From Arcicella aurantiaca (lineage in GTDB: Bacteria; Bacteroidota; Bacteroidia; Cytophagales; Spirosomataceae), in contig NZ_QGGO01000037.1 in assembly GCF_003148625.1 (NCBI RefSeq), positions 1-56,878 of the forward strand: a stretch of DNA of 56,878 nt, read 5' to 3'. Below are positions 1 to 56,878 of the stretch, one piece after another. Every line of letters starts with the position of its first letter. The first letter of the stretch is position 1. The notes beneath the pieces were generated by a model. That model was given only the letters and a program-made list of their open reading frames with translations. It was not told where the DNA came from and searched no databases. Both the position numbers and the translations under genes were made by a program.

Positions 1-95
1 GGGCGGAGAAAAACGACCTTCAAGAAAACCGCTCATTATCTATGCTATACCTATATTTTCTTGAAAGTCTAAAAAAGCCCTCGCTAAATTGGCGG
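1..95. repeat. Terminal direct repeat showing the molecule is circular
   Basis: Bases 1-95 are identical to 56784-56878. The related copy inside the window (250-344) differs at several positions, so the terminal match is not merely another copy of the local repeat. The simplest reading is a circular molecule whose assembly closes with a 95-base overlap, giving 56,783 bp. Confidence 0.9.
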
Positions 96-430
96 CTAAA
101 AACGAAATAGTGTTCTCCCTTTGCAAGCCCTACAATACACTATTCCATTCTTAACCGCCAATTTCCCAACGCTCAAAGCGGCTGAATGTTTATGTTTACC
201 GCCCTATCCGTTTTGACAGAGCCACCGCACAAGCTATTCAAAACCAATGGGGCGGAGAAAAAACGACCTTCAAGAAAACCGCTAATTATCCCTGCTATAC
301 CTATATTTTCTTGAAAGTCTAAAAAAGCCCTCGCTAAATTGGCGGTTAAAAACGAAATAGTGTTCCCTTTCACAAGCCCTACAATACACTATTTCATTCT
401 TAACCGCCAATTTCCTAACGCTCAAAGCGG
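1..430. repeat. ~249-bp tandem repeat made of nested palindromes
   Basis: Two copies lie at about 1-180 and 250-430, with a further part at 56701-56878 on the circle. Each copy holds one hairpin with arms CTTCAAGAAAA (18-28) and TTTTCTTGAA (56-65). A second, larger hairpin has arms AATTGGCGG (88-95) and CCGCCAATT (155-163), flanked by AACGAAATAGTGT and its imperfect reverse complement. After each large hairpin comes CAACGCTCAAAGCGG or CTAACGCTCAAAGCGG. No convincing coding sequence is present. The function is unknown; it could be a recombination site array or a structured transcript. Confidence 0.75.
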
Positions 431-940
431 TTTTTAATGGCAGAGTCTTTCGTGTGAGTTCCAAAACCATTTTCTCAGAGCCACCGCCAGAGCCTACGAA
501 AACCGTTTTGGAACATTATTACGAGCATACTCCCACAAACTGCATCCAAACAAACTTCCTTTTCGCAACCTATCGCACGTTTGAATGGCAGCATTTTGTG
601 GGAGCAAGCTCGTTGCCTACGCACAATGCTTAAAATTAATCGTATTTAAAAGTAATTGATTGATTTTTAGGTGCTTGTGGAAATTTATTGCGAAGGTTTA
701 AAATACAAATAATTTCTAATTCTCCCAAGTATATTATTTGAAATTACCATAGGATAATAAATATTGATGTATAAGAAATACAACTACAATAATCCGAGTA
801 GAAAGATATGATGAAATAAAAATTGATTATTTATTTGAAAAAATTACAATTCCTCCTTAACATTGCACGCAAAACAGATAACATAGAAATATTAAATTAA
901 AAACATAGATTGCGTTTAGACTGAATCCTGTACTGAAAAT
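431..940. other. Non-coding stretch with two further hairpins
   Basis: The first 200 bases contain two inverted repeats: GTTCCAAAAC with GTTTTGGAAC (about 460-520), and CTCCCACAAA with TTTTGTGGGAG (about 530-605). These continue the style of the preceding repeat array. From about 640 to 940 the sequence is AT-rich and I see no gene or clear site. Confidence 0.5.
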
Positions 941-1032
941 CTGGTAAATTTTTTAATGCACACAGGGAGTAGAGTTTTAAACGCCACGTTCAAAGCGTGG
1001 CGTTGCTTTGCTTATGTGTGCAGGTTTACCAG
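941..1032. repeat. Long nested palindrome (element P1)
   Basis: Three pairs of arms nest around one centre: CTGGTAAA (941-948) with TTTACCAG (1025-1032), TGCACAC (957-963) with GTGTGCA (1016-1022), and AACGCCACG (980-988) with CGTGGCGTT (996-1004). The layout, with a short central stem and spaced outer stems, matches element P2 near 2837-2929. The two share the right-hand core CGTTGCTTT. Together they bracket the zeta-toxin/YqaE-like unit, which suggests a module boundary. Confidence 0.7.
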
Positions 1033-1210
1033 AGCCACAGATACTAAGTGATAGTAACGTTCACGCTTTTTTCGTGTCCAATTGTTACCCTCACTATCCG
1101 CACTTTTTTTGAATTTCATTCAGAAAATCTTTTTCAGTTTTCACGTAAGTAATGATTTTGTTTTCTGTCATAGAAATCAACACATATTAGTTTACCGTAA
1201 ACACTTGAAA

Positions 1211-1507
1211 ATGAAAAATCAAACACCAAATCCTCACATTCAATCCGCCCAACATTGGCTTGATTTGGAAATAGCCATCGAAATAATAGCAGAAATGAAG
1301 GGAATCCGAATGAGCAAGATTCTTAGAGAAATGAATAAACCAAGTCCCGATATTAATAAAATTGCCACTTGGCGATTAGAATTACAAGATTTAGGCATTG
1401 AACGCAATCTACTACTTTACGACTCTACCCAAACTGAAACCGTCATTCAAAAATCAAAAACCCAATACAGTGAAGAAATTAAAACCTATTACGCCGCCCC
1501 ACGTTGA
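1211..1507 (+). CDS. Putative antitoxin of the zeta-toxin-like pair
   Basis: A 98-residue soluble, charged protein with no helix-turn-helix or membrane segment that I recognise. The ATG at 1211 is chosen because the residues encoded upstream look like translated non-coding DNA. It lies directly before the zeta-toxin-like kinase gene and overlaps it by about 38 bases if that gene starts at its GTG. Small antitoxin first and toxin overlapping is the usual order for zeta-type systems, so it is inferred to neutralise the kinase. No sequence similarity to the epsilon or PezA antitoxins is evident. The role rests on position alone. Confidence 0.5.
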   Translation: MKNQTPNPHIQSAQHWLDLEIAIEIIAEMKGIRMSKILREMNKPSPDINKIATWRLELQDLGIERNLLLYDSTQTETVIQKSKTQYSEEIKTYYAAPR

Positions 1508-2303
1508 AAAACTCCTTACATTAGGAATAACTCAACTCGAAATATCCGAGATTTTAGGAATGCTCCGAATAGAATTATTTGGAAATCGCCAAGCGGAAGA
1601 AATGCCCACTTGCTATATTGTAGGCGGACAACCATCGTCTGGAAAAACAAGTTTGAATGAAAGAATCATTGAAGGATTTAGGGAAACTAAAATAGCCAAA
1701 CCTGTTATTATCAATGGAAATGAACTCAAAAGGTTTCATCCTAATTATGATGAATATTTCCAAGAAGATAGTAAAGAATCTACGGTAAGTCCGCAGTTAT
1801 TCGCTAATATTTTGGTGGATTATTTTCAAGAATACGCTTTAGAAAAAAGAATTAGTTTTATCTTAGACGTTACCATGCGAACTTTGGCAACTCCATTGAC
1901 AACTATTCATAAAGCCCAAAAGAAAAATTACCGAATAGAAACGCATATTCTGGCTGTTCACCAGCAACGTTCATGGGTAGGCGTTCACGAGCGTTATGAG
2001 AGCCAAAAAGCATATTTAGGAAAAGGACAATTCATTTATCAAGACCTTCATGACACCGCTTTTGACAATATTCCGAGAGTAGCAGACGTTTTGTATCAAG
2101 ACCCTGAAGCTTTAAATAAGATGGTAATTTATACGGCACAGGCTCAGAATATTATCTATGAAACTCAGAGAATTAGTGGTGGAAAATGGGATAATGAAAT
2201 ACTTCCTTCGGAAATCCTTCATCAAGAGAGAAATCGAATTATGGACAGTCAAGAAGAGGAACGCATTTCGTGGGGGTGGAATTTGATAAGAGCCAAACAA
2301 TAA
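1470..2303 (+). CDS. Zeta-toxin-like P-loop kinase
   Basis: The protein carries a Walker A loop GGQPSSGKT about 48 residues from the chosen start. This is followed by a segment FILDVTMRT, which resembles the strand and acidic residue before the conserved arginine of zeta toxins. Known zeta toxins phosphorylate UDP-N-acetylglucosamine and block cell-wall synthesis; whether this one does is inference. The GTG at 1470 is preferred because an ATG at 1398 would overlap the upstream gene by 110 bases, although that ATG or the one at 1560 remains possible. The length (about 277 residues) suits the family. The pair probably acts as a plasmid addiction module, or as a standalone kinase toxin. Confidence 0.7.
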   Translation: MKKLKPITPPHVEKLLTLGITQLEISEILGMLRIELFGNRQAEEMPTCYIVGGQPSSGKTSLNERIIEGFRETKIAKPVIINGNELKRFHPNYDEYFQEDSKESTVSPQLFANILVDYFQEYALEKRISFILDVTMRTLATPLTTIHKAQKKNYRIETHILAVHQQRSWVGVHERYESQKAYLGKGQFIYQDLHDTAFDNIPRVADVLYQDPEALNKMVIYTAQAQNIIYETQRISGGKWDNEILPSEILHQERNRIMDSQEEERISWGWNLIRAKQ

Positions 2304-2351
2304 TAGAATCATACACAATAATAAATATTTCATTAAACCTTCGTACAAATT

Positions 2352-2564
2352 ATGTTAATAGTCGCCATTTTATTGCCTTGGTTATCCTTCTTTTTGCGTG
2401 GAAAAATCATACAAGGTATCATCTGTTTAATACTACAAGTCACTCTAATTGGGTGGTTGCCAGCCGCTTTTTGGGCGGTATCTTCAAGGAGCGAAGCCAA
2501 AGCGGACAAGCGAAATAAAGATTTAATAAAGGAAATGCAAAAAATCAATCAACAACCGAAATAG
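2352..2564 (+). CDS. YqaE/Pmp3-like small membrane protein
   Basis: A 70-residue protein with two hydrophobic stretches, AILLPWLSFFLRGK and ICLILQVTLIGWLPAAFWAV, followed by a charged tail rich in lysine and glutamate. The pattern of a short helix, a polar turn, then a helix ending in PAAFWAV resembles the YqaE/Pmp3 family, whose members sit in the inner membrane and are often stress-induced. It follows the zeta-like gene by 48 bases and may be cotranscribed. Its cargo role on the plasmid is unknown. Confidence 0.6.
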   Translation: MLIVAILLPWLSFFLRGKIIQGIICLILQVTLIGWLPAAFWAVSSRSEAKADKRNKDLIKEMQKINQQPK

Positions 2565-2836
2565 TATATTTTGCATCTTTTCCAATGAATAAAATCAACA
2601 TTTCGAGTGTGATATATAAGCGATAAGTTGTTTTTATAGGGTAAATTTACCTTATGGCATTACGTAGAATTACCCTATTTTAGGGTTTTAACACAAAATA
2701 ATCTGGTCAATGTTTGGAGGTATAAGAAACACGGTTTAACATTGCAAACTTTTTTAAACCATAAATATTTAGAGTATAGAAGAAAAAATATTTTAAAATA
2801 TATTACGTTTAGCTAACCCTCCTGTTCATGTAAAGC
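2565..2836. other. Intergenic region with a small hairpin
   Basis: An inverted repeat TAGGGTAA (2637-2644) with TTACCCTA (2670-2677) is present, with extra partial copies of the AGGGT motif beside it. It lacks a clear T tract, so terminator function is uncertain. The remainder is AT-rich with no gene. Confidence 0.4.
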
Positions 2837-2929
2837 GGTCGAAAGTAAGTACATAGGTGGATTTAGGGCTAAACGTCCCATGCAATTGCGTGGGACGTTG
2901 CTTTAACTCTGTGTACACGGGATTCGACC
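2837..2929. repeat. Long nested palindrome (element P2)
   Basis: Arms nest as GGTCGAA (2837-2843) with TTCGACC (2923-2929), GTACATAG (2849-2856) with CTGTGTAC (2909-2916), and AACGTCCCA (2872-2880) with TGGGACGTT (2891-2899). It has the architecture of P1 (941-1032) and shares the right-half core ACGTTGCTTT. It lies just upstream of the RHS gene, at the boundary between two gene modules. Confidence 0.7.
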
Positions 2930-3029
2930 CCCTTCATGAGCAAAGTTATAAGTATGCGTTCCCACGCAATTTTTGTTGATTGTGTGTAATAGTAATAGTT
3001 CCTCAAATTTTACCTTTAAAAGCCGTCAA

Positions 3030-6000
3030 ATGACTACATTTTTACAACGCTCTTTGAGTGTGCTTGTGTGCATACTCTTCGTAAATATTGTTTCTATCGC
3101 CCAAGAAATTACTGACCCCAAAGCTCAACCTTTGGACAAGCCTACCGAAAGTAAAGAAGCTCCGAAAACACAAGACCCTACTCTATTAGACAAAGCTCTC
3201 CCTGTAATTGCTTCTGTGGCAGGAGGTACACCATCGGGACAAAAGCCTACTTCTTCGGCTGAAAGTAATTTTGTGAATCGTTTTCAAGATATTCCAGTAA
3301 ATCTATATACGGGAACGCCTATTATTGGTTTCCCTATTTATACGCTTGCTGAAAATGGTGGTGCATCCGTTCCCCTTGCGATGGGTTATAATGCTTCGGG
3401 TATGAAAGGACATGATATTGCTTCTTGGACGGGCATGAATTGGACTGCTACCTTTCTTTTTCAAATTTCACGCATTGTAAGAGGGATTCCAGATGAAGGG
3501 AAATATACTTTGGATAACAGTTTTAATAAAACTGCTCGCAAAGGATATTATCAATACGGTCTTCGTGCTGATAATGATGATGAAAATGATTCTCAACCAG
3601 ATTTATTTTTTCTCAATATCAATGGAACAAGTTATAAGTTTAGTTTTGATGTAAACCACAAAGCTCATTTTTTCCCCGAAGCAGATATTGATGTGAGCGT
3701 AACATGGCAAGAAAGATACAATGTGGGCGACATCGTTGGATTGTTTAGCCATTGGGTCGTTACGATGCCAGACGGCACAAAATACCTGTTTGACGGTACG
3801 GACATTGATAGTAGTTTTGAGATGGAAGCCACCGAAGCTACTGATAATAGTAACCACTTTGGTACAAGTAATTTTTATAAATATATTGAAGCTGAAAGAG
3901 TAACCAGTGCTTGGAATTTGAATAAGATTGTAACGGCTTTTGGACACGAAACCACCTTTGAATACCACGATACTGATTACTCATTTTTTAAAGTTGCTGA
4001 CCAATCGACTACTACTGTAAACTGCACTTTTAACGGTATGGATAAAAAAATTAACAAGGTTTTTATCCGCAATGCCACGCTGTTTAAAATCAGTAATCAA
4101 ACACAAGTAGTAGAAATTAATAAAGGAGGTTGGTCGAGTGATGTATTAGAAGACGGTTCTTTATATTGGTATCTCAATAACACCTATCCTGCACGACAAG
4201 ACATAGATAATTATAGTCGTTATCCTGCTAATTCTTCCAATACCAGAGCTTTACACAGAATAACGGTCTATGGTAAAGACGACCCGACAAAAGTTTTTGA
4301 ATGGAAATTCAATTATGATTATAATTACGGCACAGACCCTTCCAATGTCTTTTCTATTTTTTCAGGTTATTCTTACGCCATGCTTGGCTATACCCATCAA
4401 CGAAGATTCAAATTAAGAAGTATTGAAGAGCCAGACGGTAACAAATATACTTTCAAGTATTATGATGATGGTTTTCCATTACCAAGTCGTTTTACGCAAG
4501 GAATTGACCATTGGGGCTATCTGAATGGTGTTTTATCTGCAAATACGATGATTGGCGAAGATGCTTTTAGAGTATGTACCAGTGGACAATATGCCAATAA
4601 AACGGCAAGTGTTGGTTGGTCGCAATACGGCACTTTAACGGCAATTTCTCACTCTACTGGTGGTACAACTTTGTTAGATTATGAGAACCATAAAGCCAGT
4701 AATTTTTCAAATATTATTGGAGGAAGTCGGGTAAAGAAAATAACCTATATTGATTCTATTTCTAACCTCAAAGCCGTTAAACGCTATGACTACCTTCAAA
4801 CAAATGGTAAATCTTCTGGCTTTTTATGTCTAAAACCTGTCTATCATTTTGATGATAAAACGGATTATACAGGCTTACATAATGAATATTGGTACTCAGG
4901 TTTATACCAACAACTTTTATCAGAAAGTGGTCGTCCAGCGGTGGGATATTCTCGTGTAAAAGAAACGATTTTAACAGGTACTGAAACGGATAGTTTGGGT
5001 AGTACCGTTTCTGAGTTTTTGCAACCTACCACAGAAATAAATTTGATAGAAACGGTAACCTATAATTGCGTAACTCAATATCCTCCTGCCGTTCCATATC
5101 CGACAACCACTTGTGATACAAGCCGCTATTTACGTCCTTGGAAATGGATTCCCTTTCACGAAAATACAGTTGGTGTTCCTTCAAAAGTATCCGTTTACGG
5201 AAGAGCTAATCAATTGCTTTCTCAAAAAAGTAGCGTTTATACTGAACAACAATTACAAGGTTCAACGCCTTATTTTTTCCAATATCATTCCTTCCGATTA
5301 GTTGATAAAAATTACAACTTTGAAAAATATTACGGAGAATTTTACAATAGCTTTCGTCTAACTTCCGATACTACCAAAACGTATAGCCAAGACGGTACAA
5401 ACCCTGTTATTTCATTTATCAATTATGAATACCCAATTCAAGGTAAGCACAACCAAGTCATCAAAACTATTACTACTGATAGTTATGGAAATACGGTTGA
5501 AAATTCAATAAAATACCCTTTCGATTTTGATTTTGGAATGGTTGCCCCTACAAATATTGAAGCTAAGGGCATTTATCAACTCCGACAAAAGCACATTTTT
5601 AATGCTGTTATTGAAAATATCCTTCGCAAAAAAGATTTTACGGCTACAAGTTTTGTTGTAAACGCCTCCTTCCAAAGTTATTACGATAAGGATTCTGTAA
5701 CTTTTAAGGCAGGATTACCCAAATCAAACTATGTTTTAGAGAATGTACCAAGAGCCACTTTTACCGAAATAAATTATGATGCCAGTACTGATACATTCAC
5801 CAAAGACGGCTCTTATGATTTAAAAACAACCGTAGATGCCTATACGCCTATCGGCTTACCCATACAAAGTTCCGTCCGTTTTGGCTCAACTGCCAAAATC
5901 AATTATGATGCTACTTATCCAACCTTAGCCATTAGTCAAACGTCTAATGTTGAGCAAGCATCTGAGCAAACCGCCACAACAGAATACGCTAAAATCTTAT

Positions 6001-9000
6001 ACGGAGCAAGCAAACAGACCAGTGCAAATGGTCTTTCCGTAAGCAATGAATATTATGCCGACGGAAAACTAAAACAACAAACCGACAAAGACGGTAAAGT
6101 TTTAAAACACCTTCAATACGTTTATCGTGGGAAAGCAGACAGCGACCCTGATGTTACTACCAATACAGACTATAACCGCATCATTACCCGAATCCCAAGA
6201 TTTGCCACCACAGACGCTCTAAGTTTAGGAGTGGATTCTTGTATCATTAGTATTCAATATTTTGATGGTTCGGGTAGAACGGTTGAAAATGTAGCCCACA
6301 AAGCATCGCCAAATAGAAAAGATATGATTTCGGGAGTGGTAGATTATGATATTTTCAACCGCCCCATAAGAAATTGGTTATCCATTGAAAGCTCTAAATC
6401 AGACGGCAGTATGTTAGATACTGCCCTTGTCAAATCAACTGCCAAGAGTTTTTACGAAGATGCTATGCCTTATTCGGAAGTATTGGAATATGAAGCATCA
6501 CCCCTTAGTAGAATTTATAAAAGTTATGGAGAAGGGAAAGTTTGGCGAGACAGCAGTAAATACGTTCAAAATAAATACGAAACGGCTAAAGGTATAAAAA
6601 GATTTAGACTCTTTTATGATAGTGATGTTGCTTATATTGATACTTATCCAACCTACGAATTATCAAAAATGACCAGTATTGATGAACGAGGTAATAAGGT
6701 AATCGAATATAAAGATAAATCAGGGAATGTTATACAAAGAGACGTACAAGTTGATGCAACTAATTATTTATCAACTTGTTATGTTTTTGATGAAGCAAAT
6801 AGGCTAAGATTTATTCTACCCCCGAAAGCCTACAACGCTTTGGGAACATTAGGCACGATTTCTTTTGAATCGTGGGCGGAATTTAACGAAAACGTGTATG
6901 CTCTTCATTATGACGGCAGGGGACGTATTTTTGAATCTCACAAACCTGGTATCGGTTGGTCACGGACGATATTTTCTCGAATGAATCAAGCCGTGATGAG
7001 TCAAGATGATGATGAATTAGCCAAAAATAATACGTGGAATTTCGCACAAGAAGACGGACAAAAAAGACTAATTAGAGATGGGCAGGTACAATTGCCAAGT
7101 ACCTATACACGTGCTTATCTTCAAAATCTCTTTGATAATTTCACCGATGCTAATCAATTTGAAGAAAGAGATACCATACAAAGTAGTAGTTTTCGGAAAT
7201 ATACCAATCGTAGTTTTCCATCAGCTCTGAGAACTTATATTAATGATGCTACGTGGAAAAATATTCATTATTTTGACGATTATAATTTTAGATACAATGA
7301 CAACTACTCAGGTAGTATTTCTGCTTATGGTTTTCAAGTAAATCCTTATAATTCAACAGCTTACTCAGTAGCGAATGCCAAAGGATTAATGACAGGAGGC
7401 TTACACAAAATTGATAATTTTGGCGACTTTGCTTTTCCAAGTACGGTATATTATGACGATAAAAATAGACCTTTACAGACCATCATTTACCAAGACTTAT
7501 ACGCCCGTAATCAGAGCGATATTAAGTACAATTTCATTGGAGAAACTTTACAATCTCAAATGATTTACCGCAAAAGTGGAGATTTAGACCGCACCCGAAC
7601 GACTGAAAATATCCTTGACCATACAGGTAGAGCCAAAGAAATGTACTACACTTTGAAAGAGGGAACGGTTGATAAAGTGCCAAGATTCAAAATGGTTTCG
7701 CTATTTTTTGATGATATTGGTAGGCTAAAAACTAAAATGGTTCAACCTAATGCCAATGTTATCAGTAGTTTACAGTCAGGAACTTGGACAACGGCAAGCA
7801 TTTGGACAAATAACACGATTCCAAGTTTAACGACTCCAGCGGTTATCAATTCGGGACATATCATTACAATTCCTGCTAACACGACCGTACAAGCAGGAAC
7901 ATTGTACGATGCAGGAACACTTAATTTTCTGACGAACAGTAAATTGCAAATGGGTTCGCTTGCCCCTGTGAAGGGTGCGGCTTTGCAAGTCATTGAATAC
8001 AGCTATAATGTTCGTGGACAAATGAGAGGCGTTAATCTGGATGCTTCTGGCAATACGCAAGTGTCTCTGGATAAGTTGTTTAGTTATAAGATTGACTATC
8101 ATGAAGACGGCAGATTATTTGACGGTTCAATTTCCAAGTTTTCTTGGAAATCTCAAAATAGTCCTCAGAATAGAAGTTATACATATTCTTATGACCGTTC
8201 AAATAAACTCACGAATGCTCAATTTGTTGGCGTTGGTGCTGAAAATTATTCTGTTTCAACGGACTATGATGTTAATGGGAATATTCAGCATTTACAACGG
8301 TATAGTAAGACTGGGGCAAATACTTACGGTTTGGTGGATAATCTAACTTATAGCTATCTCGACAATGGTAATAAACTACAAAAAGTTGATGATGCTGTTA
8401 GTGGAAATGCACCTGCTAACGATTTTAGAGACGTATCCGGAAACGATTATGCTTTTTCAGTAGATGGAAAATTAACGAAGGATAACAACAAAAGTATCTT
8501 CAATATCAAATATAATTTCTTAGATTTGGTATCGAAAGTTATCTTTAACGATAGTACCAAAGTTGAATATTTTTACACCTCTACGGGCGAAAGAAGGCAA
8601 AGAAAAGTTACCAAAAATGGTGTAACGAGTTATACGCTTTATGATGGTGAAATGGTTTATCAATTCACTGGAAACGTAACAAGTTTGAATGATTTTAAGG
8701 TTTCGGAAATACAAAACTCAGAAGGACGTTTTGTAAATGGGAAATTGGAGTACAGTTATACCGACCATGTAGGAAATCTTAGATTGAGTTATAAGGATTC
8801 TTTGGGGACTGCCTTTATTACGCAAAGTCAGTCGTATGATGCTTGGTCAAACGTATTATCAGGTACAGAATATTCGTTAAACTCTTCTATTTCAGACCGT
8901 TATTTGGTATCTGGAAAAGAAAACGATAATATAACAGGAAATACGTTGTTAGATTGGCGAGATTATGATTCTACAACTGGTAGGATGAATAGCTTTGACC

Positions 9001-10019
9001 CTTCCAGTACAGAAGGTGGACAAATTTCATTAAGCCCTTTTGCCTACTCTTGGAATCGCCCAAGTATGTTGAATGACCCTGATGGGAAATGTCCGATGTG
9101 TATTGGTTTTATGGTCGGGCTTTTCACAAGTGCCATTGGTAATGCTGTAAGTGGGAAAATGCCTTCGAATATAGGACAGTTTTTATTGCCAGGTGTTCAA
9201 GGAGCAATTGGAGGTGGTATAGCCAGTGCCATTGGAGGAGCATTTTCAGGCATGAGCAACTTTGTAGGCAAAGGACTTTTACAAGCAGGTACACACACCT
9301 TATCGGGTGGTTTGCAAAGTGCTGCCTTTGGTGGTGATTTCTGGCAAGGTGCAGCCAGTAGTGGTATTTCATCGAGTTTTGCTGGTCTTTCGGGAGGTTT
9401 GGGAGGAGTAGGTCAATTATTAGCAGGTGGTTTATCAGGAGGTATTACAGCAGAATTGTTTGGTGGTAACTTTTGGGACGGTGCAAGAGATGGTCTGATT
9501 GTTAGTGGTTTGAATCATTTGGCACATGGGGGAGGTGGTGATGGTTATGGAAAACTTTATAAGGATGAAACAGAAGCCTACAATTTTATGTGGAAAAATG
9601 CAGTAAGTAAAGATATTGAACATTCTGCATTTTTAGTTGATGGAGGTGTATTAGTTACCCCAATAACTAAAAATGGACAGACGACTTCATACCCAGATTA
9701 TTACAAATTGAGAGGTGGAAAAGTTTTTTTTGGTGGTAAAGGGTATAATGTTAAAGGGTATTTGCATACACATCAACGTTTAGGAAATGATGGTAAGTTA
9801 TTACCTTCTGGTATGTATCAAATGTCGCCAGAAGATGGAGGCTTTTCTCAAAGAATAGGAAAGACTAATTTTGCCTTGACAAGGGATAATCGGGTTATGG
9901 CATATGATTACTTTCGTTATTTTAAGGGTGTATATCAGCCATCTTATCAGTTAAAGAATTATTCAGTATCTGGTCTTTTATCAGGTAATCAATCACTTTT
10001 TAAATATTTACAAAAATGA
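3030..10019 (+). CDS. Secreted RHS-repeat polymorphic toxin
   Basis: A 2329-residue protein. The ATG at 3030 is chosen because it begins a good signal peptide (MTTFLQRSLSVLVCILFVN, ending near SIAQ). The body is a long series of YD/RHS repeats of the Bacteroidota DUF6443 type. A G8-like insert (GTWTTASIWTNNTIPS) occurs near residue 1580. The RHS core, with motifs DHVGNLRLSY, SGKENDN and NDPDGK, spans residues 1909-2021. A glycine-rich hydrophobic stretch (2023-2167) follows and ends GLIVSGLNHLAH. The last ~160 residues are the variable toxin tip, with HTH and SPED motifs recalling DUF4329/JAB-like tips; its activity is uncertain. RHS proteins form shells that enclose and deliver the tip. The next gene is probably its immunity protein. 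Confidence 0.85.
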   Translation: MTTFLQRSLSVLVCILFVNIVSIAQEITDPKAQPLDKPTESKEAPKTQDPTLLDKALPVIASVAGGTPSGQKPTSSAESNFVNRFQDIPVNLYTGTPIIGFPIYTLAENGGASVPLAMGYNASGMKGHDIASWTGMNWTATFLFQISRIVRGIPDEGKYTLDNSFNKTARKGYYQYGLRADNDDENDSQPDLFFLNINGTSYKFSFDVNHKAHFFPEADIDVSVTWQERYNVGDIVGLFSHWVVTMPDGTKYLFDGTDIDSSFEMEATEATDNSNHFGTSNFYKYIEAERVTSAWNLNKIVTAFGHETTFEYHDTDYSFFKVADQSTTTVNCTFNGMDKKINKVFIRNATLFKISNQTQVVEINKGGWSSDVLEDGSLYWYLNNTYPARQDIDNYSRYPANSSNTRALHRITVYGKDDPTKVFEWKFNYDYNYGTDPSNVFSIFSGYSYAMLGYTHQRRFKLRSIEEPDGNKYTFKYYDDGFPLPSRFTQGIDHWGYLNGVLSANTMIGEDAFRVCTSGQYANKTASVGWSQYGTLTAISHSTGGTTLLDYENHKASNFSNIIGGSRVKKITYIDSISNLKAVKRYDYLQTNGKSSGFLCLKPVYHFDDKTDYTGLHNEYWYSGLYQQLLSESGRPAVGYSRVKETILTGTETDSLGSTVSEFLQPTTEINLIETVTYNCVTQYPPAVPYPTTTCDTSRYLRPWKWIPFHENTVGVPSKVSVYGRANQLLSQKSSVYTEQQLQGSTPYFFQYHSFRLVDKNYNFEKYYGEFYNSFRLTSDTTKTYSQDGTNPVISFINYEYPIQGKHNQVIKTITTDSYGNTVENSIKYPFDFDFGMVAPTNIEAKGIYQLRQKHIFNAVIENILRKKDFTATSFVVNASFQSYYDKDSVTFKAGLPKSNYVLENVPRATFTEINYDASTDTFTKDGSYDLKTTVDAYTPIGLPIQSSVRFGSTAKINYDATYPTLAISQTSNVEQASEQTATTEYAKILYGASKQTSANGLSVSNEYYADGKLKQQTDKDGKVLKHLQYVYRGKADSDPDVTTNTDYNRIITRIPRFATTDALSLGVDSCIISIQYFDGSGRTVENVAHKASPNRKDMISGVVDYDIFNRPIRNWLSIESSKSDGSMLDTALVKSTAKSFYEDAMPYSEVLEYEASPLSRIYKSYGEGKVWRDSSKYVQNKYETAKGIKRFRLFYDSDVAYIDTYPTYELSKMTSIDERGNKVIEYKDKSGNVIQRDVQVDATNYLSTCYVFDEANRLRFILPPKAYNALGTLGTISFESWAEFNENVYALHYDGRGRIFESHKPGIGWSRTIFSRMNQAVMSQDDDELAKNNTWNFAQEDGQKRLIRDGQVQLPSTYTRAYLQNLFDNFTDANQFEERDTIQSSSFRKYTNRSFPSALRTYINDATWKNIHYFDDYNFRYNDNYSGSISAYGFQVNPYNSTAYSVANAKGLMTGGLHKIDNFGDFAFPSTVYYDDKNRPLQTIIYQDLYARNQSDIKYNFIGETLQSQMIYRKSGDLDRTRTTENILDHTGRAKEMYYTLKEGTVDKVPRFKMVSLFFDDIGRLKTKMVQPNANVISSLQSGTWTTASIWTNNTIPSLTTPAVINSGHIITIPANTTVQAGTLYDAGTLNFLTNSKLQMGSLAPVKGAALQVIEYSYNVRGQMRGVNLDASGNTQVSLDKLFSYKIDYHEDGRLFDGSISKFSWKSQNSPQNRSYTYSYDRSNKLTNAQFVGVGAENYSVSTDYDVNGNIQHLQRYSKTGANTYGLVDNLTYSYLDNGNKLQKVDDAVSGNAPANDFRDVSGNDYAFSVDGKLTKDNNKSIFNIKYNFLDLVSKVIFNDSTKVEYFYTSTGERRQRKVTKNGVTSYTLYDGEMVYQFTGNVTSLNDFKVSEIQNSEGRFVNGKLEYSYTDHVGNLRLSYKDSLGTAFITQSQSYDAWSNVLSGTEYSLNSSISDRYLVSGKENDNITGNTLLDWRDYDSTTGRMNSFDPSSTEGGQISLSPFAYSWNRPSMLNDPDGKCPMCIGFMVGLFTSAIGNAVSGKMPSNIGQFLLPGVQGAIGGGIASAIGGAFSGMSNFVGKGLLQAGTHTLSGGLQSAAFGGDFWQGAASSGISSSFAGLSGGLGGVGQLLAGGLSGGITAELFGGNFWDGARDGLIVSGLNHLAHGGGGDGYGKLYKDETEAYNFMWKNAVSKDIEHSAFLVDGGVLVTPITKNGQTTSYPDYYKLRGGKVFFGGKGYNVKGYLHTHQRLGNDGKLLPSGMYQMSPEDGGFSQRIGKTNFALTRDNRVMAYDYFRYFKGVYQPSYQLKNYSVSGLLSGNQSLFKYLQK

Positions 10020-10471
10020 AAAATATTGCGTACTTTATTTTAATATTTTTTCTGTACTCTTGTAATGAGACAGTTAATTATGACAAATTAATAGAAGAAC
10101 AGGCTATTAGTTTTGGAAAATCTCAGCTAAATGAATTTAATGCAGATACAATCAATTTAGTTATTGAAACCAAAAAAAGATTAGGAGATAGTTTAGAAGT
10201 AACGTATTCTATGATTAAATTTTTGAAAAAAGAGTTTGAACCTTATGTTTATAAGTTTCAAAATGCTGATAGATTAAGAATTATGTACTTGTCTTTTGAA
10301 AAACAAAATTCAAGTATATATATTAATCAATATAATGATACCAATAGGTCATTGAGAGATTATTACCCCAAACGACAGATATTTTTAAAAGGTAATATTG
10401 TTAAAGAAGAGATTCCTAATTGGGAAACTATTGAGTGGTTTAAACTTCAACCACCCAGTCCGCATAAATAA
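10016..10471 (+). CDS. Putative immunity lipoprotein for the RHS tip
   Basis: A 151-residue protein whose start overlaps the RHS stop codon by four bases (ATGA), which implies translational coupling. It begins MKNIAYFILIFFLYSC, a short hydrophobic signal ending in a lipobox-like LYSC, so it is probably a lipoprotein anchored in the envelope. The rest is soluble, with many lysine, aspartate and asparagine residues. Position directly behind the toxin tip is the normal place for the cognate immunity gene. I do not recognise the family. Confidence 0.65.
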   Translation: MKNIAYFILIFFLYSCNETVNYDKLIEEQAISFGKSQLNEFNADTINLVIETKKRLGDSLEVTYSMIKFLKKEFEPYVYKFQNADRLRIMYLSFEKQNSSIYINQYNDTNRSLRDYYPKRQIFLKGNIVKEEIPNWETIEWFKLQPPSPHK

Positions 10472-10472
10472 T

Positions 10473-11041
10473 TTTAGGTGGTGCAGGTACGTTATTATCA
10501 GGTGGTGTTTGGTGGTAGTTTTTGGGATGAAGCAAGAAATGGATTGATTGTGAGTGGTCTGAATCATTTAGCTCATAGTGAAAATGATGAAGAAGACATC
10601 CATTTATTGGAATTACTTGGTGCTAAAAATAGAGAACCTTACACTGGTTTTTTGGGTAATATAGAGTATTATTGGACTGGTGGAAAAGAAAATGGATTAC
10701 AATATGGTAAAGATAGAGGCATAGTTGGTATCTCTCCTATTGGTGGAGATACACCAGGAGTTTCACCTGCTGGAAAAATTCTCAAATATGGAAAATACCT
10801 TAGTAAAAGTGATTTTAGAGGATTAAAATCTCATTATCGACAAATTATAGAACACAGCACTAAGTTACGACAGTACATGAAAGACCCTTATAAATTTGAC
10901 AATTTAGGAATTTTAGCTAAAAATGCTTCAAACCCTACTGTTATTCGTAGAATTATTAGTACAAGAGTTAATCATTTAAAACACGAAATAAAAACATTTA
11001 GTGATAATATAGATAAAATTTTAACGAGAAACGGTTTTTAA
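10473..11041 (+). CDS. Orphan RHS toxin tip (displaced C-terminal module)
   Basis: The first 30 or so codons repeat the end of the RHS hydrophobic stretch. GGSFWDEARNGLIVSGLNHL here matches GGNFWDGARDGLIVSGLNHL in the full gene, and bases 10474-10510 align with the earlier LGGVGQLLAGG segment. The alignment then breaks with a short deletion and frame change. There is no signal peptide, and the ATG at 10478 lies within the homology arm, so it is probably silent unless recombined onto the RHS gene. The tip after residue 40 is soluble, rich in His, Lys and Arg, and contains SHYRQIIEH. I do not recognise its fold. The next gene is its likely immunity partner. Confidence 0.7.
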
Positions 11042-11043
11042 TT

Positions 11044-11340
11044 ATGAACATAACATTCAATAATGTAAAAGAATATTCAGAATTTATTTTTGAATATTTA
11101 ACAAATAACTACGGAGATTTGAAAATAGAAATTGAAGATGATTTTTGTTGGTTTATTCAAAAGGAAGAATTTTTAGATATTTCAAAAGAGCCTGTTAATT
11201 GTACGTTAGCATCAATATATGATTCAATAGAGCATTTAAATAATTTTAGAAATAAGTCTGATTCTAATGTCCCTACTGCATACTCTTTAAAGATGTTAAG
11301 TTTGCTTTTGAGGTATTTGTCGGAAAAAGCATCCATATAA
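11044..11340 (+). CDS. Putative immunity protein for the orphan tip
   Basis: A small acidic 98-residue soluble protein starting two bases after the stop of the orphan tip. An acidic small protein next to a basic toxin module is the usual immunity arrangement. The family is not recognised. It could still protect the cell against kin that carry the corresponding tip in active position, which would explain why the gene stays intact. Confidence 0.55.
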   Translation: MNITFNNVKEYSEFIFEYLTNNYGDLKIEIEDDFCWFIQKEEFLDISKEPVNCTLASIYDSIEHLNNFRNKSDSNVPTAYSLKMLSLLLRYLSEKASI

Positions 11341-11345
11341 TTTTA

Positions 11346-11429
11346 CGGTAGCACCACGAGGGAATATTTTTAGATGCACATAATGATTGGGTTGAATTAA
11401 GCAAGCCCTTTTTAAATAGAAAACCTTAA
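11346..11429 (+). pseudogene. C-terminal stub of a lost toxin tip
   Basis: Between two immunity-like genes, one frame reads HHEGIFLDAHNDWVELSKPF followed by six more residues and a stop at 11427. Another frame of the upstream bases reads VAPRGNIF. There is no start codon. This looks like the last ~25 residues of a toxin module whose body was deleted. It sits exactly where the toxin cognate to the next gene would end. Confidence 0.5.
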
Positions 11430-11442
11430 ACCAAAAATTCGG

Positions 11443-11910
11443 ATGAAGAAACTGATAATTATTTTCATCGTAATACTTGTAATACTGTCATTCTATAAAT
11501 TAGGTAAAGTGTTTAGCTCAGGGTCATATCCTTATTCAGAAATATTTGAAGTAAATATGTCTGATTCATCATTAATTAAAAAAGTTGAAATTTTTAAACA
11601 AAAGAATCCTACTTTTAATGCTCCATCAGTAACCGAATTAACAGATAATAATTCTGTTACTGGCAATAGATATATTTGTTATTTTTATTATAAAGAAGAA
11701 AATCAAATTATTCTTACTTGGATAAAGGCAATTGATGAAAAACAGACTCAATTTGCTATTGTAAGTATAAATGATGGTCTTGAATTAGGTAAATGGAAAG
11801 AACTAAATAAAGATTATGACTATTTTGAAACTATAAAAGAGCGTGAAAAATTTGAAAAAAGAATTCTACAACCTATGCAAATTTCTTTTAAAAGAAAATC
11901 ATTTTTTTAG
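11443..11910 (+). CDS. Membrane-anchored putative immunity protein
   Basis: A 155-residue protein with one N-terminal hydrophobic helix (LIIIFIVILVILSFYKLG) and an outside domain of mixed charged and aromatic residues. The helix looks more like an anchor than a cleaved signal. It follows the toxin stub at 11346-11429, so it is probably the surviving immunity gene of that lost tip. The family is not recognised. Confidence 0.5.
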   Translation: MKKLIIIFIVILVILSFYKLGKVFSSGSYPYSEIFEVNMSDSSLIKKVEIFKQKNPTFNAPSVTELTDNNSVTGNRYICYFYYKEENQIILTWIKAIDEKQTQFAIVSINDGLELGKWKELNKDYDYFETIKEREKFEKRILQPMQISFKRKSFF

Positions 11911-11978
11911 CCTATCGTGCAGGACAAAAATGAAAAGCTCTTCCAAAAGATGATATTAAAGAAGCTTTTGACGATTAA
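11910..11978 (+). pseudogene. C-terminal stub of a second lost toxin tip
   Basis: In one frame the bases read AYRAGQK, a TGA stop, then KALPKDDIKEAFDD and a TAA. The ending resembles the final residues of tip modules, and the in-frame stop indicates decay. It lies between two immunity-like genes, repeating the stub-then-immunity pattern seen at 11346. Confidence 0.45.
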
Positions 11979-12003
11979 TTGGGAAAACCTAAAAAATAAG
12001 CAA

Positions 12004-12522
12004 ATGGGAAATAAAACAATTATTCAAGAAAAAGAACTTTTATCAAGTCCAGAAACTGTTTTAAACATTATTCAAACAATTGAGAAAGAGAAGGAAAATC
12101 ATATAAACATTTTAATTGAGTTGTTTAGAACAACTCCAAGCGGTCAAAATAAAAATGATGTTGTTTTATTACTCTCGGAATATGAAGTAGAAGATTTTGT
12201 TTCTATGGTAATTGATGAGATAAAAAAAAATATCAATGGAAGAGATATTGGAACACTAATATATTCATTAAATGGAAAATTTTTGAGAGAGAGTGTCTAT
12301 GATTTGATAGTCATTCTATGCTCATTAAAAACAAAATATGACAATTTTGAGGCACTTGAAATGATAAAACTTGTATTAGAAGAAAATAATGAACTTTTTT
12401 CTAAAAAGGTTATGAGTAAAGCTATAAAAAAAGTGAATCAAAAAATTGCGATAACCAATGAAAAAGAAGATTCATATAAATATCTAAAATGGTGTTTAAT
12501 ATGGCTTAATTCAAGAGCTTAA
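12004..12522 (+). CDS. Imm30-like immunity protein
   Basis: A 172-residue protein, predicted largely helical. The ATG at 12004 is chosen because the bases before it belong to the toxin stub. The segment NGRDIGTLIYSLNGKFLRE and the following leucine-rich helices resemble the Imm30 immunity family, which has a HEAT-like arrangement; this is a motif-level judgement. It is probably the retained partner of the decayed tip at 11910-11978. No toxin body remains nearby. Confidence 0.5.
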   Translation: MGNKTIIQEKELLSSPETVLNIIQTIEKEKENHINILIELFRTTPSGQNKNDVVLLLSEYEVEDFVSMVIDEIKKNINGRDIGTLIYSLNGKFLRESVYDLIVILCSLKTKYDNFEALEMIKLVLEENNELFSKKVMSKAIKKVNQKIAITNEKEDSYKYLKWCLIWLNSRA

Positions 12523-12658
12523 TTCGCCTTTTTTGTGTGTACTCGGTTTAAGCTGTTTTCATTTTTTAAAACTTGTTTACTTGTTCGGTAGAACCTCGCC
12601 GTCCAGTGGCATGGTGTCTTTACCTGCCATCTGACGAAAACAATATTTATCACTTAAA

Positions 12659-12784
12659 ATGAACAAATTGTATGATAACAAATTGTCTGAAATTTATTCT
12701 TATGAAGATTTAGACGTTGAGAATGAGTTTTTTATTGGAAGAGAACTTGAAACTTTAGAAGGTAGCATTTGGTATAATAGGTGA
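12659..12784 (+). CDS. Short ORF, probable immunity-gene fragment
   Basis: A 41-residue acidic ORF beginning MNKLYDNKLSEIYSYEDLD and ending in TGA. It lies at the end of the tip/immunity store. The acidity and position suggest the N-terminal remnant of another immunity gene. It may not be expressed. The surrounding 12523-12833 stretch has no other gene. Confidence 0.3.
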   Translation: MNKLYDNKLSEIYSYEDLDVENEFFIGRELETLEGSIWYNR

Positions 12785-12833
12785 AATTATAGGAGTGATA
12801 TGACAAAATCTAAATGAGATAACATTTCTTAAA

Positions 12834-12889
12834 AATCGACAGTTTATTAAGGAATTAAAGATAGTAACTGTCTTAATAAATTGTCGATT
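12834..12889. repeat. Palindrome with 17-bp arms (element P3)
   Basis: AATCGACAGTTTATTAA (12834-12850) pairs with TTAATAAATTGTCGATT (12873-12889), with one G-T pair. It lies at the border between the RHS locus and the next single-gene unit, just 25 bases before that gene. It has no T tract and could be a module boundary or an operator. Confidence 0.6.
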
Positions 12890-12913
12890 CTTTTAAATTC
12901 AAACATCCAAAAC

Positions 12914-14083
12914 ATGAAATACGCAAAAACACTTTTTACATCTTTATTCCTATTTTTCACAATTATCGGGTACTCTCAAACTGAAAAACACCTGATTGGT
13001 ATTGAAAAACTAATCAATAAAACTGAAAGTTTAGATTTCAAAAGAGATTTTTATGTCAAAGGAATTTGGGATAATCGTTTGTTCAAAGACAATATTGGGT
13101 TTGTTCAAAAAGGTTTGGGCAATAGAAAAGTTGTGGCAGATTTTGAAGACAATATTAGTTCTGTTTTACTGGATTACTTTTCCCAAGAATATCCAGCGAA
13201 GATTGACCAACAAACTCCAATCGAAATGGTTGTTCAAAATTTTTGGATAAGTGAAGCCACAGGAGCATTATCAGAAACTGGTCGTGCTGATATGACAGTT
13301 GTATTTTGTCAAAAAAATGAGAAAGGAGATTTTAATGCCTTGTTTACCTTTCAAGATTTTATTGAAACTGGCGGAATGGACGTAACCGCAGGGCATCCAA
13401 AACGTATCCGTCAACTCTTGAATAAAGCTTTTATTGAATTTCAAAAATCTGATTGGAAATATTTGAAACAACCAGAACTATTCCATTTTCAACGATTGGA
13501 CTCCACAAATAACATTTTGTCGGCGACAATTAAAAGGAAAGGGGGATACAGAACTTTTCAAGAGTTTTTCAATAATACACCAACCGATACCGCAACGGTT
13601 TTTATTGTTGAACCAATTGATGAAAATAGAGTCAATATTTTAGACCCTAACAAATCGGCAAGACGTTTAAGACTATATGGCTACTCTGATGGGGAAAATA
13701 TCTACATAAATTCCAACAATTATTCCTATGACCAAAGCCATTACGCCAAAATTCATACCTTGGGACGATATTCGTTAGTAAAAGATAAAACGTTTTCTGT
13801 TCTGACATCCTCTATAATGACATCTGCTTTTGGCTTGTTAGGCTATCTTGCTTCAACAGGTATGAAAAATAAAATGGAGGCTATTATTGATACTAAAACA
13901 GGTTTGTCAATGCCACTAACTTATGATGTGTTGAAAAGCCTTTTAGCTCCTTATCCGCAATATAGTAAATCGTATGAGATTGCCTATCAACATGGTAATC
14001 GAAGTACAGAATTAATGAAAACTTTTATCAATGAATTGAATAAAGAATATGATATTTCTATCGGGAAAAGAGCGAGAGAATAA
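12914..14083 (+). CDS. Secreted protein of unknown function
   Basis: A 389-residue protein. The ATG at 12914 starts a clear signal peptide (MKYAKTLFTSLFLFFTIIGY, then SQ), so export to the periplasm or surface is likely. The mature part is mixed alpha/beta, with a second hydrophobic stretch near residues 300-325 (SVLTSSIMTSAFGLLGYLAS) that could be a membrane segment. I recognise no family. It stands alone between palindromes P3 and P4, like a single-gene cassette. Confidence 0.65.
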   Translation: MKYAKTLFTSLFLFFTIIGYSQTEKHLIGIEKLINKTESLDFKRDFYVKGIWDNRLFKDNIGFVQKGLGNRKVVADFEDNISSVLLDYFSQEYPAKIDQQTPIEMVVQNFWISEATGALSETGRADMTVVFCQKNEKGDFNALFTFQDFIETGGMDVTAGHPKRIRQLLNKAFIEFQKSDWKYLKQPELFHFQRLDSTNNILSATIKRKGGYRTFQEFFNNTPTDTATVFIVEPIDENRVNILDPNKSARRLRLYGYSDGENIYINSNNYSYDQSHYAKIHTLGRYSLVKDKTFSVLTSSIMTSAFGLLGYLASTGMKNKMEAIIDTKTGLSMPLTYDVLKSLLAPYPQYSKSYEIAYQHGNRSTELMKTFINELNKEYDISIGKRARE

Positions 14084-14086
14084 GAA

Positions 14087-14173
14087 ATGTATTACTTGCT
14101 GAAAGCAATGCCAATAGACGATGAAAAGAACATTTTGAAAATAACTTATAAGATAATCAGAGAGCATCAATAG
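14087..14173 (+). CDS. Very short ORF, doubtful
   Basis: A 28-residue reading frame (MYYLLKAMPIDDEKNIL, then 11 more residues) starts three bases after the previous stop. It could be a translated relic of a longer protein. Nothing else supports it. Confidence 0.2.
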   Translation: MYYLLKAMPIDDEKNILKITYKIIREHQ

Positions 14174-14186
14174 TTCGTAAAAAGTT

Positions 14187-14250
14187 AAATCCTTGCAAAA
14201 GTCCTTGTTGCTATGGCGGTGGCAAATTAAGGATTATTTTGCAAGGATTT
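14187..14250. repeat. Palindrome with perfect 14-bp arms (element P4)
   Basis: AAATCCTTGCAAAA (14187-14200) pairs exactly with TTTTGCAAGGATTT (14237-14250), and an inner pair TCCTT/AAGGA (14202-14206 and 14229-14233) extends the stem. It closes the single-gene unit that starts after P3. Confidence 0.65.
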
Positions 14251-14401
14251 GATTAAAGCGATTCAAAGGTTTCACGCTCAAATGTATGATAAAAGTAGAA
14301 TAAAGTCAAAGTTTGCGTAAAATATTTTATTAAATAATAACATGGAGAAATAATTATTCAGAAATATTAAAGATAAATAGGTGTAGAACAAATAATTAAG
14401 A

Positions 14402-14440
14402 TTGCCCAAATGGATTCCGTTTGGGCAACTTTTTTGTTTT
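14402..14440 (+). terminator. Rho-independent terminator without an adjacent gene
   Basis: TTGCCCAAA (14402-14410) and TTTGGGCAA (14420-14428) form a strong stem followed by CTTTTTTG. No coding sequence ends just before it; the nearest real stop is 319 bases upstream. It may end readthrough from the secreted-protein gene or a small RNA. Confidence 0.7.
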
Positions 14441-15058
14441 AGACTTTTATTTTGCATACCATATTGATTTAATATTGCTTATCAATATTTTAGGGAGCAT
14501 AGTTTACTTCTTTAGTGGGGGATAAGTCTCTATTCGATTTTAATATTTTATAATACTCATTGTGGTAAATATTAAATATAATTTGATTTTTGTAACAACA
14601 ATATAAAATTTGCAAACATGATTAATGTAGTCTTTTGAATATTGGCTTTAATTTGGATACGATTTTATAAAACCTCTCATTTTTATGGAACGCTTTAATT
14701 GGGAGTTACGACTTTTGAGGTGTAATTAAAATTGGTAAATCAAGAATCAGAATCAAGAATCAGAATCAAGAATCAAGAATCAGAACCAAGAACCAAGAAC
14801 TAAGAATCAAGAACCAAGAATCAGAACCAAGAACTAAGAATCAAGAACCAGAACCAAGAATCAATGAACCAAGGACGAATTCAATGATTCTACAAAATCC
14901 GAATCTTCAAAATAATGTAGTTGAAATTTTGTACTTAAAATATACGAATGGAATACTAATTAGGAATCTCCTAATAATAAGATTTGGGAAGATATAGGCA
15001 CATAAAGTTTGCGGAGAAACAAGTTTATCCAATCCTCTGAAATCCTAAAAAACAAAAA
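14441..15058. other. Non-coding AT-rich region
   Basis: No gene is visible. The stretch holds the simple repeat described separately (14741-14873) and otherwise random-looking AT-rich DNA. It probably separates the secreted-protein unit from the IS110 element. Confidence 0.5.
14741..14873. repeat. Degenerate short tandem repeat (CAAGAATCAGAA type)
   Basis: About 130 bases are built from alternating 6- and 7-base units of the form AGAATC, AAGAATC, AGAACC and AAGAACC, with a few ACTAAG variants. The unit purity falls toward the right end. Such simple repeats arise by slippage and may vary between isolates. Confidence 0.85.
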
Positions 15059-15083
15059 AGCAGGTGAAACCCTGCTCTTCTAA
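15059..15083 (-). terminator. Hairpin with T tract on the minus strand
   Basis: AGCAGG (15059-15064) and CCTGCT (15071-15076) form a stem. Read on the minus strand the stem is followed by a run of six T. It lies near the left end of the IS110 element and could block transcription leaving the element or entering the region to the left. Confidence 0.45.
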
Positions 15084-15094
15084 ATATCTTCAAG

Positions 15095-15310
15095 TCGAAT
15101 GACAAGCCATAAAAAAAATTAACTAAGCCGACAGCTACCAGAGGTGTTAAGTTCATCGCATGGCTTGCAGCCACGAGGAATGCTCATATCTTTGAATTGT
15201 AAATATTTTCATAGTTTTATTAAAAAAAAGGAGTACGGAAGTAACCTGGTCATCGAAAGAAAACATGCTTTGCAATGTTCAAACTAAGGAAAGGCTTCCG
15301 TGCTTTATTC
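15095..15310 (+). ncRNA. Candidate bridge RNA of the IS110 element
   Basis: Two long-range stems lie upstream of the recombinase. CAAGCCAT (15103-15110) pairs exactly with ATGGCTTG (15160-15167), and ACGGAAG (15235-15241) pairs exactly with CTTCCGT (15295-15301). The second encloses a smaller hairpin AACAT/ATGTT (15262-15279). IS110-type elements are known to encode a bridge RNA in the non-coding end next to the recombinase, with two internal-loop hairpins that bind target and donor DNA. The two stems here fit that plan. The exact RNA ends and guide loops are not determined. Confidence 0.55.
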
Positions 15311-15430
15311 TACTTAGCTTCAATAGTACTTAAGCACATTTTAAATAATATGATGCTGTATAATATATGAGTAAAAGCAGTATAGAATATTCTCTTTTTT
15401 TTTAAATCTCAAAAATTAATCTCAAAATAT

Positions 15431-16495
15431 ATGGCAAAGTATGCAGTAGGATTGGATATTTCTTCAAAAAAAATCAATGCCTGTTTGTCGTTTATTGACG
15501 ATGTACAAATGGTGAAAGTAATTAGTTCTAAAGTTATTAACAACACAAAAAAAGGTTTTGAAGAGTTAATCGTTTGGATTAAAAAACACAAAAAAGATGA
15601 AAAATATCAGTTGATCATTGGCATGGAGGCTACTGGTGTTTATTATGAAGAATGTGCTTACTATCTATTTGAGCAAAACTTTTCAGTGGTTGTCGTATTG
15701 CCAAACAAGGCAAAAAAATACATGCAAGCAATGGGTGTTAAATCAAAAAATGATATAATTGACGCCAAATCATTAGCCCAAATGTTTGCTGAAAGACATT
15801 TTAAACTTTGGCAGCCTATGGGTAAGTTTTTTTACATATTGCGGTCCATGACACGGCATCAGGAAGCTCTTAAAAGTATAAAAAATGTTTTTAGCAATCA
15901 GCTACATGCCTTAAAAAGAGGTGTTTATGTTGACAAAACGATTGTTAAACAAATACAAAAGCAAATAGATTTGACTGATAAACAGATTACAGCAATTGAA
16001 GCAAAAATAAGTTTGCATATCAAATCTGACCCAGAAGTTGAAAAGAAAGTAACAAATATTGCATTTATAAAAGGAGTTGGAATATTAACCATAGCAGTAT
16101 TGATTGCAGAAACAAATGGATTTATTTTATTTGAAAATGCGAGTCAATTAGTCAGTTATGCCGGTTACGATGTAGTTGAAAATCAATCTGGGAAACACAC
16201 AGGTAAAACGAGGATTTCAAAAAAAGGGAATAGTCACATCAGGCGAATCTTGCACTTGCCTGCTTTCTGTGTAGTAAGGAATAAAGTAGCACCATTTGAA
16301 AATTTATACAAACGAACATTTGAAAACCATAAAGTAAAAATGAAAAGCTATGTAGCAGTTCAAAAGAAGTTATTGGTCATTATCTATGCACTATGGAAAA
16401 ATGAAGTGGAATTTGAAAAAGATTTCTTAAAGACGAATACAAGAGAAGTCAAACTGGATTTTCCTTCTCTTGTTAACTTGTCTTTGGCAAGTTAA
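15431..16495 (+). CDS. IS110-family DEDD recombinase (transposase)
   Basis: 354 residues, normal for the family. The N-terminal RuvC-like domain has the acidic set D9 (VGLDIS), E66 (GMEATG), and D108 and D111 (KNDIIDAKSLA). The C-terminal Transposase_20 domain has a helix-hairpin-like IKGVGILTIAVLIAETNG, then SYAGYD and NQSGKHTGK, which include candidate catalytic serines, followed by RISKKGNSHIRRIL. These recombinases cut and join DNA under the guidance of a bridge RNA. The frame is intact with all recognised catalytic residues, so the element may be active. The longer non-coding flank is upstream, as in the IS110 rather than the IS1111 group. Confidence 0.93.
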   Translation: MAKYAVGLDISSKKINACLSFIDDVQMVKVISSKVINNTKKGFEELIVWIKKHKKDEKYQLIIGMEATGVYYEECAYYLFEQNFSVVVVLPNKAKKYMQAMGVKSKNDIIDAKSLAQMFAERHFKLWQPMGKFFYILRSMTRHQEALKSIKNVFSNQLHALKRGVYVDKTIVKQIQKQIDLTDKQITAIEAKISLHIKSDPEVEKKVTNIAFIKGVGILTIAVLIAETNGFILFENASQLVSYAGYDVVENQSGKHTGKTRISKKGNSHIRRILHLPAFCVVRNKVAPFENLYKRTFENHKVKMKSYVAVQKKLLVIIYALWKNEVEFEKDFLKTNTREVKLDFPSLVNLSLAS

Positions 16496-16652
16496 CAAAC
16501 GATAAATGATGCCAGACTGACTGGCATTACACAAGGTAGAATACTATCGAAGCATCGTAGTATATCTCCTTTCTATTAAGGTAAAATTAAAGAAAATAAT
16601 TTAAAAGTTGCTTGTTATTTATTATAGTACCTTAGTTATTGTGCGTTCGCTT

Positions 16653-17921
16653 TTATTTCTTTTGCTTCGGTTTAAAGTTCAAATTCATAGTAAATTTTCT
16701 TGCCGTTGTGTCGTCCATTTTTGTAAATGTCCAATTAGGAACGGAACTAAAATGTTTGAAAAATTGCCAATACTTTTTGTAATCTTCTACGTTTGTAAAA
16801 TCAATATTGTCCTTACTTGATTTTGGTATGACAAATGCAAAAGTCAAAAAAGTAAATCTAAATTCTGCAACGGCAAAAGGCAATTCAAAGTCATCTGATT
16901 TCCTAATGTATACAATAAGTTTAGGATGGTAAGAAAATAAATAATAAGACGTTAGCATTGCAACTTTTGGTAAATTGTCAAAACTTACGTCTCCATTTAT
17001 CCATTTTATTGTTTCGCCAAAATGTTCTATAAGGGTCTTGTCAATTACACTTAATGCGTATTTAGAAAGAGTCCTGTATATATTTTGTGCAGTAAGTTCT
17101 TGAGATGTTTCTAATTTAACTTTGAAGTCGTCTCTCTCAGAATCATTTACCTCTTCGTCAGTCAAATATTGTTTAATTTCAATTGTGCCATTATTCTCCA
17201 TTTCAAAATTTTTGCCTTTCAATTTGGGAACGCCACTTTTACCTCGAATTCCAAAAACATTTCTGTAAAGATTCAAGTATAGAATAAGGTCATTTTCTAT
17301 ACCTATACCAAATTTTTCATTACAAGAATCACATTCGTCATTAGTAATTATTTTTTTGTTTCCTAAAGCTTCTGAAATTGAATGTGCAACTTTTTTAAAT
17401 TTAACTTCTTCTGAACCTCTATTGCAAAATCTGCAAATTCGTTTTGATTTGTCTGTTTCTCCAATTTTATTTCTTGTGTTTTCATCAAAAGCAAACATTT
17501 CATATTTATCTCTTAACGCTCCAAACGAGTCGTCAATTTGATTGGTTAGTGTTTCATAATCTTCATTCTTTTCGTTCGCTGATAGAAAGTTATAAAATTG
17601 GAAAATTTGGTCTTTTGAAATTTCAGAATTGGGAAAAAAGAAAAAATATTCATCGTCCTTTAAGTCTTTAAAGTATGAATTTATTTGTTGTATTTTGGGT
17701 TCACTTGTCTTATACTTTTGAATAACTAAATCAATTTTGTTTTTTAAGTCTGTTGTGTTTTGTTGTAGAGATTCAATATTTACTTTAAAGTTTTCATAGT
17801 CAATATCCTTGGCAAAAACCATAATAAAGTCATAGATTATTTCATCAATTTCATTGTCTGACTTTATTTCAATGTCAAGACTTCTGGATAAGGCTAAAAA
17901 TATTATTCTAAAATTGTTCAT
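16653..17921 (-). CDS. HNH_5-type endonuclease-like protein
   Basis: 422 residues from the ATG at 17921; codons before it read like translated spacer. The central zinc-type HNH motif is CRFC (163-166), AHSISEALGN (His180) and CDSCNEKFG (Cys197, Cys200), which matches the HNH_5 pattern. The N-terminal ~150 residues are helical and charged, and the C-terminal half is an unassigned alpha/beta region. HNH_5 proteins are common in defence islands, so a nuclease role is likely but not shown. It is downstream of the HEPN gene on the same strand, separated by 176 bases that hold palindrome P5. Confidence 0.7.
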   Translation of the reverse strand: MNNFRIIFLALSRSLDIEIKSDNEIDEIIYDFIMVFAKDIDYENFKVNIESLQQNTTDLKNKIDLVIQKYKTSEPKIQQINSYFKDLKDDEYFFFFPNSEISKDQIFQFYNFLSANEKNEDYETLTNQIDDSFGALRDKYEMFAFDENTRNKIGETDKSKRICRFCNRGSEEVKFKKVAHSISEALGNKKIITNDECDSCNEKFGIGIENDLILYLNLYRNVFGIRGKSGVPKLKGKNFEMENNGTIEIKQYLTDEEVNDSERDDFKVKLETSQELTAQNIYRTLSKYALSVIDKTLIEHFGETIKWINGDVSFDNLPKVAMLTSYYLFSYHPKLIVYIRKSDDFELPFAVAEFRFTFLTFAFVIPKSSKDNIDFTNVEDYKKYWQFFKHFSSVPNWTFTKMDDTTARKFTMNLNFKPKQKK

Positions 17922-17955
17922 AGTCTGTCTGTGTAAAGTGATGCACAACGGAAAA

Positions 17956-18075
17956 ATGTTTGCGAAGGGCGGGATTAAATAGCACTTCCCTTGCCCTACG
18001 CACAAAGTTTATAGAAAGTACAAAAGCCTAAATTAGGCACATTTGCCCGCCTTTTCGCAAACATAATGTTAGCGG
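17956..18075. repeat. Long imperfect palindrome with GTTAGCGG edge (element P5)
   Basis: ATGTTTGCGAAGGGCGGG (17956-17973) pairs with CCCGCCTTTTCGCAAACAT (18046-18064), with a few mismatches. Inside is a second palindrome GCCTAAATTAGGC. Just outside the right arm is GTTAGCGG (18068-18075), and its reverse complement CCGCTAAC occurs at 18934-18941. The pair brackets the HEPN/tRNA-like unit. The size (about 110 bases) and nested stems recall integron attC sites, but the strict attC core boxes are not all present. Confidence 0.6.
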
Positions 18076-18097
18076 TTTGGCTTTTATTTCGCACTTT

Positions 18098-18799
18098 TCA
18101 GCTTTTATCAAATTGTTTTTTTTTAGCAACTCTTTCTTTTCTATTTTGCAAAGTCCAATTTTTTGATGTTTCTAAGTATTGTTCTAAACTTGTCAAGTTC
18201 ACCCAATAATTATTATGAAATCCTTTTTTAGGGGATTGAATCAAGTCCCTTACAATAAGTGCCATAAACTGATGAATTTTAAACCATTTAGTTATTTGAA
18301 CTATGTCTAAGTTACTTAATTGATTTGTAAGGTCTTCATTTTGTTTTGTATTTTCTCTGTTTAATGCAAATTCCCATTGCCCGTGAGCAATTTTATTCCT
18401 TAATACACTTGGCTTTATTATGAACTCATCAATGATTTTTAGTATTGAGTTTCGTCTATTAGTTAAATCTGTATTGTTGCTCCAATCACCAACTTTGTTC
18501 ATTGCCAAGTCAATCATAGTCTTCCAACCATCTTCAAGTTTGTTGTTTTTTGCAGACTTGATAGTTTGAATTTCAGCACTTGTAAAACCGTCTGGTGTAT
18601 GAACAATTTGTATAAATTGTGCTTCGGATAAAGTACAGTATAGCAATGCCAAAAGTTTACTCTTTACTTCAACCTGAAAATCATCATTTTTTTTCAAACA
18701 GAAATTTATGTCCCTAATCAAGTTTGCCTGAACTTGTTTAAGTCGCCTTACATTTCTACTTTGCAAAACATACAAGTCATTAATTTCTTGCCTTGTCAT
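18098..18799 (-). CDS. HEPN-motif protein
   Basis: 233 residues from the ATG at 18799. The frame extends further upstream but only into the tRNA-like sequence, so the earlier start is rejected. Mostly helical. It contains RNKIAH at residues 134-139, the R-x4-H signature of HEPN domains, many of which are metal-independent RNases that act in toxin or abortive-infection systems. Other family features cannot be confirmed by eye. The start lies 19 bases after the tRNA-like gene on the same strand. An RNase role, perhaps acting on tRNA, is inference. Confidence 0.6.
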   Translation of the reverse strand: MTRQEINDLYVLQSRNVRRLKQVQANLIRDINFCLKKNDDFQVEVKSKLLALLYCTLSEAQFIQIVHTPDGFTSAEIQTIKSAKNNKLEDGWKTMIDLAMNKVGDWSNNTDLTNRRNSILKIIDEFIIKPSVLRNKIAHGQWEFALNRENTKQNEDLTNQLSNLDIVQITKWFKIHQFMALIVRDLIQSPKKGFHNNYWVNLTSLEQYLETSKNWTLQNRKERVAKKKQFDKS

Positions 18800-18817
18800 C
18801 TGATTTTTAATATTTGA

Positions 18818-18898
18818 GGGGGAAACGGGACTCGAACCCGTCATCTCTTAGACTTATTTCTAAGTAAAGCACATTAGTCCCACGTTATGCTATCTCCC
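18818..18898 (-). tRNA. Degenerate class II tRNA-like gene, possibly Leu(UAG)
   Basis: On the minus strand 81 bases can be folded as a tRNA. The T arm is perfect (ACGGG, UUCGAGU, CCCGU). The D stem GCAU/AUGU is sound, with GGG in the D loop. There is a short class II variable arm (UCU/AGA). The acceptor stem has 5 of 7 pairs (GGGAGAU with UUCCCCC). The anticodon stem pairs at only about 3 of 5 positions around a loop CUUAGAA, which would give anticodon UAG. No CCA is encoded. The weak stems suggest a decayed, decoy or specialised tRNA. It directly precedes the HEPN gene. Confidence 0.55.
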
Positions 18899-19458
18899 TT
18901 GTTATTTATTTTTTGTTGTTAATTTTAGCCTAACCGCTAACGAGCCTATAACCGTCACCAGTTGTGAAAACTTGTTTATTTATGGCATCTATCCAACCGA
19001 TTTGGAAGATAACCGCCACGAATTGCTTTTTTGAAAATTAAAGATATTCGATGAAGTAATTTTGCGATATAATGATTAGTAAAGGTGGTAAAACCTGTGT
19101 AGCGTATTTCATTAGCAATTGGTTTAAAAATTTCAATATTGATTCTGTGTCAATAGAGGATTACAATATTAGTCTAAATTTCATTAATATTTTAGCGTAG
19201 AATTGCCTGATTTTACAAAATAAACTTCATTTGAATTTCTAAAGTATTTTTAGCAACTTAGCCATACGTATCTACTCAACGTTACCTTGACAGCCGTCCA
19301 CAATAGATTTTTACCAAAATTGACAAAGAACCGTTAATCTACTGATTATGGTGAAACAGCACCACTTGTGGATAAGTGGTTAGCGAGATTTACAAAGATA
19401 ATTGTGGATTGATAGGATTGCCATAAATTCGATATTTTCTCAAATAAAACACTTAAAA
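18899..19458. other. Non-coding region with attC-like fragments and a hairpin
   Basis: GCCTAAC (18928-18934), equal to the attC outer-box consensus RYYYAAC, overlaps CCGCTAAC (18934-18941), the inverted counterpart of GTTAGCGG at 18068. A perfect hairpin ACCACTT/AAGTGGT lies at 19361-19380 and is followed directly by another TTAGCGA. No coding sequence is apparent. The stretch may be the remains of one or two cassette boundaries. Confidence 0.45.
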
Positions 19459-20019
19459 ATGATTCTATACATTAAAAATATGGTCTGTAATCGTTGCATA
19501 CGAGATGTGAAGGATATATTTCATGCTTTAAATATTCCTATCAATCAAATTTCTTTGGGTGAAATTGAAGTAGAGCAAGGGCGACTTCCTGCCCAATTAC
19601 AAAGCCTTAAAGAGTCTTTAAGTAACAATGGTTTTGAGTTAATTGAAGATAAAAAAGTTCAGATAATTGAGATAATTAAAACCTTGGTCATTCAGCAAAT
19701 ACAGCAGGAAAATAAAGAACGAAATCTTAATTTCTCGACCCTTATCGTTGAGAAACTCAATAAAGATTACTCCTATTTAAGTAGTCTGTTTTCATCGGTG
19801 GAAGGTATCACCATTGAAAAATATATACTCTTGCAAAAAGTTGAAAAAATTAAGGAGTTATTAGTTTATAATGAATTGAGCCTTAGCGAAATCGCTTTTC
19901 GTTTAGATTATAGCAGCGTTCAACATCTTTCAACCCAATTCAAGAAAACAACGGGATTGAATCCCAGCTATTTTAAAAAGTTAAAAGACCATCTAAGAAA
20001 ACCTCTCGACCAAGTTTAA
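19459..20019 (+). CDS. Transcription regulator: N-terminal metal-binding (HMA-like) region fused to AraC HTH
   Basis: 186 residues from the ATG at 19459. The start MILYIKNMVCNRCIRDVK has the M-x-C-x-x-C pattern of heavy-metal-associated domains, followed by a beta-alpha-beta length segment to about residue 75. The C-terminal ~90 residues form an AraC-type DNA-binding domain, with LSEIAFRLDYSSVQHLSTQF and the conserved FKKTTGLNPSYFKK. It probably senses a metal such as copper, using the paired cysteines, and controls the following two genes. Direct fusion of an HMA-like sensor to AraC HTH occurs in Bacteroidota metal loci. Metal identity is not readable. Confidence 0.8.
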   Translation: MILYIKNMVCNRCIRDVKDIFHALNIPINQISLGEIEVEQGRLPAQLQSLKESLSNNGFELIEDKKVQIIEIIKTLVIQQIQQENKERNLNFSTLIVEKLNKDYSYLSSLFSSVEGITIEKYILLQKVEKIKELLVYNELSLSEIAFRLDYSSVQHLSTQFKKTTGLNPSYFKKLKDHLRKPLDQV

Positions 20020-20117
20020 TGAGAAAATTGTATAACTCTTTTCAATAATTGTGTAAGAAAATACTCCTTCCATTGCCCGAAATTTGTGTTATCAATCATT
20101 TAAAGCAAACACAAATA

Positions 20118-20564
20118 ATGAAGGTTATTCAAGCAATGCTTATGGTGCTATTAGGATTTATGGCACTACAAGTTCAAGGGCAAGACAAAGATTACAAAGG
20201 ACACATTATCAACGAGAAAGGGCAAATTTTTAATAATGGTGTTCAAATTGGTATGACTTCCAAAGAGGGTATTATCAAAAATGCCGACGGTCAAAAAATT
20301 GCATTCATGGATGGACAAGGGAATTTAGTTGATGCCAAAACGGGAATGAAAATGGGGAAAATGGGTAAAGATGGTAAAACGTATTATAATGCCAAAGGTG
20401 AATTACAATTTAGAGTAAATACTGAAAAAGGAGAAACCTGTGATATTTTCGACAAAAAAGGAAATAAAATCGGGAATGTTCATCAAAGTTTTAAAGGTGT
20501 TGCGTGTGCTTTGCATTGTTTTGACCACAAATTAGATTCAAGAACACATAAAAAAATGAAATAA
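20118..20564 (+). CDS. Secreted repeat protein of the metal cluster
   Basis: 148 residues from the ATG at 20118, with a signal peptide (MKVIQAMLMVLLGFMALQVQ, then GQ). The mature protein is a run of short glycine/lysine beta-type repeats (DGQGNLVDAKTGMKMGKMG, then KDGKTYYNAKGELQF). It ends in a Cys/His-rich tail, CALHCFDHKLDSRTHKK. The methionine-, cysteine- and histidine-rich ending could bind a soft metal in the periplasm. It shares an ATAATG junction with the next gene, so the two are cotranscribed. No named family is recognised. Confidence 0.65.
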   Translation: MKVIQAMLMVLLGFMALQVQGQDKDYKGHIINEKGQIFNNGVQIGMTSKEGIIKNADGQKIAFMDGQGNLVDAKTGMKMGKMGKDGKTYYNAKGELQFRVNTEKGETCDIFDKKGNKIGNVHQSFKGVACALHCFDHKLDSRTHKKMK

Positions 20565-20893
20565 TGAACAGAAGACTTTTTTTAGCTACTTCCCTTACGA
20601 TTACTACGTTTTTATCTCGTGCCAATGGGAAAACTCAAACGGTAAAAATTAAGACTTCTGCCGTTTGCGGAATGTGTCAAGATAAAATAGAAAATGCTTT
20701 TAAAACGATTAAAGGTGTTGAAAAGGTTGCACTTGACTTGGAGAGCAATATTTTAACCATTGATTTTGATAATAAAAAAGTAAGTGTTTCAGAACTGAAA
20801 AGCACTTTAACTAAGTTGGGGTATGATGCCAACGAATTAAAAGCGACTAAAGAAGGCTTTGAAAAATTGCCTCATTGTTGTAAGAAAATGTAA
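20564..20893 (+). CDS. Periplasmic MerP-like HMA-domain protein
   Basis: 109 residues. An N-terminal signal (MNRRLFLATSLTITTFLSRA) is followed by a single HMA domain with the metal site VCGMCQDKIENAF and the usual beta-alpha-beta-beta-alpha-beta order. The tail ends LPHCCKKM, adding two cysteines. MerP/CopZ-like proteins carry a single soft metal ion to a transporter. No P-type ATPase or efflux pump is encoded nearby, so the handoff partner must be elsewhere. The start overlaps the stop of the previous gene. Confidence 0.8.
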   Translation: MNRRLFLATSLTITTFLSRANGKTQTVKIKTSAVCGMCQDKIENAFKTIKGVEKVALDLESNILTIDFDNKKVSVSELKSTLTKLGYDANELKATKEGFEKLPHCCKKM

Positions 20894-21033
20894 AAGTCAA
20901 AAATGACTCTGTCTCACTATTCAAAACTATTTTTTTGTTATTATGATTTATACAATTTGTTTATTATCAGACAGATACATTCGTTTTTAGACAGGGAGGT
21001 ATCTTGTTTTCCAACTTAAACTCTATTACTATT

Positions 21034-21423
21034 ATGCCAGAAACAATTAGAACACATTATCTTTTAGCGGTAGAGAATCTGAAACCCCGCATGGTTAGCA
21101 ATCGTCCTGAGTGGTATAATCATGTTGTTAATTTACCCACACAGCAACAAGCTGTTTACACAACCCTTTTATTGGATTATCAAGTCAAAACAGAGGGCTT
21201 TGTTGGTTATCTTACCAGTTCATTTGGAATGTTTGCTACACAAGCACTCACGAATTTAGAAAAAATTGGAAGCGTCAAACATTTCCATATTTTGCAAAAT
21301 GTATTGGATTCTGTGAATAAAGAACCCATTGAAGACCTTAGCCAATATGACCAACAGTACCAAGCCATTGAGGATGAAAATCTTAACGAATTATTGGTGT
21401 CTTTTTTAGATGAAAACGCTTAA
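21034..21423 (+). CDS. DUF4375/DMP19-like protein
   Basis: 129 residues from the ATG at 21034. The segment KTEGFVGYLTSSFGMFATQA followed by LTNLEKIGSVKHFHILQNVL matches the DUF4375 pattern, in which a bulky EGF-Y stretch precedes a helix and an A-x2-L-x2-I-G motif. The protein is acidic (C-terminus LLVSFLDENA). One family member, DMP19 of Neisseria, is a DNA-mimic protein; whether this one mimics DNA is inference. A good terminator follows it. Confidence 0.65.
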   Translation: MPETIRTHYLLAVENLKPRMVSNRPEWYNHVVNLPTQQQAVYTTLLLDYQVKTEGFVGYLTSSFGMFATQALTNLEKIGSVKHFHILQNVLDSVNKEPIEDLSQYDQQYQAIEDENLNELLVSFLDENA

Positions 21424-21447
21424 TATTACCCAATCACTAAAAATTAG

Positions 21448-21470
21448 AGCAGACGAAAGTCTGCTTTTTT
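21448..21470 (+). terminator. Rho-independent terminator
   Basis: AGCAGAC (21448-21454) and GTCTGCT (21459-21465) with a GAAA loop, followed by six or more T. It ends the DUF4375 transcript. Confidence 0.9.
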
Positions 21471-21639
21471 TATGAGTGGATTCTTGGTGTTTCATTTAAT
21501 TGAAAACAAGAATTACTCCATTGATTTACACTTATCAGTAAGTGTTTGAAAATCAAAAAATAGAAAGAGATAAACAATCTAAACGTGAGACTTTATCCCC
21601 GAAACTTATTATGATAACAATCATACTATTTTTTTGAGT

Positions 21640-21670
21640 TTTCGGCACAAAAATACATTTGCTGCCGAAA
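21640..21670 (+). promoter_or_regulatory. Candidate AbiEi operator (inverted repeat)
   Basis: TTTCGGCA (21640-21647) and TGCCGAAA (21663-21670) are perfect 8-base inverted arms 15 bases apart. They span the -33 element of the abiE promoter. AbiEi antitoxins are known to repress their own promoter through inverted repeats, so this is the obvious binding site. Confidence 0.6.
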
Positions 21671-21689
21671 TATTAATTTTGTATCTTTG
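21658..21689 (+). promoter_or_regulatory. Bacteroidota-type promoter of the abiE operon
   Basis: TTTG (21658-21661) and TATCTTTG (21682-21689) are 20 bases apart and match the -33 TTTG and -7 TAnnTTTG consensus of Bacteroidota sigma factor. The ATG follows 23 bases after the -7 element. Confidence 0.7.
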
Positions 21690-21712
21690 CTATTGAAATA
21701 TTAATTCTTTAC

Positions 21713-22447
21713 ATGAAAATTCAGAATATACATACGACTGATTTACGTCCAATTTTTGTGAAAAATCAAGAATTGGGAAGAGAAAGTATAGAAGACTATC
21801 TCAGAACGATTGGTAACTATAATGTTGAATATACATTGAATAGTTTAGTTAAAAGTGGTTTGCTCGAAAGAACAGGTAGAGGAAGATATTCACTTGGATT
21901 GAAACGGCAAATTTATTCCCCACCCTTAGAAAACGCAATAAAAGGAATTTACGGATTAATTCAAGAAGAAAAGCCATTGCTTGAATGTTGTGTTTGGAGA
22001 ACCTCCATTATCAATGAATTTACCTTACATCAAGCAGGGCGTTTTGCCCAAATAGTTGAAATAGAGCGAGACGGATTAGAAGCAGTCTTTGATTTATTAC
22101 GTGACCATTACCCAAATGTTTATCTGAATCCATCGGATGAATTATTGGATAGATATATTGCCTACCAGAATGATGCTATCATTATTATTCCTTTGACCTC
22201 CGAAGCTCCAATGCAAAAAATAGAAGGAATTAGAACCACAACGATTGAAAAACTTTTGGTGGATTTAATAGTGGATATTAAACTTTATGAGTCATTTCAA
22301 GGAGCGGAACTTGCTTATATTATCAAAGAAGCCTTCCGAAAATATCCTATCAATAAGGATAAAATGTTACGATATGCCAGACGGCGACGTAAAGGTAATA
22401 AAGTTGAAATTATGATTGAATTGAGTTTACAAACAGAAGATTTTTAG
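21713..22447 (+). CDS. AbiEi-like antitoxin/repressor of type IV TA system
   Basis: 244 residues. The N-terminal ~60 residues have a winged-helix pattern (YNVEYTLNSLVKSGLLERTG, then RGRYSL). The rest resembles the AbiEi/DUF6577 C-terminal region, with a conserved WRTSIINEF segment and TTIEKLLVDLIVD. AbiEi proteins repress their own operon and counter AbiEii without binding it. The gene is six bases upstream of the AbiEii-like nucleotidyltransferase, and an inverted repeat covers the promoter, both as expected. Confidence 0.75.
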   Translation: MKIQNIHTTDLRPIFVKNQELGRESIEDYLRTIGNYNVEYTLNSLVKSGLLERTGRGRYSLGLKRQIYSPPLENAIKGIYGLIQEEKPLLECCVWRTSIINEFTLHQAGRFAQIVEIERDGLEAVFDLLRDHYPNVYLNPSDELLDRYIAYQNDAIIIIPLTSEAPMQKIEGIRTTTIEKLLVDLIVDIKLYESFQGAELAYIIKEAFRKYPINKDKMLRYARRRRKGNKVEIMIELSLQTEDF

Positions 22448-22452
22448 AAATT

Positions 22453-23514
22453 ATGATTGATAAAGAAGTAAGCCACTCCCTTGAATGGCTCAATAAGTTT
22501 TCGCAGTTGAACAATGGGGCGGATAAAATTTTGGTTGAAAAAACTGTGAGGGCATTAACTTTGTTGGAAGGTTTAGTAGAGAGTAAGCTAAATTTTATTT
22601 TCAAGGGTGGAACAGCATTAATGTTGATGCAGCAAAATAATCCCAAAAGGCTTTCAATTGATATTGACATTATTATCCCCAAAGTATCGGATAGTTTATT
22701 AGAGACTTTAAAGCAAGTGTCAGAAAATCAGGGATTTATTAGAGTTGAAGGGCAAGAAAGAAAAACTGAGATAAATATTACAAAAGAGCATTTTAAGTTT
22801 TTTTATATTCCTACACACCTAACAAATCAGTCAGAAGATTATATATTATTGGACATCTTGTATGAAGAGAACCCATACCAAAAGATAGTTGAAACACCCT
22901 TCAATTCACCATTTTTGTTTCAAGTCGGTGAGGTTCAAACGGTTAAAACTCCCTCATTTGAAGATATACTTGGGGATAAAATGACAGCTTTTGCACCCAA
23001 TACAACGGGTATTCCATACTATAAAGGGAAGTTTTCAAAAAGTATGGAGATTATTAAACAATTGTATGACGTTGCTAATTTATTAGAATCAATCAATGAC
23101 CTTTCCATCGTTAGAAAAACATTCAAACGTTTGGCGGAAATAGAATCACAATATCGTCAATTAGAGATTACGCATAATGATGTATTGCAAGATACTTACC
23201 AAACGTGTTTATGTTTGGCTTTGCGAGGAGCAGATGGAATCGGCAATTTTGAAGAACTCCTTTCTGGCATCAAAAAGGTAAGCCGATTTATGTTTTCTGA
23301 AAATTTTAGCTATGAAAAAGTGGTGGTAATGACAGGTAAAATTGCCTACCTCACCCGTTTAGTAGCTAATGATGAAACCGAAGTAAACCTTTTTAAAGGT
23401 GCAAATACCGTTAAAGATTTAACAATAGTACAACCACACAATACCAAACTAAATAAACTGAAAAAGCAATACCCAGAGGCTTTTTGGTATTGGTGGTTGG
23501 CGACAAAAAATTAA
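22453..23514 (+). CDS. abiEii: AbiEii-like nucleotidyltransferase toxin
   Basis: 353 residues. The nucleotidyltransferase signature is clear: KGGTALMLMQ (GGT at 52-54) followed by RLSIDIDIII with the two metal-binding aspartates D70 and D72. The EDILGDKMTAFAP segment is typical of the AbiEii/AbiGii family. These toxins transfer nucleotides, in known cases to tRNA acceptor ends, and halt translation during phage infection. Catalytic residues are intact, and the upstream AbiEi-like gene supplies the antitoxin. The pair could both defend the host and hold the plasmid. Confidence 0.85.
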   Translation: MIDKEVSHSLEWLNKFSQLNNGADKILVEKTVRALTLLEGLVESKLNFIFKGGTALMLMQQNNPKRLSIDIDIIIPKVSDSLLETLKQVSENQGFIRVEGQERKTEINITKEHFKFFYIPTHLTNQSEDYILLDILYEENPYQKIVETPFNSPFLFQVGEVQTVKTPSFEDILGDKMTAFAPNTTGIPYYKGKFSKSMEIIKQLYDVANLLESINDLSIVRKTFKRLAEIESQYRQLEITHNDVLQDTYQTCLCLALRGADGIGNFEELLSGIKKVSRFMFSENFSYEKVVVMTGKIAYLTRLVANDETEVNLFKGANTVKDLTIVQPHNTKLNKLKKQYPEAFWYWWLATKN

Positions 23515-23515
23515 A

Positions 23516-23698
23516 ATGATACAAGAAAAAAATATGCGATTTTCATTTTCGGGGTATGAGTCTTTTCAGTGCCGTCATTTGTAGTTAAAGGAAATCTATG
23601 GTTTTGTTAATCAAGGGAATGAGTTTACACAGGAAGATGCAATCGTTAAATTAGGTGTTGGGAAAAAGATGGTATCTTCAATTCGCTATTGAATGAAC
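23516..23698 (+). pseudogene. DUF4007 gene remnant with two tryptophan-to-stop changes
   Basis: One frame reads MRFSFSGYESFQCRHL, TAG (23582), LKEIYGFVNQGNEF, then AIVKLGVGKKMVSSIRY, TGA (23690), MNKN. DUF4007 proteins have CRxxWLK and SIRYWM at these places, so both stops replace tryptophan. No frameshift is seen in this stretch. The usual C-terminal part is missing, because the next gene begins in another frame at 23703. DUF4007 genes are commonly found with DndB/C-type genes, which fits the location. Confidence 0.7.
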
Positions 23699-23702
23699 AA
23701 AA

Positions 23703-24821
23703 ATGACAACATTGCCACAAAATGATGATTTAGATATAGCTAAATTGTCTTCGGTATTCTCAGATACCACGAACTCTTATAAATTCTATTGGTTTCTGTC
23801 AATTTTAGATAGTTTACAGGAAAACGATAATACGCTTATTTCTTATAATGACATTGCAGTAAGAATGATTGCGAATGTTTGGTACCCTCTAAACTATTTC
23901 AAACTCTCATTTGGTAAGCAAGATGGATTTAAACAAGTTGCGGAGTTTGTTAATGATAAAATTAAAATAGATGATAAAGTGAACTCACCACAACTCTTTT
24001 CTCAAATTAATTCAAAAATGAATGAAGAAGAGCTTAAAGAGTTAAGTCATAGAATTCGAGAATTATTAAGATGGGTACCATATAGGTTTATTCGTCCGTA
24101 TTTTTCTGAAGAGACAAGGGGATTTCCTGACCATCAAGTTAATAATAAAATTATAGAATTATGTAACCAAAACTTTGAAAATAATAGTCAAAAAGTAATA
24201 TACAGATTTCATGCTAACCATATAGAATTAAATCAAAACTGGATTCAATATTTTAATAAGCATCAAATAATAATTAGAGGTTTTATTTTCTGGCATCTAA
24301 TAAAGTTTTTACAGAAAAATAATCCCAATGTCGTAGGGCTAAGTGAAAAACTGGAAAAGCCACAACAGCGAAACTTGAAACAAGCAAATACTTTTTGGAA
24401 GGATTATTTAAAGGAAAATAGCCAATTAAAATGTATTTATACAGGTCAAAACATTACAGTTCAAAATATGAGTTTAGACCATTTTCTACCTTAGTCGTTT
24501 GTTGTTCATGACAAAATTTGGAACATAATACCAACTCTCCAAAATATAAACTCTTCAAAATATAATTGGCTTCCATCGACTGAACATTACATAGATTCAT
24601 TTGTAAATACACAATTTAAGGCTTTTCATTTTCATTTAGAAAGAAACAATTCTAAATTATTAGAAGATTATACTCTTCTTTTTGGAATGGAGGAGAATCA
24701 AATGAAAGATTTTAAGGAAGACGATTTTTCAACAATCTTGAAGAAGCAAATATTACCTCAAATTCAAATGGCAAAGAATATGGGGTTTAATTACCCTTTT
24801 ATTTACCAAAATAGTTTATGA
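23703..24821 (+). pseudogene. HNH endonuclease gene interrupted by one stop at a tryptophan position
   Basis: Residues 1-263 run open to TAG at 24492, after which the same frame continues for 109 more residues to 24821. The stop falls inside the HNH core: CIYTGQNI, MSLDHFLP, stop, SFVVHDKIWNIIPT. Related HNH proteins have tryptophan there (LPWSFV). The rest looks undamaged, so this is a recent nonsense change, a readthrough gene or a sequencing error. An HNH protein of this kind next to Dnd genes could have been a restriction effector. The N-terminal part is helical and unassigned. Confidence 0.75.
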
Positions 24822-25173
24822 GTTTTGGTGAAGTAAACAAAATAATATTCAGTCACAAGACACACAGGCTCTCCCTGTAAAAGTAAGTGCATCAAAAGTG
24901 TGGGGCAAATGATTTTTGATTCTCTTAACTTAAAAGCACATGAGGTTCAATAAGTAATCTTATACCGACTTTCTTGAAATAAGAAGTGTTTGTCTCGCAC
25001 TTTTTGATTCACTCCTAAATACAACAAAAATAAAAAATGGACTAACTTTGTTGCTATCTAAACTTATGAAAAATTTAGTTTCAATACTTCTAAGTATAAA
25101 TATTAACTGATGAAGAACGATTGGAAAAGGATTACAAATAGAACTAATCTTATAATAGATTACCCAAATAAAA
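24822..25173. other. Intergenic region before dndA
   Basis: About 350 bases without a convincing gene. A short frame MSFGEVNKIIFSHKTHRLSL starts at 24819 over the preceding stop and ends at 24881, and may be a relic. The dndA promoter must lie in the AT-rich final 100 bases, but no strong TAnnTTTG box stands out. Confidence 0.4.
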
Positions 25174-26316
25174 ATGATATATCTTGATAATAACGCCACT
25201 ACCCAAATTGACCCCGAAGTTTTGGCAGTAATGCTTCCATTTCTTACTGATAATTTCGCCAATGCAAGTTCCACGCACGCTTTCGGTTTGGGAGCAAATG
25301 ATGCTGTTAAAAATGCTCGCCAACAAGTTGCAGATTTAATTGGCTCACAACCTCACGAAATTGTTTTTACTTCTGGGGCTACCGAGGCTATTAATTTGGC
25401 TATCAAAGGTGTTGCCGAAAATTATTCTTCAATTGGTAAACATATCATTACCGTTCAAACAGAACACTCAGCCGTTTTAGATGTCTGTAAATATCTGGAA
25501 ACCAAAGGTTTTGACATTACATTTCTGCCTGTTCAATCAGATGGAATGATTGATTTAGCTGTTTTCAAAGCCTCATTACGCCCTGATACTATCTTGGTAT
25601 CGGTGATGTTAGTCAATAATGAATTAGGCACAATTCAGCCTATTAAAGAAATTGCGAAACTTACGCATGAAGTTGGGGCGTTATTTATGACTGATGGAAC
25701 GCAAGCCGTTGGAAAATTGCCTATCAATGTTGATGAATTAGATATTGACTTAATGACAATGTCTGCCCATAAATTCTACGGCACAAAAGGCGTGGGAGCA
25801 TTATTTGTCCGACAAAGACGAAATAGGCTCATAAAATTAGGAGCATTACTACATGGGGGCGGACATGAAGGTGGCAAACGTTCTGGCACATTGAACGTTG
25901 TAGGTATAGTAAGTATGGGAAAAGCCGCCGAATTATGTCAGCAGAAAATGAAGGTAGATACCCAAAGTATCGGAGCATTGAGAGACGAATTAGAAAAGGC
26001 ACTATTGCAAATTCCAGATACTTCTATCAATGGAAATACTGTTCATAGGCTTTATAACACCACAAATATCAAATTTAAAGGATGTGATTCCGATGCTTTG
26101 ATTATGGGTTTACAAGATATTGCAGTTTCCAATGGTTCTGCCTGTACTTCAGCTTCTATTGACCCATCGCACGTGCTAATGGCTTTAGGAATGACTGAAA
26201 CCGAAGCCTTTTCATGTATTCGTTTCAGCTTTGGACGGTTCAATAAAGCGGAAGAAATACCTGTGGTGGTGGAAGCTGTGCGGAAAGTGGTGGAAAGTTT
26301 GAGGGCTTGGAATTAG
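25174..26316 (+). CDS. dndA: Cysteine desulfurase DndA (IscS-like)
   Basis: 380 residues, a full-length class V PLP aminotransferase. It opens MIYLDNNATTQIDPEVL. The PLP-binding lysine lies in SAHKFYGTKGVGALF (K200), and the catalytic cysteine in NGSACTSASIDPSH (C324), a long mobile loop of the NifS/IscS type. It takes sulfur from cysteine as a persulfide and passes it to DndC for DNA phosphorothioation. It is on the plus strand, convergent with the dndC-dndB operon, so it has its own promoter. A general IscS is the alternative, but the location makes DndA much more likely. Confidence 0.88.
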   Translation: MIYLDNNATTQIDPEVLAVMLPFLTDNFANASSTHAFGLGANDAVKNARQQVADLIGSQPHEIVFTSGATEAINLAIKGVAENYSSIGKHIITVQTEHSAVLDVCKYLETKGFDITFLPVQSDGMIDLAVFKASLRPDTILVSVMLVNNELGTIQPIKEIAKLTHEVGALFMTDGTQAVGKLPINVDELDIDLMTMSAHKFYGTKGVGALFVRQRRNRLIKLGALLHGGGHEGGKRSGTLNVVGIVSMGKAAELCQQKMKVDTQSIGALRDELEKALLQIPDTSINGNTVHRLYNTTNIKFKGCDSDALIMGLQDIAVSNGSACTSASIDPSHVLMALGMTETEAFSCIRFSFGRFNKAEEIPVVVEAVRKVVESLRAWN

Positions 26317-26426
26317 TGAAATATTGGTAGAAAAATTTTCAATTTGGTCGACACTGGTTGGCTAATTGAAAAACCTGATATTATCAAAGACTAAAATATG
26401 GAGGTTTTGGATGGATTTAGCTTAAA

Positions 26427-26461
26427 CTACAAAACTCGTTCCAGTGAAACAAGTTTTGTAG
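26427..26461. terminator. Hairpin between convergent dndA and dndB
   Basis: CTACAAAACT (26427-26436) pairs with AGTTTTGTAG (26452-26461). It lies midway between the two convergent stops and probably serves both directions, though neither side has a long T tract. Confidence 0.55.
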
Positions 26462-26479
26462 AGAACATTGAGATACAAT

Positions 26480-27757
26480 TTATTTAATAATTATTTCAGG
26501 AATATCATGTTTGATATTGCCCGAATTTTTGATATATCCTTCTTTCAATTTCTTAATGGAACTTATACCTAATAGACCAAAATGGTAAAGAAGATAATTA
26601 GTAGGAAGACCCGAATTTATAATATTATTTTTTGAGGGATTCCAAAATGTATAATGCCAAAATTCATTTTCAATATTTGGTTCAATTAAGGATATTTTCG
26701 TAAGTTTTTCTAAATTATTTTCTTTTTTTAGTTTACTGTATAATAAGGCAAATGCTTCTTGCCCAAGAGGTCTCAAATAAAATTTTCCACCATTTTTTCT
26801 TTCTAAACCGAGACTTGGGTTTGTTCCATTTACAAATTCCTTAGCATCAGAAAAACATTCAAAAAATTTATCCCAAAAAGAAAATACTACTTTTTGCCAA
26901 GATTCTATGACATTATCATCTGGTCGTATGCGAACTTTTACATTTTTAAAATCCTTATATACGCTATCATTATCTATTAGTACCTCATTAATACTATATA
27001 ATGTTAGAACAGTTGTAAATTTATCGTTGAATTGGCTTGGATTGAGGTTTTTTGCCTTATTATAAGCAATCAATTCTTTCCCCTTAAATAAGGGATGTTC
27101 TTCAATTAACTTTCTAACTATAATAGCTGATAAATCGTCTTCATCTAAAAGGATATTTTCCCCTAATGATACAGGTTTTGCATGGCGATTAATGGTTGAA
27201 AATAATCTTCGAGTTCTTTCTCTACCTAAATCTGAATCTTCATGAATAATCAAAGTTATTCCTACCGTTTGTTCACCAATTGTAGGTTCTTGTAAAATAG
27301 CATTTCTAAGACCTTTAAGTCTATGTTGTCCATCTAACACAAAAAGAGTTTCTGTCCCAGTAAGTTTTACGACTCCAAAAGCCTTTTCAAAATATTCTAA
27401 GCTATCATCATCAATACTATCATCTTGACCGATTCTATCTACATCTATTGTAAGCCAGTCAGGGTTTCCTCCAAAAATTGCAACAGTTAAATTGTTAATA
27501 TACTTATCCGTTTGTGAAAGTAAATAATTCGTAATTGGAACAAGTCTTGTAGGGTCAAAAGCTCGTTGTAATAAATTATTCACACCTTTTTTTGAGTAAA
27601 TTTCTTCTACTTCTTCAACTGTCTTAATCCGAAAGTCAGGTTTCTCATTTGTGCCTAAGTTTTCTACAATATCAGAAACTTTCATTACCGTCTGATAGTA
27701 TCTCCATTGCCCAAATTTTCCAGTAAGTGAGGGTAAATATATATTTTTGTTCATCAT
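26480..27757 (-). CDS. dndB: DndB, DGQHR-domain regulator of DNA phosphorothioation
   Basis: 425 residues, with the DGQHR signature VLDGQHRLKGL (142-146), the R-T-R-R-L-F-S-T-I-N-R-H pattern (TRRLFSTINRHAKPVS) and the usual length of DndB. In Dnd systems DndB represses the dnd operon and tunes modification. It begins MM, with the upstream GIY-YIG stop sharing one base (TAATG), so the two are translationally coupled. It is the last gene of the minus-strand operon, not next to dndC as in many loci. Confidence 0.85.
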   Translation of the reverse strand: MMNKNIYLPSLTGKFGQWRYYQTVMKVSDIVENLGTNEKPDFRIKTVEEVEEIYSKKGVNNLLQRAFDPTRLVPITNYLLSQTDKYINNLTVAIFGGNPDWLTIDVDRIGQDDSIDDDSLEYFEKAFGVVKLTGTETLFVLDGQHRLKGLRNAILQEPTIGEQTVGITLIIHEDSDLGRERTRRLFSTINRHAKPVSLGENILLDEDDLSAIIVRKLIEEHPLFKGKELIAYNKAKNLNPSQFNDKFTTVLTLYSINEVLIDNDSVYKDFKNVKVRIRPDDNVIESWQKVVFSFWDKFFECFSDAKEFVNGTNPSLGLERKNGGKFYLRPLGQEAFALLYSKLKKENNLEKLTKISLIEPNIENEFWHYTFWNPSKNNIINSGLPTNYLLYHFGLLGISSIKKLKEGYIKNSGNIKHDIPEIIIK

Positions 27758-28281
27758 TATCTTGGACTATAAAGTTTAACGTGTTGTTTTACAGAATCTG
27801 CACGGAATCGGTCATTCATTGGCGGAATAATCATATCAATTAAGTCAAATTCCAAAGTTGTCAAATCTTCTTTCGTTACATTATTAGTTTCAAAATAGTG
27901 AAACGATAATTTTTCTTTCCACAATAAAACCATGATTCGTTTAAGTTGGTCAGATGGTAAATCAGAATGTTCATAATGAAAATATTGACCAAATCTTTTT
28001 TGCAAATTTTTAGTTTGTCCAATATATAAAATATGCCGATTTTGATTATTTACCAAATTGGCATTGCTTGGCTTCAATATAAACATATAAATCCCTTGTG
28101 TATTAGGCATTTTAGAAATATTGGATTGTTGAAAAGGAATTTCCAGCCAATTAGGATTGAATGTCTCAATCATTTGGGTAGGGTTTTCCCAAATACGATA
28201 ATCTAAGCAAATAGTCTTCCATCTTTGCTTTGGGTCATCTAAAATCTGTTGGTTAGTTATAGAAGGGGTGTATAAAGACAT
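27757..28281 (-). CDS. GIY-YIG nuclease-like protein coupled to dndB
   Basis: 174 residues from the ATG at 28281. The GIY-YIG catalytic frame is plain: TQGIYMF (GIY at 63-65), then LYIGQTKNLQKRF (YIG at 86-88) with the conserved arginine. A glutamate that could be catalytic lies in TTLEFDLIDMIIPPMNDRF, followed by an asparagine. Its stop overlaps the dndB start. The island has no DndFGH, so this small nuclease is a good candidate for the restriction arm that reads phosphorothioate state, perhaps held by DndB. That role is inference; a repair or homing nuclease is the alternative. Confidence 0.75.
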   Translation of the reverse strand: MSLYTPSITNQQILDDPKQRWKTICLDYRIWENPTQMIETFNPNWLEIPFQQSNISKMPNTQGIYMFILKPSNANLVNNQNRHILYIGQTKNLQKRFGQYFHYEHSDLPSDQLKRIMVLLWKEKLSFHYFETNNVTKEDLTTLEFDLIDMIIPPMNDRFRADSVKQHVKLYSPR

Positions 28282-28360
28282 GGTTAAAATGTAAGATATG
28301 AATGTTATAAAATAAAAATCTATGCTGATATTCGCATTTTGCAAATGATAAAAATTGCCC

Positions 28361-28552
28361 CTACAAACTCTTCCAAAACTGCCCCACCTCAAACAATTCC
28401 GCTTTCTTAAATTCCTTTAAATTACTCACCGCTTGCCCTTTTTGGATAGCTTCCATATTTCGGGCGAGAATAGTATTATCTTTTTCCCCAAGTCCTAAGA
28501 ATTTTGACATCATTTTTAGATTGGTTTTATCTTTAATATCCATTAAAATGTA
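28361..28552 (-). pseudogene. Duplicated 3' end of dndE/herA
   Basis: The last 60 codons of the dndE/herA gene recur here almost unchanged. MDIKDKTNLKMMSKFLGLGE through VGQFWKSL differs in one residue (NLKEFK for NLKGFK) over 60, and about 190 bases are roughly 95% identical to 30399-30589. There is no upstream part of the gene. The copy marks the right-hand limit, on the minus strand, of the inserted DGQHR/TM module. Confidence 0.9.
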
Positions 28553-28601
28553 TAGATAGGGGCTATTTCATCTGACTAATAAAATCCTTATAATGGATAA
28601 T

Positions 28602-29807
28602 TTATCTTCCAAGTAATCTATTCATCTCTGAAATTTCTTCTTGTTTATTCCCTGTGTACATATTATTTGCGAAGAGAAGAAGATTTTTAACACGACTTCT
28701 TCCAACACCAGAAGCCTGAAAATAGTTATCTGAGAAATTTACTGAGGATGCTTTTTGCAAAACTTCAACAAATCTTGTTTTTGATAAGTTTGCGGATTTT
28801 AAGGTGTTATCCTCTTTATAATCCATATTTAATAAATCTCTAAGAAAGTCAAATAATCCTTGAACCCCAACCGTCTTAAAAATATAAGATGACGGAGTAG
28901 CATGACTAAAAAGACATTCTTTTGCTGATTCGAAAAAATTGAAAATTATTCGATAAATAACAGAATCTTGATTATTTAAATATAACATTCTCAACGGCGT
29001 ATTGTCATACTTCAATGCGTCTCTACTTCGCTCTGATATATATATTTTTTGCAATTCATATTTATCTCTTTTAGGGTTACTTGAAATTAGCCTTAGAATG
29101 CCGTCAACAATAGTTGCGGTTGAAATTCTCCATTCTGAATCTTGTAATGTTTGCCTTAGTACTTCATCTATTTGAGGGGCTATTTTAATATGATGAAAAA
29201 AGGGACTATCAGAATCTTCATTAAATTTCTTATACAAAGCTATTGCTAATTTATCGGGTGACCACGATTCACTCTTCTCATTATCTACATTAAACCCAAA
29301 CTGCTCATAGGCTAAACTCTTATCTACTTTTCTCTGATTTGAATTTATCGTTGCAAATAAAAATGCTTGCAGTGCATTAGGAAGGTCAATATATACCGAG
29401 CAAACTAAATCCATTTCCTGTGCCGCATAGTTCGCATCTTTAAATCCAAACAGTCTATGCTGACCATCTATAATTGAGGTAATTCTGGACTCTGTTGGAA
29501 TAATTAATTTACCTTTTTCATATTTCCACCTAATTGAATCGTCATCAACATTAAAACCATTTTCATCATAATTGGCAGCAAGTATAATCGAATTAGGAAT
29601 TGCAGCATCATAACCTTCCACAAACTCTTTGATTTCCTTTACTCTCCTATCTTCATCAAGTAAACGTTGTGAACCTACGAGTTTACCATTTTCGTATCTT
29701 ATAGGGCTTGTAAATGTTAACTCTAACAAATCCTTTGCTTTCATTACACATAAATAAAAAACACCAAATGGTTGTTTTACCTCTAAAGCATCTAATTGTC
29801 TTTTCAT
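28602..29807 (-). CDS. Second DGQHR-domain protein (DndB/DpdB-like)
   Basis: 401 residues with SIIDGQHRLFGF (DGQHR at 114-118) and the downstream AFLFATINSNQRKVDKSLAY motif, equivalent to the S-x-I-N pattern of DndB. It is otherwise clearly different from the dndB product. The DGQHR fold is related to ParB/sulfiredoxin-like proteins, and members act in DNA modification systems. Its first codons overlap the end of the membrane-protein gene (ATGA), making a tightly coupled pair. The pair is bounded by the two copies of the dndE end, so it arrived as a unit. Confidence 0.8.
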   Translation of the reverse strand: MKRQLDALEVKQPFGVFYLCVMKAKDLLELTFTSPIRYENGKLVGSQRLLDEDRRVKEIKEFVEGYDAAIPNSIILAANYDENGFNVDDDSIRWKYEKGKLIIPTESRITSIIDGQHRLFGFKDANYAAQEMDLVCSVYIDLPNALQAFLFATINSNQRKVDKSLAYEQFGFNVDNEKSESWSPDKLAIALYKKFNEDSDSPFFHHIKIAPQIDEVLRQTLQDSEWRISTATIVDGILRLISSNPKRDKYELQKIYISERSRDALKYDNTPLRMLYLNNQDSVIYRIIFNFFESAKECLFSHATPSSYIFKTVGVQGLFDFLRDLLNMDYKEDNTLKSANLSKTRFVEVLQKASSVNFSDNYFQASGVGRSRVKNLLLFANNMYTGNKQEEISEMNRLLGR

Positions 29808-30379
29808 TCTGCGGATAAATTAAATTCACTTTCATCACCTTTTAATTGACCAATTATAGTTGGATTAGCATCCTTTGGGTTACGCTCAAGATTCAAATTA
29901 TCATTATTTGCATTAGCTATCCACCAAGAACAAAAAGCCAATAGTGTCCCCCCAAAGGCAAATACATAACTATAGGCGTTATGAATTATAGCTATTAGGA
30001 AAAATAACGTAATTCCCAATAAAATTAATATTATGCCAAAAGCTTTTAAATCTTTCTGTTCTGGTTGACTTGATAAAATTAAATCTACCGATGATGATGC
30101 TATTAATGCTATAAAATATGTTCCAAGACTAAGAGCTATATTCCAATGATTAATAAGGCAGTAATTATTATTGATTTCAAAATAAATAGTAGTATAAACT
30201 CCAATACCTCCCATCAGGGCAACTAATCCTAAGAAGTACATTATAAAAGTAGGAGATTTAAGCGGCTTATTTACTCTGGAACCTATTTCTGATGCAATAT
30301 TTGTCCACCTTGTTAAATCTGTTTTTTCCTTGTTATACCCTTCTTTAAAGCCTTGTAAAATAGAACTCAAAATACTCAT
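29804..30379 (-). CDS. Four-helix membrane protein paired with the DGQHR protein
   Basis: 191 residues with four predicted membrane helices: about 46-67 (IMYFLGLVALMGGIGVYTTI), 80-98 (IALSLGTYFIALIASSSV), 113-131 (FGIILILLGITLFFLIAII) and 135-151 (SYVFAFGGTLLAFCSWW). The N-terminus is amphipathic and charged, and the C-terminus is acidic. I recognise no family. It overlaps the DGQHR gene by four bases. Small multi-helix proteins next to a DNA-state sensor are often pore-forming effectors in defence systems, which makes this a candidate killer subunit. That is inference only. Confidence 0.65.
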   Translation of the reverse strand: MSILSSILQGFKEGYNKEKTDLTRWTNIASEIGSRVNKPLKSPTFIMYFLGLVALMGGIGVYTTIYFEINNNYCLINHWNIALSLGTYFIALIASSSVDLILSSQPEQKDLKAFGIILILLGITLFFLIAIIHNAYSYVFAFGGTLLAFCSWWIANANNDNLNLERNPKDANPTIIGQLKGDESEFNLSAE

Positions 30380-30398
30380 AGTTTATATCGTTTAAAAT

Positions 30399-31982
30399 TT
30401 ACAAACTCTTCCAAAACTGCCCAACCTCAAACAATTCCGCTTTCTTAAATCCTTTCAAATTACTCACCGCTTGCCCTTTTTGGATAGCTTCCATATTTCG
30501 GGCGAGTATAGTATTATCTTTTTCCCCAAGTCCTAAAAATTTTGACATCATTTTTAAATTGGTTTTATCTTTAATATCCATTAAAAATGCCGTTTCACAA
30601 AGACTTGAAAAATCAAAACTTGGCTGATTAAATTCCTCAATTCCTTGTGATAATAACACCACACTAACTCCTTTTGAGCGTATTTCTCGCAAAATTTTCT
30701 CTAATAAATCTTGGGCTTTGCGGTCTTTAAAAATCACGTGAGCTTCATCAATCAACAGCACATAACGGATAGCTTGTAATTTGTCATTGACAGGTGCATT
30801 CTCCATGTTCATAAAGTTGTTGTAGATGTAATTGATAATCAAAAACACTGACGTAAACCTTATAGCATTAGGTAAATCTCCTGATAAACTAAGATAATAA
30901 TTTTGATTAAAAATGCTTTTTTTAGCATCGTTTTTGGTCTCGAAAAGGTCTAACTCACTCAAACTTTCCAATATCTCTTTCAAGGTACTGGCTTTGCTAC
31001 CTTCCATTTCAAGCACACGGTCATAAATATCTTTGAATGAAGGATATTCACCATTTTTTAATCCTTGAAATACATCTTTTGTGGCATCCCGTAGCGTTTG
31101 TTGTTGGTTCTTGCCAATGTTGGAATAATTGGTAATTATATCCACCAATTTATTAATTCCCATGATTTTGTTTTTCTCATTCACTGTGTCAATAAACGAC
31201 ATCGGATTCAATGGAAAAGGCACTTGCGGGGCATCAATAAAAGTAGTTTGAGTATTCTCAAAAAAGGGAGTAAGTGCTGCCACATCGTCTTTTTTCAAAC
31301 CTTTAAAGTCAAGGTAAATAAAATTGACCGAACCGCTTGATACTTCCACAAACTGTCGAAGAATCTCCAATGCAAATTGTGTTTTTCCTGTTCCTGAGTT
31401 CCCAGCAACAGCTATATGGGCATTATTGTGTAAGTTTGTATCATTTAAAGTTGCATAAATCGGGCTTTCATCTTTCAAGTTTTTTCCGATTAACATTTTC
31501 AACGCACCTTCAAAATATCCCTTGTTTGAGACTTTAGTATGACGAATCCTTTCATCAAATAAAATAGGTTCATTTGATGAAACTGCTTGTTCCAAAGAGT
31601 CAATTCCACGTTCAATATGCTCCAAAAGAAAATCCGATAAATTGTAATTTGAACTTTCGGAAAACAATTTTTCCAGTAGTCTCAAACCATCGTCAATATG
31701 AAGTTTGAAGTATTTAGGAATATCCGAGTCGGTCTTATAAATATCGTAAAATTGACAAATCAGAGCGATATAATAGCTTCTATAATTGCCGACAATGGTA
31801 ATTTCTTTGTAAGGATTTCCCTTTGTGTCTTCTGGTTTGGACAATGAGAGTTTTCTTCCCCTTGTGAGCGAATAAGCAAGGGCAATACGCATAAGAATAT
31901 TTTTGGAAGTTACACTAAAACGACTTTGTAATTTAGCCAAAATCGCTTCGGTTTCTTCGGAAGTAGAAACGTTAATCTGCAT
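30399..31982 (-). CDS. dndE: DndE fused to a HerA-like ATPase
   Basis: 527 residues. The first ~125 residues resemble DndE (MQINVSTSEETEAILAKLQS, then LTRGRKLSLSKPED and later YFKLHIDDGLRLLEKLF). The remainder is a HerA/FtsK-type ATPase: Walker A AVAGNSGTGKT (194-201), IYLDFKGLKKDD, and Walker B YVLLIDEAHVIF, then LSQG as a sensor region. DndE binds nicked DNA in the modification complex, and the fused ATPase could move along DNA. The start overlaps dndD by 11 bases. The last 60 codons are duplicated at 28361. Confidence 0.85.
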   Translation of the reverse strand: MQINVSTSEETEAILAKLQSRFSVTSKNILMRIALAYSLTRGRKLSLSKPEDTKGNPYKEITIVGNYRSYYIALICQFYDIYKTDSDIPKYFKLHIDDGLRLLEKLFSESSNYNLSDFLLEHIERGIDSLEQAVSSNEPILFDERIRHTKVSNKGYFEGALKMLIGKNLKDESPIYATLNDTNLHNNAHIAVAGNSGTGKTQFALEILRQFVEVSSGSVNFIYLDFKGLKKDDVAALTPFFENTQTTFIDAPQVPFPLNPMSFIDTVNEKNKIMGINKLVDIITNYSNIGKNQQQTLRDATKDVFQGLKNGEYPSFKDIYDRVLEMEGSKASTLKEILESLSELDLFETKNDAKKSIFNQNYYLSLSGDLPNAIRFTSVFLIINYIYNNFMNMENAPVNDKLQAIRYVLLIDEAHVIFKDRKAQDLLEKILREIRSKGVSVVLLSQGIEEFNQPSFDFSSLCETAFLMDIKDKTNLKMMSKFLGLGEKDNTILARNMEAIQKGQAVSNLKGFKKAELFEVGQFWKSL

Positions 31983-34077
31983 TATAAAGGTTGTTGTATG
32001 TGGTAAAAAACTCCTGTGGAGAAGTCTCTAAAAATGTTGATTTATCAGGGTCAATGTTATTAATCAAAAATGCTTTGGCAATTTTTGGTTCAAGCAATTT
32101 GAACTCTTTTTGAGTTAATTCTTTATTAACCAATGGAAATAAAATTACTTGGTCTGAAATATCTGGATAAAAGAATTTGATAATGTTCAATGCGTGTTCT
32201 TCATCAAATTTTTGCATTGGCGAGTCTATAAAAACAGGAAATTCAATTTCAGATTCTTTCACCAAACCATGAAGTAAAGCTGTGGCGTACATTTGTTGCT
32301 CCCCTTTAGATAAGCCTTGTTTTTGAATAACGCCAGACTTTTTATTCATCAAAATGATGTCAATAAACTCCCCTGTAATATCAACTTTGACTTCATTAAT
32401 AAAGCCTTTTTTGTGCATGAGTGTTTGTAAACCAGTCAAAATCTGTTTTTCCAAAGAAACCTTTTTTCTTTCTTTAAACTGATTGATGAATGTTTTTATT
32501 TTTTTAATCTGTATCGTTAAATATTCGTCTTTTTCCCTATTTACTTCCGACGCTTTAAGTTTACTCGTAATCTCACTTTTTATCCGTTTTTTATTCTCAA
32601 TATCCTGTTTTGACTTTCCAATGCCCATAAGCAAAAGCTCTAAATGTGCCTCAATTTTGAGAATTTCTCTCTCAATCAAATCTCTCCTCTCACGGTCTTC
32701 TCTCACAACGGCATCTTCTGCTTTGGCTTCGGCATCTGATATTCTTCTCCTAATTTGAGTCCATTCGTTCCGTACTTGATTATTTTGATAGGTAAGACTT
32801 TTAAATTTCTCTTTAAATGAAAATTTCAATTTTTGAATAAAAGCATCTAACTCATTTTTCTCTGATACAGAAAAATCATGAATTGGCTTAAAATCTAAGG
32901 GTAAATCAGGAATATCAGCGTAAAAATGTTTCTTCACTAATTTTGAAATAGTATTATAGTAAAAATCAGTAATATCTCTTGTGAGGACACCCTTAAAATT
33001 CTTTTGTTCAGTAATGAGGTCAGTTATGATATTTTCAGAAACTGCCAACACTTTTTCTTGATTTAAAAAATTAGCTTTATAGCTAAGTTCATCATTTACT
33101 TGCTCTGAAACCTCCGACAATTTTCCGCCTGCAATAACGAATGGGATTATTTCCATATAATCCTGTATTTCAGAAACAATTTCCTTTAATCTTGAATCAA
33201 GATTTCTTTCAATTTCTCTAATTTCTTCTAAATCATCAACGCTCATTGTATTACCCAAGCGTATTAAACGCTCTTGTAATTTGCTTGACTCAAAGCGTAA
33301 TTCATCTTTTTTATCTCTAAGTTCTCCGATTGTTTGTTCATTAATAGAGATTCCTAAGTCAAGGTTTTTAATTTCGGCTTCCAGTAAGTTAAGTTTCTCC
33401 TTTTCATCTTTACTCGCATTTTTTGACCTTATTCTTTTTTGAATATCATCAAATTCTTCTTTCAGCAATTCATATTTTTTAATGCCTAAAATTTCGGAAT
33501 AGGCTCTACTAAGGTTTCTTCTTTGGTCGTCTGAATTTGCTTCGGCAAGTGTTACAATTTTTTCAGCATCAAAGAAGAAAAACTTTGCGATTTCAATTGG
33601 TAATAAATGTTCTCTGATGAAAATTTCGCCACTTGCTACTTTTGTGTCAGCCAATTCTCTTACCATCTCATTTTCAAACCCATCAACCAATATTTCTAAA
33701 TCTTCACCTGCCGAAGCGTGAAAGGTTCTTTTAATAGAAATCTCATCACATGATAATTCTGGTAAAATAGCATCAGTAATAGTTATTTTAACTGAGAACT
33801 GTTTTTGCCCATCAGCCTTAGCTTTTCGATTTAAACTATTTGGAATATATTTTGGATAACCACCTTGGTCGGCAATTTCTTTTCTATATAAATCATCAAC
33901 TTCTTGCATCTGTTTTCCATACAAACACCAAACTAACGACATTAGGAAAGTAGTTTTTCCAAAGCCATTTTTTCCACTAATAATATAAATATTTTTGTCT
34001 TCTGAAATCGTTAAGTCTATCTTGTTATAGTCCTTATAAATTCTGAAATTTTCTAACTCTATTGATTTGATAATCAT
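31972..34077 (-). CDS. dndD: DndD, SMC/RecN-like ATPase of DNA phosphorothioation
   Basis: 701 residues. Walker A is SGKNGFGKTT (35-42), near the N-terminus. Long coiled-coil arms follow (about 200-480). The ABC signature is LSKGEQQMYATALLHGLV, and Walker B FPVFIDSPMQKFD is near the C-terminus. The order head, coiled coil, head is that of SMC-type proteins, and the length is normal for DndD. It supplies ATP-driven DNA handling to the Dnd complex. It sits between dndC (104 bases upstream) and dndE (overlapping by 11 bases). Confidence 0.9.
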   Translation of the reverse strand: MIIKSIELENFRIYKDYNKIDLTISEDKNIYIISGKNGFGKTTFLMSLVWCLYGKQMQEVDDLYRKEIADQGGYPKYIPNSLNRKAKADGQKQFSVKITITDAILPELSCDEISIKRTFHASAGEDLEILVDGFENEMVRELADTKVASGEIFIREHLLPIEIAKFFFFDAEKIVTLAEANSDDQRRNLSRAYSEILGIKKYELLKEEFDDIQKRIRSKNASKDEKEKLNLLEAEIKNLDLGISINEQTIGELRDKKDELRFESSKLQERLIRLGNTMSVDDLEEIREIERNLDSRLKEIVSEIQDYMEIIPFVIAGGKLSEVSEQVNDELSYKANFLNQEKVLAVSENIITDLITEQKNFKGVLTRDITDFYYNTISKLVKKHFYADIPDLPLDFKPIHDFSVSEKNELDAFIQKLKFSFKEKFKSLTYQNNQVRNEWTQIRRRISDAEAKAEDAVVREDRERRDLIEREILKIEAHLELLLMGIGKSKQDIENKKRIKSEITSKLKASEVNREKDEYLTIQIKKIKTFINQFKERKKVSLEKQILTGLQTLMHKKGFINEVKVDITGEFIDIILMNKKSGVIQKQGLSKGEQQMYATALLHGLVKESEIEFPVFIDSPMQKFDEEHALNIIKFFYPDISDQVILFPLVNKELTQKEFKLLEPKIAKAFLINNIDPDKSTFLETSPQEFFTTYNNLYNAD

Positions 34078-34181
34078 TTATTGGGTGGTATTAATAATAA
34101 AATATTGCATATCACAATATATGAATTGTATATTTCTGTAACATTACAATTCAATACTTTGGTAGGTTTTAGGGAAGAAGA

Positions 34182-35555
34182 TTATTTTTTCTTATTTATT
34201 GCCTCTTCAACTAAATTCTCAATATCGCTTGAAAGTCCCCTTTTTTTGACCATTAATGTTTTGGTTTTCAGAACATTGAGGGATTTTTGGATAAAGTCAA
34301 AATCGTCTTCATCTACGAAAACCTCTCTAAGTAATTCTTCTTCTTGTCTGAATTTTTCTTCGTGTTTACTCATGTCTAAATGGGTATTATAAATAGAATT
34401 ATAAATGTCGGCAACTTTTTGTCTAAGAATTCCGTCTCTGTACCAAATCACTTGTATTGCCACTAATTCTTGGTGTGAAATTAATTGAATTGTCTCGCCT
34501 TGTGTTTCTTGGATTTCCTTTTGAGCTTCTAAAACCATTCTTAATATTTTGGCACGATAAGCAGGAATATAAGCCCCCCAAGAACCATCTTCCCTTTCTT
34601 CCTCAGTCTCTTCTTCAATTTTAGCTTTCTTTTTAGCTACTTCGCTTTTTGTTTGCTTAAATCTACGGTGTCTTCTAAAAATCTCCCTATTTTCACGGAT
34701 ATTTCGCCCATCTACCAATTCATCACGTAAATCTAAAAGTGGATACATCCATTCTTCACCATTTAAAATCAACCCTTCCATTGATTTATCCTTCTTTACT
34801 ACTGTACAAACCCAACATCCAAAACGGCTATTGCCACAACTTGGTGTTTTTTCATCAATAACTAAAGGACAATCACCCGAATTGGCATTTTTATAAAGCG
34901 TAACCAATTCTTTGTTTGTACCACCCCAAGGCGGTGGCACCTGTTGAAGGTATTGCCAAACTTCGTTAGTTTCAATATCTTTTATGGGTGCATAAACGTA
35001 GGCACTTGGCAATAAATGTTTTCGCAAACGTTGTCCTTTTACAGCGTGTTTTTTAATAGACTTTGCTCGATTTTGACTTTCAGCAGACCGAGTTCCCAAC
35101 AAAATAATCACTTCCCCTTTTTCATCAATCTTGCTTTTAATAAAATGAGTAGTAGGGTTTATTTTCAATCTTTCCGTACACCATCTAAACGTATTATTAG
35201 GGGCAGGATAGCCTTTTCCAATCAAATTTACCCAAAAAGTATCTTCTAAACGTGGGGTTGTTTGGCGTACAAAAAATGGCAATGATTGTTCAGCGGCTGC
35301 AATTTTTACTCTTTCAAGTGTTCTATTGATAAAATCGACAATGTGAGGATTTTCAACCATTGTGTCATTACAAATAATATAAATTTCACGGGTTAAAAGT
35401 TCAGCAGGTATTTTTTTGAGTGCAATCCAAACTAACTGCAAAAGCATCGTGGAGTCTTTTCCACCGCTAAAACCAATTATCCAAGGACGGGGATTGTCGT
35501 CATACAGATATTGGTCAATAATTTCTTCTTCTATAAATGGGATTATTAAGGACAT
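34182..35555 (-). CDS. dndC: DndC, PP-loop sulfurtransferase of DNA phosphorothioation
   Basis: 457 residues. The PP-loop FSGGKDST (30-36) activates the DNA phosphate with ATP, as in PAPS-reductase-fold proteins. Four conserved cysteines (C in RWCTERL, GDCPLV, PSCGNS, GCWVC) fit the 4Fe-4S site of DndC. The C-terminal third is charged and includes an acidic KIEEETEEEREDG segment. It is the first gene of the minus-strand operon, taking sulfur from DndA. The 104-base gap to dndD is the only sizeable gap among the first three genes. Confidence 0.92.
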   Translation of the reverse strand: MSLIIPFIEEEIIDQYLYDDNPRPWIIGFSGGKDSTMLLQLVWIALKKIPAELLTREIYIICNDTMVENPHIVDFINRTLERVKIAAAEQSLPFFVRQTTPRLEDTFWVNLIGKGYPAPNNTFRWCTERLKINPTTHFIKSKIDEKGEVIILLGTRSAESQNRAKSIKKHAVKGQRLRKHLLPSAYVYAPIKDIETNEVWQYLQQVPPPWGGTNKELVTLYKNANSGDCPLVIDEKTPSCGNSRFGCWVCTVVKKDKSMEGLILNGEEWMYPLLDLRDELVDGRNIRENREIFRRHRRFKQTKSEVAKKKAKIEEETEEEREDGSWGAYIPAYRAKILRMVLEAQKEIQETQGETIQLISHQELVAIQVIWYRDGILRQKVADIYNSIYNTHLDMSKHEEKFRQEEELLREVFVDEDDFDFIQKSLNVLKTKTLMVKKRGLSSDIENLVEEAINKKK

Positions 35556-35801
35556 AAGTAGGGGTTTGGGCTAAGTAAGGCAATGTCATTAATTTCTATA
35601 AATGCTATATTTAAAAGATATGCAAGAAATTAAAACTATCAATTTGAACATGAAATTGACATTTGGAAGACTTATTTTTAGATGTTTCAAATTGTGGTTA
35701 ATTATCCTAAATAGTAAAATTAACCTAAAAAATCAGAATTTTGGAATAGAGAAAAGTATTTTTATTTTATTTAGATTATCTTATGCTATCTTAAACAACA
35801 A

Positions 35802-35834
35802 AAAAGCCTTCACACGTAATGTATAAAGGCTTTT
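35802..35834 (-). terminator. Rho-independent terminator, minus strand
   Basis: AAAAGCCTT (35802-35810) and AAGGCTTTT (35826-35834). On the minus strand the stem is followed by TTTTTT. It is a second stop between the tra operon and dndC, insulating the dnd promoter from tra readthrough. Confidence 0.75.
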
Positions 35835-35984
35835 AGATGTATCTTTGAAATCTGTAAATTTCGCTAATTTAAAAATTAAAACTCATCGAAAATACATATA
35901 AAATATGACTATTATCAAAATATAGTTTAAATATTTTGATGATACAAAAGAATAAAATTCTCCCCTTTTTTGTAGAACGCATCA

Positions 35985-36019
35985 AAAAAGAAACCCAAAC
36001 CACAAAGTGATTTGGGTTT
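35985..36019 (-). terminator. Rho-independent terminator of the tra operon
   Basis: AAACCCAAA (35991-35999) pairs with TTTGGGTTT (36011-36019), and on the minus strand the stem runs into CTTTTTTG. It follows the last tra-region gene (stop at 36039) by about 20 bases. Confidence 0.85.
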
Positions 36020-36038
36020 ACTGTACACTTGCATAAGG

Positions 36039-36491
36039 TTATTGTTTTTTAGACAATAGCCTATTACGTTCTTTGGTATAATTAACTCCAATTTTCCAAC
36101 CATCTTGATAAACCATCGGTTGTTCAAATTGAAGAGAATCTGTATTGAACCATATTTTAACAATCAAGATTGAAGAATCTTTTTTGATTTTGTTTTCGCT
36201 AACTATTTGAGTATCTTTAATTTGTCCATTTCTGGTTGCTTGATTGAGCATCAAGTTTAGATATAAGGGTGTTGCTCTGATTTGCTGATTGAAGGCTCTG
36301 GACAAATGTATTCTGAAATCATAAATTGTGTCTTTATTCACAATTTTATTGGCATTTTTAAAAATTTCAGTAGCACTTTCTTTAATTCCTTTCTGATTTG
36401 GCAATGCACTTTTTTTCCCCCCAATCAAACTATAAAGGAATAAAGAGGGCAAAATCAAGAAAAGAGGGAATATTTTGAGAAGCCTTTTCAT
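36039..36491 (-). CDS. Conserved-looking tra-region protein with N-terminal membrane helix
   Basis: 150 residues with one hydrophobic N-terminal segment (IFPLFLILPSLFLYSLIGG) and a soluble remainder, including an FNTDSLQFEQPMVYQDGWK segment. It is the last gene of the tra operon, four bases after the VirB5-like gene. Its role in conjugation is unknown; a periplasmic channel accessory or immunity-like protein is possible. I recognise no family. Confidence 0.6.
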   Translation of the reverse strand: MKRLLKIFPLFLILPSLFLYSLIGGKKSALPNQKGIKESATEIFKNANKIVNKDTIYDFRIHLSRAFNQQIRATPLYLNLMLNQATRNGQIKDTQIVSENKIKKDSSILIVKIWFNTDSLQFEQPMVYQDGWKIGVNYTKERNRLLSKKQ

Positions 36492-36495
36492 AGTT

Positions 36496-37737
36496 TTAGA
36501 ATTTAATTTTTGCCAAAGAGTTACGCATTAATTTTGCCTGATAACGAGACTCCATTTCTTGTTGTAATAGCGTTTTCGTGGTGGCATCTTCCATTAATTT
36601 ATCCCCTTTTTCTTTGTAATCTGTCGATTCATTCATTAAATGAATAGCTGCCGTTTGTGCTTGTATTCGTTCGCCCGTAGTCATTCTTAGCCCTGTTTTG
36701 CTGATACTAAATCCGCTTGGATTAGAAGGGTTTAAGCCCACACCGGGATATGTACCACTTGCCTGATTTAATTTTTGGGTAACTTTATATTGATACGCAT
36801 TATTGGCATCTTCCAAATCCCGATTTGCCTTTTTCAGCATTCCTTCATAACCTGTTGGTTCAACATCTTCGAGAAAACGCATGAATGATTTTAACCTGAT
36901 AATCTCTTGTTGCAAAACATCATCGGGCATATTCATATAAATTGCTGTCATTAGTCCACCCATTGAGCTACTAAAAACATCTCCGCCAAACAAAGACCCA
37001 ATATCAAAACTATCATCTGTTCCAAAAACATTATCCAAACTGAAAGGTGATGAATTGCTAATCTGCATCGGTTTTCCATTTGAATCATCCGAAACGGCAT
37101 TGCTTAGTACAATTGCCTGATGATATAATTCATCTGAAATTTTATAATAGGCTAAGGCAGTTTGAAATTTTTTCTTCTGCATGGTATTCTGCAATCCATA
37201 AATTTTTGCAAATTCATCTTTCTTGGCTTTTGCAAAATCATCATGGTTACTTGCCGACAATTCGGGAGAAGTACCATCATAGAAGAAATCATACATTTGT
37301 TGCCCTCCTTGCTGACTAACTTCTCCTTGTGAATTTTGTGATAAAATCTGGTCTAACTTATTCAAAAAAGTAAGCTGCTTATGGTAATCACTCAGTTTTG
37401 AACTGACAACCTGATTTGTTTTCATAAAAATGGATAAGTCATTAAATTTATACTTACCATCTTTACTCACCAGATTTTCAAACTCACTAATATCTCTTAG
37501 AATTTCTTCCACTTCTTTTCCAAGACTAAGAATGGATTGGGTGTTTGCCTGAGTTCGATTATTTATTTTATTGCCATTTTTTAGTTGGACAAGTTGATTC
37601 TTTGCCTTCTCAACTAAATTTTTCAACTCCATCAATCGCTGAATAGCTGAAACGTCTATGCTAATTTGTGAAAATCCTGTTTTGGGTATCATTATCAAGC
37701 AGAGAATGATTAGTCCCATTTTTGTTAATTGTCTCAT
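36496..37737 (-). CDS. Secreted coiled-coil tra protein, possibly VirB5/TrbJ-like
   Basis: 413 residues with a signal peptide (MRQLTKMGLIILCLIMIPKT, then GFSQ), followed by a helical region rich in lysine and glutamine (MELKNLVEKAKNQLVQLKNG). Several more helical stretches and a C-terminal helix (KEKGDKLMEDATTKTLLQQE) follow. The signal peptide plus long alpha-helical body in a type IV secretion operon resembles VirB5/TrbJ minor pilus proteins, but no signature confirms this. It is separated from traM by 310 bases that carry iterons. Confidence 0.55.
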   Translation of the reverse strand: MRQLTKMGLIILCLIMIPKTGFSQISIDVSAIQRLMELKNLVEKAKNQLVQLKNGNKINNRTQANTQSILSLGKEVEEILRDISEFENLVSKDGKYKFNDLSIFMKTNQVVSSKLSDYHKQLTFLNKLDQILSQNSQGEVSQQGGQQMYDFFYDGTSPELSASNHDDFAKAKKDEFAKIYGLQNTMQKKKFQTALAYYKISDELYHQAIVLSNAVSDDSNGKPMQISNSSPFSLDNVFGTDDSFDIGSLFGGDVFSSSMGGLMTAIYMNMPDDVLQQEIIRLKSFMRFLEDVEPTGYEGMLKKANRDLEDANNAYQYKVTQKLNQASGTYPGVGLNPSNPSGFSISKTGLRMTTGERIQAQTAAIHLMNESTDYKEKGDKLMEDATTKTLLQQEMESRYQAKLMRNSLAKIKF

Positions 37738-37769
37738 TATTAAGTTGTTTAAAAGTCAATATTCTTTCG

Positions 37770-37983
37770 GTCGCAATGTTATAACGGTTGCGAAAAGATT
37801 TTTTAACCTCTTTTTTGAAGCTAAAAACCATAATTTACGGTGAATTATATGTGTATTTCTGTCAATTTGTTGTCACACTTAGGTATTTAAAGGTTAAAAT
37901 TTATTCTTTCGGTCGCAATCTTATACAGTTTTAAGTCGCAATGTTATAATGGCATACCTCTTCCAGTCGCAATCTTATAACGG
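37770..37983 (-). repeat. Second iteron cluster, inside the tra operon
   Basis: Four copies of the plasmid iteron lie in reverse orientation: 37770-37787, 37912-37929, 37935-37952 and 37966-37983. The last is a perfect reverse complement of CCGTTATAAGATTGCGAC. The first and third have ATGTT for ATCTT, and the third also ends AATGG for AACGG. The second ends ACAGT instead of ACGG. They occupy the gap between traM and the VirB5-like gene. The initiator protein should bind here, which could control copy number by handcuffing or repress the last two tra genes. Confidence 0.85.
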
Positions 37984-38047
37984 TTAAAACCGATTGCGTT
38001 TTAAGGGTAATTTTATGTTTTAGTTGCTATTTAGTAACTATATTTTC

Positions 38048-39214
38048 TCAATTTTTTACTACAAAAAATACTTTATAACCATCTTCAAGCATGATTTCTT
38101 GTGCCTTTTTTCGATTAGTCCCAGACGATAAAGCTCTTGATAACCCACGCCCCAAACTTTTTCCTGCGTATGCGATTCCTGCGTATGGAATATAAGACAA
38201 GGCTTGATTCGAAATATCATCCAATGCTTGCGTAGTACCTTGTCTAACATCAGTCCGAATTGGATTATCTCCATCAAATGCCAATCCTTCCACCATATCT
38301 TGGTCGAGTGTTTTTAATTTTAAAGGAGTAGTTTGATTATTGATTTTAATGGAAGCGATTTCAAACGTAACCCTATTACTCCCTAAATATGCCAAGCCAG
38401 TAATTAATGTGTTTCGAGGAACATAATTTCCATTAATAGTTGTCGCTTCTGTAATTCTGAAACTAACCCTTTTCCCATTTTTTATTAACTGATTTCCATT
38501 CACAACTCCCGTAACATAATGTTCATTAGCTTGCGGTTTTGCAGATTGCTCCTTTGAATCAGCTTTTTTATTATCCGCTTTAACAGTGTTAAAATAATCA
38601 TCTATGTTTGCGGATTTGGTTTGTCCTTCATTTCCAATTGATTCTGTAATTGGTTCAGTAATTCTTGTTTTCGGTTTTGATTCCTCCAAAACCCAATCTT
38701 TTTTTTGTTTGGGTTTTCTGTTTTTGGAACGGTCAGTAATTTTTCTTTCTTCATAAGTCAAATTTTTATTAGTGGCAGGTATCATCTTCACTGAATCACT
38801 CTTGCCAATTTCAGAGCGATTACCATTTGCTGGGGAACTGTCGGTAATTTCATAAGATTTTTGCCAATCCATTGAAACAGGATTGTCGTTCATTTTTTTC
38901 TTGATTGTTTCATCTGCACTATTTAGGTGAGAATATTTTTTATTTGCCTGAGAACTATCTTCTTTAAAAGATGGTGTAGTAGGAACTGGTACTTCTTGCT
39001 CGCCCAAAGCCATTTCTTCTTTCGCTCTTTCAATGGTTGTCCATGCCACGAAAATCGTTAGACAAAGCCCTACTCCTATGGCAATTAATGCAACCTTTCC
39101 TTGGCTAAGTAAACGCAAATGCTCTTTTAAACTAATTTTTTCGTTCTTAGGTTGTTTTTGTTCGGAAGGTTTTTCAATAGTAAAGACCTCTTTTATTTTT
39201 TGGAAAATGTCCAT
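38048..39214 (-). CDS. traM: TraM, VirB10-like channel protein
   Basis: 388 residues with the VirB10 plan. A cytoplasmic start of ~40 residues leads to a membrane helix (VALIAIGVGLCLTIFVAWTT), a long Lys/Glu/Pro-rich periplasmic linker, and a C-terminal beta domain typical of conjugative transposon TraM (VTGVVNGNQLIKNGKRVSFR, then RNTLITGLAYLGSNRVTFEI). It would join the inner- and outer-membrane parts of the mating channel. Its start is three bases after traN. Confidence 0.85.
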   Translation of the reverse strand: MDIFQKIKEVFTIEKPSEQKQPKNEKISLKEHLRLLSQGKVALIAIGVGLCLTIFVAWTTIERAKEEMALGEQEVPVPTTPSFKEDSSQANKKYSHLNSADETIKKKMNDNPVSMDWQKSYEITDSSPANGNRSEIGKSDSVKMIPATNKNLTYEERKITDRSKNRKPKQKKDWVLEESKPKTRITEPITESIGNEGQTKSANIDDYFNTVKADNKKADSKEQSAKPQANEHYVTGVVNGNQLIKNGKRVSFRITEATTINGNYVPRNTLITGLAYLGSNRVTFEIASIKINNQTTPLKLKTLDQDMVEGLAFDGDNPIRTDVRQGTTQALDDISNQALSYIPYAGIAYAGKSLGRGLSRALSSGTNRKKAQEIMLEDGYKVFFVVKN

Positions 39215-39217
39215 GTT

Positions 39218-40027
39218 TTATAGCAAGTTTGCTGTTAATATTTTCTTGGCAGGAATATTCATTGTGATTAATCTTGCCCCTTTTCCCTCTCTAAAAACTA
39301 CTTCTAAATAATCGTTTTCCGTAGCTGAATATAATGGAATGGCATACATAAAACTTTCCATTCCCCCTGCTCCTATCATCATCGGGGCTTCAAATTCAAT
39401 AGGTTCTATTTCTTGTTGTTGAGGCGTTAATTGATTTCTCTTTTTCCGTTTTACATGGGTTTTATAAATGAATGAAACGTAATCAACTTGGTAAATAATG
39501 GTGGATTGATTCATAACCTCAAATTTCAAATAGGTTGCTTGTTGGTCATTGAAAACATTAACCAACTTCACAATTACATCACTATTTTTTTCCTTCAAGT
39601 TGATATTGCTTGACGATTCTTTTAATCTTCCAAGGGATAATTTGGGAGGTTTTTCAGTATTCGTTTTAGGAGTTAAATCAATTTTTGGTAAAGCTCTAAA
39701 ATCATAGAAAGGCTTATCTATTTTCTCACGATATGCTACATACCCTTTGAAAATAGTATTGCCATACTGAATTAGCATAGTAGAAGGCTTTGCAAAAGGA
39801 TTGGTTGCTTTTAGGAACATAATTGAGCCATTTTCAATTTTCCCAATGTAGTCTTTGTTGCCAATATCAAATAGACTGATTGACTCAGGCAAAATCACAT
39901 ACACGGTATTTTCACGACCAACCCAAATTGTGTCCACGAGTGAAGAATCATTAGAACCCAAAGAATTCTGAGAGAATGAGTAAGGATGAAGGCAATTCAG
40001 TAGCAAGATAAATAAGAGGTTTTTCAT
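39218..40027 (-). CDS. traN: TraN, VirB9-like channel protein (DUF4138)
   Basis: 269 residues with a short signal peptide (MKNLLFILLLNCLHPYSFSQ) and the DUF4138 pattern: DTIWVGRENTVYVILPESIS, FLKATNPFAKPSTMLIQYGN, and LKFEVMNQSTIIYQVDY. Such TraN proteins are the outer-membrane/periplasm partner of TraM in Bacteroidota conjugation, equivalent to VirB9. The gene is close to traK upstream and traM downstream. Confidence 0.88.
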   Translation of the reverse strand: MKNLLFILLLNCLHPYSFSQNSLGSNDSSLVDTIWVGRENTVYVILPESISLFDIGNKDYIGKIENGSIMFLKATNPFAKPSTMLIQYGNTIFKGYVAYREKIDKPFYDFRALPKIDLTPKTNTEKPPKLSLGRLKESSSNINLKEKNSDVIVKLVNVFNDQQATYLKFEVMNQSTIIYQVDYVSFIYKTHVKRKKRNQLTPQQQEIEPIEFEAPMMIGAGGMESFMYAIPLYSATENDYLEVVFREGKGARLITMNIPAKKILTANLL

Positions 40028-40030
40028 GTT

Positions 40031-40657
40031 TTAATCGTGAATTTCTTCACGGGTTTTAACGGGCGGATTGTAACTAATAAATGTAAAATTTTTCAATAAT
40101 AACCCAAATGGATTATCCTCAGACCGATACGTGCGGATAAGTTCAAACCGTGCCGCAATTGGTTTCATACTTCTTTCTTTTTGGTACAAGGCAATTTGTC
40201 TTGCATAAACAATCCCATTGTATGGTTCAATCGCCACATTTACTTGGATAGAGTCTATTTCAAGGAGTGTTCTGGAATTGTACTTACTGTAATTTTCCAA
40301 CACTTGACCACGCTTAAATCCTTCATATATGGCTAAACCATCTGTTCTTTCAATCAATTTTAACCCGATATTAATATGGTCTTTGAACGTTTCTGCATCG
40401 TGAGCAAACATCATGTACATAAATGTTTTGATATGATTTTTTGCTTCATAAATACTTGGCGTTTGCTCCGTTTTGGCGACTGCCGTCATTGTCCCATTGT
40501 CGGACACCACAAATATTTTGTTATTCAACTTCTCGACCTCGTGGGAAAAAAAGATGAACCAAACTATATTTGAGATAAACAAAAGTGCCACCGCCAAAGC
40601 TGTAATAAACTTTAACGCTTTAAAAGCCTCATTGAAATTTTGTGCAACACCTTTCAT
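40031..40657 (-). CDS. traK: TraK, VirB8-like protein
   Basis: 208 residues with one N-terminal membrane helix (FITALAVALLFISNIVWFIFF) and a periplasmic domain of the VirB8/NTF2-like kind. The motif FKHINIGLKLIE is represented by FKDHINIGLKLIERTDG, and the TraK family signature RSEDNPFGLLLKNFTFI is present. It nucleates assembly of the channel. It sits one base after traJ. Confidence 0.88.
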   Translation of the reverse strand: MKGVAQNFNEAFKALKFITALAVALLFISNIVWFIFFSHEVEKLNNKIFVVSDNGTMTAVAKTEQTPSIYEAKNHIKTFMYMMFAHDAETFKDHINIGLKLIERTDGLAIYEGFKRGQVLENYSKYNSRTLLEIDSIQVNVAIEPYNGIVYARQIALYQKERSMKPIAARFELIRTYRSEDNPFGLLLKNFTFISYNPPVKTREEIHD

Positions 40658-40658
40658 A

Positions 40659-41570
40659 TTATTTATCTCCTTTTAAACGGCTGTAAGTTTTATCATACCA
40701 GTTTGACATTTGTTTGGCTTTTTGCTGTCCGAATGCCGTTGCTTGATTTCCTAAGCCTAAAAATGACCTTTGTGTACTTGCCATAAAACTTCCTCCCCCA
40801 CTGCCACCGATGTAATAAGTCGTCAAAGCTGGCACACTAAAATACATTACAATAAATACCAAATTGACACAAACCACGTCCATCGTAAATGCTGTACCGT
40901 CCTGAGCATCACCTACCAACTGAACAATTTGTTTTTGCATAACAATTACCAAATTATCAATGATAGCGAGTGTTACCGTCCAAAGTGATACCGACAACCA
41001 CACTTTGAACCAATGTGTTGCAATACCAGTTAGTCCAGGAATACAGCTAAACGCTAATGCCAAAGGTCCGACTGCAAACATAAAAGCATATAAAATGGAA
41101 CGTACTCTTTCTACAAAGAGCCTTACAATCATGGTTAAACCCTGTTCGATACATAGAACGATGTAAGTAATAAACGTTTTTCCATCGTTGAAGGGAAGCG
41201 TAAAACCATCTGAAAAAAATGATTTCTCAAAAGTCGTTGAAGTCTTGGGATTTTGAGCCATTGCATCGGTAATGTTATTCAATGCTTGCATCACATCTGG
41301 TACTTTATTGAAAGAGCCTGTGATTGAATTAATGCCACTTGCAAGAATCGGCATCAATGTTCCATAGTAAGCAACGAAAAATCCGACTGCAACACAACGC
41401 AAAATAGGCGAATAGTCAATGCTTAAATCGCTACTCGTGAGATACGTTTTTGCGTAAGTCAAAAAGAAATGTAAAATGGTACAGCAGAGAATAATGCCCA
41501 AACATGGTTTCATAGCCATATCCGTAAGGGCAGCAGTTGTAAAACTGAGTGCATTATCTAAATCTTCCAT
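40659..41570 (-). CDS. traJ: TraJ, VirB6-like polytopic membrane protein
   Basis: 303 residues with six or more membrane helices, e.g. IILCCTILHFFLTYAKTYL, RCVAVGFFVAYYGTLMPILA, SILYAFMFAVGPLALAFSCI and DVVCVNLVFIVMYFSVPAL. The C-terminal region is cytoplasmic, with a SGGGSFMASTQRSFLGLG linker. The AVGPLALAFS segment is typical of TraJ/VirB6-type pore proteins of Bacteroidota conjugation. Its place between traG and traK matches the CTnDOT order. Confidence 0.85.
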   Translation of the reverse strand: MEDLDNALSFTTAALTDMAMKPCLGIILCCTILHFFLTYAKTYLTSSDLSIDYSPILRCVAVGFFVAYYGTLMPILASGINSITGSFNKVPDVMQALNNITDAMAQNPKTSTTFEKSFFSDGFTLPFNDGKTFITYIVLCIEQGLTMIVRLFVERVRSILYAFMFAVGPLALAFSCIPGLTGIATHWFKVWLSVSLWTVTLAIIDNLVIVMQKQIVQLVGDAQDGTAFTMDVVCVNLVFIVMYFSVPALTTYYIGGSGGGSFMASTQRSFLGLGNQATAFGQQKAKQMSNWYDKTYSRLKGDK

Positions 41571-41618
41571 GATAAATAGGTTCTTTGTTTAAGCAGTTTT
41601 TTTTAATGATAGATGAAC

Positions 41619-44039
41619 TTAATCTGTTTCAATAAATTCATTTTTATCTTCAATGTATTGATTCACAGCAAATTGTATATTGCCGTTGTATCTCTTTTGA
41701 AGTGTTCTCAAATGTTCTCTTTCTAAGGGTTTTGAAGTTAAAACAGCGTTCATTGCCTCAGACACCTCCAAAATATAAACCCTTGCATAATCTCCTTGTT
41801 TGATAAAAATTTCACGAAAATCCGTTGAAACTCTAATCGAGTTTATTTTATCAACTTCGTGTTGCGTAAAACCCAAATATTGGGCTAATTTATCCACTTG
41901 TACTTTGTCGGTATGGTTCAAAATAATTTGAGTTGCCGCATTTGCAATAATAGCAGAACCCACCGAAGACTTAATTATTTCATCAATCCCTTGCGTAATG
42001 ATGCACATTGCACCATTATTTTTCCGAACCGTTCGATACATCGTTTCCACAAAATCCCCCATTGTATCAGATAACATTGACCATGCTTCATCCATGTAAA
42101 GATATTTTCGGTCTTTGGGAAATAACCTTATTTGGTCAAGGGCTAATTCCGTTATCAACATGGCGACAACTGGATATAACAGTTGATTAGATTTTATCTT
42201 TGCCATATCAAAACAAATCAAGGTATTTGCTGAAATATCCTCAAATTCATCCGAATTCAAAACGTCTTGATATTGCCCATAAACAAATGGTTCAAGCACA
42301 ATAAAAAACTCCTCAAAATCGAAAGAACGAGCAATTCTTTGGTACTCCGCAGTATCTTTAAATTCACTCTGAAACCACTTCAAATATTCATAAAATCCCT
42401 TTATTGATGGTACACTAAAAGGCATTTTATCTTCAAAATATCGGTAATACATCGGAATTAATTTCACAAAAACAGAGCGTTCTGCTTGCGTGATTTCGCC
42501 TTTTGTTCCTTTCCAAATGACTGATAGCAAAGAAGTTAGAAAATTAACTTTGTCCCCTGTCATGTTATACCGACCATCCATGTCTCTATCAATCACAAAA
42601 GGATTAAATTTGATAGGACTCTCAGGGTCATATTCAAAGTATTTTCCTTGTAAAGCAGACATCATAGAACGATAAGTACCGCCAACATCAATAATAATTT
42701 GTCTATTTCTTCCTTCAAATCTTTGTATCATTAAACTGCCAATCGTGAACGATTTTCCAGAACCAGTTGGTCCTATCGTAATGGAATTTTGATTATTCAA
42801 CTCCGTGTTAAAGAGATTGACTAATATAGGATTTCCCATTCTATCACACAATAATTCCCCTTTTTCTGCCGATTGATAACTTGTAATGAAGTTATTGTAG
42901 GTAGCTGCATTATCTCCACTCATGAGTAACCAACGATAATTTTGGTAACTATTGGCAGGTGCGTTTGCTACAAATAAATTGGCGGAATCAATTGTTTCAA
43001 TGAACGTTTCAGCCCCTGCCATTTGGCGAAATCCTGCCACCGTTCTTTGTATATATTCCTCCCTTTTTTCATCGGATAATGCCCAAATAATGACTGAAAC
43101 ATTTACAGAAACTAAGCTCTTATTCTCTGAACGCACTTCTTCCGTAAAATCGTCAATTTCTACCATCTTAATTTTGTTGTCCTGCGACATCAAGAAATCA
43201 AGATTTCTATTCAATTTTTGCTCCATATCTAAGTTACTCAAAACCTTCTCCCTATCCTCAATCAAAATATTTGTGGATAGTATGTGTGGATAGTCCATTT
43301 GTAACCCTAATGGATATACGTTATTTGTTTCAACTCCGTAATTAGATTTAACAGAATTAAACACAACACTTCCTTGCCCAATCATCGAAACAATATTTAC
43401 TTGTTTCTCTCCAATACAAACTTTATCAGATTGAGCAGCAAAACTTCTATTAAATCCACCTTGATTTTTTTCAAAATCCAAATTAAAATATTGTTGGTAG
43501 AAATCCATCAAACACTCATTTTCCATTCGTTTACAAATGATTCCATAAATAGAAATCATATTGATAAATTCTTTGGTAGAATGTTCTGCCAAACTTACCG
43601 TTTTCAAAATATCCTCAAATGGATTTTTGATTAAACTCTCCCCCATCGCATAAAGCGTATTAAATGCGTTGGTTTGTACTTGCTCTTTTCTGCCGAAACT
43701 CAGAAATAAATAGCTTCTGTGATGCAGTATTTTCTTTTCATAAAACCGATTGACTGTTTTTTCTTCAAAGTATTTTAATCCACCTTTTTGGGGTAAATAT
43801 TTCTTATGAAAATAACAATCTAATTTTTGTACAGCCGTTTTTAAAGGGAGCGATTTCAACGCATTAGAAAATGCTTGGTTGATGGAATCGTATTCATTTC
43901 CCATCAACCTTTCCATTTCTACGGGCGAAACTTCAAACCCCACTCCTACCCTACCATCCTTGAAAATCAAGACGTTATCTTCAATGGAAAATATGGGTAA
44001 AATATCTTCAAATGTTTTTATCTTTTTTCTTATAGACAT
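41619..44039 (-). CDS. traG: TraG, VirB4-type conjugation ATPase
   Basis: 806 residues, the usual length. Walker A is IGPTGSGKSF (423-430), and Walker B is DRKYLYMDEAWSML in the C-terminal half, followed by the ITQGIDEI motif. The N-terminal region carries the typical TraG start (IEDNVLIFKDGRVGVGFEVS). It powers pilus and channel assembly. Its start overlaps the traF reading frame by 32 bases, so the two are coupled. Motifs are all intact. Confidence 0.93.
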   Translation of the reverse strand: MSIRKKIKTFEDILPIFSIEDNVLIFKDGRVGVGFEVSPVEMERLMGNEYDSINQAFSNALKSLPLKTAVQKLDCYFHKKYLPQKGGLKYFEEKTVNRFYEKKILHHRSYLFLSFGRKEQVQTNAFNTLYAMGESLIKNPFEDILKTVSLAEHSTKEFINMISIYGIICKRMENECLMDFYQQYFNLDFEKNQGGFNRSFAAQSDKVCIGEKQVNIVSMIGQGSVVFNSVKSNYGVETNNVYPLGLQMDYPHILSTNILIEDREKVLSNLDMEQKLNRNLDFLMSQDNKIKMVEIDDFTEEVRSENKSLVSVNVSVIIWALSDEKREEYIQRTVAGFRQMAGAETFIETIDSANLFVANAPANSYQNYRWLLMSGDNAATYNNFITSYQSAEKGELLCDRMGNPILVNLFNTELNNQNSITIGPTGSGKSFTIGSLMIQRFEGRNRQIIIDVGGTYRSMMSALQGKYFEYDPESPIKFNPFVIDRDMDGRYNMTGDKVNFLTSLLSVIWKGTKGEITQAERSVFVKLIPMYYRYFEDKMPFSVPSIKGFYEYLKWFQSEFKDTAEYQRIARSFDFEEFFIVLEPFVYGQYQDVLNSDEFEDISANTLICFDMAKIKSNQLLYPVVAMLITELALDQIRLFPKDRKYLYMDEAWSMLSDTMGDFVETMYRTVRKNNGAMCIITQGIDEIIKSSVGSAIIANAATQIILNHTDKVQVDKLAQYLGFTQHEVDKINSIRVSTDFREIFIKQGDYARVYILEVSEAMNAVLTSKPLEREHLRTLQKRYNGNIQFAVNQYIEDKNEFIETD

Positions 44040-44337
44040 CTTTATTCAAAAAGTTAGGGTTTGTCATTATTATTTTCTTTGGTTGCTTTAAATAAAAACT
44101 TATGGCTGAAATCAAAAACGAAGGGTGTCTTCTTTTCTCAGCAATTCGTACAACCACAAGCAAACCAATGACAATAATAAATCCAATAGTCGGTACAATC
44201 GGCGGTACAGTAATTACCATCCTCAACAGGCTCATAAAGACTGTGAGTGCCACAAACGAAACTATGACAATTCCCAATTCTTGAAATTTCATTCCAAGAA
44301 TTTTCGTTGGCTTTTCGAGCGATTTTCTAACGTGCAT
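44008..44337 (-). CDS. traF: TraF, VirB3-like protein (DUF4133)
   Basis: 109 residues with two membrane helices, GIVIVSFVALTVFMSLLRMV and IVPTIGFIIVIGLLVVVRIA, and a basic tail (KQPKKIIMTNP). This matches the DUF4133/TraF pattern of a VirB3-type inner-membrane protein. It overlaps the start of traG and follows traE by 15 bases. Confidence 0.85.
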   Translation of the reverse strand: MHVRKSLEKPTKILGMKFQELGIVIVSFVALTVFMSLLRMVITVPPIVPTIGFIIVIGLLVVVRIAEKRRHPSFLISAISFYLKQPKKIIMTNPNFLNKDVYKKKDKNI

Positions 44338-44352
44338 CTTTTTTGAATAAGA

Positions 44353-44694
44353 TTATCTGTTAAATGAACCACCATCACCGCCAATTAATCCAGCCAAGTC
44401 CTCAATCATGTAATTGAAGAAAAACCAAATGGCAACACCAATAATAAGGTAAATGAGATTGCGTACAGCACTTTGTGAATTGGTGATAAATCCAGATACC
44501 ACTTTCACAATACCGATGATAAGAAGAATTCCGAAGATTGCATTCCCCACTAAATAAAGGGTATTCTTGATTTTAATAAGTGCCTGAGTAACACCTTGTT
44601 GTGCAGCAACATCATGGGAAGTCAATAAAATAATAAATAGCAGTAGGGCGGACATTACGACATTTCCTGACCTTACAAAAATAGCTTTTTGCAT
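44353..44694 (-). CDS. traE: TraE, VirB2-like pilin (DUF4134)
   Basis: 113 residues with a signal-type N-terminus (VVMSALLLFIILLTSHDVAA) and two hydrophobic helices (YLVGNAIFGILLIIGIVKVV, LIYLIIGVAIWFFFNYMI). It ends LAGLIGGDGGSFNR. This is the DUF4134/TraE plan and corresponds to the VirB2 pilin or channel subunit. It is the first gene of the tra operon; the promoter lies upstream in 44695-44934. Confidence 0.87.
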   Translation of the reverse strand: MQKAIFVRSGNVVMSALLLFIILLTSHDVAAQQGVTQALIKIKNTLYLVGNAIFGILLIIGIVKVVSGFITNSQSAVRNLIYLIIGVAIWFFFNYMIEDLAGLIGGDGGSFNR

Positions 44695-44726
44695 TGGGCA
44701 TTAATCTTTAAATGGGTTGAACAAAA

Positions 44727-44734
44727 CAAAATTA
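44727..44734 (-). promoter_or_regulatory. Possible -7 element of the tra operon
   Basis: On the minus strand 44734-44727 reads TAATTTTG, matching TAnnTTTG, about 33 bases before the traE start. No good TTTG is seen 19-21 bases further upstream, so this is weak. Confidence 0.4.
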
Positions 44735-44934
44735 TCCCTTGATAATCTTTACTCGTTAATAATTAGGGGTTCTTTTGTATGATGGTTTCTATGCAATTTT
44801 TTCGTAATGTTCTTATTGTAACGCTCTAATGATTATTATTATTTTGTGGAATTGTATTTTTTTTTAATATTTTTTTCAAAGCCTATCATTTACTCAATTA
44901 CATTAATTTTTTATATTATATTCGTGTAAAAATT

Positions 44935-45354
44935 ATGGCAGAAATAACAACAATCAATAACCGTACAGGTATAGAAGTTTTGAATGAATTTCAACAATTC
45001 GTTCAAAGTCTTACTATAAGCCTAAATGCTAAAAACCTTGAATTGAGGTTGTTACAAGAGATTTTAGGTAGTTCAATTAGTAACATTCACAATAAAATTA
45101 CGGGTAAACGTCAATGGACTTTTGAAGAATTAGAGAAGTTGATGGACTATTTAAAAGTAGATAAAGGCTCTTATTATAATTTTTTGGCACTTTTACACAG
45201 TATCGAGAGTAGAATCAAAGAATCAGGGTATAAAAATAATTTTATCCAAAAGAAAATGGGTATGGATGCTCAGGTTTTTTACCGTCGTCAAGCTAAACCT
45301 GAGCTTTGGACTTTTGAAGAATTAACAGAATTATTTTCCATCATTGAGCGTTGA
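44935..45354 (+). CDS. Predicted DNA-binding regulator with duplicated HTH-like units
   Basis: 139 residues, divergent from the tra operon. Two segments share a pattern: ISNIHNKITGKRQWTFEELE (about 52-71) and DAQVFYRRQAKPELWTFEEL (about 111-130). Each looks like the end of a helix-turn-helix followed by WTFEEL. The arrangement suggests an Xre-like DNA-binding protein with an internal repeat. Its position between the tra promoter and the partition genes makes control of transfer likely, though unproven. A TATATTCG box (44917-44924) just upstream is a possible -7 element. Confidence 0.6.
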   Translation: MAEITTINNRTGIEVLNEFQQFVQSLTISLNAKNLELRLLQEILGSSISNIHNKITGKRQWTFEELEKLMDYLKVDKGSYYNFLALLHSIESRIKESGYKNNFIQKKMGMDAQVFYRRQAKPELWTFEELTELFSIIER

Positions 45355-45373
45355 ATTACTCAATGACGGAAAA

Positions 45374-45874
45374 CTAACTATTCAGTAGCATCAATGCTTG
45401 TTTTACTTTTTTAGCTTCGCTGTCTCCATCAATTAACCTTTCAATAAACTCTCCAATAGTCATTTTTTTACGAGTAGCAACCAATTTTACCAACTCTTTA
45501 TAGTCAGGGTCAAGAGCGATGTAAAAACGTCCGTCTCTCATACTATCCATACGGGCTTCTTTGGCTTTACGCTTAACTTTTTTTCCCACAAGTTGAACTT
45601 GTTTCTCCCCCTCCCCTACTCCATCTTCTTGATTTTTTGGATTTTCAACAGGATTATTTACAACAACCTCGATTTGAGGTTCTTCTATTATTGCCAATAT
45701 AGGAGTTATATTTTCTGCCACAACAATTTCTTCTTCAACTTTCGGTGATACTACTTGAATAGCTTTATCATCCGTTTCTGAAAATTTCATTGCCGCATTT
45801 GCAGTCGCTAATACCTTATCTTTGGCAGCTCTTGACGGTCTTGCAAAACCTGTACTTTTATTATCTTTTGCCAT
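45374..45874 (-). CDS. ParA partner protein with C-terminal ribbon-helix-helix-like domain
   Basis: 166 residues. The first ~100 are basic and then acidic and look disordered (FARPSRAAKDKVLATANAAM). The last ~60 residues (DGRFYIALDPDYKELVKLVA, TRKKMTIGEFIERLI) resemble a ribbon-helix-helix domain of the kind found in partition and TraB-like proteins. Its start is three bases after parA, so the two are cotranscribed. It probably binds a centromere-like site and ParA. It is not a classic ParB. Confidence 0.6.
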   Translation of the reverse strand: MAKDNKSTGFARPSRAAKDKVLATANAAMKFSETDDKAIQVVSPKVEEEIVVAENITPILAIIEEPQIEVVVNNPVENPKNQEDGVGEGEKQVQLVGKKVKRKAKEARMDSMRDGRFYIALDPDYKELVKLVATRKKMTIGEFIERLIDGDSEAKKVKQALMLLNS

Positions 45875-45877
45875 TGC

Positions 45878-46558
45878 TTATTTCTTCTTTTTAGTTGAAA
45901 TTTTTATTTCAAACTTTTTGATAAATTCATCAACAAACGGTTTAAAGTCTGCTTTCCCATCTTTAAAATCCAAGATTGATTTACTTGTGCTGATTTGTTG
46001 AAAGACCTTTTTATCCTTGATTGGCGTATCAAAAATGGTTATTCCTAAATCTTTTGCATATTCTGGAATGAAGTCATTTTCTTTTCTACGACTTGATTTA
46101 TTGAGAAAACCGAAAGAATAAAATGGTAAGTTTTCTTCCTTTCTGATTTCGCCTAAACTTTCCACGATGTTCATAAATACACCAGTGGACATTGTGTCCG
46201 CAGTAGAAGCCACGAACGGTACAAGCATAGAATCACAAACCGCTAATACATCCACAATCATTTCATCGTTTCCAGTCATACGTGGCATATCTAAAAATAT
46301 TAAATCGTATGAATCAAAATGCTCTTCAATGACCGCTTCAATACTTTCTGGCGATGCTGAAATTACTTCAAATGGAAATACTTCAATACCTTGCTCACGT
46401 TCCATCGTTCTAAGGTCATTGATAGTTTGTTGAGCATCTGCATCAATAACTAATACTTTTTGGTTATAATCTATCGACAAAGCCCCTGCCAGCCAAAGCG
46501 TACAGCTCGTTTTACCGATTCCCCCTTTTTGATTTGCAATGCAAATAATTCTTGCCAT
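45878..46558 (-). CDS. parA: ParA-family partition ATPase
   Basis: 226 residues from the ATG at 46558, which precedes MARIICIANQKGGIGKTSCT. The deviant Walker A (KGGIGKT), the DADAQQT motif and the DLIFLDMPRM Walker B-like segment identify a ParA/MinD ATPase. No long N-terminal HTH is present, so it is of the short type. CTnDOT-like elements call the equivalent gene traA. It should separate plasmid copies, together with the partner gene downstream. Confidence 0.88.
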   Translation of the reverse strand: MARIICIANQKGGIGKTSCTLWLAGALSIDYNQKVLVIDADAQQTINDLRTMEREQGIEVFPFEVISASPESIEAVIEEHFDSYDLIFLDMPRMTGNDEMIVDVLAVCDSMLVPFVASTADTMSTGVFMNIVESLGEIRKEENLPFYSFGFLNKSSRRKENDFIPEYAKDLGITIFDTPIKDKKVFQQISTSKSILDFKDGKADFKPFVDEFIKKFEIKISTKKKK

Positions 46559-47278
46559 GTTGAATAATTGTCTTGTTGAAAAGTAAAAATGTTTATTAGT
46601 CAATAAATAAATTAATCAACTTGTAAACAGTACAAATATACAAAAAGTAAAATTATTTAATAGTCAACTTGTTAATAATTTTATTTGTCAATTAGTGTAT
46701 AATGCAATTTGTAAATTTATTTAATAGTTTATAAATCAAATTATAAACAGATTTATAAATTTACTATTTTACAAATTTAATTTTTTACAATACAATTTTA
46801 TAATATATAAAATCGTTTAATATTTGATTTGTTGTTTTGTTTACAAGTTGTCTTTTATTTTTGCCCTATTTTTTTAGTATAAATAGTTGTCTTGTTATAT
46901 TGTTGTTTTGTTTACAAATTTACAATATAACTATTATGAAATGAGCAGTTGGAGTTATTGGAAGTGATAAGGCGTAAAAAGTCGAAATTATAAATGTTAG
47001 GTAGATTAAAATAACGATAGTATAACAATAATAGGGAAGAGTTTATAAGTTATTTTATATGTAAATTGTTTACAATACAACTTGTTTATTTGTAAACAAA
47101 TAAGTGCCAAAAGTTTTAATATTAGAGGAGAAATGTTGGAGTCTTATTTTTTAGCAAGATGGAAGGATTTAACATAGTTAATCCTTTGATTATCAGCAAC
47201 ATAGTTGCTTGTGTTGGGTGCTTTAATTTCTAAGTGCTTGATTATCAGATAGATTTTGGGTGTCAAAAAAATACAAAA
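46559..47278. other. Partition/transfer intergenic region with candidate parS and oriT
   Basis: About 720 AT-rich bases between divergent parA and the mobilisation genes. TTGTAAACA and its reverse complement TGTTTACAA recur with variants (46621, ~46850, ~46910, ~47070, ~47090), a plausible centromere or operator array. A short palindrome AGCAACATAGTTGCT lies near 47200, followed by TGTTGGGTGCT, and would suit an oriT hairpin upstream of the relaxase operon. No coding sequence is visible. Confidence 0.5.
46633..46640 (-). promoter_or_regulatory. Promoter -7 element of parA
   Basis: On the minus strand 46640-46633 reads TATATTTG, an exact TAnnTTTG, about 75 bases before the parA start. TTGTAAACA beside it could be a repressor site. 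Confidence 0.5.
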
Positions 47279-47752
47279 ATGGTTGAAAAAGAGACAAGAG
47301 CAGTAATTAAAGTTGAAAAACCCTTGAAATTACGAATAGAGAAGCGTTCTAAGGAATTAGATATGTCTATGAAGGATTTTATAGCCAATTCTTGTTTGTA
47401 CGTTCTAAGGTCAGGAATTGACCCAAGTAAGGTAGAAAAACAAGAAGGATTAGACAAAGAAATGGCTAAAATGAGAAGTCAAATTTTCGGGTTTATGAAA
47501 AAACAAGAAATTGATTTTGTCAAACCAATGGCACAAGCAATGCAAGAGGTAAGAATAAGGATAAATGAGATAGAAAATACCCAAAAAGCAATCCAATTAC
47601 TTGCCTTTAAGAATAAAATTATGCAAGAAATACAACTTTCAGCAAGCTATAAATTAAGTAATAATGATGAAGATTTTATAAAAAATCTATCCCATAAAAT
47701 GCAGATAATTTTTGATGAGGAAATTGAAAAATTTACAAATGAAATGAGATAA
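47279..47752 (+). CDS. Mobilisation accessory protein (BfmA/BtgA-like)
   Basis: 157 residues from the ATG at 47279. The N-terminal ~45 residues (AVIKVEKPLKLRIEKRSKEL, DMSMKDFIANSCLYVL) look like a ribbon-helix-helix DNA-binding unit. The rest is a long charged coiled coil (FKNKIMQEIQLSASYKLSNN). This is the plan of Bacteroidota mobilisation accessory proteins that bind oriT and help the relaxase. It is four bases upstream of the relaxase gene. Confidence 0.7.
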   Translation: MVEKETRAVIKVEKPLKLRIEKRSKELDMSMKDFIANSCLYVLRSGIDPSKVEKQEGLDKEMAKMRSQIFGFMKKQEIDFVKPMAQAMQEVRIRINEIENTQKAIQLLAFKNKIMQEIQLSASYKLSNNDEDFIKNLSHKMQIIFDEEIEKFTNEMR

Positions 47753-47756
47753 TAAT

Positions 47757-49010
47757 ATGGTTACTCGAATATTGAAAACAAAAGAATCTGGAAATGTAGT
47801 ATATGACAATAAAGGCAGTTCAGAAAGGTTAATAAATTATCTAAAACATGAAGCCAAAGAAAATGGTTTGTCAGATATTTATTTCTTTAATCAGGCAGAA
47901 ATAAATATAAAACCTGACGATGTGTTACATAAAATTGATAATAATATTCGTGGAGTAAAAGCAAGTGAATCAAAATTCTTTACATTGATAATTAGCCCAA
48001 GTCAAGATGAATTGATTCATCTTAAAAATGATGAAAAAAAGCTGATTGAATATACCCAAAAAGTAATGGAAAATTATGGAAATAATTTCCAATTAAGTAA
48101 CAATAAAAAGATTCAAAAAGATGATTTGGTATGGTTCGCAACCATTCATCAGGAGCGTAAATTTTCGGGTACAGACGAAGCTGTAAAAGAGGGTTCAGCA
48201 CGTTCGGGTATGCAAAAGCCAGGATTACAAACACACATTCACGTAATTGTGTCAAGGAGGGATGCAGAGCAGAAAATTACACTTTCGCCAGAAGGAAATC
48301 AGAAAAGGTTTTCAAAAGCCGATTGGACTTTTACGAACATCAAAGATTTTAATTTGATGTTTGAATACAGCCAACCCCAAAATTTAGAATTGGAAGAAAA
48401 AAAGTTGAGAGTAAGACTCGAACAGTGGGCTAAAAATCATCCTGACATTGGGAAGGTCATTGAGACTGAAAAAGTTGTTAAAATAGCCAAAGAAAGAGGT
48501 TTTGAAGGTGGATTTTATAGAGATTTAAAGAAGATAGAGCAAAAACTTGAAAAGGGGGAGTTGATACTTAATCCATATCATATTTTAGCAGGTGATAAAA
48601 CCAATCGGAAGGCTGAATATTTGGCTGAAAGAGTTGAAAATATCAGAACCAAATATAATTTATCTGATAAAGAATTTGATGCGGCTCAAATTGGGAAAAT
48701 TGGAAAGGAAAAAAATTATAGCGATGAGTTCTATAAAAATTTACGGAGTATTGAGAAGGAAATTAAAGAGGGTAGGGGAGTACCACCAAATTATGTAGAA
48801 AAATTACAAATGTCCCAAGCATACAGCAATTCAATAAAAGATAAATTTTCATCTGAAAAAATCGACAATTTATTGAAAGATACAAACCAAGAAAAAATTA
48901 TAAGTATTTCAAAAGAGGGCTTTGATATTGGTTATGAAGGAGATTCACCCGAAGATTACGTGAGAAAAAAGAAACGAAGAAATAATATACATCGACCTTC
49001 GTTTAATTGA
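47757..49010 (+). CDS. Relaxase (DUF5712-like MOB protein)
   Basis: 417 residues. The histidine motif is GLQTHIHVIVSRRDAEQK (H160, H162), which fits the metal site of relaxases of the MOBP-like/DUF5712 group in Bacteroidota. A candidate catalytic tyrosine lies near the N-terminus (VVYDNKGSSERLINYLKHEA). The C-terminal half is charged and helical, with two related segments (IAKERGFEGGFYRDLKKIEQ and IGKEKNYSDEFYKNLRSIEK). It would nick oriT and pilot the strand into a recipient. Confidence 0.75.
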   Translation: MVTRILKTKESGNVVYDNKGSSERLINYLKHEAKENGLSDIYFFNQAEINIKPDDVLHKIDNNIRGVKASESKFFTLIISPSQDELIHLKNDEKKLIEYTQKVMENYGNNFQLSNNKKIQKDDLVWFATIHQERKFSGTDEAVKEGSARSGMQKPGLQTHIHVIVSRRDAEQKITLSPEGNQKRFSKADWTFTNIKDFNLMFEYSQPQNLELEEKKLRVRLEQWAKNHPDIGKVIETEKVVKIAKERGFEGGFYRDLKKIEQKLEKGELILNPYHILAGDKTNRKAEYLAERVENIRTKYNLSDKEFDAAQIGKIGKEKNYSDEFYKNLRSIEKEIKEGRGVPPNYVEKLQMSQAYSNSIKDKFSSEKIDNLLKDTNQEKIISISKEGFDIGYEGDSPEDYVRKKKRRNNIHRPSFN

Positions 49011-49051
49011 TTTAGTTATTTGATTATCAAAGTTTTACCAATAATAATTTT

Positions 49052-50911
49052 ATGAATTCTCAAAACCAAATGGCGATTTATGGAATCGTTGTTGCCCTAT
49101 TTATTCTTGCTTTTGGCGAATATGCTCTACATTTTTGGCTTTTTACAAATCCTGCAAAATGGGTTATCATTGCTTTTAAATTCTATAAAAAAGGAGGAAT
49201 TGGTATTAGAATTTTGTGTGTCATTTTGTATCCACTTTGTTTTACATTTCAAAACTCAACGCTTCAAATTAACAATTATACCCTATTCAAAAAGAACCAT
49301 CGTAGAGATATAATCGGAACGATTGTCTTTGCCATTTCAGCTATTGCTTGGATATTTATTCATAAAAATCCGTACCCAATTTTTTTCTTTCCATTGTTAT
49401 TTTTAGGAGTGCTGATTGGGGGAATTTTTTTAGGAAATTTACTGAAAATAAAACCCGAAAATCAGAAGAAAATCCCTAATGACAAACAATCCATTGAAAC
49501 CCCTTATTCATTTTCATTTGCAGGTTCAAATGGCTCATGGGTGAATGTCCCCGACCCATTTAGAGGAATTTTAGTGATTGGGGCGGCGGGTTCGGGTAAA
49601 TCGTATAGTGTTGCAGAACCAATCATTGAACAAACCGCTCAAAAGGGTTATTCGGGGATTATTTATGATTTCAAATTTCCTTCATTAACAGATTTTGCTT
49701 TTCAACAATACCAAAGGTCTGCTTCACAAATTGGATTCTATGTAATTAATTTTCAAGACCTTAACAAGAGCCATCGAGTTAATGCTCTTGACCCGAAATA
49801 TATTCCAACAGCAGCTTACGCAGAAGAATATAGCACTGCCATTATTTCCAATTTAATGCCTGAGTCTATTCAAAAAAAAGATTTTTGGATTCGTTCATCA
49901 ACCGCAATGCTCACCGCAACTATTTGGTATATGCGTAAACATCATCCCAAATATTGTACAATTCCGCACGTGGTAAATTTAATTCTTTCCGAAGATTATA
50001 ACGATTTAATCAACTTATTTAGACAAGATTATGAATGTGCCGCCATCGTGAGAAGCATAATTACAGCCATTGACCAAAAAGCTAATGAACAAATTTCGGG
50101 TGTTATTTCTACGCTCCAAATTGCATTGGCGAGAATTAACACCCAAGAAATTGCTTATGTGTTATCAGGCAATGATTTTAGTTTAGACCTCAATAATCCT
50201 CAAAATCCTAAATTGTTATGTTTGGGAACAAGTCCATCTTTGGTAGAGGCTTTTGCTCCTTTGATTAGTTGTATTTGTACAGTCGCTCTTAAATCAATGA
50301 ATCAACAAAACAAACACCACAGTTTTGTTTTGTTAGACGAAGCTCCAACGCTTTATATTCCTAAATTTGAGCAAATCCCTGCAACTGCACGTAGTAACAA
50401 AGTAGTTACCATTTTTATGGCTCAGGATTTATCCCAAATTGAGAAAAATTACGGAATGAAAGAGGCGGAAACTATCGTTTCTAACCTTAACAATCACTTT
50501 TACGGGCGAGTAGCCAACATTAAAACTGCCGAAACGGTTAGTAAAATTATCGGGAAAGCAGACAAAATTATCAAGACTGAAAGTCAGGGGAGTAATAGAC
50601 CCACAAGTTTATTTGAAACCAATCGTGGCTCAGGGTCAAGTAATCAAGGAATGTCAATTACGTTGCAGGAAAGACAGATTATCCATCCACAAGACGTTTT
50701 TAATTTACAGGTAGGAGAATTTATTGGAACAACGGTCGGGGCAACTAATCCCAATTTTTATACAAAATTGAGACGGCAAAAACCTATCGGTCGCAATCTT
50801 ATAACGGTTAAAGGGTTGCCTACCATTTCAAAAAACTACGATATTTTGTTAAATTTTAATCTTATAATATCGGAGTGTAAAGCGATTTTGAAAGGAATAG
50901 AGATAAACTGA
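49052..50911 (+). CDS. VirD4-type coupling protein
   Basis: 619 residues. Four membrane helices occupy the first ~135 residues. Walker A is IGAAGSGKSY (177-184) and Walker B is FVLLDEAPT, followed by ATARSNKVVTIFMAQDLSQI, typical of the TraG/VirD4 (type IV coupling) family. It delivers the relaxase-bound strand to the channel. The codons for PIGRNLITV near the C-terminus (50784-50810) are written by a perfect copy of the plasmid iteron, an unusual overlap of replication signal and gene. The start is 41 bases after the relaxase stop. Confidence 0.9.
   Translation: MNSQNQMAIYGIVVALFILAFGEYALHFWLFTNPAKWVIIAFKFYKKGGIGIRILCVILYPLCFTFQNSTLQINNYTLFKKNHRRDIIGTIVFAISAIAWIFIHKNPYPIFFFPLLFLGVLIGGIFLGNLLKIKPENQKKIPNDKQSIETPYSFSFAGSNGSWVNVPDPFRGILVIGAAGSGKSYSVAEPIIEQTAQKGYSGIIYDFKFPSLTDFAFQQYQRSASQIGFYVINFQDLNKSHRVNALDPKYIPTAAYAEEYSTAIISNLMPESIQKKDFWIRSSTAMLTATIWYMRKHHPKYCTIPHVVNLILSEDYNDLINLFRQDYECAAIVRSIITAIDQKANEQISGVISTLQIALARINTQEIAYVLSGNDFSLDLNNPQNPKLLCLGTSPSLVEAFAPLISCICTVALKSMNQQNKHHSFVLLDEAPTLYIPKFEQIPATARSNKVVTIFMAQDLSQIEKNYGMKEAETIVSNLNNHFYGRVANIKTAETVSKIIGKADKIIKTESQGSNRPTSLFETNRGSGSSNQGMSITLQERQIIHPQDVFNLQVGEFIGTTVGATNPNFYTKLRRQKPIGRNLITVKGLPTISKNYDILLNFNLIISECKAILKGIEIN
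50790..50807 (-). repeat. Perfect iteron embedded in the virD4 coding sequence
   Basis: GTCGCAATCTTATAACGG (50790-50807) is the exact reverse complement of the oriV iteron CCGTTATAAGATTGCGAC. A degenerate relative (AATCTTATAATATCGG) follows at about 50868-50883 inside the same gene. Confidence 0.85.
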
Positions 50912-50920
50912 TATTGAAAA

Positions 50921-51334
50921 TTAGCCTATTTTGTTCTTCATGGCTAATTGTTTTGCTTTCATCTTCTCTTTCAATGTTTGATTTTCAATTACATTTACAT
51001 TCTCAAATACAATGTCATCGGGCAATTCAGCTTTTCTGACTTGAATTTTTGATTTCGTTTGAGGTGATTTTTCTTGGTCGAGTAAGGGAGGCAAAAAGTC
51101 ATTTTTTTCAACTGAACTTTGATTTTTGCTTAATTCGTTTTCGAGTAATTGAACTCTCATTTTTGACTTTTCAGTTTCTTTTTGTCGATTATAAATTTTG
51201 ATTTTATTTTCTCTAACTGTTTTATTTTCAATGTTCTGAGTGATTTTTCTGTTTTTGTAAATATATCTCAGAGCATAGCTAAATCCAACGATTGCTAATA
51301 AGCAGAAAATCAATATGATGCTGTAATTAAACAT
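50921..51334 (-). CDS. Single-helix membrane protein with charged coiled coil
   Basis: 137 residues with an N-terminal helix (IILIFCLLAIVGFSYALRYI) and a basic/acidic coiled-coil tail (KSKMRVQLLENELSKNQSSV). It is transcribed against the mobilisation genes, lying between the coupling protein and the Toprim gene. The function is unknown; a plasmid membrane or entry-exclusion protein is possible. Confidence 0.5.
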   Translation of the reverse strand: MFNYSIILIFCLLAIVGFSYALRYIYKNRKITQNIENKTVRENKIKIYNRQKETEKSKMRVQLLENELSKNQSSVEKNDFLPPLLDQEKSPQTKSKIQVRKAELPDDIVFENVNVIENQTLKEKMKAKQLAMKNKIG

Positions 51335-51406
51335 GAATAAATTTTTAAAGATAAACGGAAGATGCTATTCAAAATTGTTTTAAACCTTACACTATATTTT
51401 CAATAA

Positions 51407-52750
51407 ATGAAACTTACTCCAGACGGAAAACGGGATTGGAATTACTACAAAGACCGCATTGATTTTGTGAATTATGCAGAGCAACAAGGTTACGAAATCA
51501 ATAATAAAAAGACCAGTAGAAGTTATGTGGTGATGCACCACACAACAAACGAAGATGTCATTATCATCTATAAAAATAAGAATACAGGCTATCAAGGCTA
51601 CTTTAATCCTAATGATTCAAGGGATGAAGGTTCAGTGGTGGACTTTCAAAAATTTAGAAGTAATGGCGATTGGAAAGAAGTTTTTGCCAAATTAGACAGC
51701 TACTTGAATGAGTTACCGACTAACTATAATCCAAAAGTGAAAATTGAACCTGTTGGTTCAGTCAATCGTGAACAAGCTATCCAACACGAATTTCGGTTTT
51801 TACCTCTGACGAATGTTAAATATTTGAATGATAGAGGATTGACGGACGAAACAATTTTTTCACCTGAGTTTCAGCATCGTATTTACAATAAACATTTTTA
51901 CGAAAACCAACGAACGCACATTAATATTGCCTTTCCATTGAAAAATGAGACAGGCACAATTGCCGCAATCATTCGTAATGAATCTTATAATAAGATAGAA
52001 GAACCCAAAATGGATGCTTCTTGGATTAGTAATACCAAATATAAAGACGGTCAAACAGACCGCTTAATTATTTCAGAAAGTCCGATTGATAGCCTTTCTT
52101 TTCATCAATTGATGAAACCTAAAACGGATGAAAAGAGAGTTTATTTAGCCACCGCAGGAAATTTGAGCGAAACCCAACCACGCTTTATCCAATTGGCAAT
52201 TGATACGCTCAAACCCCGACAAATCATTTTGGCAAATGATAATGATAACGCAGGAATCAAACAGAATCTAAATCTGATTGGTGCTTTGTCGCACCCAGAT
52301 TCAGAGCAAAGCCAGTATATCAAAACTCATTTGAATCTTGTTCAAAATACCCATGCTTTGTTACTGTTAAAGGTTAGCCATCCCAACCAAGAAGAAGGAG
52401 CAAAACTTTTGGAAAATTTGAGTAATAAATTAACCGAAGAAATAAACAAACATACGCCATTAGGTTTAGAACCCGATGCCAAAGCTGTTGTAACTCAACA
52501 CGCTAAGTTTGGTTCAGAGTTAGAAATACATTTTACAAATAACAGACAAAATTTAATTCGAGTTGAAAAAGCATTATTAGAAATCAAAAATTTAGACCGT
52601 TTTATTACTGTTAAAAGACCCGTAAATAAGGATTTTAACGAAGATTTAAAATCTTCCGAAAAACACCGTTTAGAACCTTTATCGGAAGTTAAAAAAGAAG
52701 AGAAAATAATTGAGAATCAAGAAATTAAAACGATGAAAATGAGAAGATAG
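51407..52750 (+). CDS. Toprim-domain primase-like mobilisation protein
   Basis: 447 residues. The N-terminal ~200 residues resemble the part of DNA primases of this type before the catalytic core (DFVNYAEQQGYEINNKKTSR). The Toprim core has the glutamate in LIISESPIDSLSFHQL (about E223) and the DxD-like LANDNDNAGIKQNL. No zinc-finger cysteines are seen. Such Toprim proteins in Bacteroidota plasmids and transposons may prime the transferred strand. It lies between the mobilisation and replication genes and ends in a basic tail. Confidence 0.75.
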   Translation: MKLTPDGKRDWNYYKDRIDFVNYAEQQGYEINNKKTSRSYVVMHHTTNEDVIIIYKNKNTGYQGYFNPNDSRDEGSVVDFQKFRSNGDWKEVFAKLDSYLNELPTNYNPKVKIEPVGSVNREQAIQHEFRFLPLTNVKYLNDRGLTDETIFSPEFQHRIYNKHFYENQRTHINIAFPLKNETGTIAAIIRNESYNKIEEPKMDASWISNTKYKDGQTDRLIISESPIDSLSFHQLMKPKTDEKRVYLATAGNLSETQPRFIQLAIDTLKPRQIILANDNDNAGIKQNLNLIGALSHPDSEQSQYIKTHLNLVQNTHALLLLKVSHPNQEEGAKLLENLSNKLTEEINKHTPLGLEPDAKAVVTQHAKFGSELEIHFTNNRQNLIRVEKALLEIKNLDRFITVKRPVNKDFNEDLKSSEKHRLEPLSEVKKEEKIIENQEIKTMKMRR

Positions 52751-52810
52751 ATAGTCTTTTTATAAATACATATTTTTTCTTTTCAAGAAAAGATAGTATT
52801 TTTAAGGTAT

Positions 52811-52851
52811 AAAAAAACCGTAGAACATTGCTCCCCAGCGTCATTCTACGG
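52811..52851 (-). terminator. Minus-strand terminator in the rep leader
   Basis: CCGTAGAA (52818-52825) pairs with TTCTACGG (52844-52851). On the minus strand the stem is followed by seven T (complement of 52811-52817). No minus-strand gene ends here, so it may end an antisense RNA to the rep leader. On the plus strand it forms a leader hairpin. Confidence 0.6.
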
Positions 52852-52890
52852 CATAACAAGTTTAATCAGAAGCAAAATGGTGCTTCTTAA

Positions 52891-54030
52891 ATGCCCTGTA
52901 AAAATATGGAAAAAAGTGTTTCCATGCAAGCAGTTGAATTAAAAAATGGCTTGCATAGTTGGATTGACCAAGTTCGCCTTGATAGAAATTTATTTCTAAA
53001 TTTGCCTGACATTAATCGTAGTTTCAATGATGATTCTACCTTAGCAAAAGATATTATTGTCTTTATGGCTCATCGCTATAAGTCTGATATTTTTGGTTAT
53101 ACTTCTTTTACTCTCAATGATTTTTGTGCTACCATGAAGTACAAAAAACCTAATTTGAGCAAACTTCATCCTCTTTTTGAAGACCCCAATAATCGCCCAC
53201 CGATGATTGAAGGGTATGAGTTTAAATCAACTTTTGATTATGTGATGTATCAACTGGCAGCACAGAATGTTCCCCTTTCAAGTATTAAGAGTACCCAAAT
53301 ACCCACTTTAAAGGCATTTAATGTTTCGTTTATCCAAATTATCAGCGACATTAAAATAGTCTATGATACACGAAGACCCCAAAACAAAATATATTCATTA
53401 AGTTTAGGTAGGGGCTTCATGGAGAATTTGATTAACTTTTATGTTTCTATTAGTTTGGCAGATTATATTTCTGTTGCTTCAAACAAACATAGTGGAAGAA
53501 TTCGTAATCTTTATGTTTATTTGGCAGGAATGTTACCTGTATTGATTTATAATAAGAATACGGTTTTAACTCCAAATTTTGAAATGCTTTGCGGTATTGC
53601 AGGAATTGAAGATAAAGAACCCAAACACAGAAAACAGCGATTAATTAAGTATTTGGAAACGATAAGAACCAATACTTCGTTAAAGTTTGACCCTCAATTT
53701 GTTGTGGGGAAAGACCAAAAACAAGCCTATACTATCAATTTGACATTTGATATGACGAATGTAAATGTAGAAAGTATTAAAAAGAATATGTATTTCAAGA
53801 AGATTTATGATTTGTTTAGAGAAGCCTATGAGAAACGTTTTCCTGATAAATCGGATGATTTTGAAAACTTTCAAAACTGGCTGACAGATAGAGAAAATGA
53901 CCAAGCCATTAAAGATAAAGTAATTCGAGATGCACACCGACAGACCTACATGAATTCGGAAAAAGATGTTAGCGAAGACCAACAATTGCAATTTATGATG
54001 TCGGAGTTCTTACAAAATTTAAAAAAATAA
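52891..54030 (+). CDS. Replication initiator protein (Rep)
   Basis: 379 residues. I assign it as the initiator because of its size, the two likely winged-helix-type domains (residues ~50-110 and ~190-290), the charged RIRNLYVYLAGMLPVL segment, and its position just upstream of the iteron array with a DnaA box. Rep proteins of this sort bind iterons as monomers, and dimers repress or handcuff. A terminator follows at once. The ATG at 52906 (MEKSVS) is an alternative start. Confidence 0.8.
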   Translation: MPCKNMEKSVSMQAVELKNGLHSWIDQVRLDRNLFLNLPDINRSFNDDSTLAKDIIVFMAHRYKSDIFGYTSFTLNDFCATMKYKKPNLSKLHPLFEDPNNRPPMIEGYEFKSTFDYVMYQLAAQNVPLSSIKSTQIPTLKAFNVSFIQIISDIKIVYDTRRPQNKIYSLSLGRGFMENLINFYVSISLADYISVASNKHSGRIRNLYVYLAGMLPVLIYNKNTVLTPNFEMLCGIAGIEDKEPKHRKQRLIKYLETIRTNTSLKFDPQFVVGKDQKQAYTINLTFDMTNVNVESIKKNMYFKKIYDLFREAYEKRFPDKSDDFENFQNWLTDRENDQAIKDKVIRDAHRQTYMNSEKDVSEDQQLQFMMSEFLQNLKK

Positions 54031-54031
54031 C

Positions 54032-54056
54032 AAAAAGGAGGCAATGCCTCCTTTTT
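54032..54056 (+). terminator. Rho-independent terminator of rep
   Basis: AAAAAGGAGGC (54032-54042) and GCCTCCTTTTT (54046-54056) with a short AAT loop, just after the rep stop. Confidence 0.88.
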
Positions 54057-54070
54057 CATTTTGTGGCTAC

Positions 54071-54355
54071 TTATCCACACAACCGTTATAAGATTGCGAC
54101 TGAAAGCTGTTTTGCCGTTATAAGATTGCGACCCAGACTATATGTATCGTTATAAGATTGCGACCTACCGTTATAAGATTGCGACTTTAGACTCAAAACC
54201 ATTATAAGATTGCGACTTACCGTTATAAGATTGCGACTTTTTGATGAAATATACCTGCACCGTTATAAGATTGCGACCGTTGAAAATCACTCAATTATCC
54301 TATCAACTCACTCCAAATCGACTTTTTATGAAATTCACCGTTATAAGATTGCGAC
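54071..54355 (+). other. Origin of replication (oriV): DnaA box and eight iterons
   Basis: A perfect DnaA box TTATCCACA (54071-54079) leads eight 18-bp direct repeats of CCGTTATAAGATTGCGAC at 54083, 54115, 54147, 54168, 54199, 54220, 54260 and 54338. The third has T for the first C, and the fifth has A for G. Spacing is 32, 32, 21, 31, 21, 40 and 78 bases, that is, roughly two or three helical turns for most pairs. An AT-rich stretch follows to 54535, suitable as an unwinding element. Confidence 0.92.
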
Positions 54356-54477
54356 CATTTATTAAACAATATTTAAACTACTATATAATAATAGACTAAG
54401 GGGAAAAAAAGTCAGCCATAAATTAAAAATTCACATATAAGATATATTTTTGTATTGTTTTTGTGAAAAAATGCTTG

Positions 54478-54485
54478 TATCTTTA
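54478..54485 (+). promoter_or_regulatory. Possible -7 element of ardC
   Basis: TATCTTTA matches TAnnTTTG at seven of eight positions, 50 bases before the ardC ATG. No well-spaced TTTG is found upstream, so support is weak. Confidence 0.35.
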
Positions 54486-54535
54486 TAGCAGTTAAAACAA
54501 GTATTAATCATCTTAAAAACTCCCCATTTAAGAAA

Positions 54536-55573
54536 ATGCAAAAGCAAACAAAAAAAACAGCTCCAACACAAACAAGTGTTAGTCAATCTAACGAAAACGC
54601 TCAATTGAGCCGTAAGGATGTTCAGCAAATGGTAACAGATTTTGTTATCAGAAGATTAGAAGAAGGGGTAATTCCTTGGCAAATGCCATATCAAGGTTAT
54701 TGCGTTCCACAGAATTACGTTTCTAAACGACCCTACCGAGGAATTAATACACTGTTATTAGCATCGTTAAACTATGAAAACCCTTATTTCTTAACTTTTG
54801 ACCAAGTAAAAGAATTAGGAGGAAAAGTTAAAAAAGGAGAAAAAGGTATTCCAGTCGTATTTTGGAAAATGTTGGAAAGTAATAAAGATACGCATACCAA
54901 CCGACAAGGAGAAGAAGTAGCAGATAAAAAGCCGATGTTAAAACACTATCACGTTTTTAATGTAGCACAAACAGAGAACATTGAGTATAATTTCCCCAAG
55001 CCAATAGAGTTTAAAGAAAGTGATACCATTATTGCAGGAGAGAATATTTATCTTAATATGCCACAAAAGCCCCGATTAGAAACTTCAACCCGTGTACAAG
55101 CTTTTTATTCCCCTACTGGAGATTATGTACATATGCCAAGTAAACAATATTTTACCAGTAATCACGATTATTACGCTACCCTTTTCCACGAGTTAGTACA
55201 TTCAACAGGACACAAAAGCCGTTTAGACAGGGAAGAGTTGGAAGGTATGAGTTTTTTTGGGGATGAAAATTATTCCAAAGAAGAACTAACTGCCGAGATA
55301 GGAGCAGCTTTTTTATGTGCAGAAATTAAAATTGATACCCTAAATGTACTAAATAGTTCAGCTTCTTACATTCAAAGTTGGTTACGGAAATTGAAGGATG
55401 ATAAAACCCTGATATTGAAAGCATCTTCCAAAGCACAGAAAGCGGTAGATTTTATTTTAGGAGTCAGTTACGAAACAAAGCCAGTCAATACCAATAGAAC
55501 ACAACCCATAGAAGGTGATGAACAAGAAACTCCATTTGTGAATGAAGAAGTAGGAGACGATTTACCCTTCTAA
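54536..55573 (+). CDS. ardC: ArdC-like antirestriction protein with SSB-type acidic tail
   Basis: 345 residues. The N-terminal ArdC/DUF1738 domain (about 25-150, with VTDFVIRRLEEGVIPWQMPY) binds single-stranded DNA. It is followed by a zinc metalloprotease-like domain with HELVHSTGH (about 218-226) and a downstream glutamate in SKEELTAEIGAAFL. ArdC of other plasmids protects entering DNA from restriction. The last residues, EEVGDDLPF, closely copy the acidic tip of single-stranded DNA binding protein, which recruits replication and repair enzymes. This is unusual for ArdC and probably functional. It is followed by small plasmid genes. Confidence 0.85.
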   Translation: MQKQTKKTAPTQTSVSQSNENAQLSRKDVQQMVTDFVIRRLEEGVIPWQMPYQGYCVPQNYVSKRPYRGINTLLLASLNYENPYFLTFDQVKELGGKVKKGEKGIPVVFWKMLESNKDTHTNRQGEEVADKKPMLKHYHVFNVAQTENIEYNFPKPIEFKESDTIIAGENIYLNMPQKPRLETSTRVQAFYSPTGDYVHMPSKQYFTSNHDYYATLFHELVHSTGHKSRLDREELEGMSFFGDENYSKEELTAEIGAAFLCAEIKIDTLNVLNSSASYIQSWLRKLKDDKTLILKASSKAQKAVDFILGVSYETKPVNTNRTQPIEGDEQETPFVNEEVGDDLPF

Positions 55574-55636
55574 TTGAACCAATTTAAAAAGGGGAGTAAT
55601 CCCCTTTCATTCCAACCTTTTTAATTTTAAGAAATC

Positions 55637-56026
55637 ATGGCGAAGAAAATAAAAGCCCTTTTTATAGATGTGGTCAAACAAACCGTTACACCCATCGAAA
55701 TCAAAAATAAGTTTTCCGAGTATTACCCACTTCTTGAATGTCAAATCATTGAACCCATCTATTTAGAAAATAGCGATGTTATTTATATTGATGAAGAAGG
55801 ATTATTATGTGAACAAGAAGGCTATTTTAGACTCAAAGGTTATCCACAAGTTTATGCTGGTCATGGGTTAGTAATTGGTACAGAGCTAAATAAACAAAAT
55901 GAAAAGGATGACGGAAATTGTCTTTCAACCCTTCAAGATATTTTGAATCTTATCATATTTCTAAGACCCAATGAAGTTAGTGGAGACGATATTGAGCCAT
56001 TTTTTGAGTTTATACCCTACAATTAG
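55637..56026 (+). CDS. Small plasmid protein, DUF3846-like
   Basis: 129 residues, acidic. IYIDEEGLLCEQEGYF followed by PQVYAGHGLVIGTELN recalls the DUF3846 pattern of a short acidic segment, a hydrophobic strand and a glycine-rich strand. DUF3846 proteins occur on plasmids and phages, often beside antirestriction genes; their function is not known. It is 63 bases downstream of ardC and may belong to the same transcript. Confidence 0.5.
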   Translation: MAKKIKALFIDVVKQTVTPIEIKNKFSEYYPLLECQIIEPIYLENSDVIYIDEEGLLCEQEGYFRLKGYPQVYAGHGLVIGTELNKQNEKDDGNCLSTLQDILNLIIFLRPNEVSGDDIEPFFEFIPYN

Positions 56027-56132
56027 ATTTAGACGTATAAAGTAAATCGTTAATTTAAAAGGGGAGATAATCCCCTTTTAATACTTCCAAATTCTCATTT
56101 TTTAATTAATTCAATTCTTAAACGATAATATT

Positions 56133-56300
56133 ATGTACCAGTTTAGAACAAAACAGGGCGATAAATTCTATACGTTTTTTAGTCCCGAAGAAATTAGTAA
56201 ATATATACATTTTGATAGTTATGATGAAGCAGGTAATTCAAAAGTGATAGAAAGAAAAAACGTGGATTTCGAGAGTTTTAAATTTGATAAATGCTTTTGA
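56133..56300 (+). CDS. Small plasmid protein
   Basis: A 55-residue protein, MYQFRTKQGDKFYTFFSPEE and onward, with an aromatic and acidic composition. The TGA stop is one base before the next gene's ATG. The good codon composition and tight junction with its neighbour argue that it is real. The function is unknown. Confidence 0.55.
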   Translation: MYQFRTKQGDKFYTFFSPEEISKYIHFDSYDEAGNSKVIERKNVDFESFKFDKCF

Positions 56301-56301
56301 T

Positions 56302-56517
56302 ATGGACACTAATCAATATCTAACCCTTGTGAACGTGAACGGTCAAACCGTTCACGTTTCCCATCCTGAGAAAACGTTATCCTTTGCCTTTAAAATTCAA
56401 GCAAAACTTGAAAGTTGTAAAAATGATAACGGATTAGGAAGCGAATTGTACGACTTTACGGCAGACCTGAGTAAACAACTAAGTCAAATGAAAGACCACC
56501 AGAGAATTAAAAACTAA
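56302..56517 (+). CDS. Small plasmid protein
   Basis: 71 residues from the ATG at 56302 (MDTNQYLTLVNVNGQTVHVS). An earlier ATG at 56284 lies inside the preceding gene. It is soluble and slightly acidic with no recognised family. It is the last gene before the palindrome array and probably shares a transcript with the gene at 56133. Confidence 0.5.
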   Translation: MDTNQYLTLVNVNGQTVHVSHPEKTLSFAFKIQAKLESCKNDNGLGSELYDFTADLSKQLSQMKDHQRIKN

Positions 56518-56620
56518 GATGATAGTTAATTAGTTTTTAATTTGAAATAATGAATGGAGATTTGAAGGAATGGCTCAATATCAGTTCTTTAAATTTCCAT
56601 TTGAAAAACCGCCACGCACG

Positions 56621-56695
56621 TTTTTCTATATGAGCAAACAAACAGAACCCTTTTGTACCAAAAGATAATCAGCTTGTTTGCTCATATAGAAAAAA
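56621..56695. repeat. Palindrome with perfect 20-bp arms (element P6)
   Basis: TTTTTCTATATGAGCAAACA (56621-56640) pairs exactly with its reverse complement at 56675-56695. A small CTTTTG/CAAAAG hairpin sits in the loop. It is followed by CTAACGCTCAAAGCGG, the sequence that also follows the large hairpins of the ~249-bp repeats, which shows a common element boundary. Confidence 0.75.
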
Positions 56696-56783
56696 CTTCC
56701 TAACGCTCAAAGCGGCTGAATGTTTATGTTTACTGCCCTATCCTTTTTGACAGAGCCACTGCACAATCTATTCAAAACCAATA

Positions 56784-56878
56784 GGGCGGAGAAAAACGAC
56801 CTTCAAGAAAACCGCTCATTATCTATGCTATACCTATATTTTCTTGAAAGTCTAAAAAAGCCCTCGCTAAATTGGCGG
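56784..56878. repeat. Terminal direct repeat, right-hand copy
   Basis: Exact copy of bases 1-95. It continues the palindromic repeat that starts near 56700, so the repeat array runs across the artificial ends of the window. Confidence 0.9.

Follow-up and report, generated by a model that had tools for sequence, protein, structure and literature searches.

The 3' end of dndE-HerA as a probable border of an accessory slot with exchanged gene cassettes in Dnd operons

A dnd operon with a repeated dndE-HerA end

The stretch of DNA analysed here (the window; 56,878 nucleotides of an Arcicella aurantiaca contig) carries a dnd defence operon for DNA phosphorothioation in which the end of dndE occurs twice, with two genes in between. 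This raises the questions of how the second copy arose and what the enclosed gene pair does.

All genes of the locus other than dndA lie on the reverse strand. The modification core comprises dndC (34182..35555; TIGR03183, 464 bits, cut-off 290), dndD (31972..34077; TIGR03185, 260 bits, cut-off 246; best PADLOC model PbeC) and dndE fused to a HerA/FtsK ATPase (30399..31982; PF08870, 83.6 bits, with matches to HerA-like ATPases). It is followed by a gene for a small membrane protein of 191 residues, here designated TMa (29804..30379), and by a DGQHR gene (28602..29807). Beyond a spacer (28549..28601) and a truncated dndE 3' end (28362..28548) lie a GIY-YIG nuclease-like gene (27757..28281; PF01541, 28.2 bits, cut-off 22.6) and a second, DndB-like DGQHR gene (26480..27757; PF14072, 101 bits; TIGR03187, 97 bits). 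A dndA-like cysteine desulfurase gene on the forward strand (25174..26316) matches the PADLOC SspA and DndA models and scores 402.7 bits with TIGR03235, below the cut-off of 480. As for the DndFGH restriction module, for which dptF (TIGR03238) served as the sole marker, the window's genome, which is 99.88% complete, yielded no dptF; of 16 genomes searched, this one included and some of them incomplete, one had the gene, and of 14 control genomes none did.

Dnd operons of this kind have been described by Rakesh, Aravind and Krishnan (2024, PMC10853773): HerA/FtsK is fused to DndE and adjoins a DndD-type ATPase, DndB is a ParB-superfamily protein, and nucleases including URI/GIY-YIG enzymes edge the dnd neighbourhoods as proposed backup or suicide effectors. 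The window shares the fusion, the DndD-type ATPase, a DndB-like protein and a GIY-YIG nuclease-like gene with the operons in the accessible text of that paper. On the other hand, that text mentions neither the membrane partner nor any swapping at the dndE stop; in it, 'transmembrane' occurs once, within a reference title. We also found no description of the pair in the literature searched, which consisted mostly of the openings of abstracts, with most subscription papers outside it.

A search of 20-38 kb for direct repeats of at least 40 bases returned a single family, with copies at 28362-28548 and 30400-30586 (96% identity, spacing 2038). With the stop codon counted, the copies agree at 179 of 187 positions. 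The repeat is real: a self-BLAST value of 8e-85 excludes chance, and eight mismatches together with unlike flanks make a duplication during assembly unlikely. Six of the eight mismatches are silent, one exchanges TAA for TAG as the stop codon, and one changes Gly to Glu. The copy at 30400-30586 is the terminus of the complete gene. The other comprises the final 62 codons with an intact reading frame and no start. Only the TMa and DGQHR genes, overlapping by ATGA, lie between them. A preliminary description of this DNA had reported about 190 bases occurring twice at roughly 95% identity around a DGQHR gene and a four-helix membrane protein gene, and both points agree with our results, the four helices being those of an AlphaFold2 model. 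Its naming of the repeat as a dndE end was also correct, with the refinement that the full gene is a DndE-HerA fusion and that the truncated copy is followed by the GIY-YIG gene and the second DGQHR gene.

Unlike cassettes follow dndE in related operons

The interval following dndE, whose comparison the preliminary description had proposed, was examined in 93 distinct DndE-HerA loci found with a DndE-HerA alignment, the near-copies L141, L142 and L146 included. The contents of the slot differed. A membrane protein gene and a DGQHR gene came first after dndE in 27 loci by automatic assignment and in 28 by hand; the membrane gene of L140 was missed by automatic ORF picking, and the tree labels used below carry that one error. 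GIY-YIG and DndB-like DGQHR genes directly followed dndE in 15 loci, and a ParB-like gene with a gene for a protein of no known kind in 13. There were others besides; 33 loci were labelled 'other' or 'none', with part of their gene content identified. Among the slot mates are proteins of the GIY-YIG, Mrr, HATPase and PD-Lambda-5_A-like kinds. The ParB-like protein of locus L019 matched PADLOC PD-Lambda-5_A (E 1e-26) over about 150 N-terminal residues only, and its 328-residue partner had no PADLOC match.

The pair could have been a novelty inserted in this operon alone. This was rejected on account of the 26 other loci with the pair first after dndE, none of which had a clear dndE repeat in the automatic count. 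Both DGQHR cassettes were stacked only in the window and one relative. No near-identical plasmid DNA was found, and neither the spacer nor the leader sequences significantly matched any other locus compared.

We then considered where similarity ends between related operons with different cassettes. In 77 of 81 such pairs, which fall into 10 linked clusters, DNA similarity stopped between -20 and +30 nt from the dndE stop (median 0), and it resumed past the cassette in 22 of all 81. Loci L139 and L142 share 99% identity as far as the dndE stop and carry unlike cassettes. Unlike cassettes behind similar dndE genes, with homology ending at the stop codon, are what exchange cassettes should show. 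A border at the stop codon is by itself expected from any recombination in a shared gene and does not imply a special site.

On the DndE-HerA tree, a quick tree with long-branch warnings, cassette labels changed 39 times against a shuffled mean of 46.6; counting against exchange, the five labels were jointly more clustered than chance (none of 200 shuffles was as low). The DGQHR tree had 7 label changes against 24.0 after shuffling, and the 16 GIY-partnered DGQHR proteins, among them the second one of the window, all lay to one side of a branch whose support was 100. The gene pairs stay together while cassette type follows the DndE-HerA tree weakly, near random. The proposal of an exchange site at the end of dndE is thus upheld by the other cassettes in relatives, the homology break at the stop and the weak tracking of the DndE-HerA tree, and it seems to apply generally. 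Two circumstances had been named that together would speak against it, namely that relatives carry the pair without a duplication and that it is always part of the dnd operon; the former is the case, the latter is not.

We consider it probable, taking the history and function proposed below together with the slot itself, that the 3' end of dndE-HerA delimits an accessory slot with exchanged cassettes. It would form the left border, with dndA as the right border in some loci. Scars of the dndA end were present in two relatives, around a YhcG/DUF1016 nuclease gene in L020 and a KilA-N gene in L092. While the exchange of cassettes emerges from comparison, its mechanism is our proposal: whole gene pairs would pass from one related operon to another, for which homologous recombination within the conserved border genes is the simplest route.

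In the accessible text on CDI systems (PMC3150448), orphan cdiA-CT/cdiI modules resemble this arrangement in that accessory pairs replace one another after a gene that is itself conserved, those displaced persist downstream behind a fragment of that gene, and similarity breaks off abruptly at a set position. They differ in that the CDI toxin is the gene's own C-terminal part, whereas the cassettes here are separate genes past the stop codon.

The DGQHR protein and its membrane partner

The DGQHR protein encoded between the repeats matched TIGR04172 (DNA phosphorothioation-associated DGQHR protein 1, DGQHR_dnd_1) over 372 residues (429.4 bits, E 1e-128), just under the cut-off of 450, which a relative in L037 exceeds (464 bits). 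It lies in a dnd locus, as members require, and is close kin of DGQHR_dnd_1 rather than a formal member. TIGR04172 is typed 'hypothetical equivalog', and its name does not include a membrane partner. The protein also exceeded the cut-off of the DndB family PF14072 (39.4 bits, cut-off 29.1), and was not reported at E 0.1 by the DndB equivalog TIGR03233 (cut-off 328). In Foldseek searches its model (pLDDT 75), with a predicted ParB-like fold, matched Noc, ParB and PadC best, with probabilities of 0.85-0.91 and weak E values of 0.05-0.2. The DGQHR protein as a single query had no match in the genome contigs, where the DndE-HerA alignment did.

TMa was modelled as an N-terminal helix followed by four membrane-length helices (mean pLDDT 81); a strict hydropathy cut-off flagged two helices, and three or four in many homologues. 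No Pfam family exceeded its cut-off (below it were MFS_1, E 5e-4, and others), and no NCBIfam or PADLOC model matched; on these grounds a known housekeeping membrane protein was rejected. The PDB search returned no solved fold at E 0.001. PADLOC and Pfam models of small membrane effectors of the CBASS 2TM kind did not match TMa over cut-off; a Ruegeria homologue reached only E 0.009 with the PADLOC 2TM effector model. The same DGQHR clade is partnered by a second membrane family, TMb, without detectable kinship to TMa; the two were treated as separate on the basis of a profile comparison (probability 9.7% over 41 columns).

Among 395 genomes, TMa as a single query retrieved itself and one weak match (E 8e-4), and a TMa alignment matched in 10, in a search that scores few first-look candidates per genome and may miss others. 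Five of these matches had E values below 1e-7, each adjoining DGQHR and dnd genes. The other five were weak (E 3e-4 to 6e-4): four lay in frames of 610-866 residues, and one, in G230, had no dnd or DGQHR match within 13 kb. TMa homologues also occurred in annotated proteobacterial plasmid loci, and in all seven opened the pair adjoined genes annotated as dnd or phosphorothioation-associated. The pair had been sought outside dnd loci on the suggestion of the preliminary description; strong matches were confined to dnd loci in the searches made.

What might the pair do? Each of the two cassettes in the window would join a ParB-fold NTPase of the DGQHR/DndB kind, reading nucleotide or DNA state, to a partner that serves as output: for one cassette the GIY-YIG nuclease, for the other a membrane-embedded effector. 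We tentatively regard the membrane-DGQHR pair as a putative phosphorothioation (PT)-linked backup or abortive effector, with chances a little short of even. 'DNA-state sensor' and, as a possibility, 'pore-forming', as the products had been described, are putative roles. The slot mates listed above, the failure to find dptF in 15 of 16 genomes, the window's included, and the two membrane families with no detectable kinship were taken as support. A role as substitute effector is weakened by proteobacterial pairs that adjoin a restriction module (dptG/dptH in Aliivibrio) or a PT restriction enzyme (Ruegeria and Pontibrevibacter).

It is unlikely, in our view, that the pair is instead a regulatory add-on, in which the DGQHR protein would repress or tune dnd transcription as DndB does and the membrane protein would anchor it or sense the envelope. 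The score above the DndB Pfam cut-off fits such a role, as does the description of DndB as an ATP-dependent negative regulator of dnd, a DndB-like protein binding both ATP and GTP (accessible texts of PMC10853773 and PMC12704722). However, another DndB-like gene is already present in the window, nucleases are among the slot mates that replace the pair, and two membrane families with no detectable kinship but one DGQHR clade resemble exchangeable outputs rather than a fixed anchor. Still less likely, the pair would act in the manner of Noc, a ParB relative that recruits DNA to the membrane, by tethering DNA or the DndCDE-HerA complex there, and incoming DNA would be scanned at the envelope. Among the fold matches of the DGQHR model, Noc and ParB rank highest, albeit with weak E values, and HerA/FtsK ATPases pump DNA (accessible text of PMC10853773), but no fold match is better than E 0.05, and Noc binds the membrane itself with no need of a partner gene (accessible text of PMC12704722).

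Returning to the effector reading, where cassettes of nuclease, membrane and ATPase kinds take one another's place directly after an unchanging modification core, their products would form a short list of candidate effectors for restriction in Dnd systems without DndFGH. Since near-identical cores bear unlike cassettes, such loci would serve as natural swap experiments on these candidates, and the conserved, unnamed membrane partner of DGQHR_dnd_1-like proteins is a concrete target.

History of the window

A clear dndE scar was seen in the window only, one of 91 loci, and a single case weighs against the scheme proposed here. In the proposed history, the dndE gene of an ancestor would have been followed directly by the GIY-YIG and DndB-like DGQHR genes, a layout present in the 15 loci mentioned above. 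A second cassette, consisting of a dndE end, the membrane protein gene and the DGQHR gene, would later have recombined in at dndE. Its right-hand junction probably bypassed the dndA border instead of reusing it, and the old cassette would thus have been displaced downstream behind the final 62 codons of the former dndE.

Judged by overall identity to relatives, the end of the complete gene and the remnant are barely distinguishable: out of 187 bases, they share 160 and 164, respectively, with L020, 159 and 159 with L018, and 142 and 142 with L019. Of the five differences that can be polarised, four have the derived state in the complete gene and the fifth has it in the remnant, and the end of the complete gene thus looks like the newcomer. 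The next relative, L019, agrees with the complete gene at two of these five sites, which are few.

A simple duplication of the dndE end in place, unrelated to acquisition of the pair, is a quite improbable origin of the repeat. The 26 other loci with the pair and no clear repeat in the automatic count would accord with it, but the remnant precedes precisely those genes that directly follow dndE elsewhere, and seven of eight copy differences are protein-neutral, while at four of five polarisable sites it is the complete gene that has changed, a pattern expected of a pair of alleles and not of a duplicate in decay.

Genomic islands inserting at the end of a gene leave a complete gene, a cassette and a displaced 3' fragment. 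Insertion of mobile cassettes at the dndE stop by a site-specific recombinase would produce the layout of the window but is very improbable, as the repeats enclose the pair alone and no recombinase gene, a repeat of 187 bp at 96% identity is long for a core site, and no common border motif was seen by eye in five loci and the window.

Going beyond the history of two alleles, we suggest, more speculatively than for the effector role alone, that the dndE-HerA stop could mark a conserved point at which PT-linked output modules dock and replace one another, several of them made up of an effector and a ParB-fold sensor, that the pair could be an undescribed PT-gated membrane effector in Bacteroidota and Proteobacteria, and that the window could have been caught mid-exchange, bearing two outputs together. 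If so, the 187-bp repeat would let ordinary recombination shed the newer pair and leave dndE intact. The G+C content of the pair is unremarkable (30-34%, against 29-37% in dndC-dndE).

Varied gene cassettes follow dndE-HerA

We gathered 105 DndE-HerA loci, comprising the window, 24 loci from whole genomes and the 80 best of the 161 relatives detected in named contigs. After 12 duplicates were dropped, 93 were compared. By automatic call, a membrane protein gene with a DGQHR gene came first after dndE in 27 of the 93, the DGQHR gene starting -25 to +15 nt from the end of the membrane gene. GIY-YIG with DGQHR took this position in 15 loci and a ParB-like gene with a gene of unknown function in 13. 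DGQHR itself came first in two, one of which (L140) does carry the membrane gene. The contig ended after dndE in three loci, and the remaining 33 had another gene or no same-strand gene. Both DGQHR cassettes were present together only in the window and in locus L021, which lies on the same Arundinibacter roseus contig as L094. In those of the other cassettes that were scanned, Pfam and PADLOC identified HATPase with Methyltransf_35, Mrr nuclease with HATPase, and PD-Lambda-5_A-like proteins.

Several individual loci were inspected. In L094 (11599-12216), L075, L076, L077, L095, L106 and L149, the membrane family of the window (TMa) is replaced before DGQHR by a second small family (TMb, motif NGSLPIISFG), and no kinship between TMb and TMa was detectable. 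A GHKL-type ATPase gene followed by a Methyltransf_35 gene lies directly behind dndE in L081 (11568-13801) and L137 (11590-13856). The cassette of L019 (12393-14451) encodes a ParB-like protein that resembles PD-Lambda-5_A of PADLOC, plus a 328-residue protein of no known family. The ParB-like genes heading the cassette in 13 loci are of this type.

Evidence for exchange at the dndE stop codon

We examined 131 locus pairs whose dndE DNA is more than 75% identical across the final 600 nt and whose downstream sequence is long enough. In 81, forming 10 linked clusters, the first genes had no detectable similarity. For 77 of them, the alignment broke off no more than 20 nt before or 30 nt after the dndE stop (median 0, extremes -60 and 188), and in 22 of the 81 similarity returned further downstream. 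Where the cassettes were related (50 pairs), 20 alignments extended beyond +100; the other 30 likewise ended near the stop, as divergence of the DNA would predict. As an example, loci L139 and L142 have 99% identity ahead of the dndE stop, carry different cassettes, and are 92% similar again beyond them.

Cassette labels were then placed on a DndE-HerA tree (93 rows, 90 labelled; a quick method that gave long-branch warnings), where they required 39 changes (minimum 4; shuffled mean 46.6; none of 200 shuffles as low). With 21 changes against 22.1 on average after shuffling (175 of 500 shuffles no higher), the membrane protein plus DGQHR label alone clusters no more than expected by chance. On a DGQHR tree of 52 rows, partner labels required 7 changes against a shuffled mean of 24.0, and one branch with support of 100 set off all 16 GIY-partnered proteins. 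The 39 changes on the former tree and 7 on the latter indicate that the pairs are kept intact while their link to dndE is often broken. The variety of cassettes, the breaks near the stop and the label changes support the proposal of the preliminary description that the dndE end is an exchange site, and this looks general.

The DndE-HerA genes of L139, L141, L142 and L146 are nearly identical, in records assigned to Bacillota (a MAG), Bacteroides, Palleniella and Prevotella, and the cassette of L139 differs from those of the other three. Judging from the sequences, this would represent very recent spread and exchange.

Passages of PMC10853773 describe DndE-HerA fusions, the membership of DndB in the ParB superfamily and nucleases bordering dnd; in these passages no mention was found of a membrane partner or of exchange at dndE.

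Gene remnants at both borders

On the minus strand of the window, the order is dndC, dndD, dndE-HerA, the membrane protein gene (191 residues, 29804-30379), the DGQHR gene (401 residues, 28602-29807), a dndE remnant, a GIY-YIG gene and a DndB-like DGQHR gene. A dndA-like gene, scoring under the TIGR03235 cut-off, faces this operon. The repeat of the dndE end noticed earlier was confirmed: the 3' 187 bases of dndE-HerA occur inside the complete gene (30400-30586) and as a 62-codon fragment without a start (28362-28548), with 96% identity. Stop codons included, the copies differ at eight bases, of which six are silent, one is TAA/TAG and one exchanges Gly for Glu. At the last site the complete gene has Gly, and the remnant and the related loci L018, L020 and L019 have Glu. 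With L018 and L020 as references, the complete gene carries the derived base at four of the differing sites and the remnant at one, and three are not polarisable; the more distant L019 sides with the complete gene at two of the four. Whole-repeat identity hardly tells the two ends apart, the complete gene and the remnant matching L020 at 160 and 164 bases, L018 at 159 each and L019 at 142 each. Because seven of the eight differences are protein-neutral, the remnant more closely resembles the terminus of a different dndE allele than a degenerating duplicate of the gene now present. The nearest analogy to this displaced cassette behind a gene fragment is provided by the CDI orphan modules described in passages of PMC3150448.

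When 91 loci were each scanned with their own dndE end, a clear remnant was found only in the window (E 4e-36 for protein, 3e-85 for DNA). The remaining matches were short, the best being 40 residues in L121 (protein, E 5e-4) and 29 bases in L106 (DNA, E 6e-5). Among the 32 loci in which dndA was matched, two carry a second dndA 3' end. In L020 the copies (55 bp, 93%; approximately +2769 to +4112, counted from the dndE stop in the direction of the dnd genes) flank a YhcG/DUF1016 nuclease gene, and the other copy reaches the contig end. In L092 (130 bp, 83%; +4491 to +5639, same reference) they flank a KilA-N gene. The same type of footprint is thus also found at the other border of the slot. 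In L037 and L077, dndA instead appears fragmented. In L018 (6911-8460), the match covers just the last 91 codons of dndD and a 323-residue gene sits between dndC and this fragment; the operon may be broken or remodelled.

The membrane protein and DGQHR pair in other genomes

Relatives of the window DGQHR protein were found in 35 plasmid records, eight of which were examined. In all seven that were annotated, the gene immediately upstream belongs to the membrane family of the window (profile E 2e-10 to 2e-47, with those seven proteins as search space). Within the stretch inspected, dnd genes accompany the pair in Aliivibrio, Aureimonas, Rhizobium phaseoli and R. leguminosarum; a DndE-family gene is near it on a Mesorhizobium plasmid, and the Ruegeria and Pontibrevibacter loci contain genes annotated as phosphorothioation (PT)-associated or PT restriction enzyme. 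The pair is on the opposite strand to these genes and outside their operon in six of the seven loci, and in Aliivibrio is co-oriented with dptGH. In the eighth record, unannotated and from E. coli, the upstream frame appears hydrophobic by eye and the DGQHR frame is broken by a stop. A profile of the membrane family gave five matches with E <1e-7, the window included, and five weak ones in 395 genomes of the class, and each of the five former adjoins DGQHR and dnd genes. Since the pair recurs as a dnd-associated cassette, the initial view of it as a novel insertion was wrong.

Possible function of the cassettes

Of 16 DndE-HerA genomes tested for DptF, 15 gave no match, that of the window among them, and the slot is thus a reasonable place to seek the output of the system. 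The position is filled by several kinds of nuclease, a GHKL ATPase module and the two membrane families. The simplest common reading would be that each cassette consists of an effector and a ParB-fold NTPase acting as a sensor or restrainer. The model of the window DGQHR protein (mean pLDDT 75) ranked Noc, ParB and PadC as top fold matches with weak E-values, and the protein scored 429 bits against TIGR04172, whose cut-off is 450. ATP/GTP binding by a DndB-like protein is reported in passages of PMC12704722. The membrane protein matched no family above cut-off; its model (mean pLDDT 81) consists of an N-terminal helix followed by four membrane-length helices, with no counterpart among solved structures at E 0.001. 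In the GIY-YIG protein of the window, the active-site residues appear intact by eye. Alternatively, the pair may regulate dnd via a DndB-like repressor, or may serve in membrane tethering. That it is merely a substitute for DndFGH is argued against by the restriction genes which the pair also adjoins in Aliivibrio, Ruegeria and Pontibrevibacter.

Elsewhere in the window, two neighbouring genes (21713-23514) resemble by eye a putative AbiEi/AbiEii-type toxin-antitoxin pair. Putative genes at 36039-40027, again by eye, resemble transfer proteins of conjugative transposons, suggesting that the dnd operon may be carried on a conjugative element.
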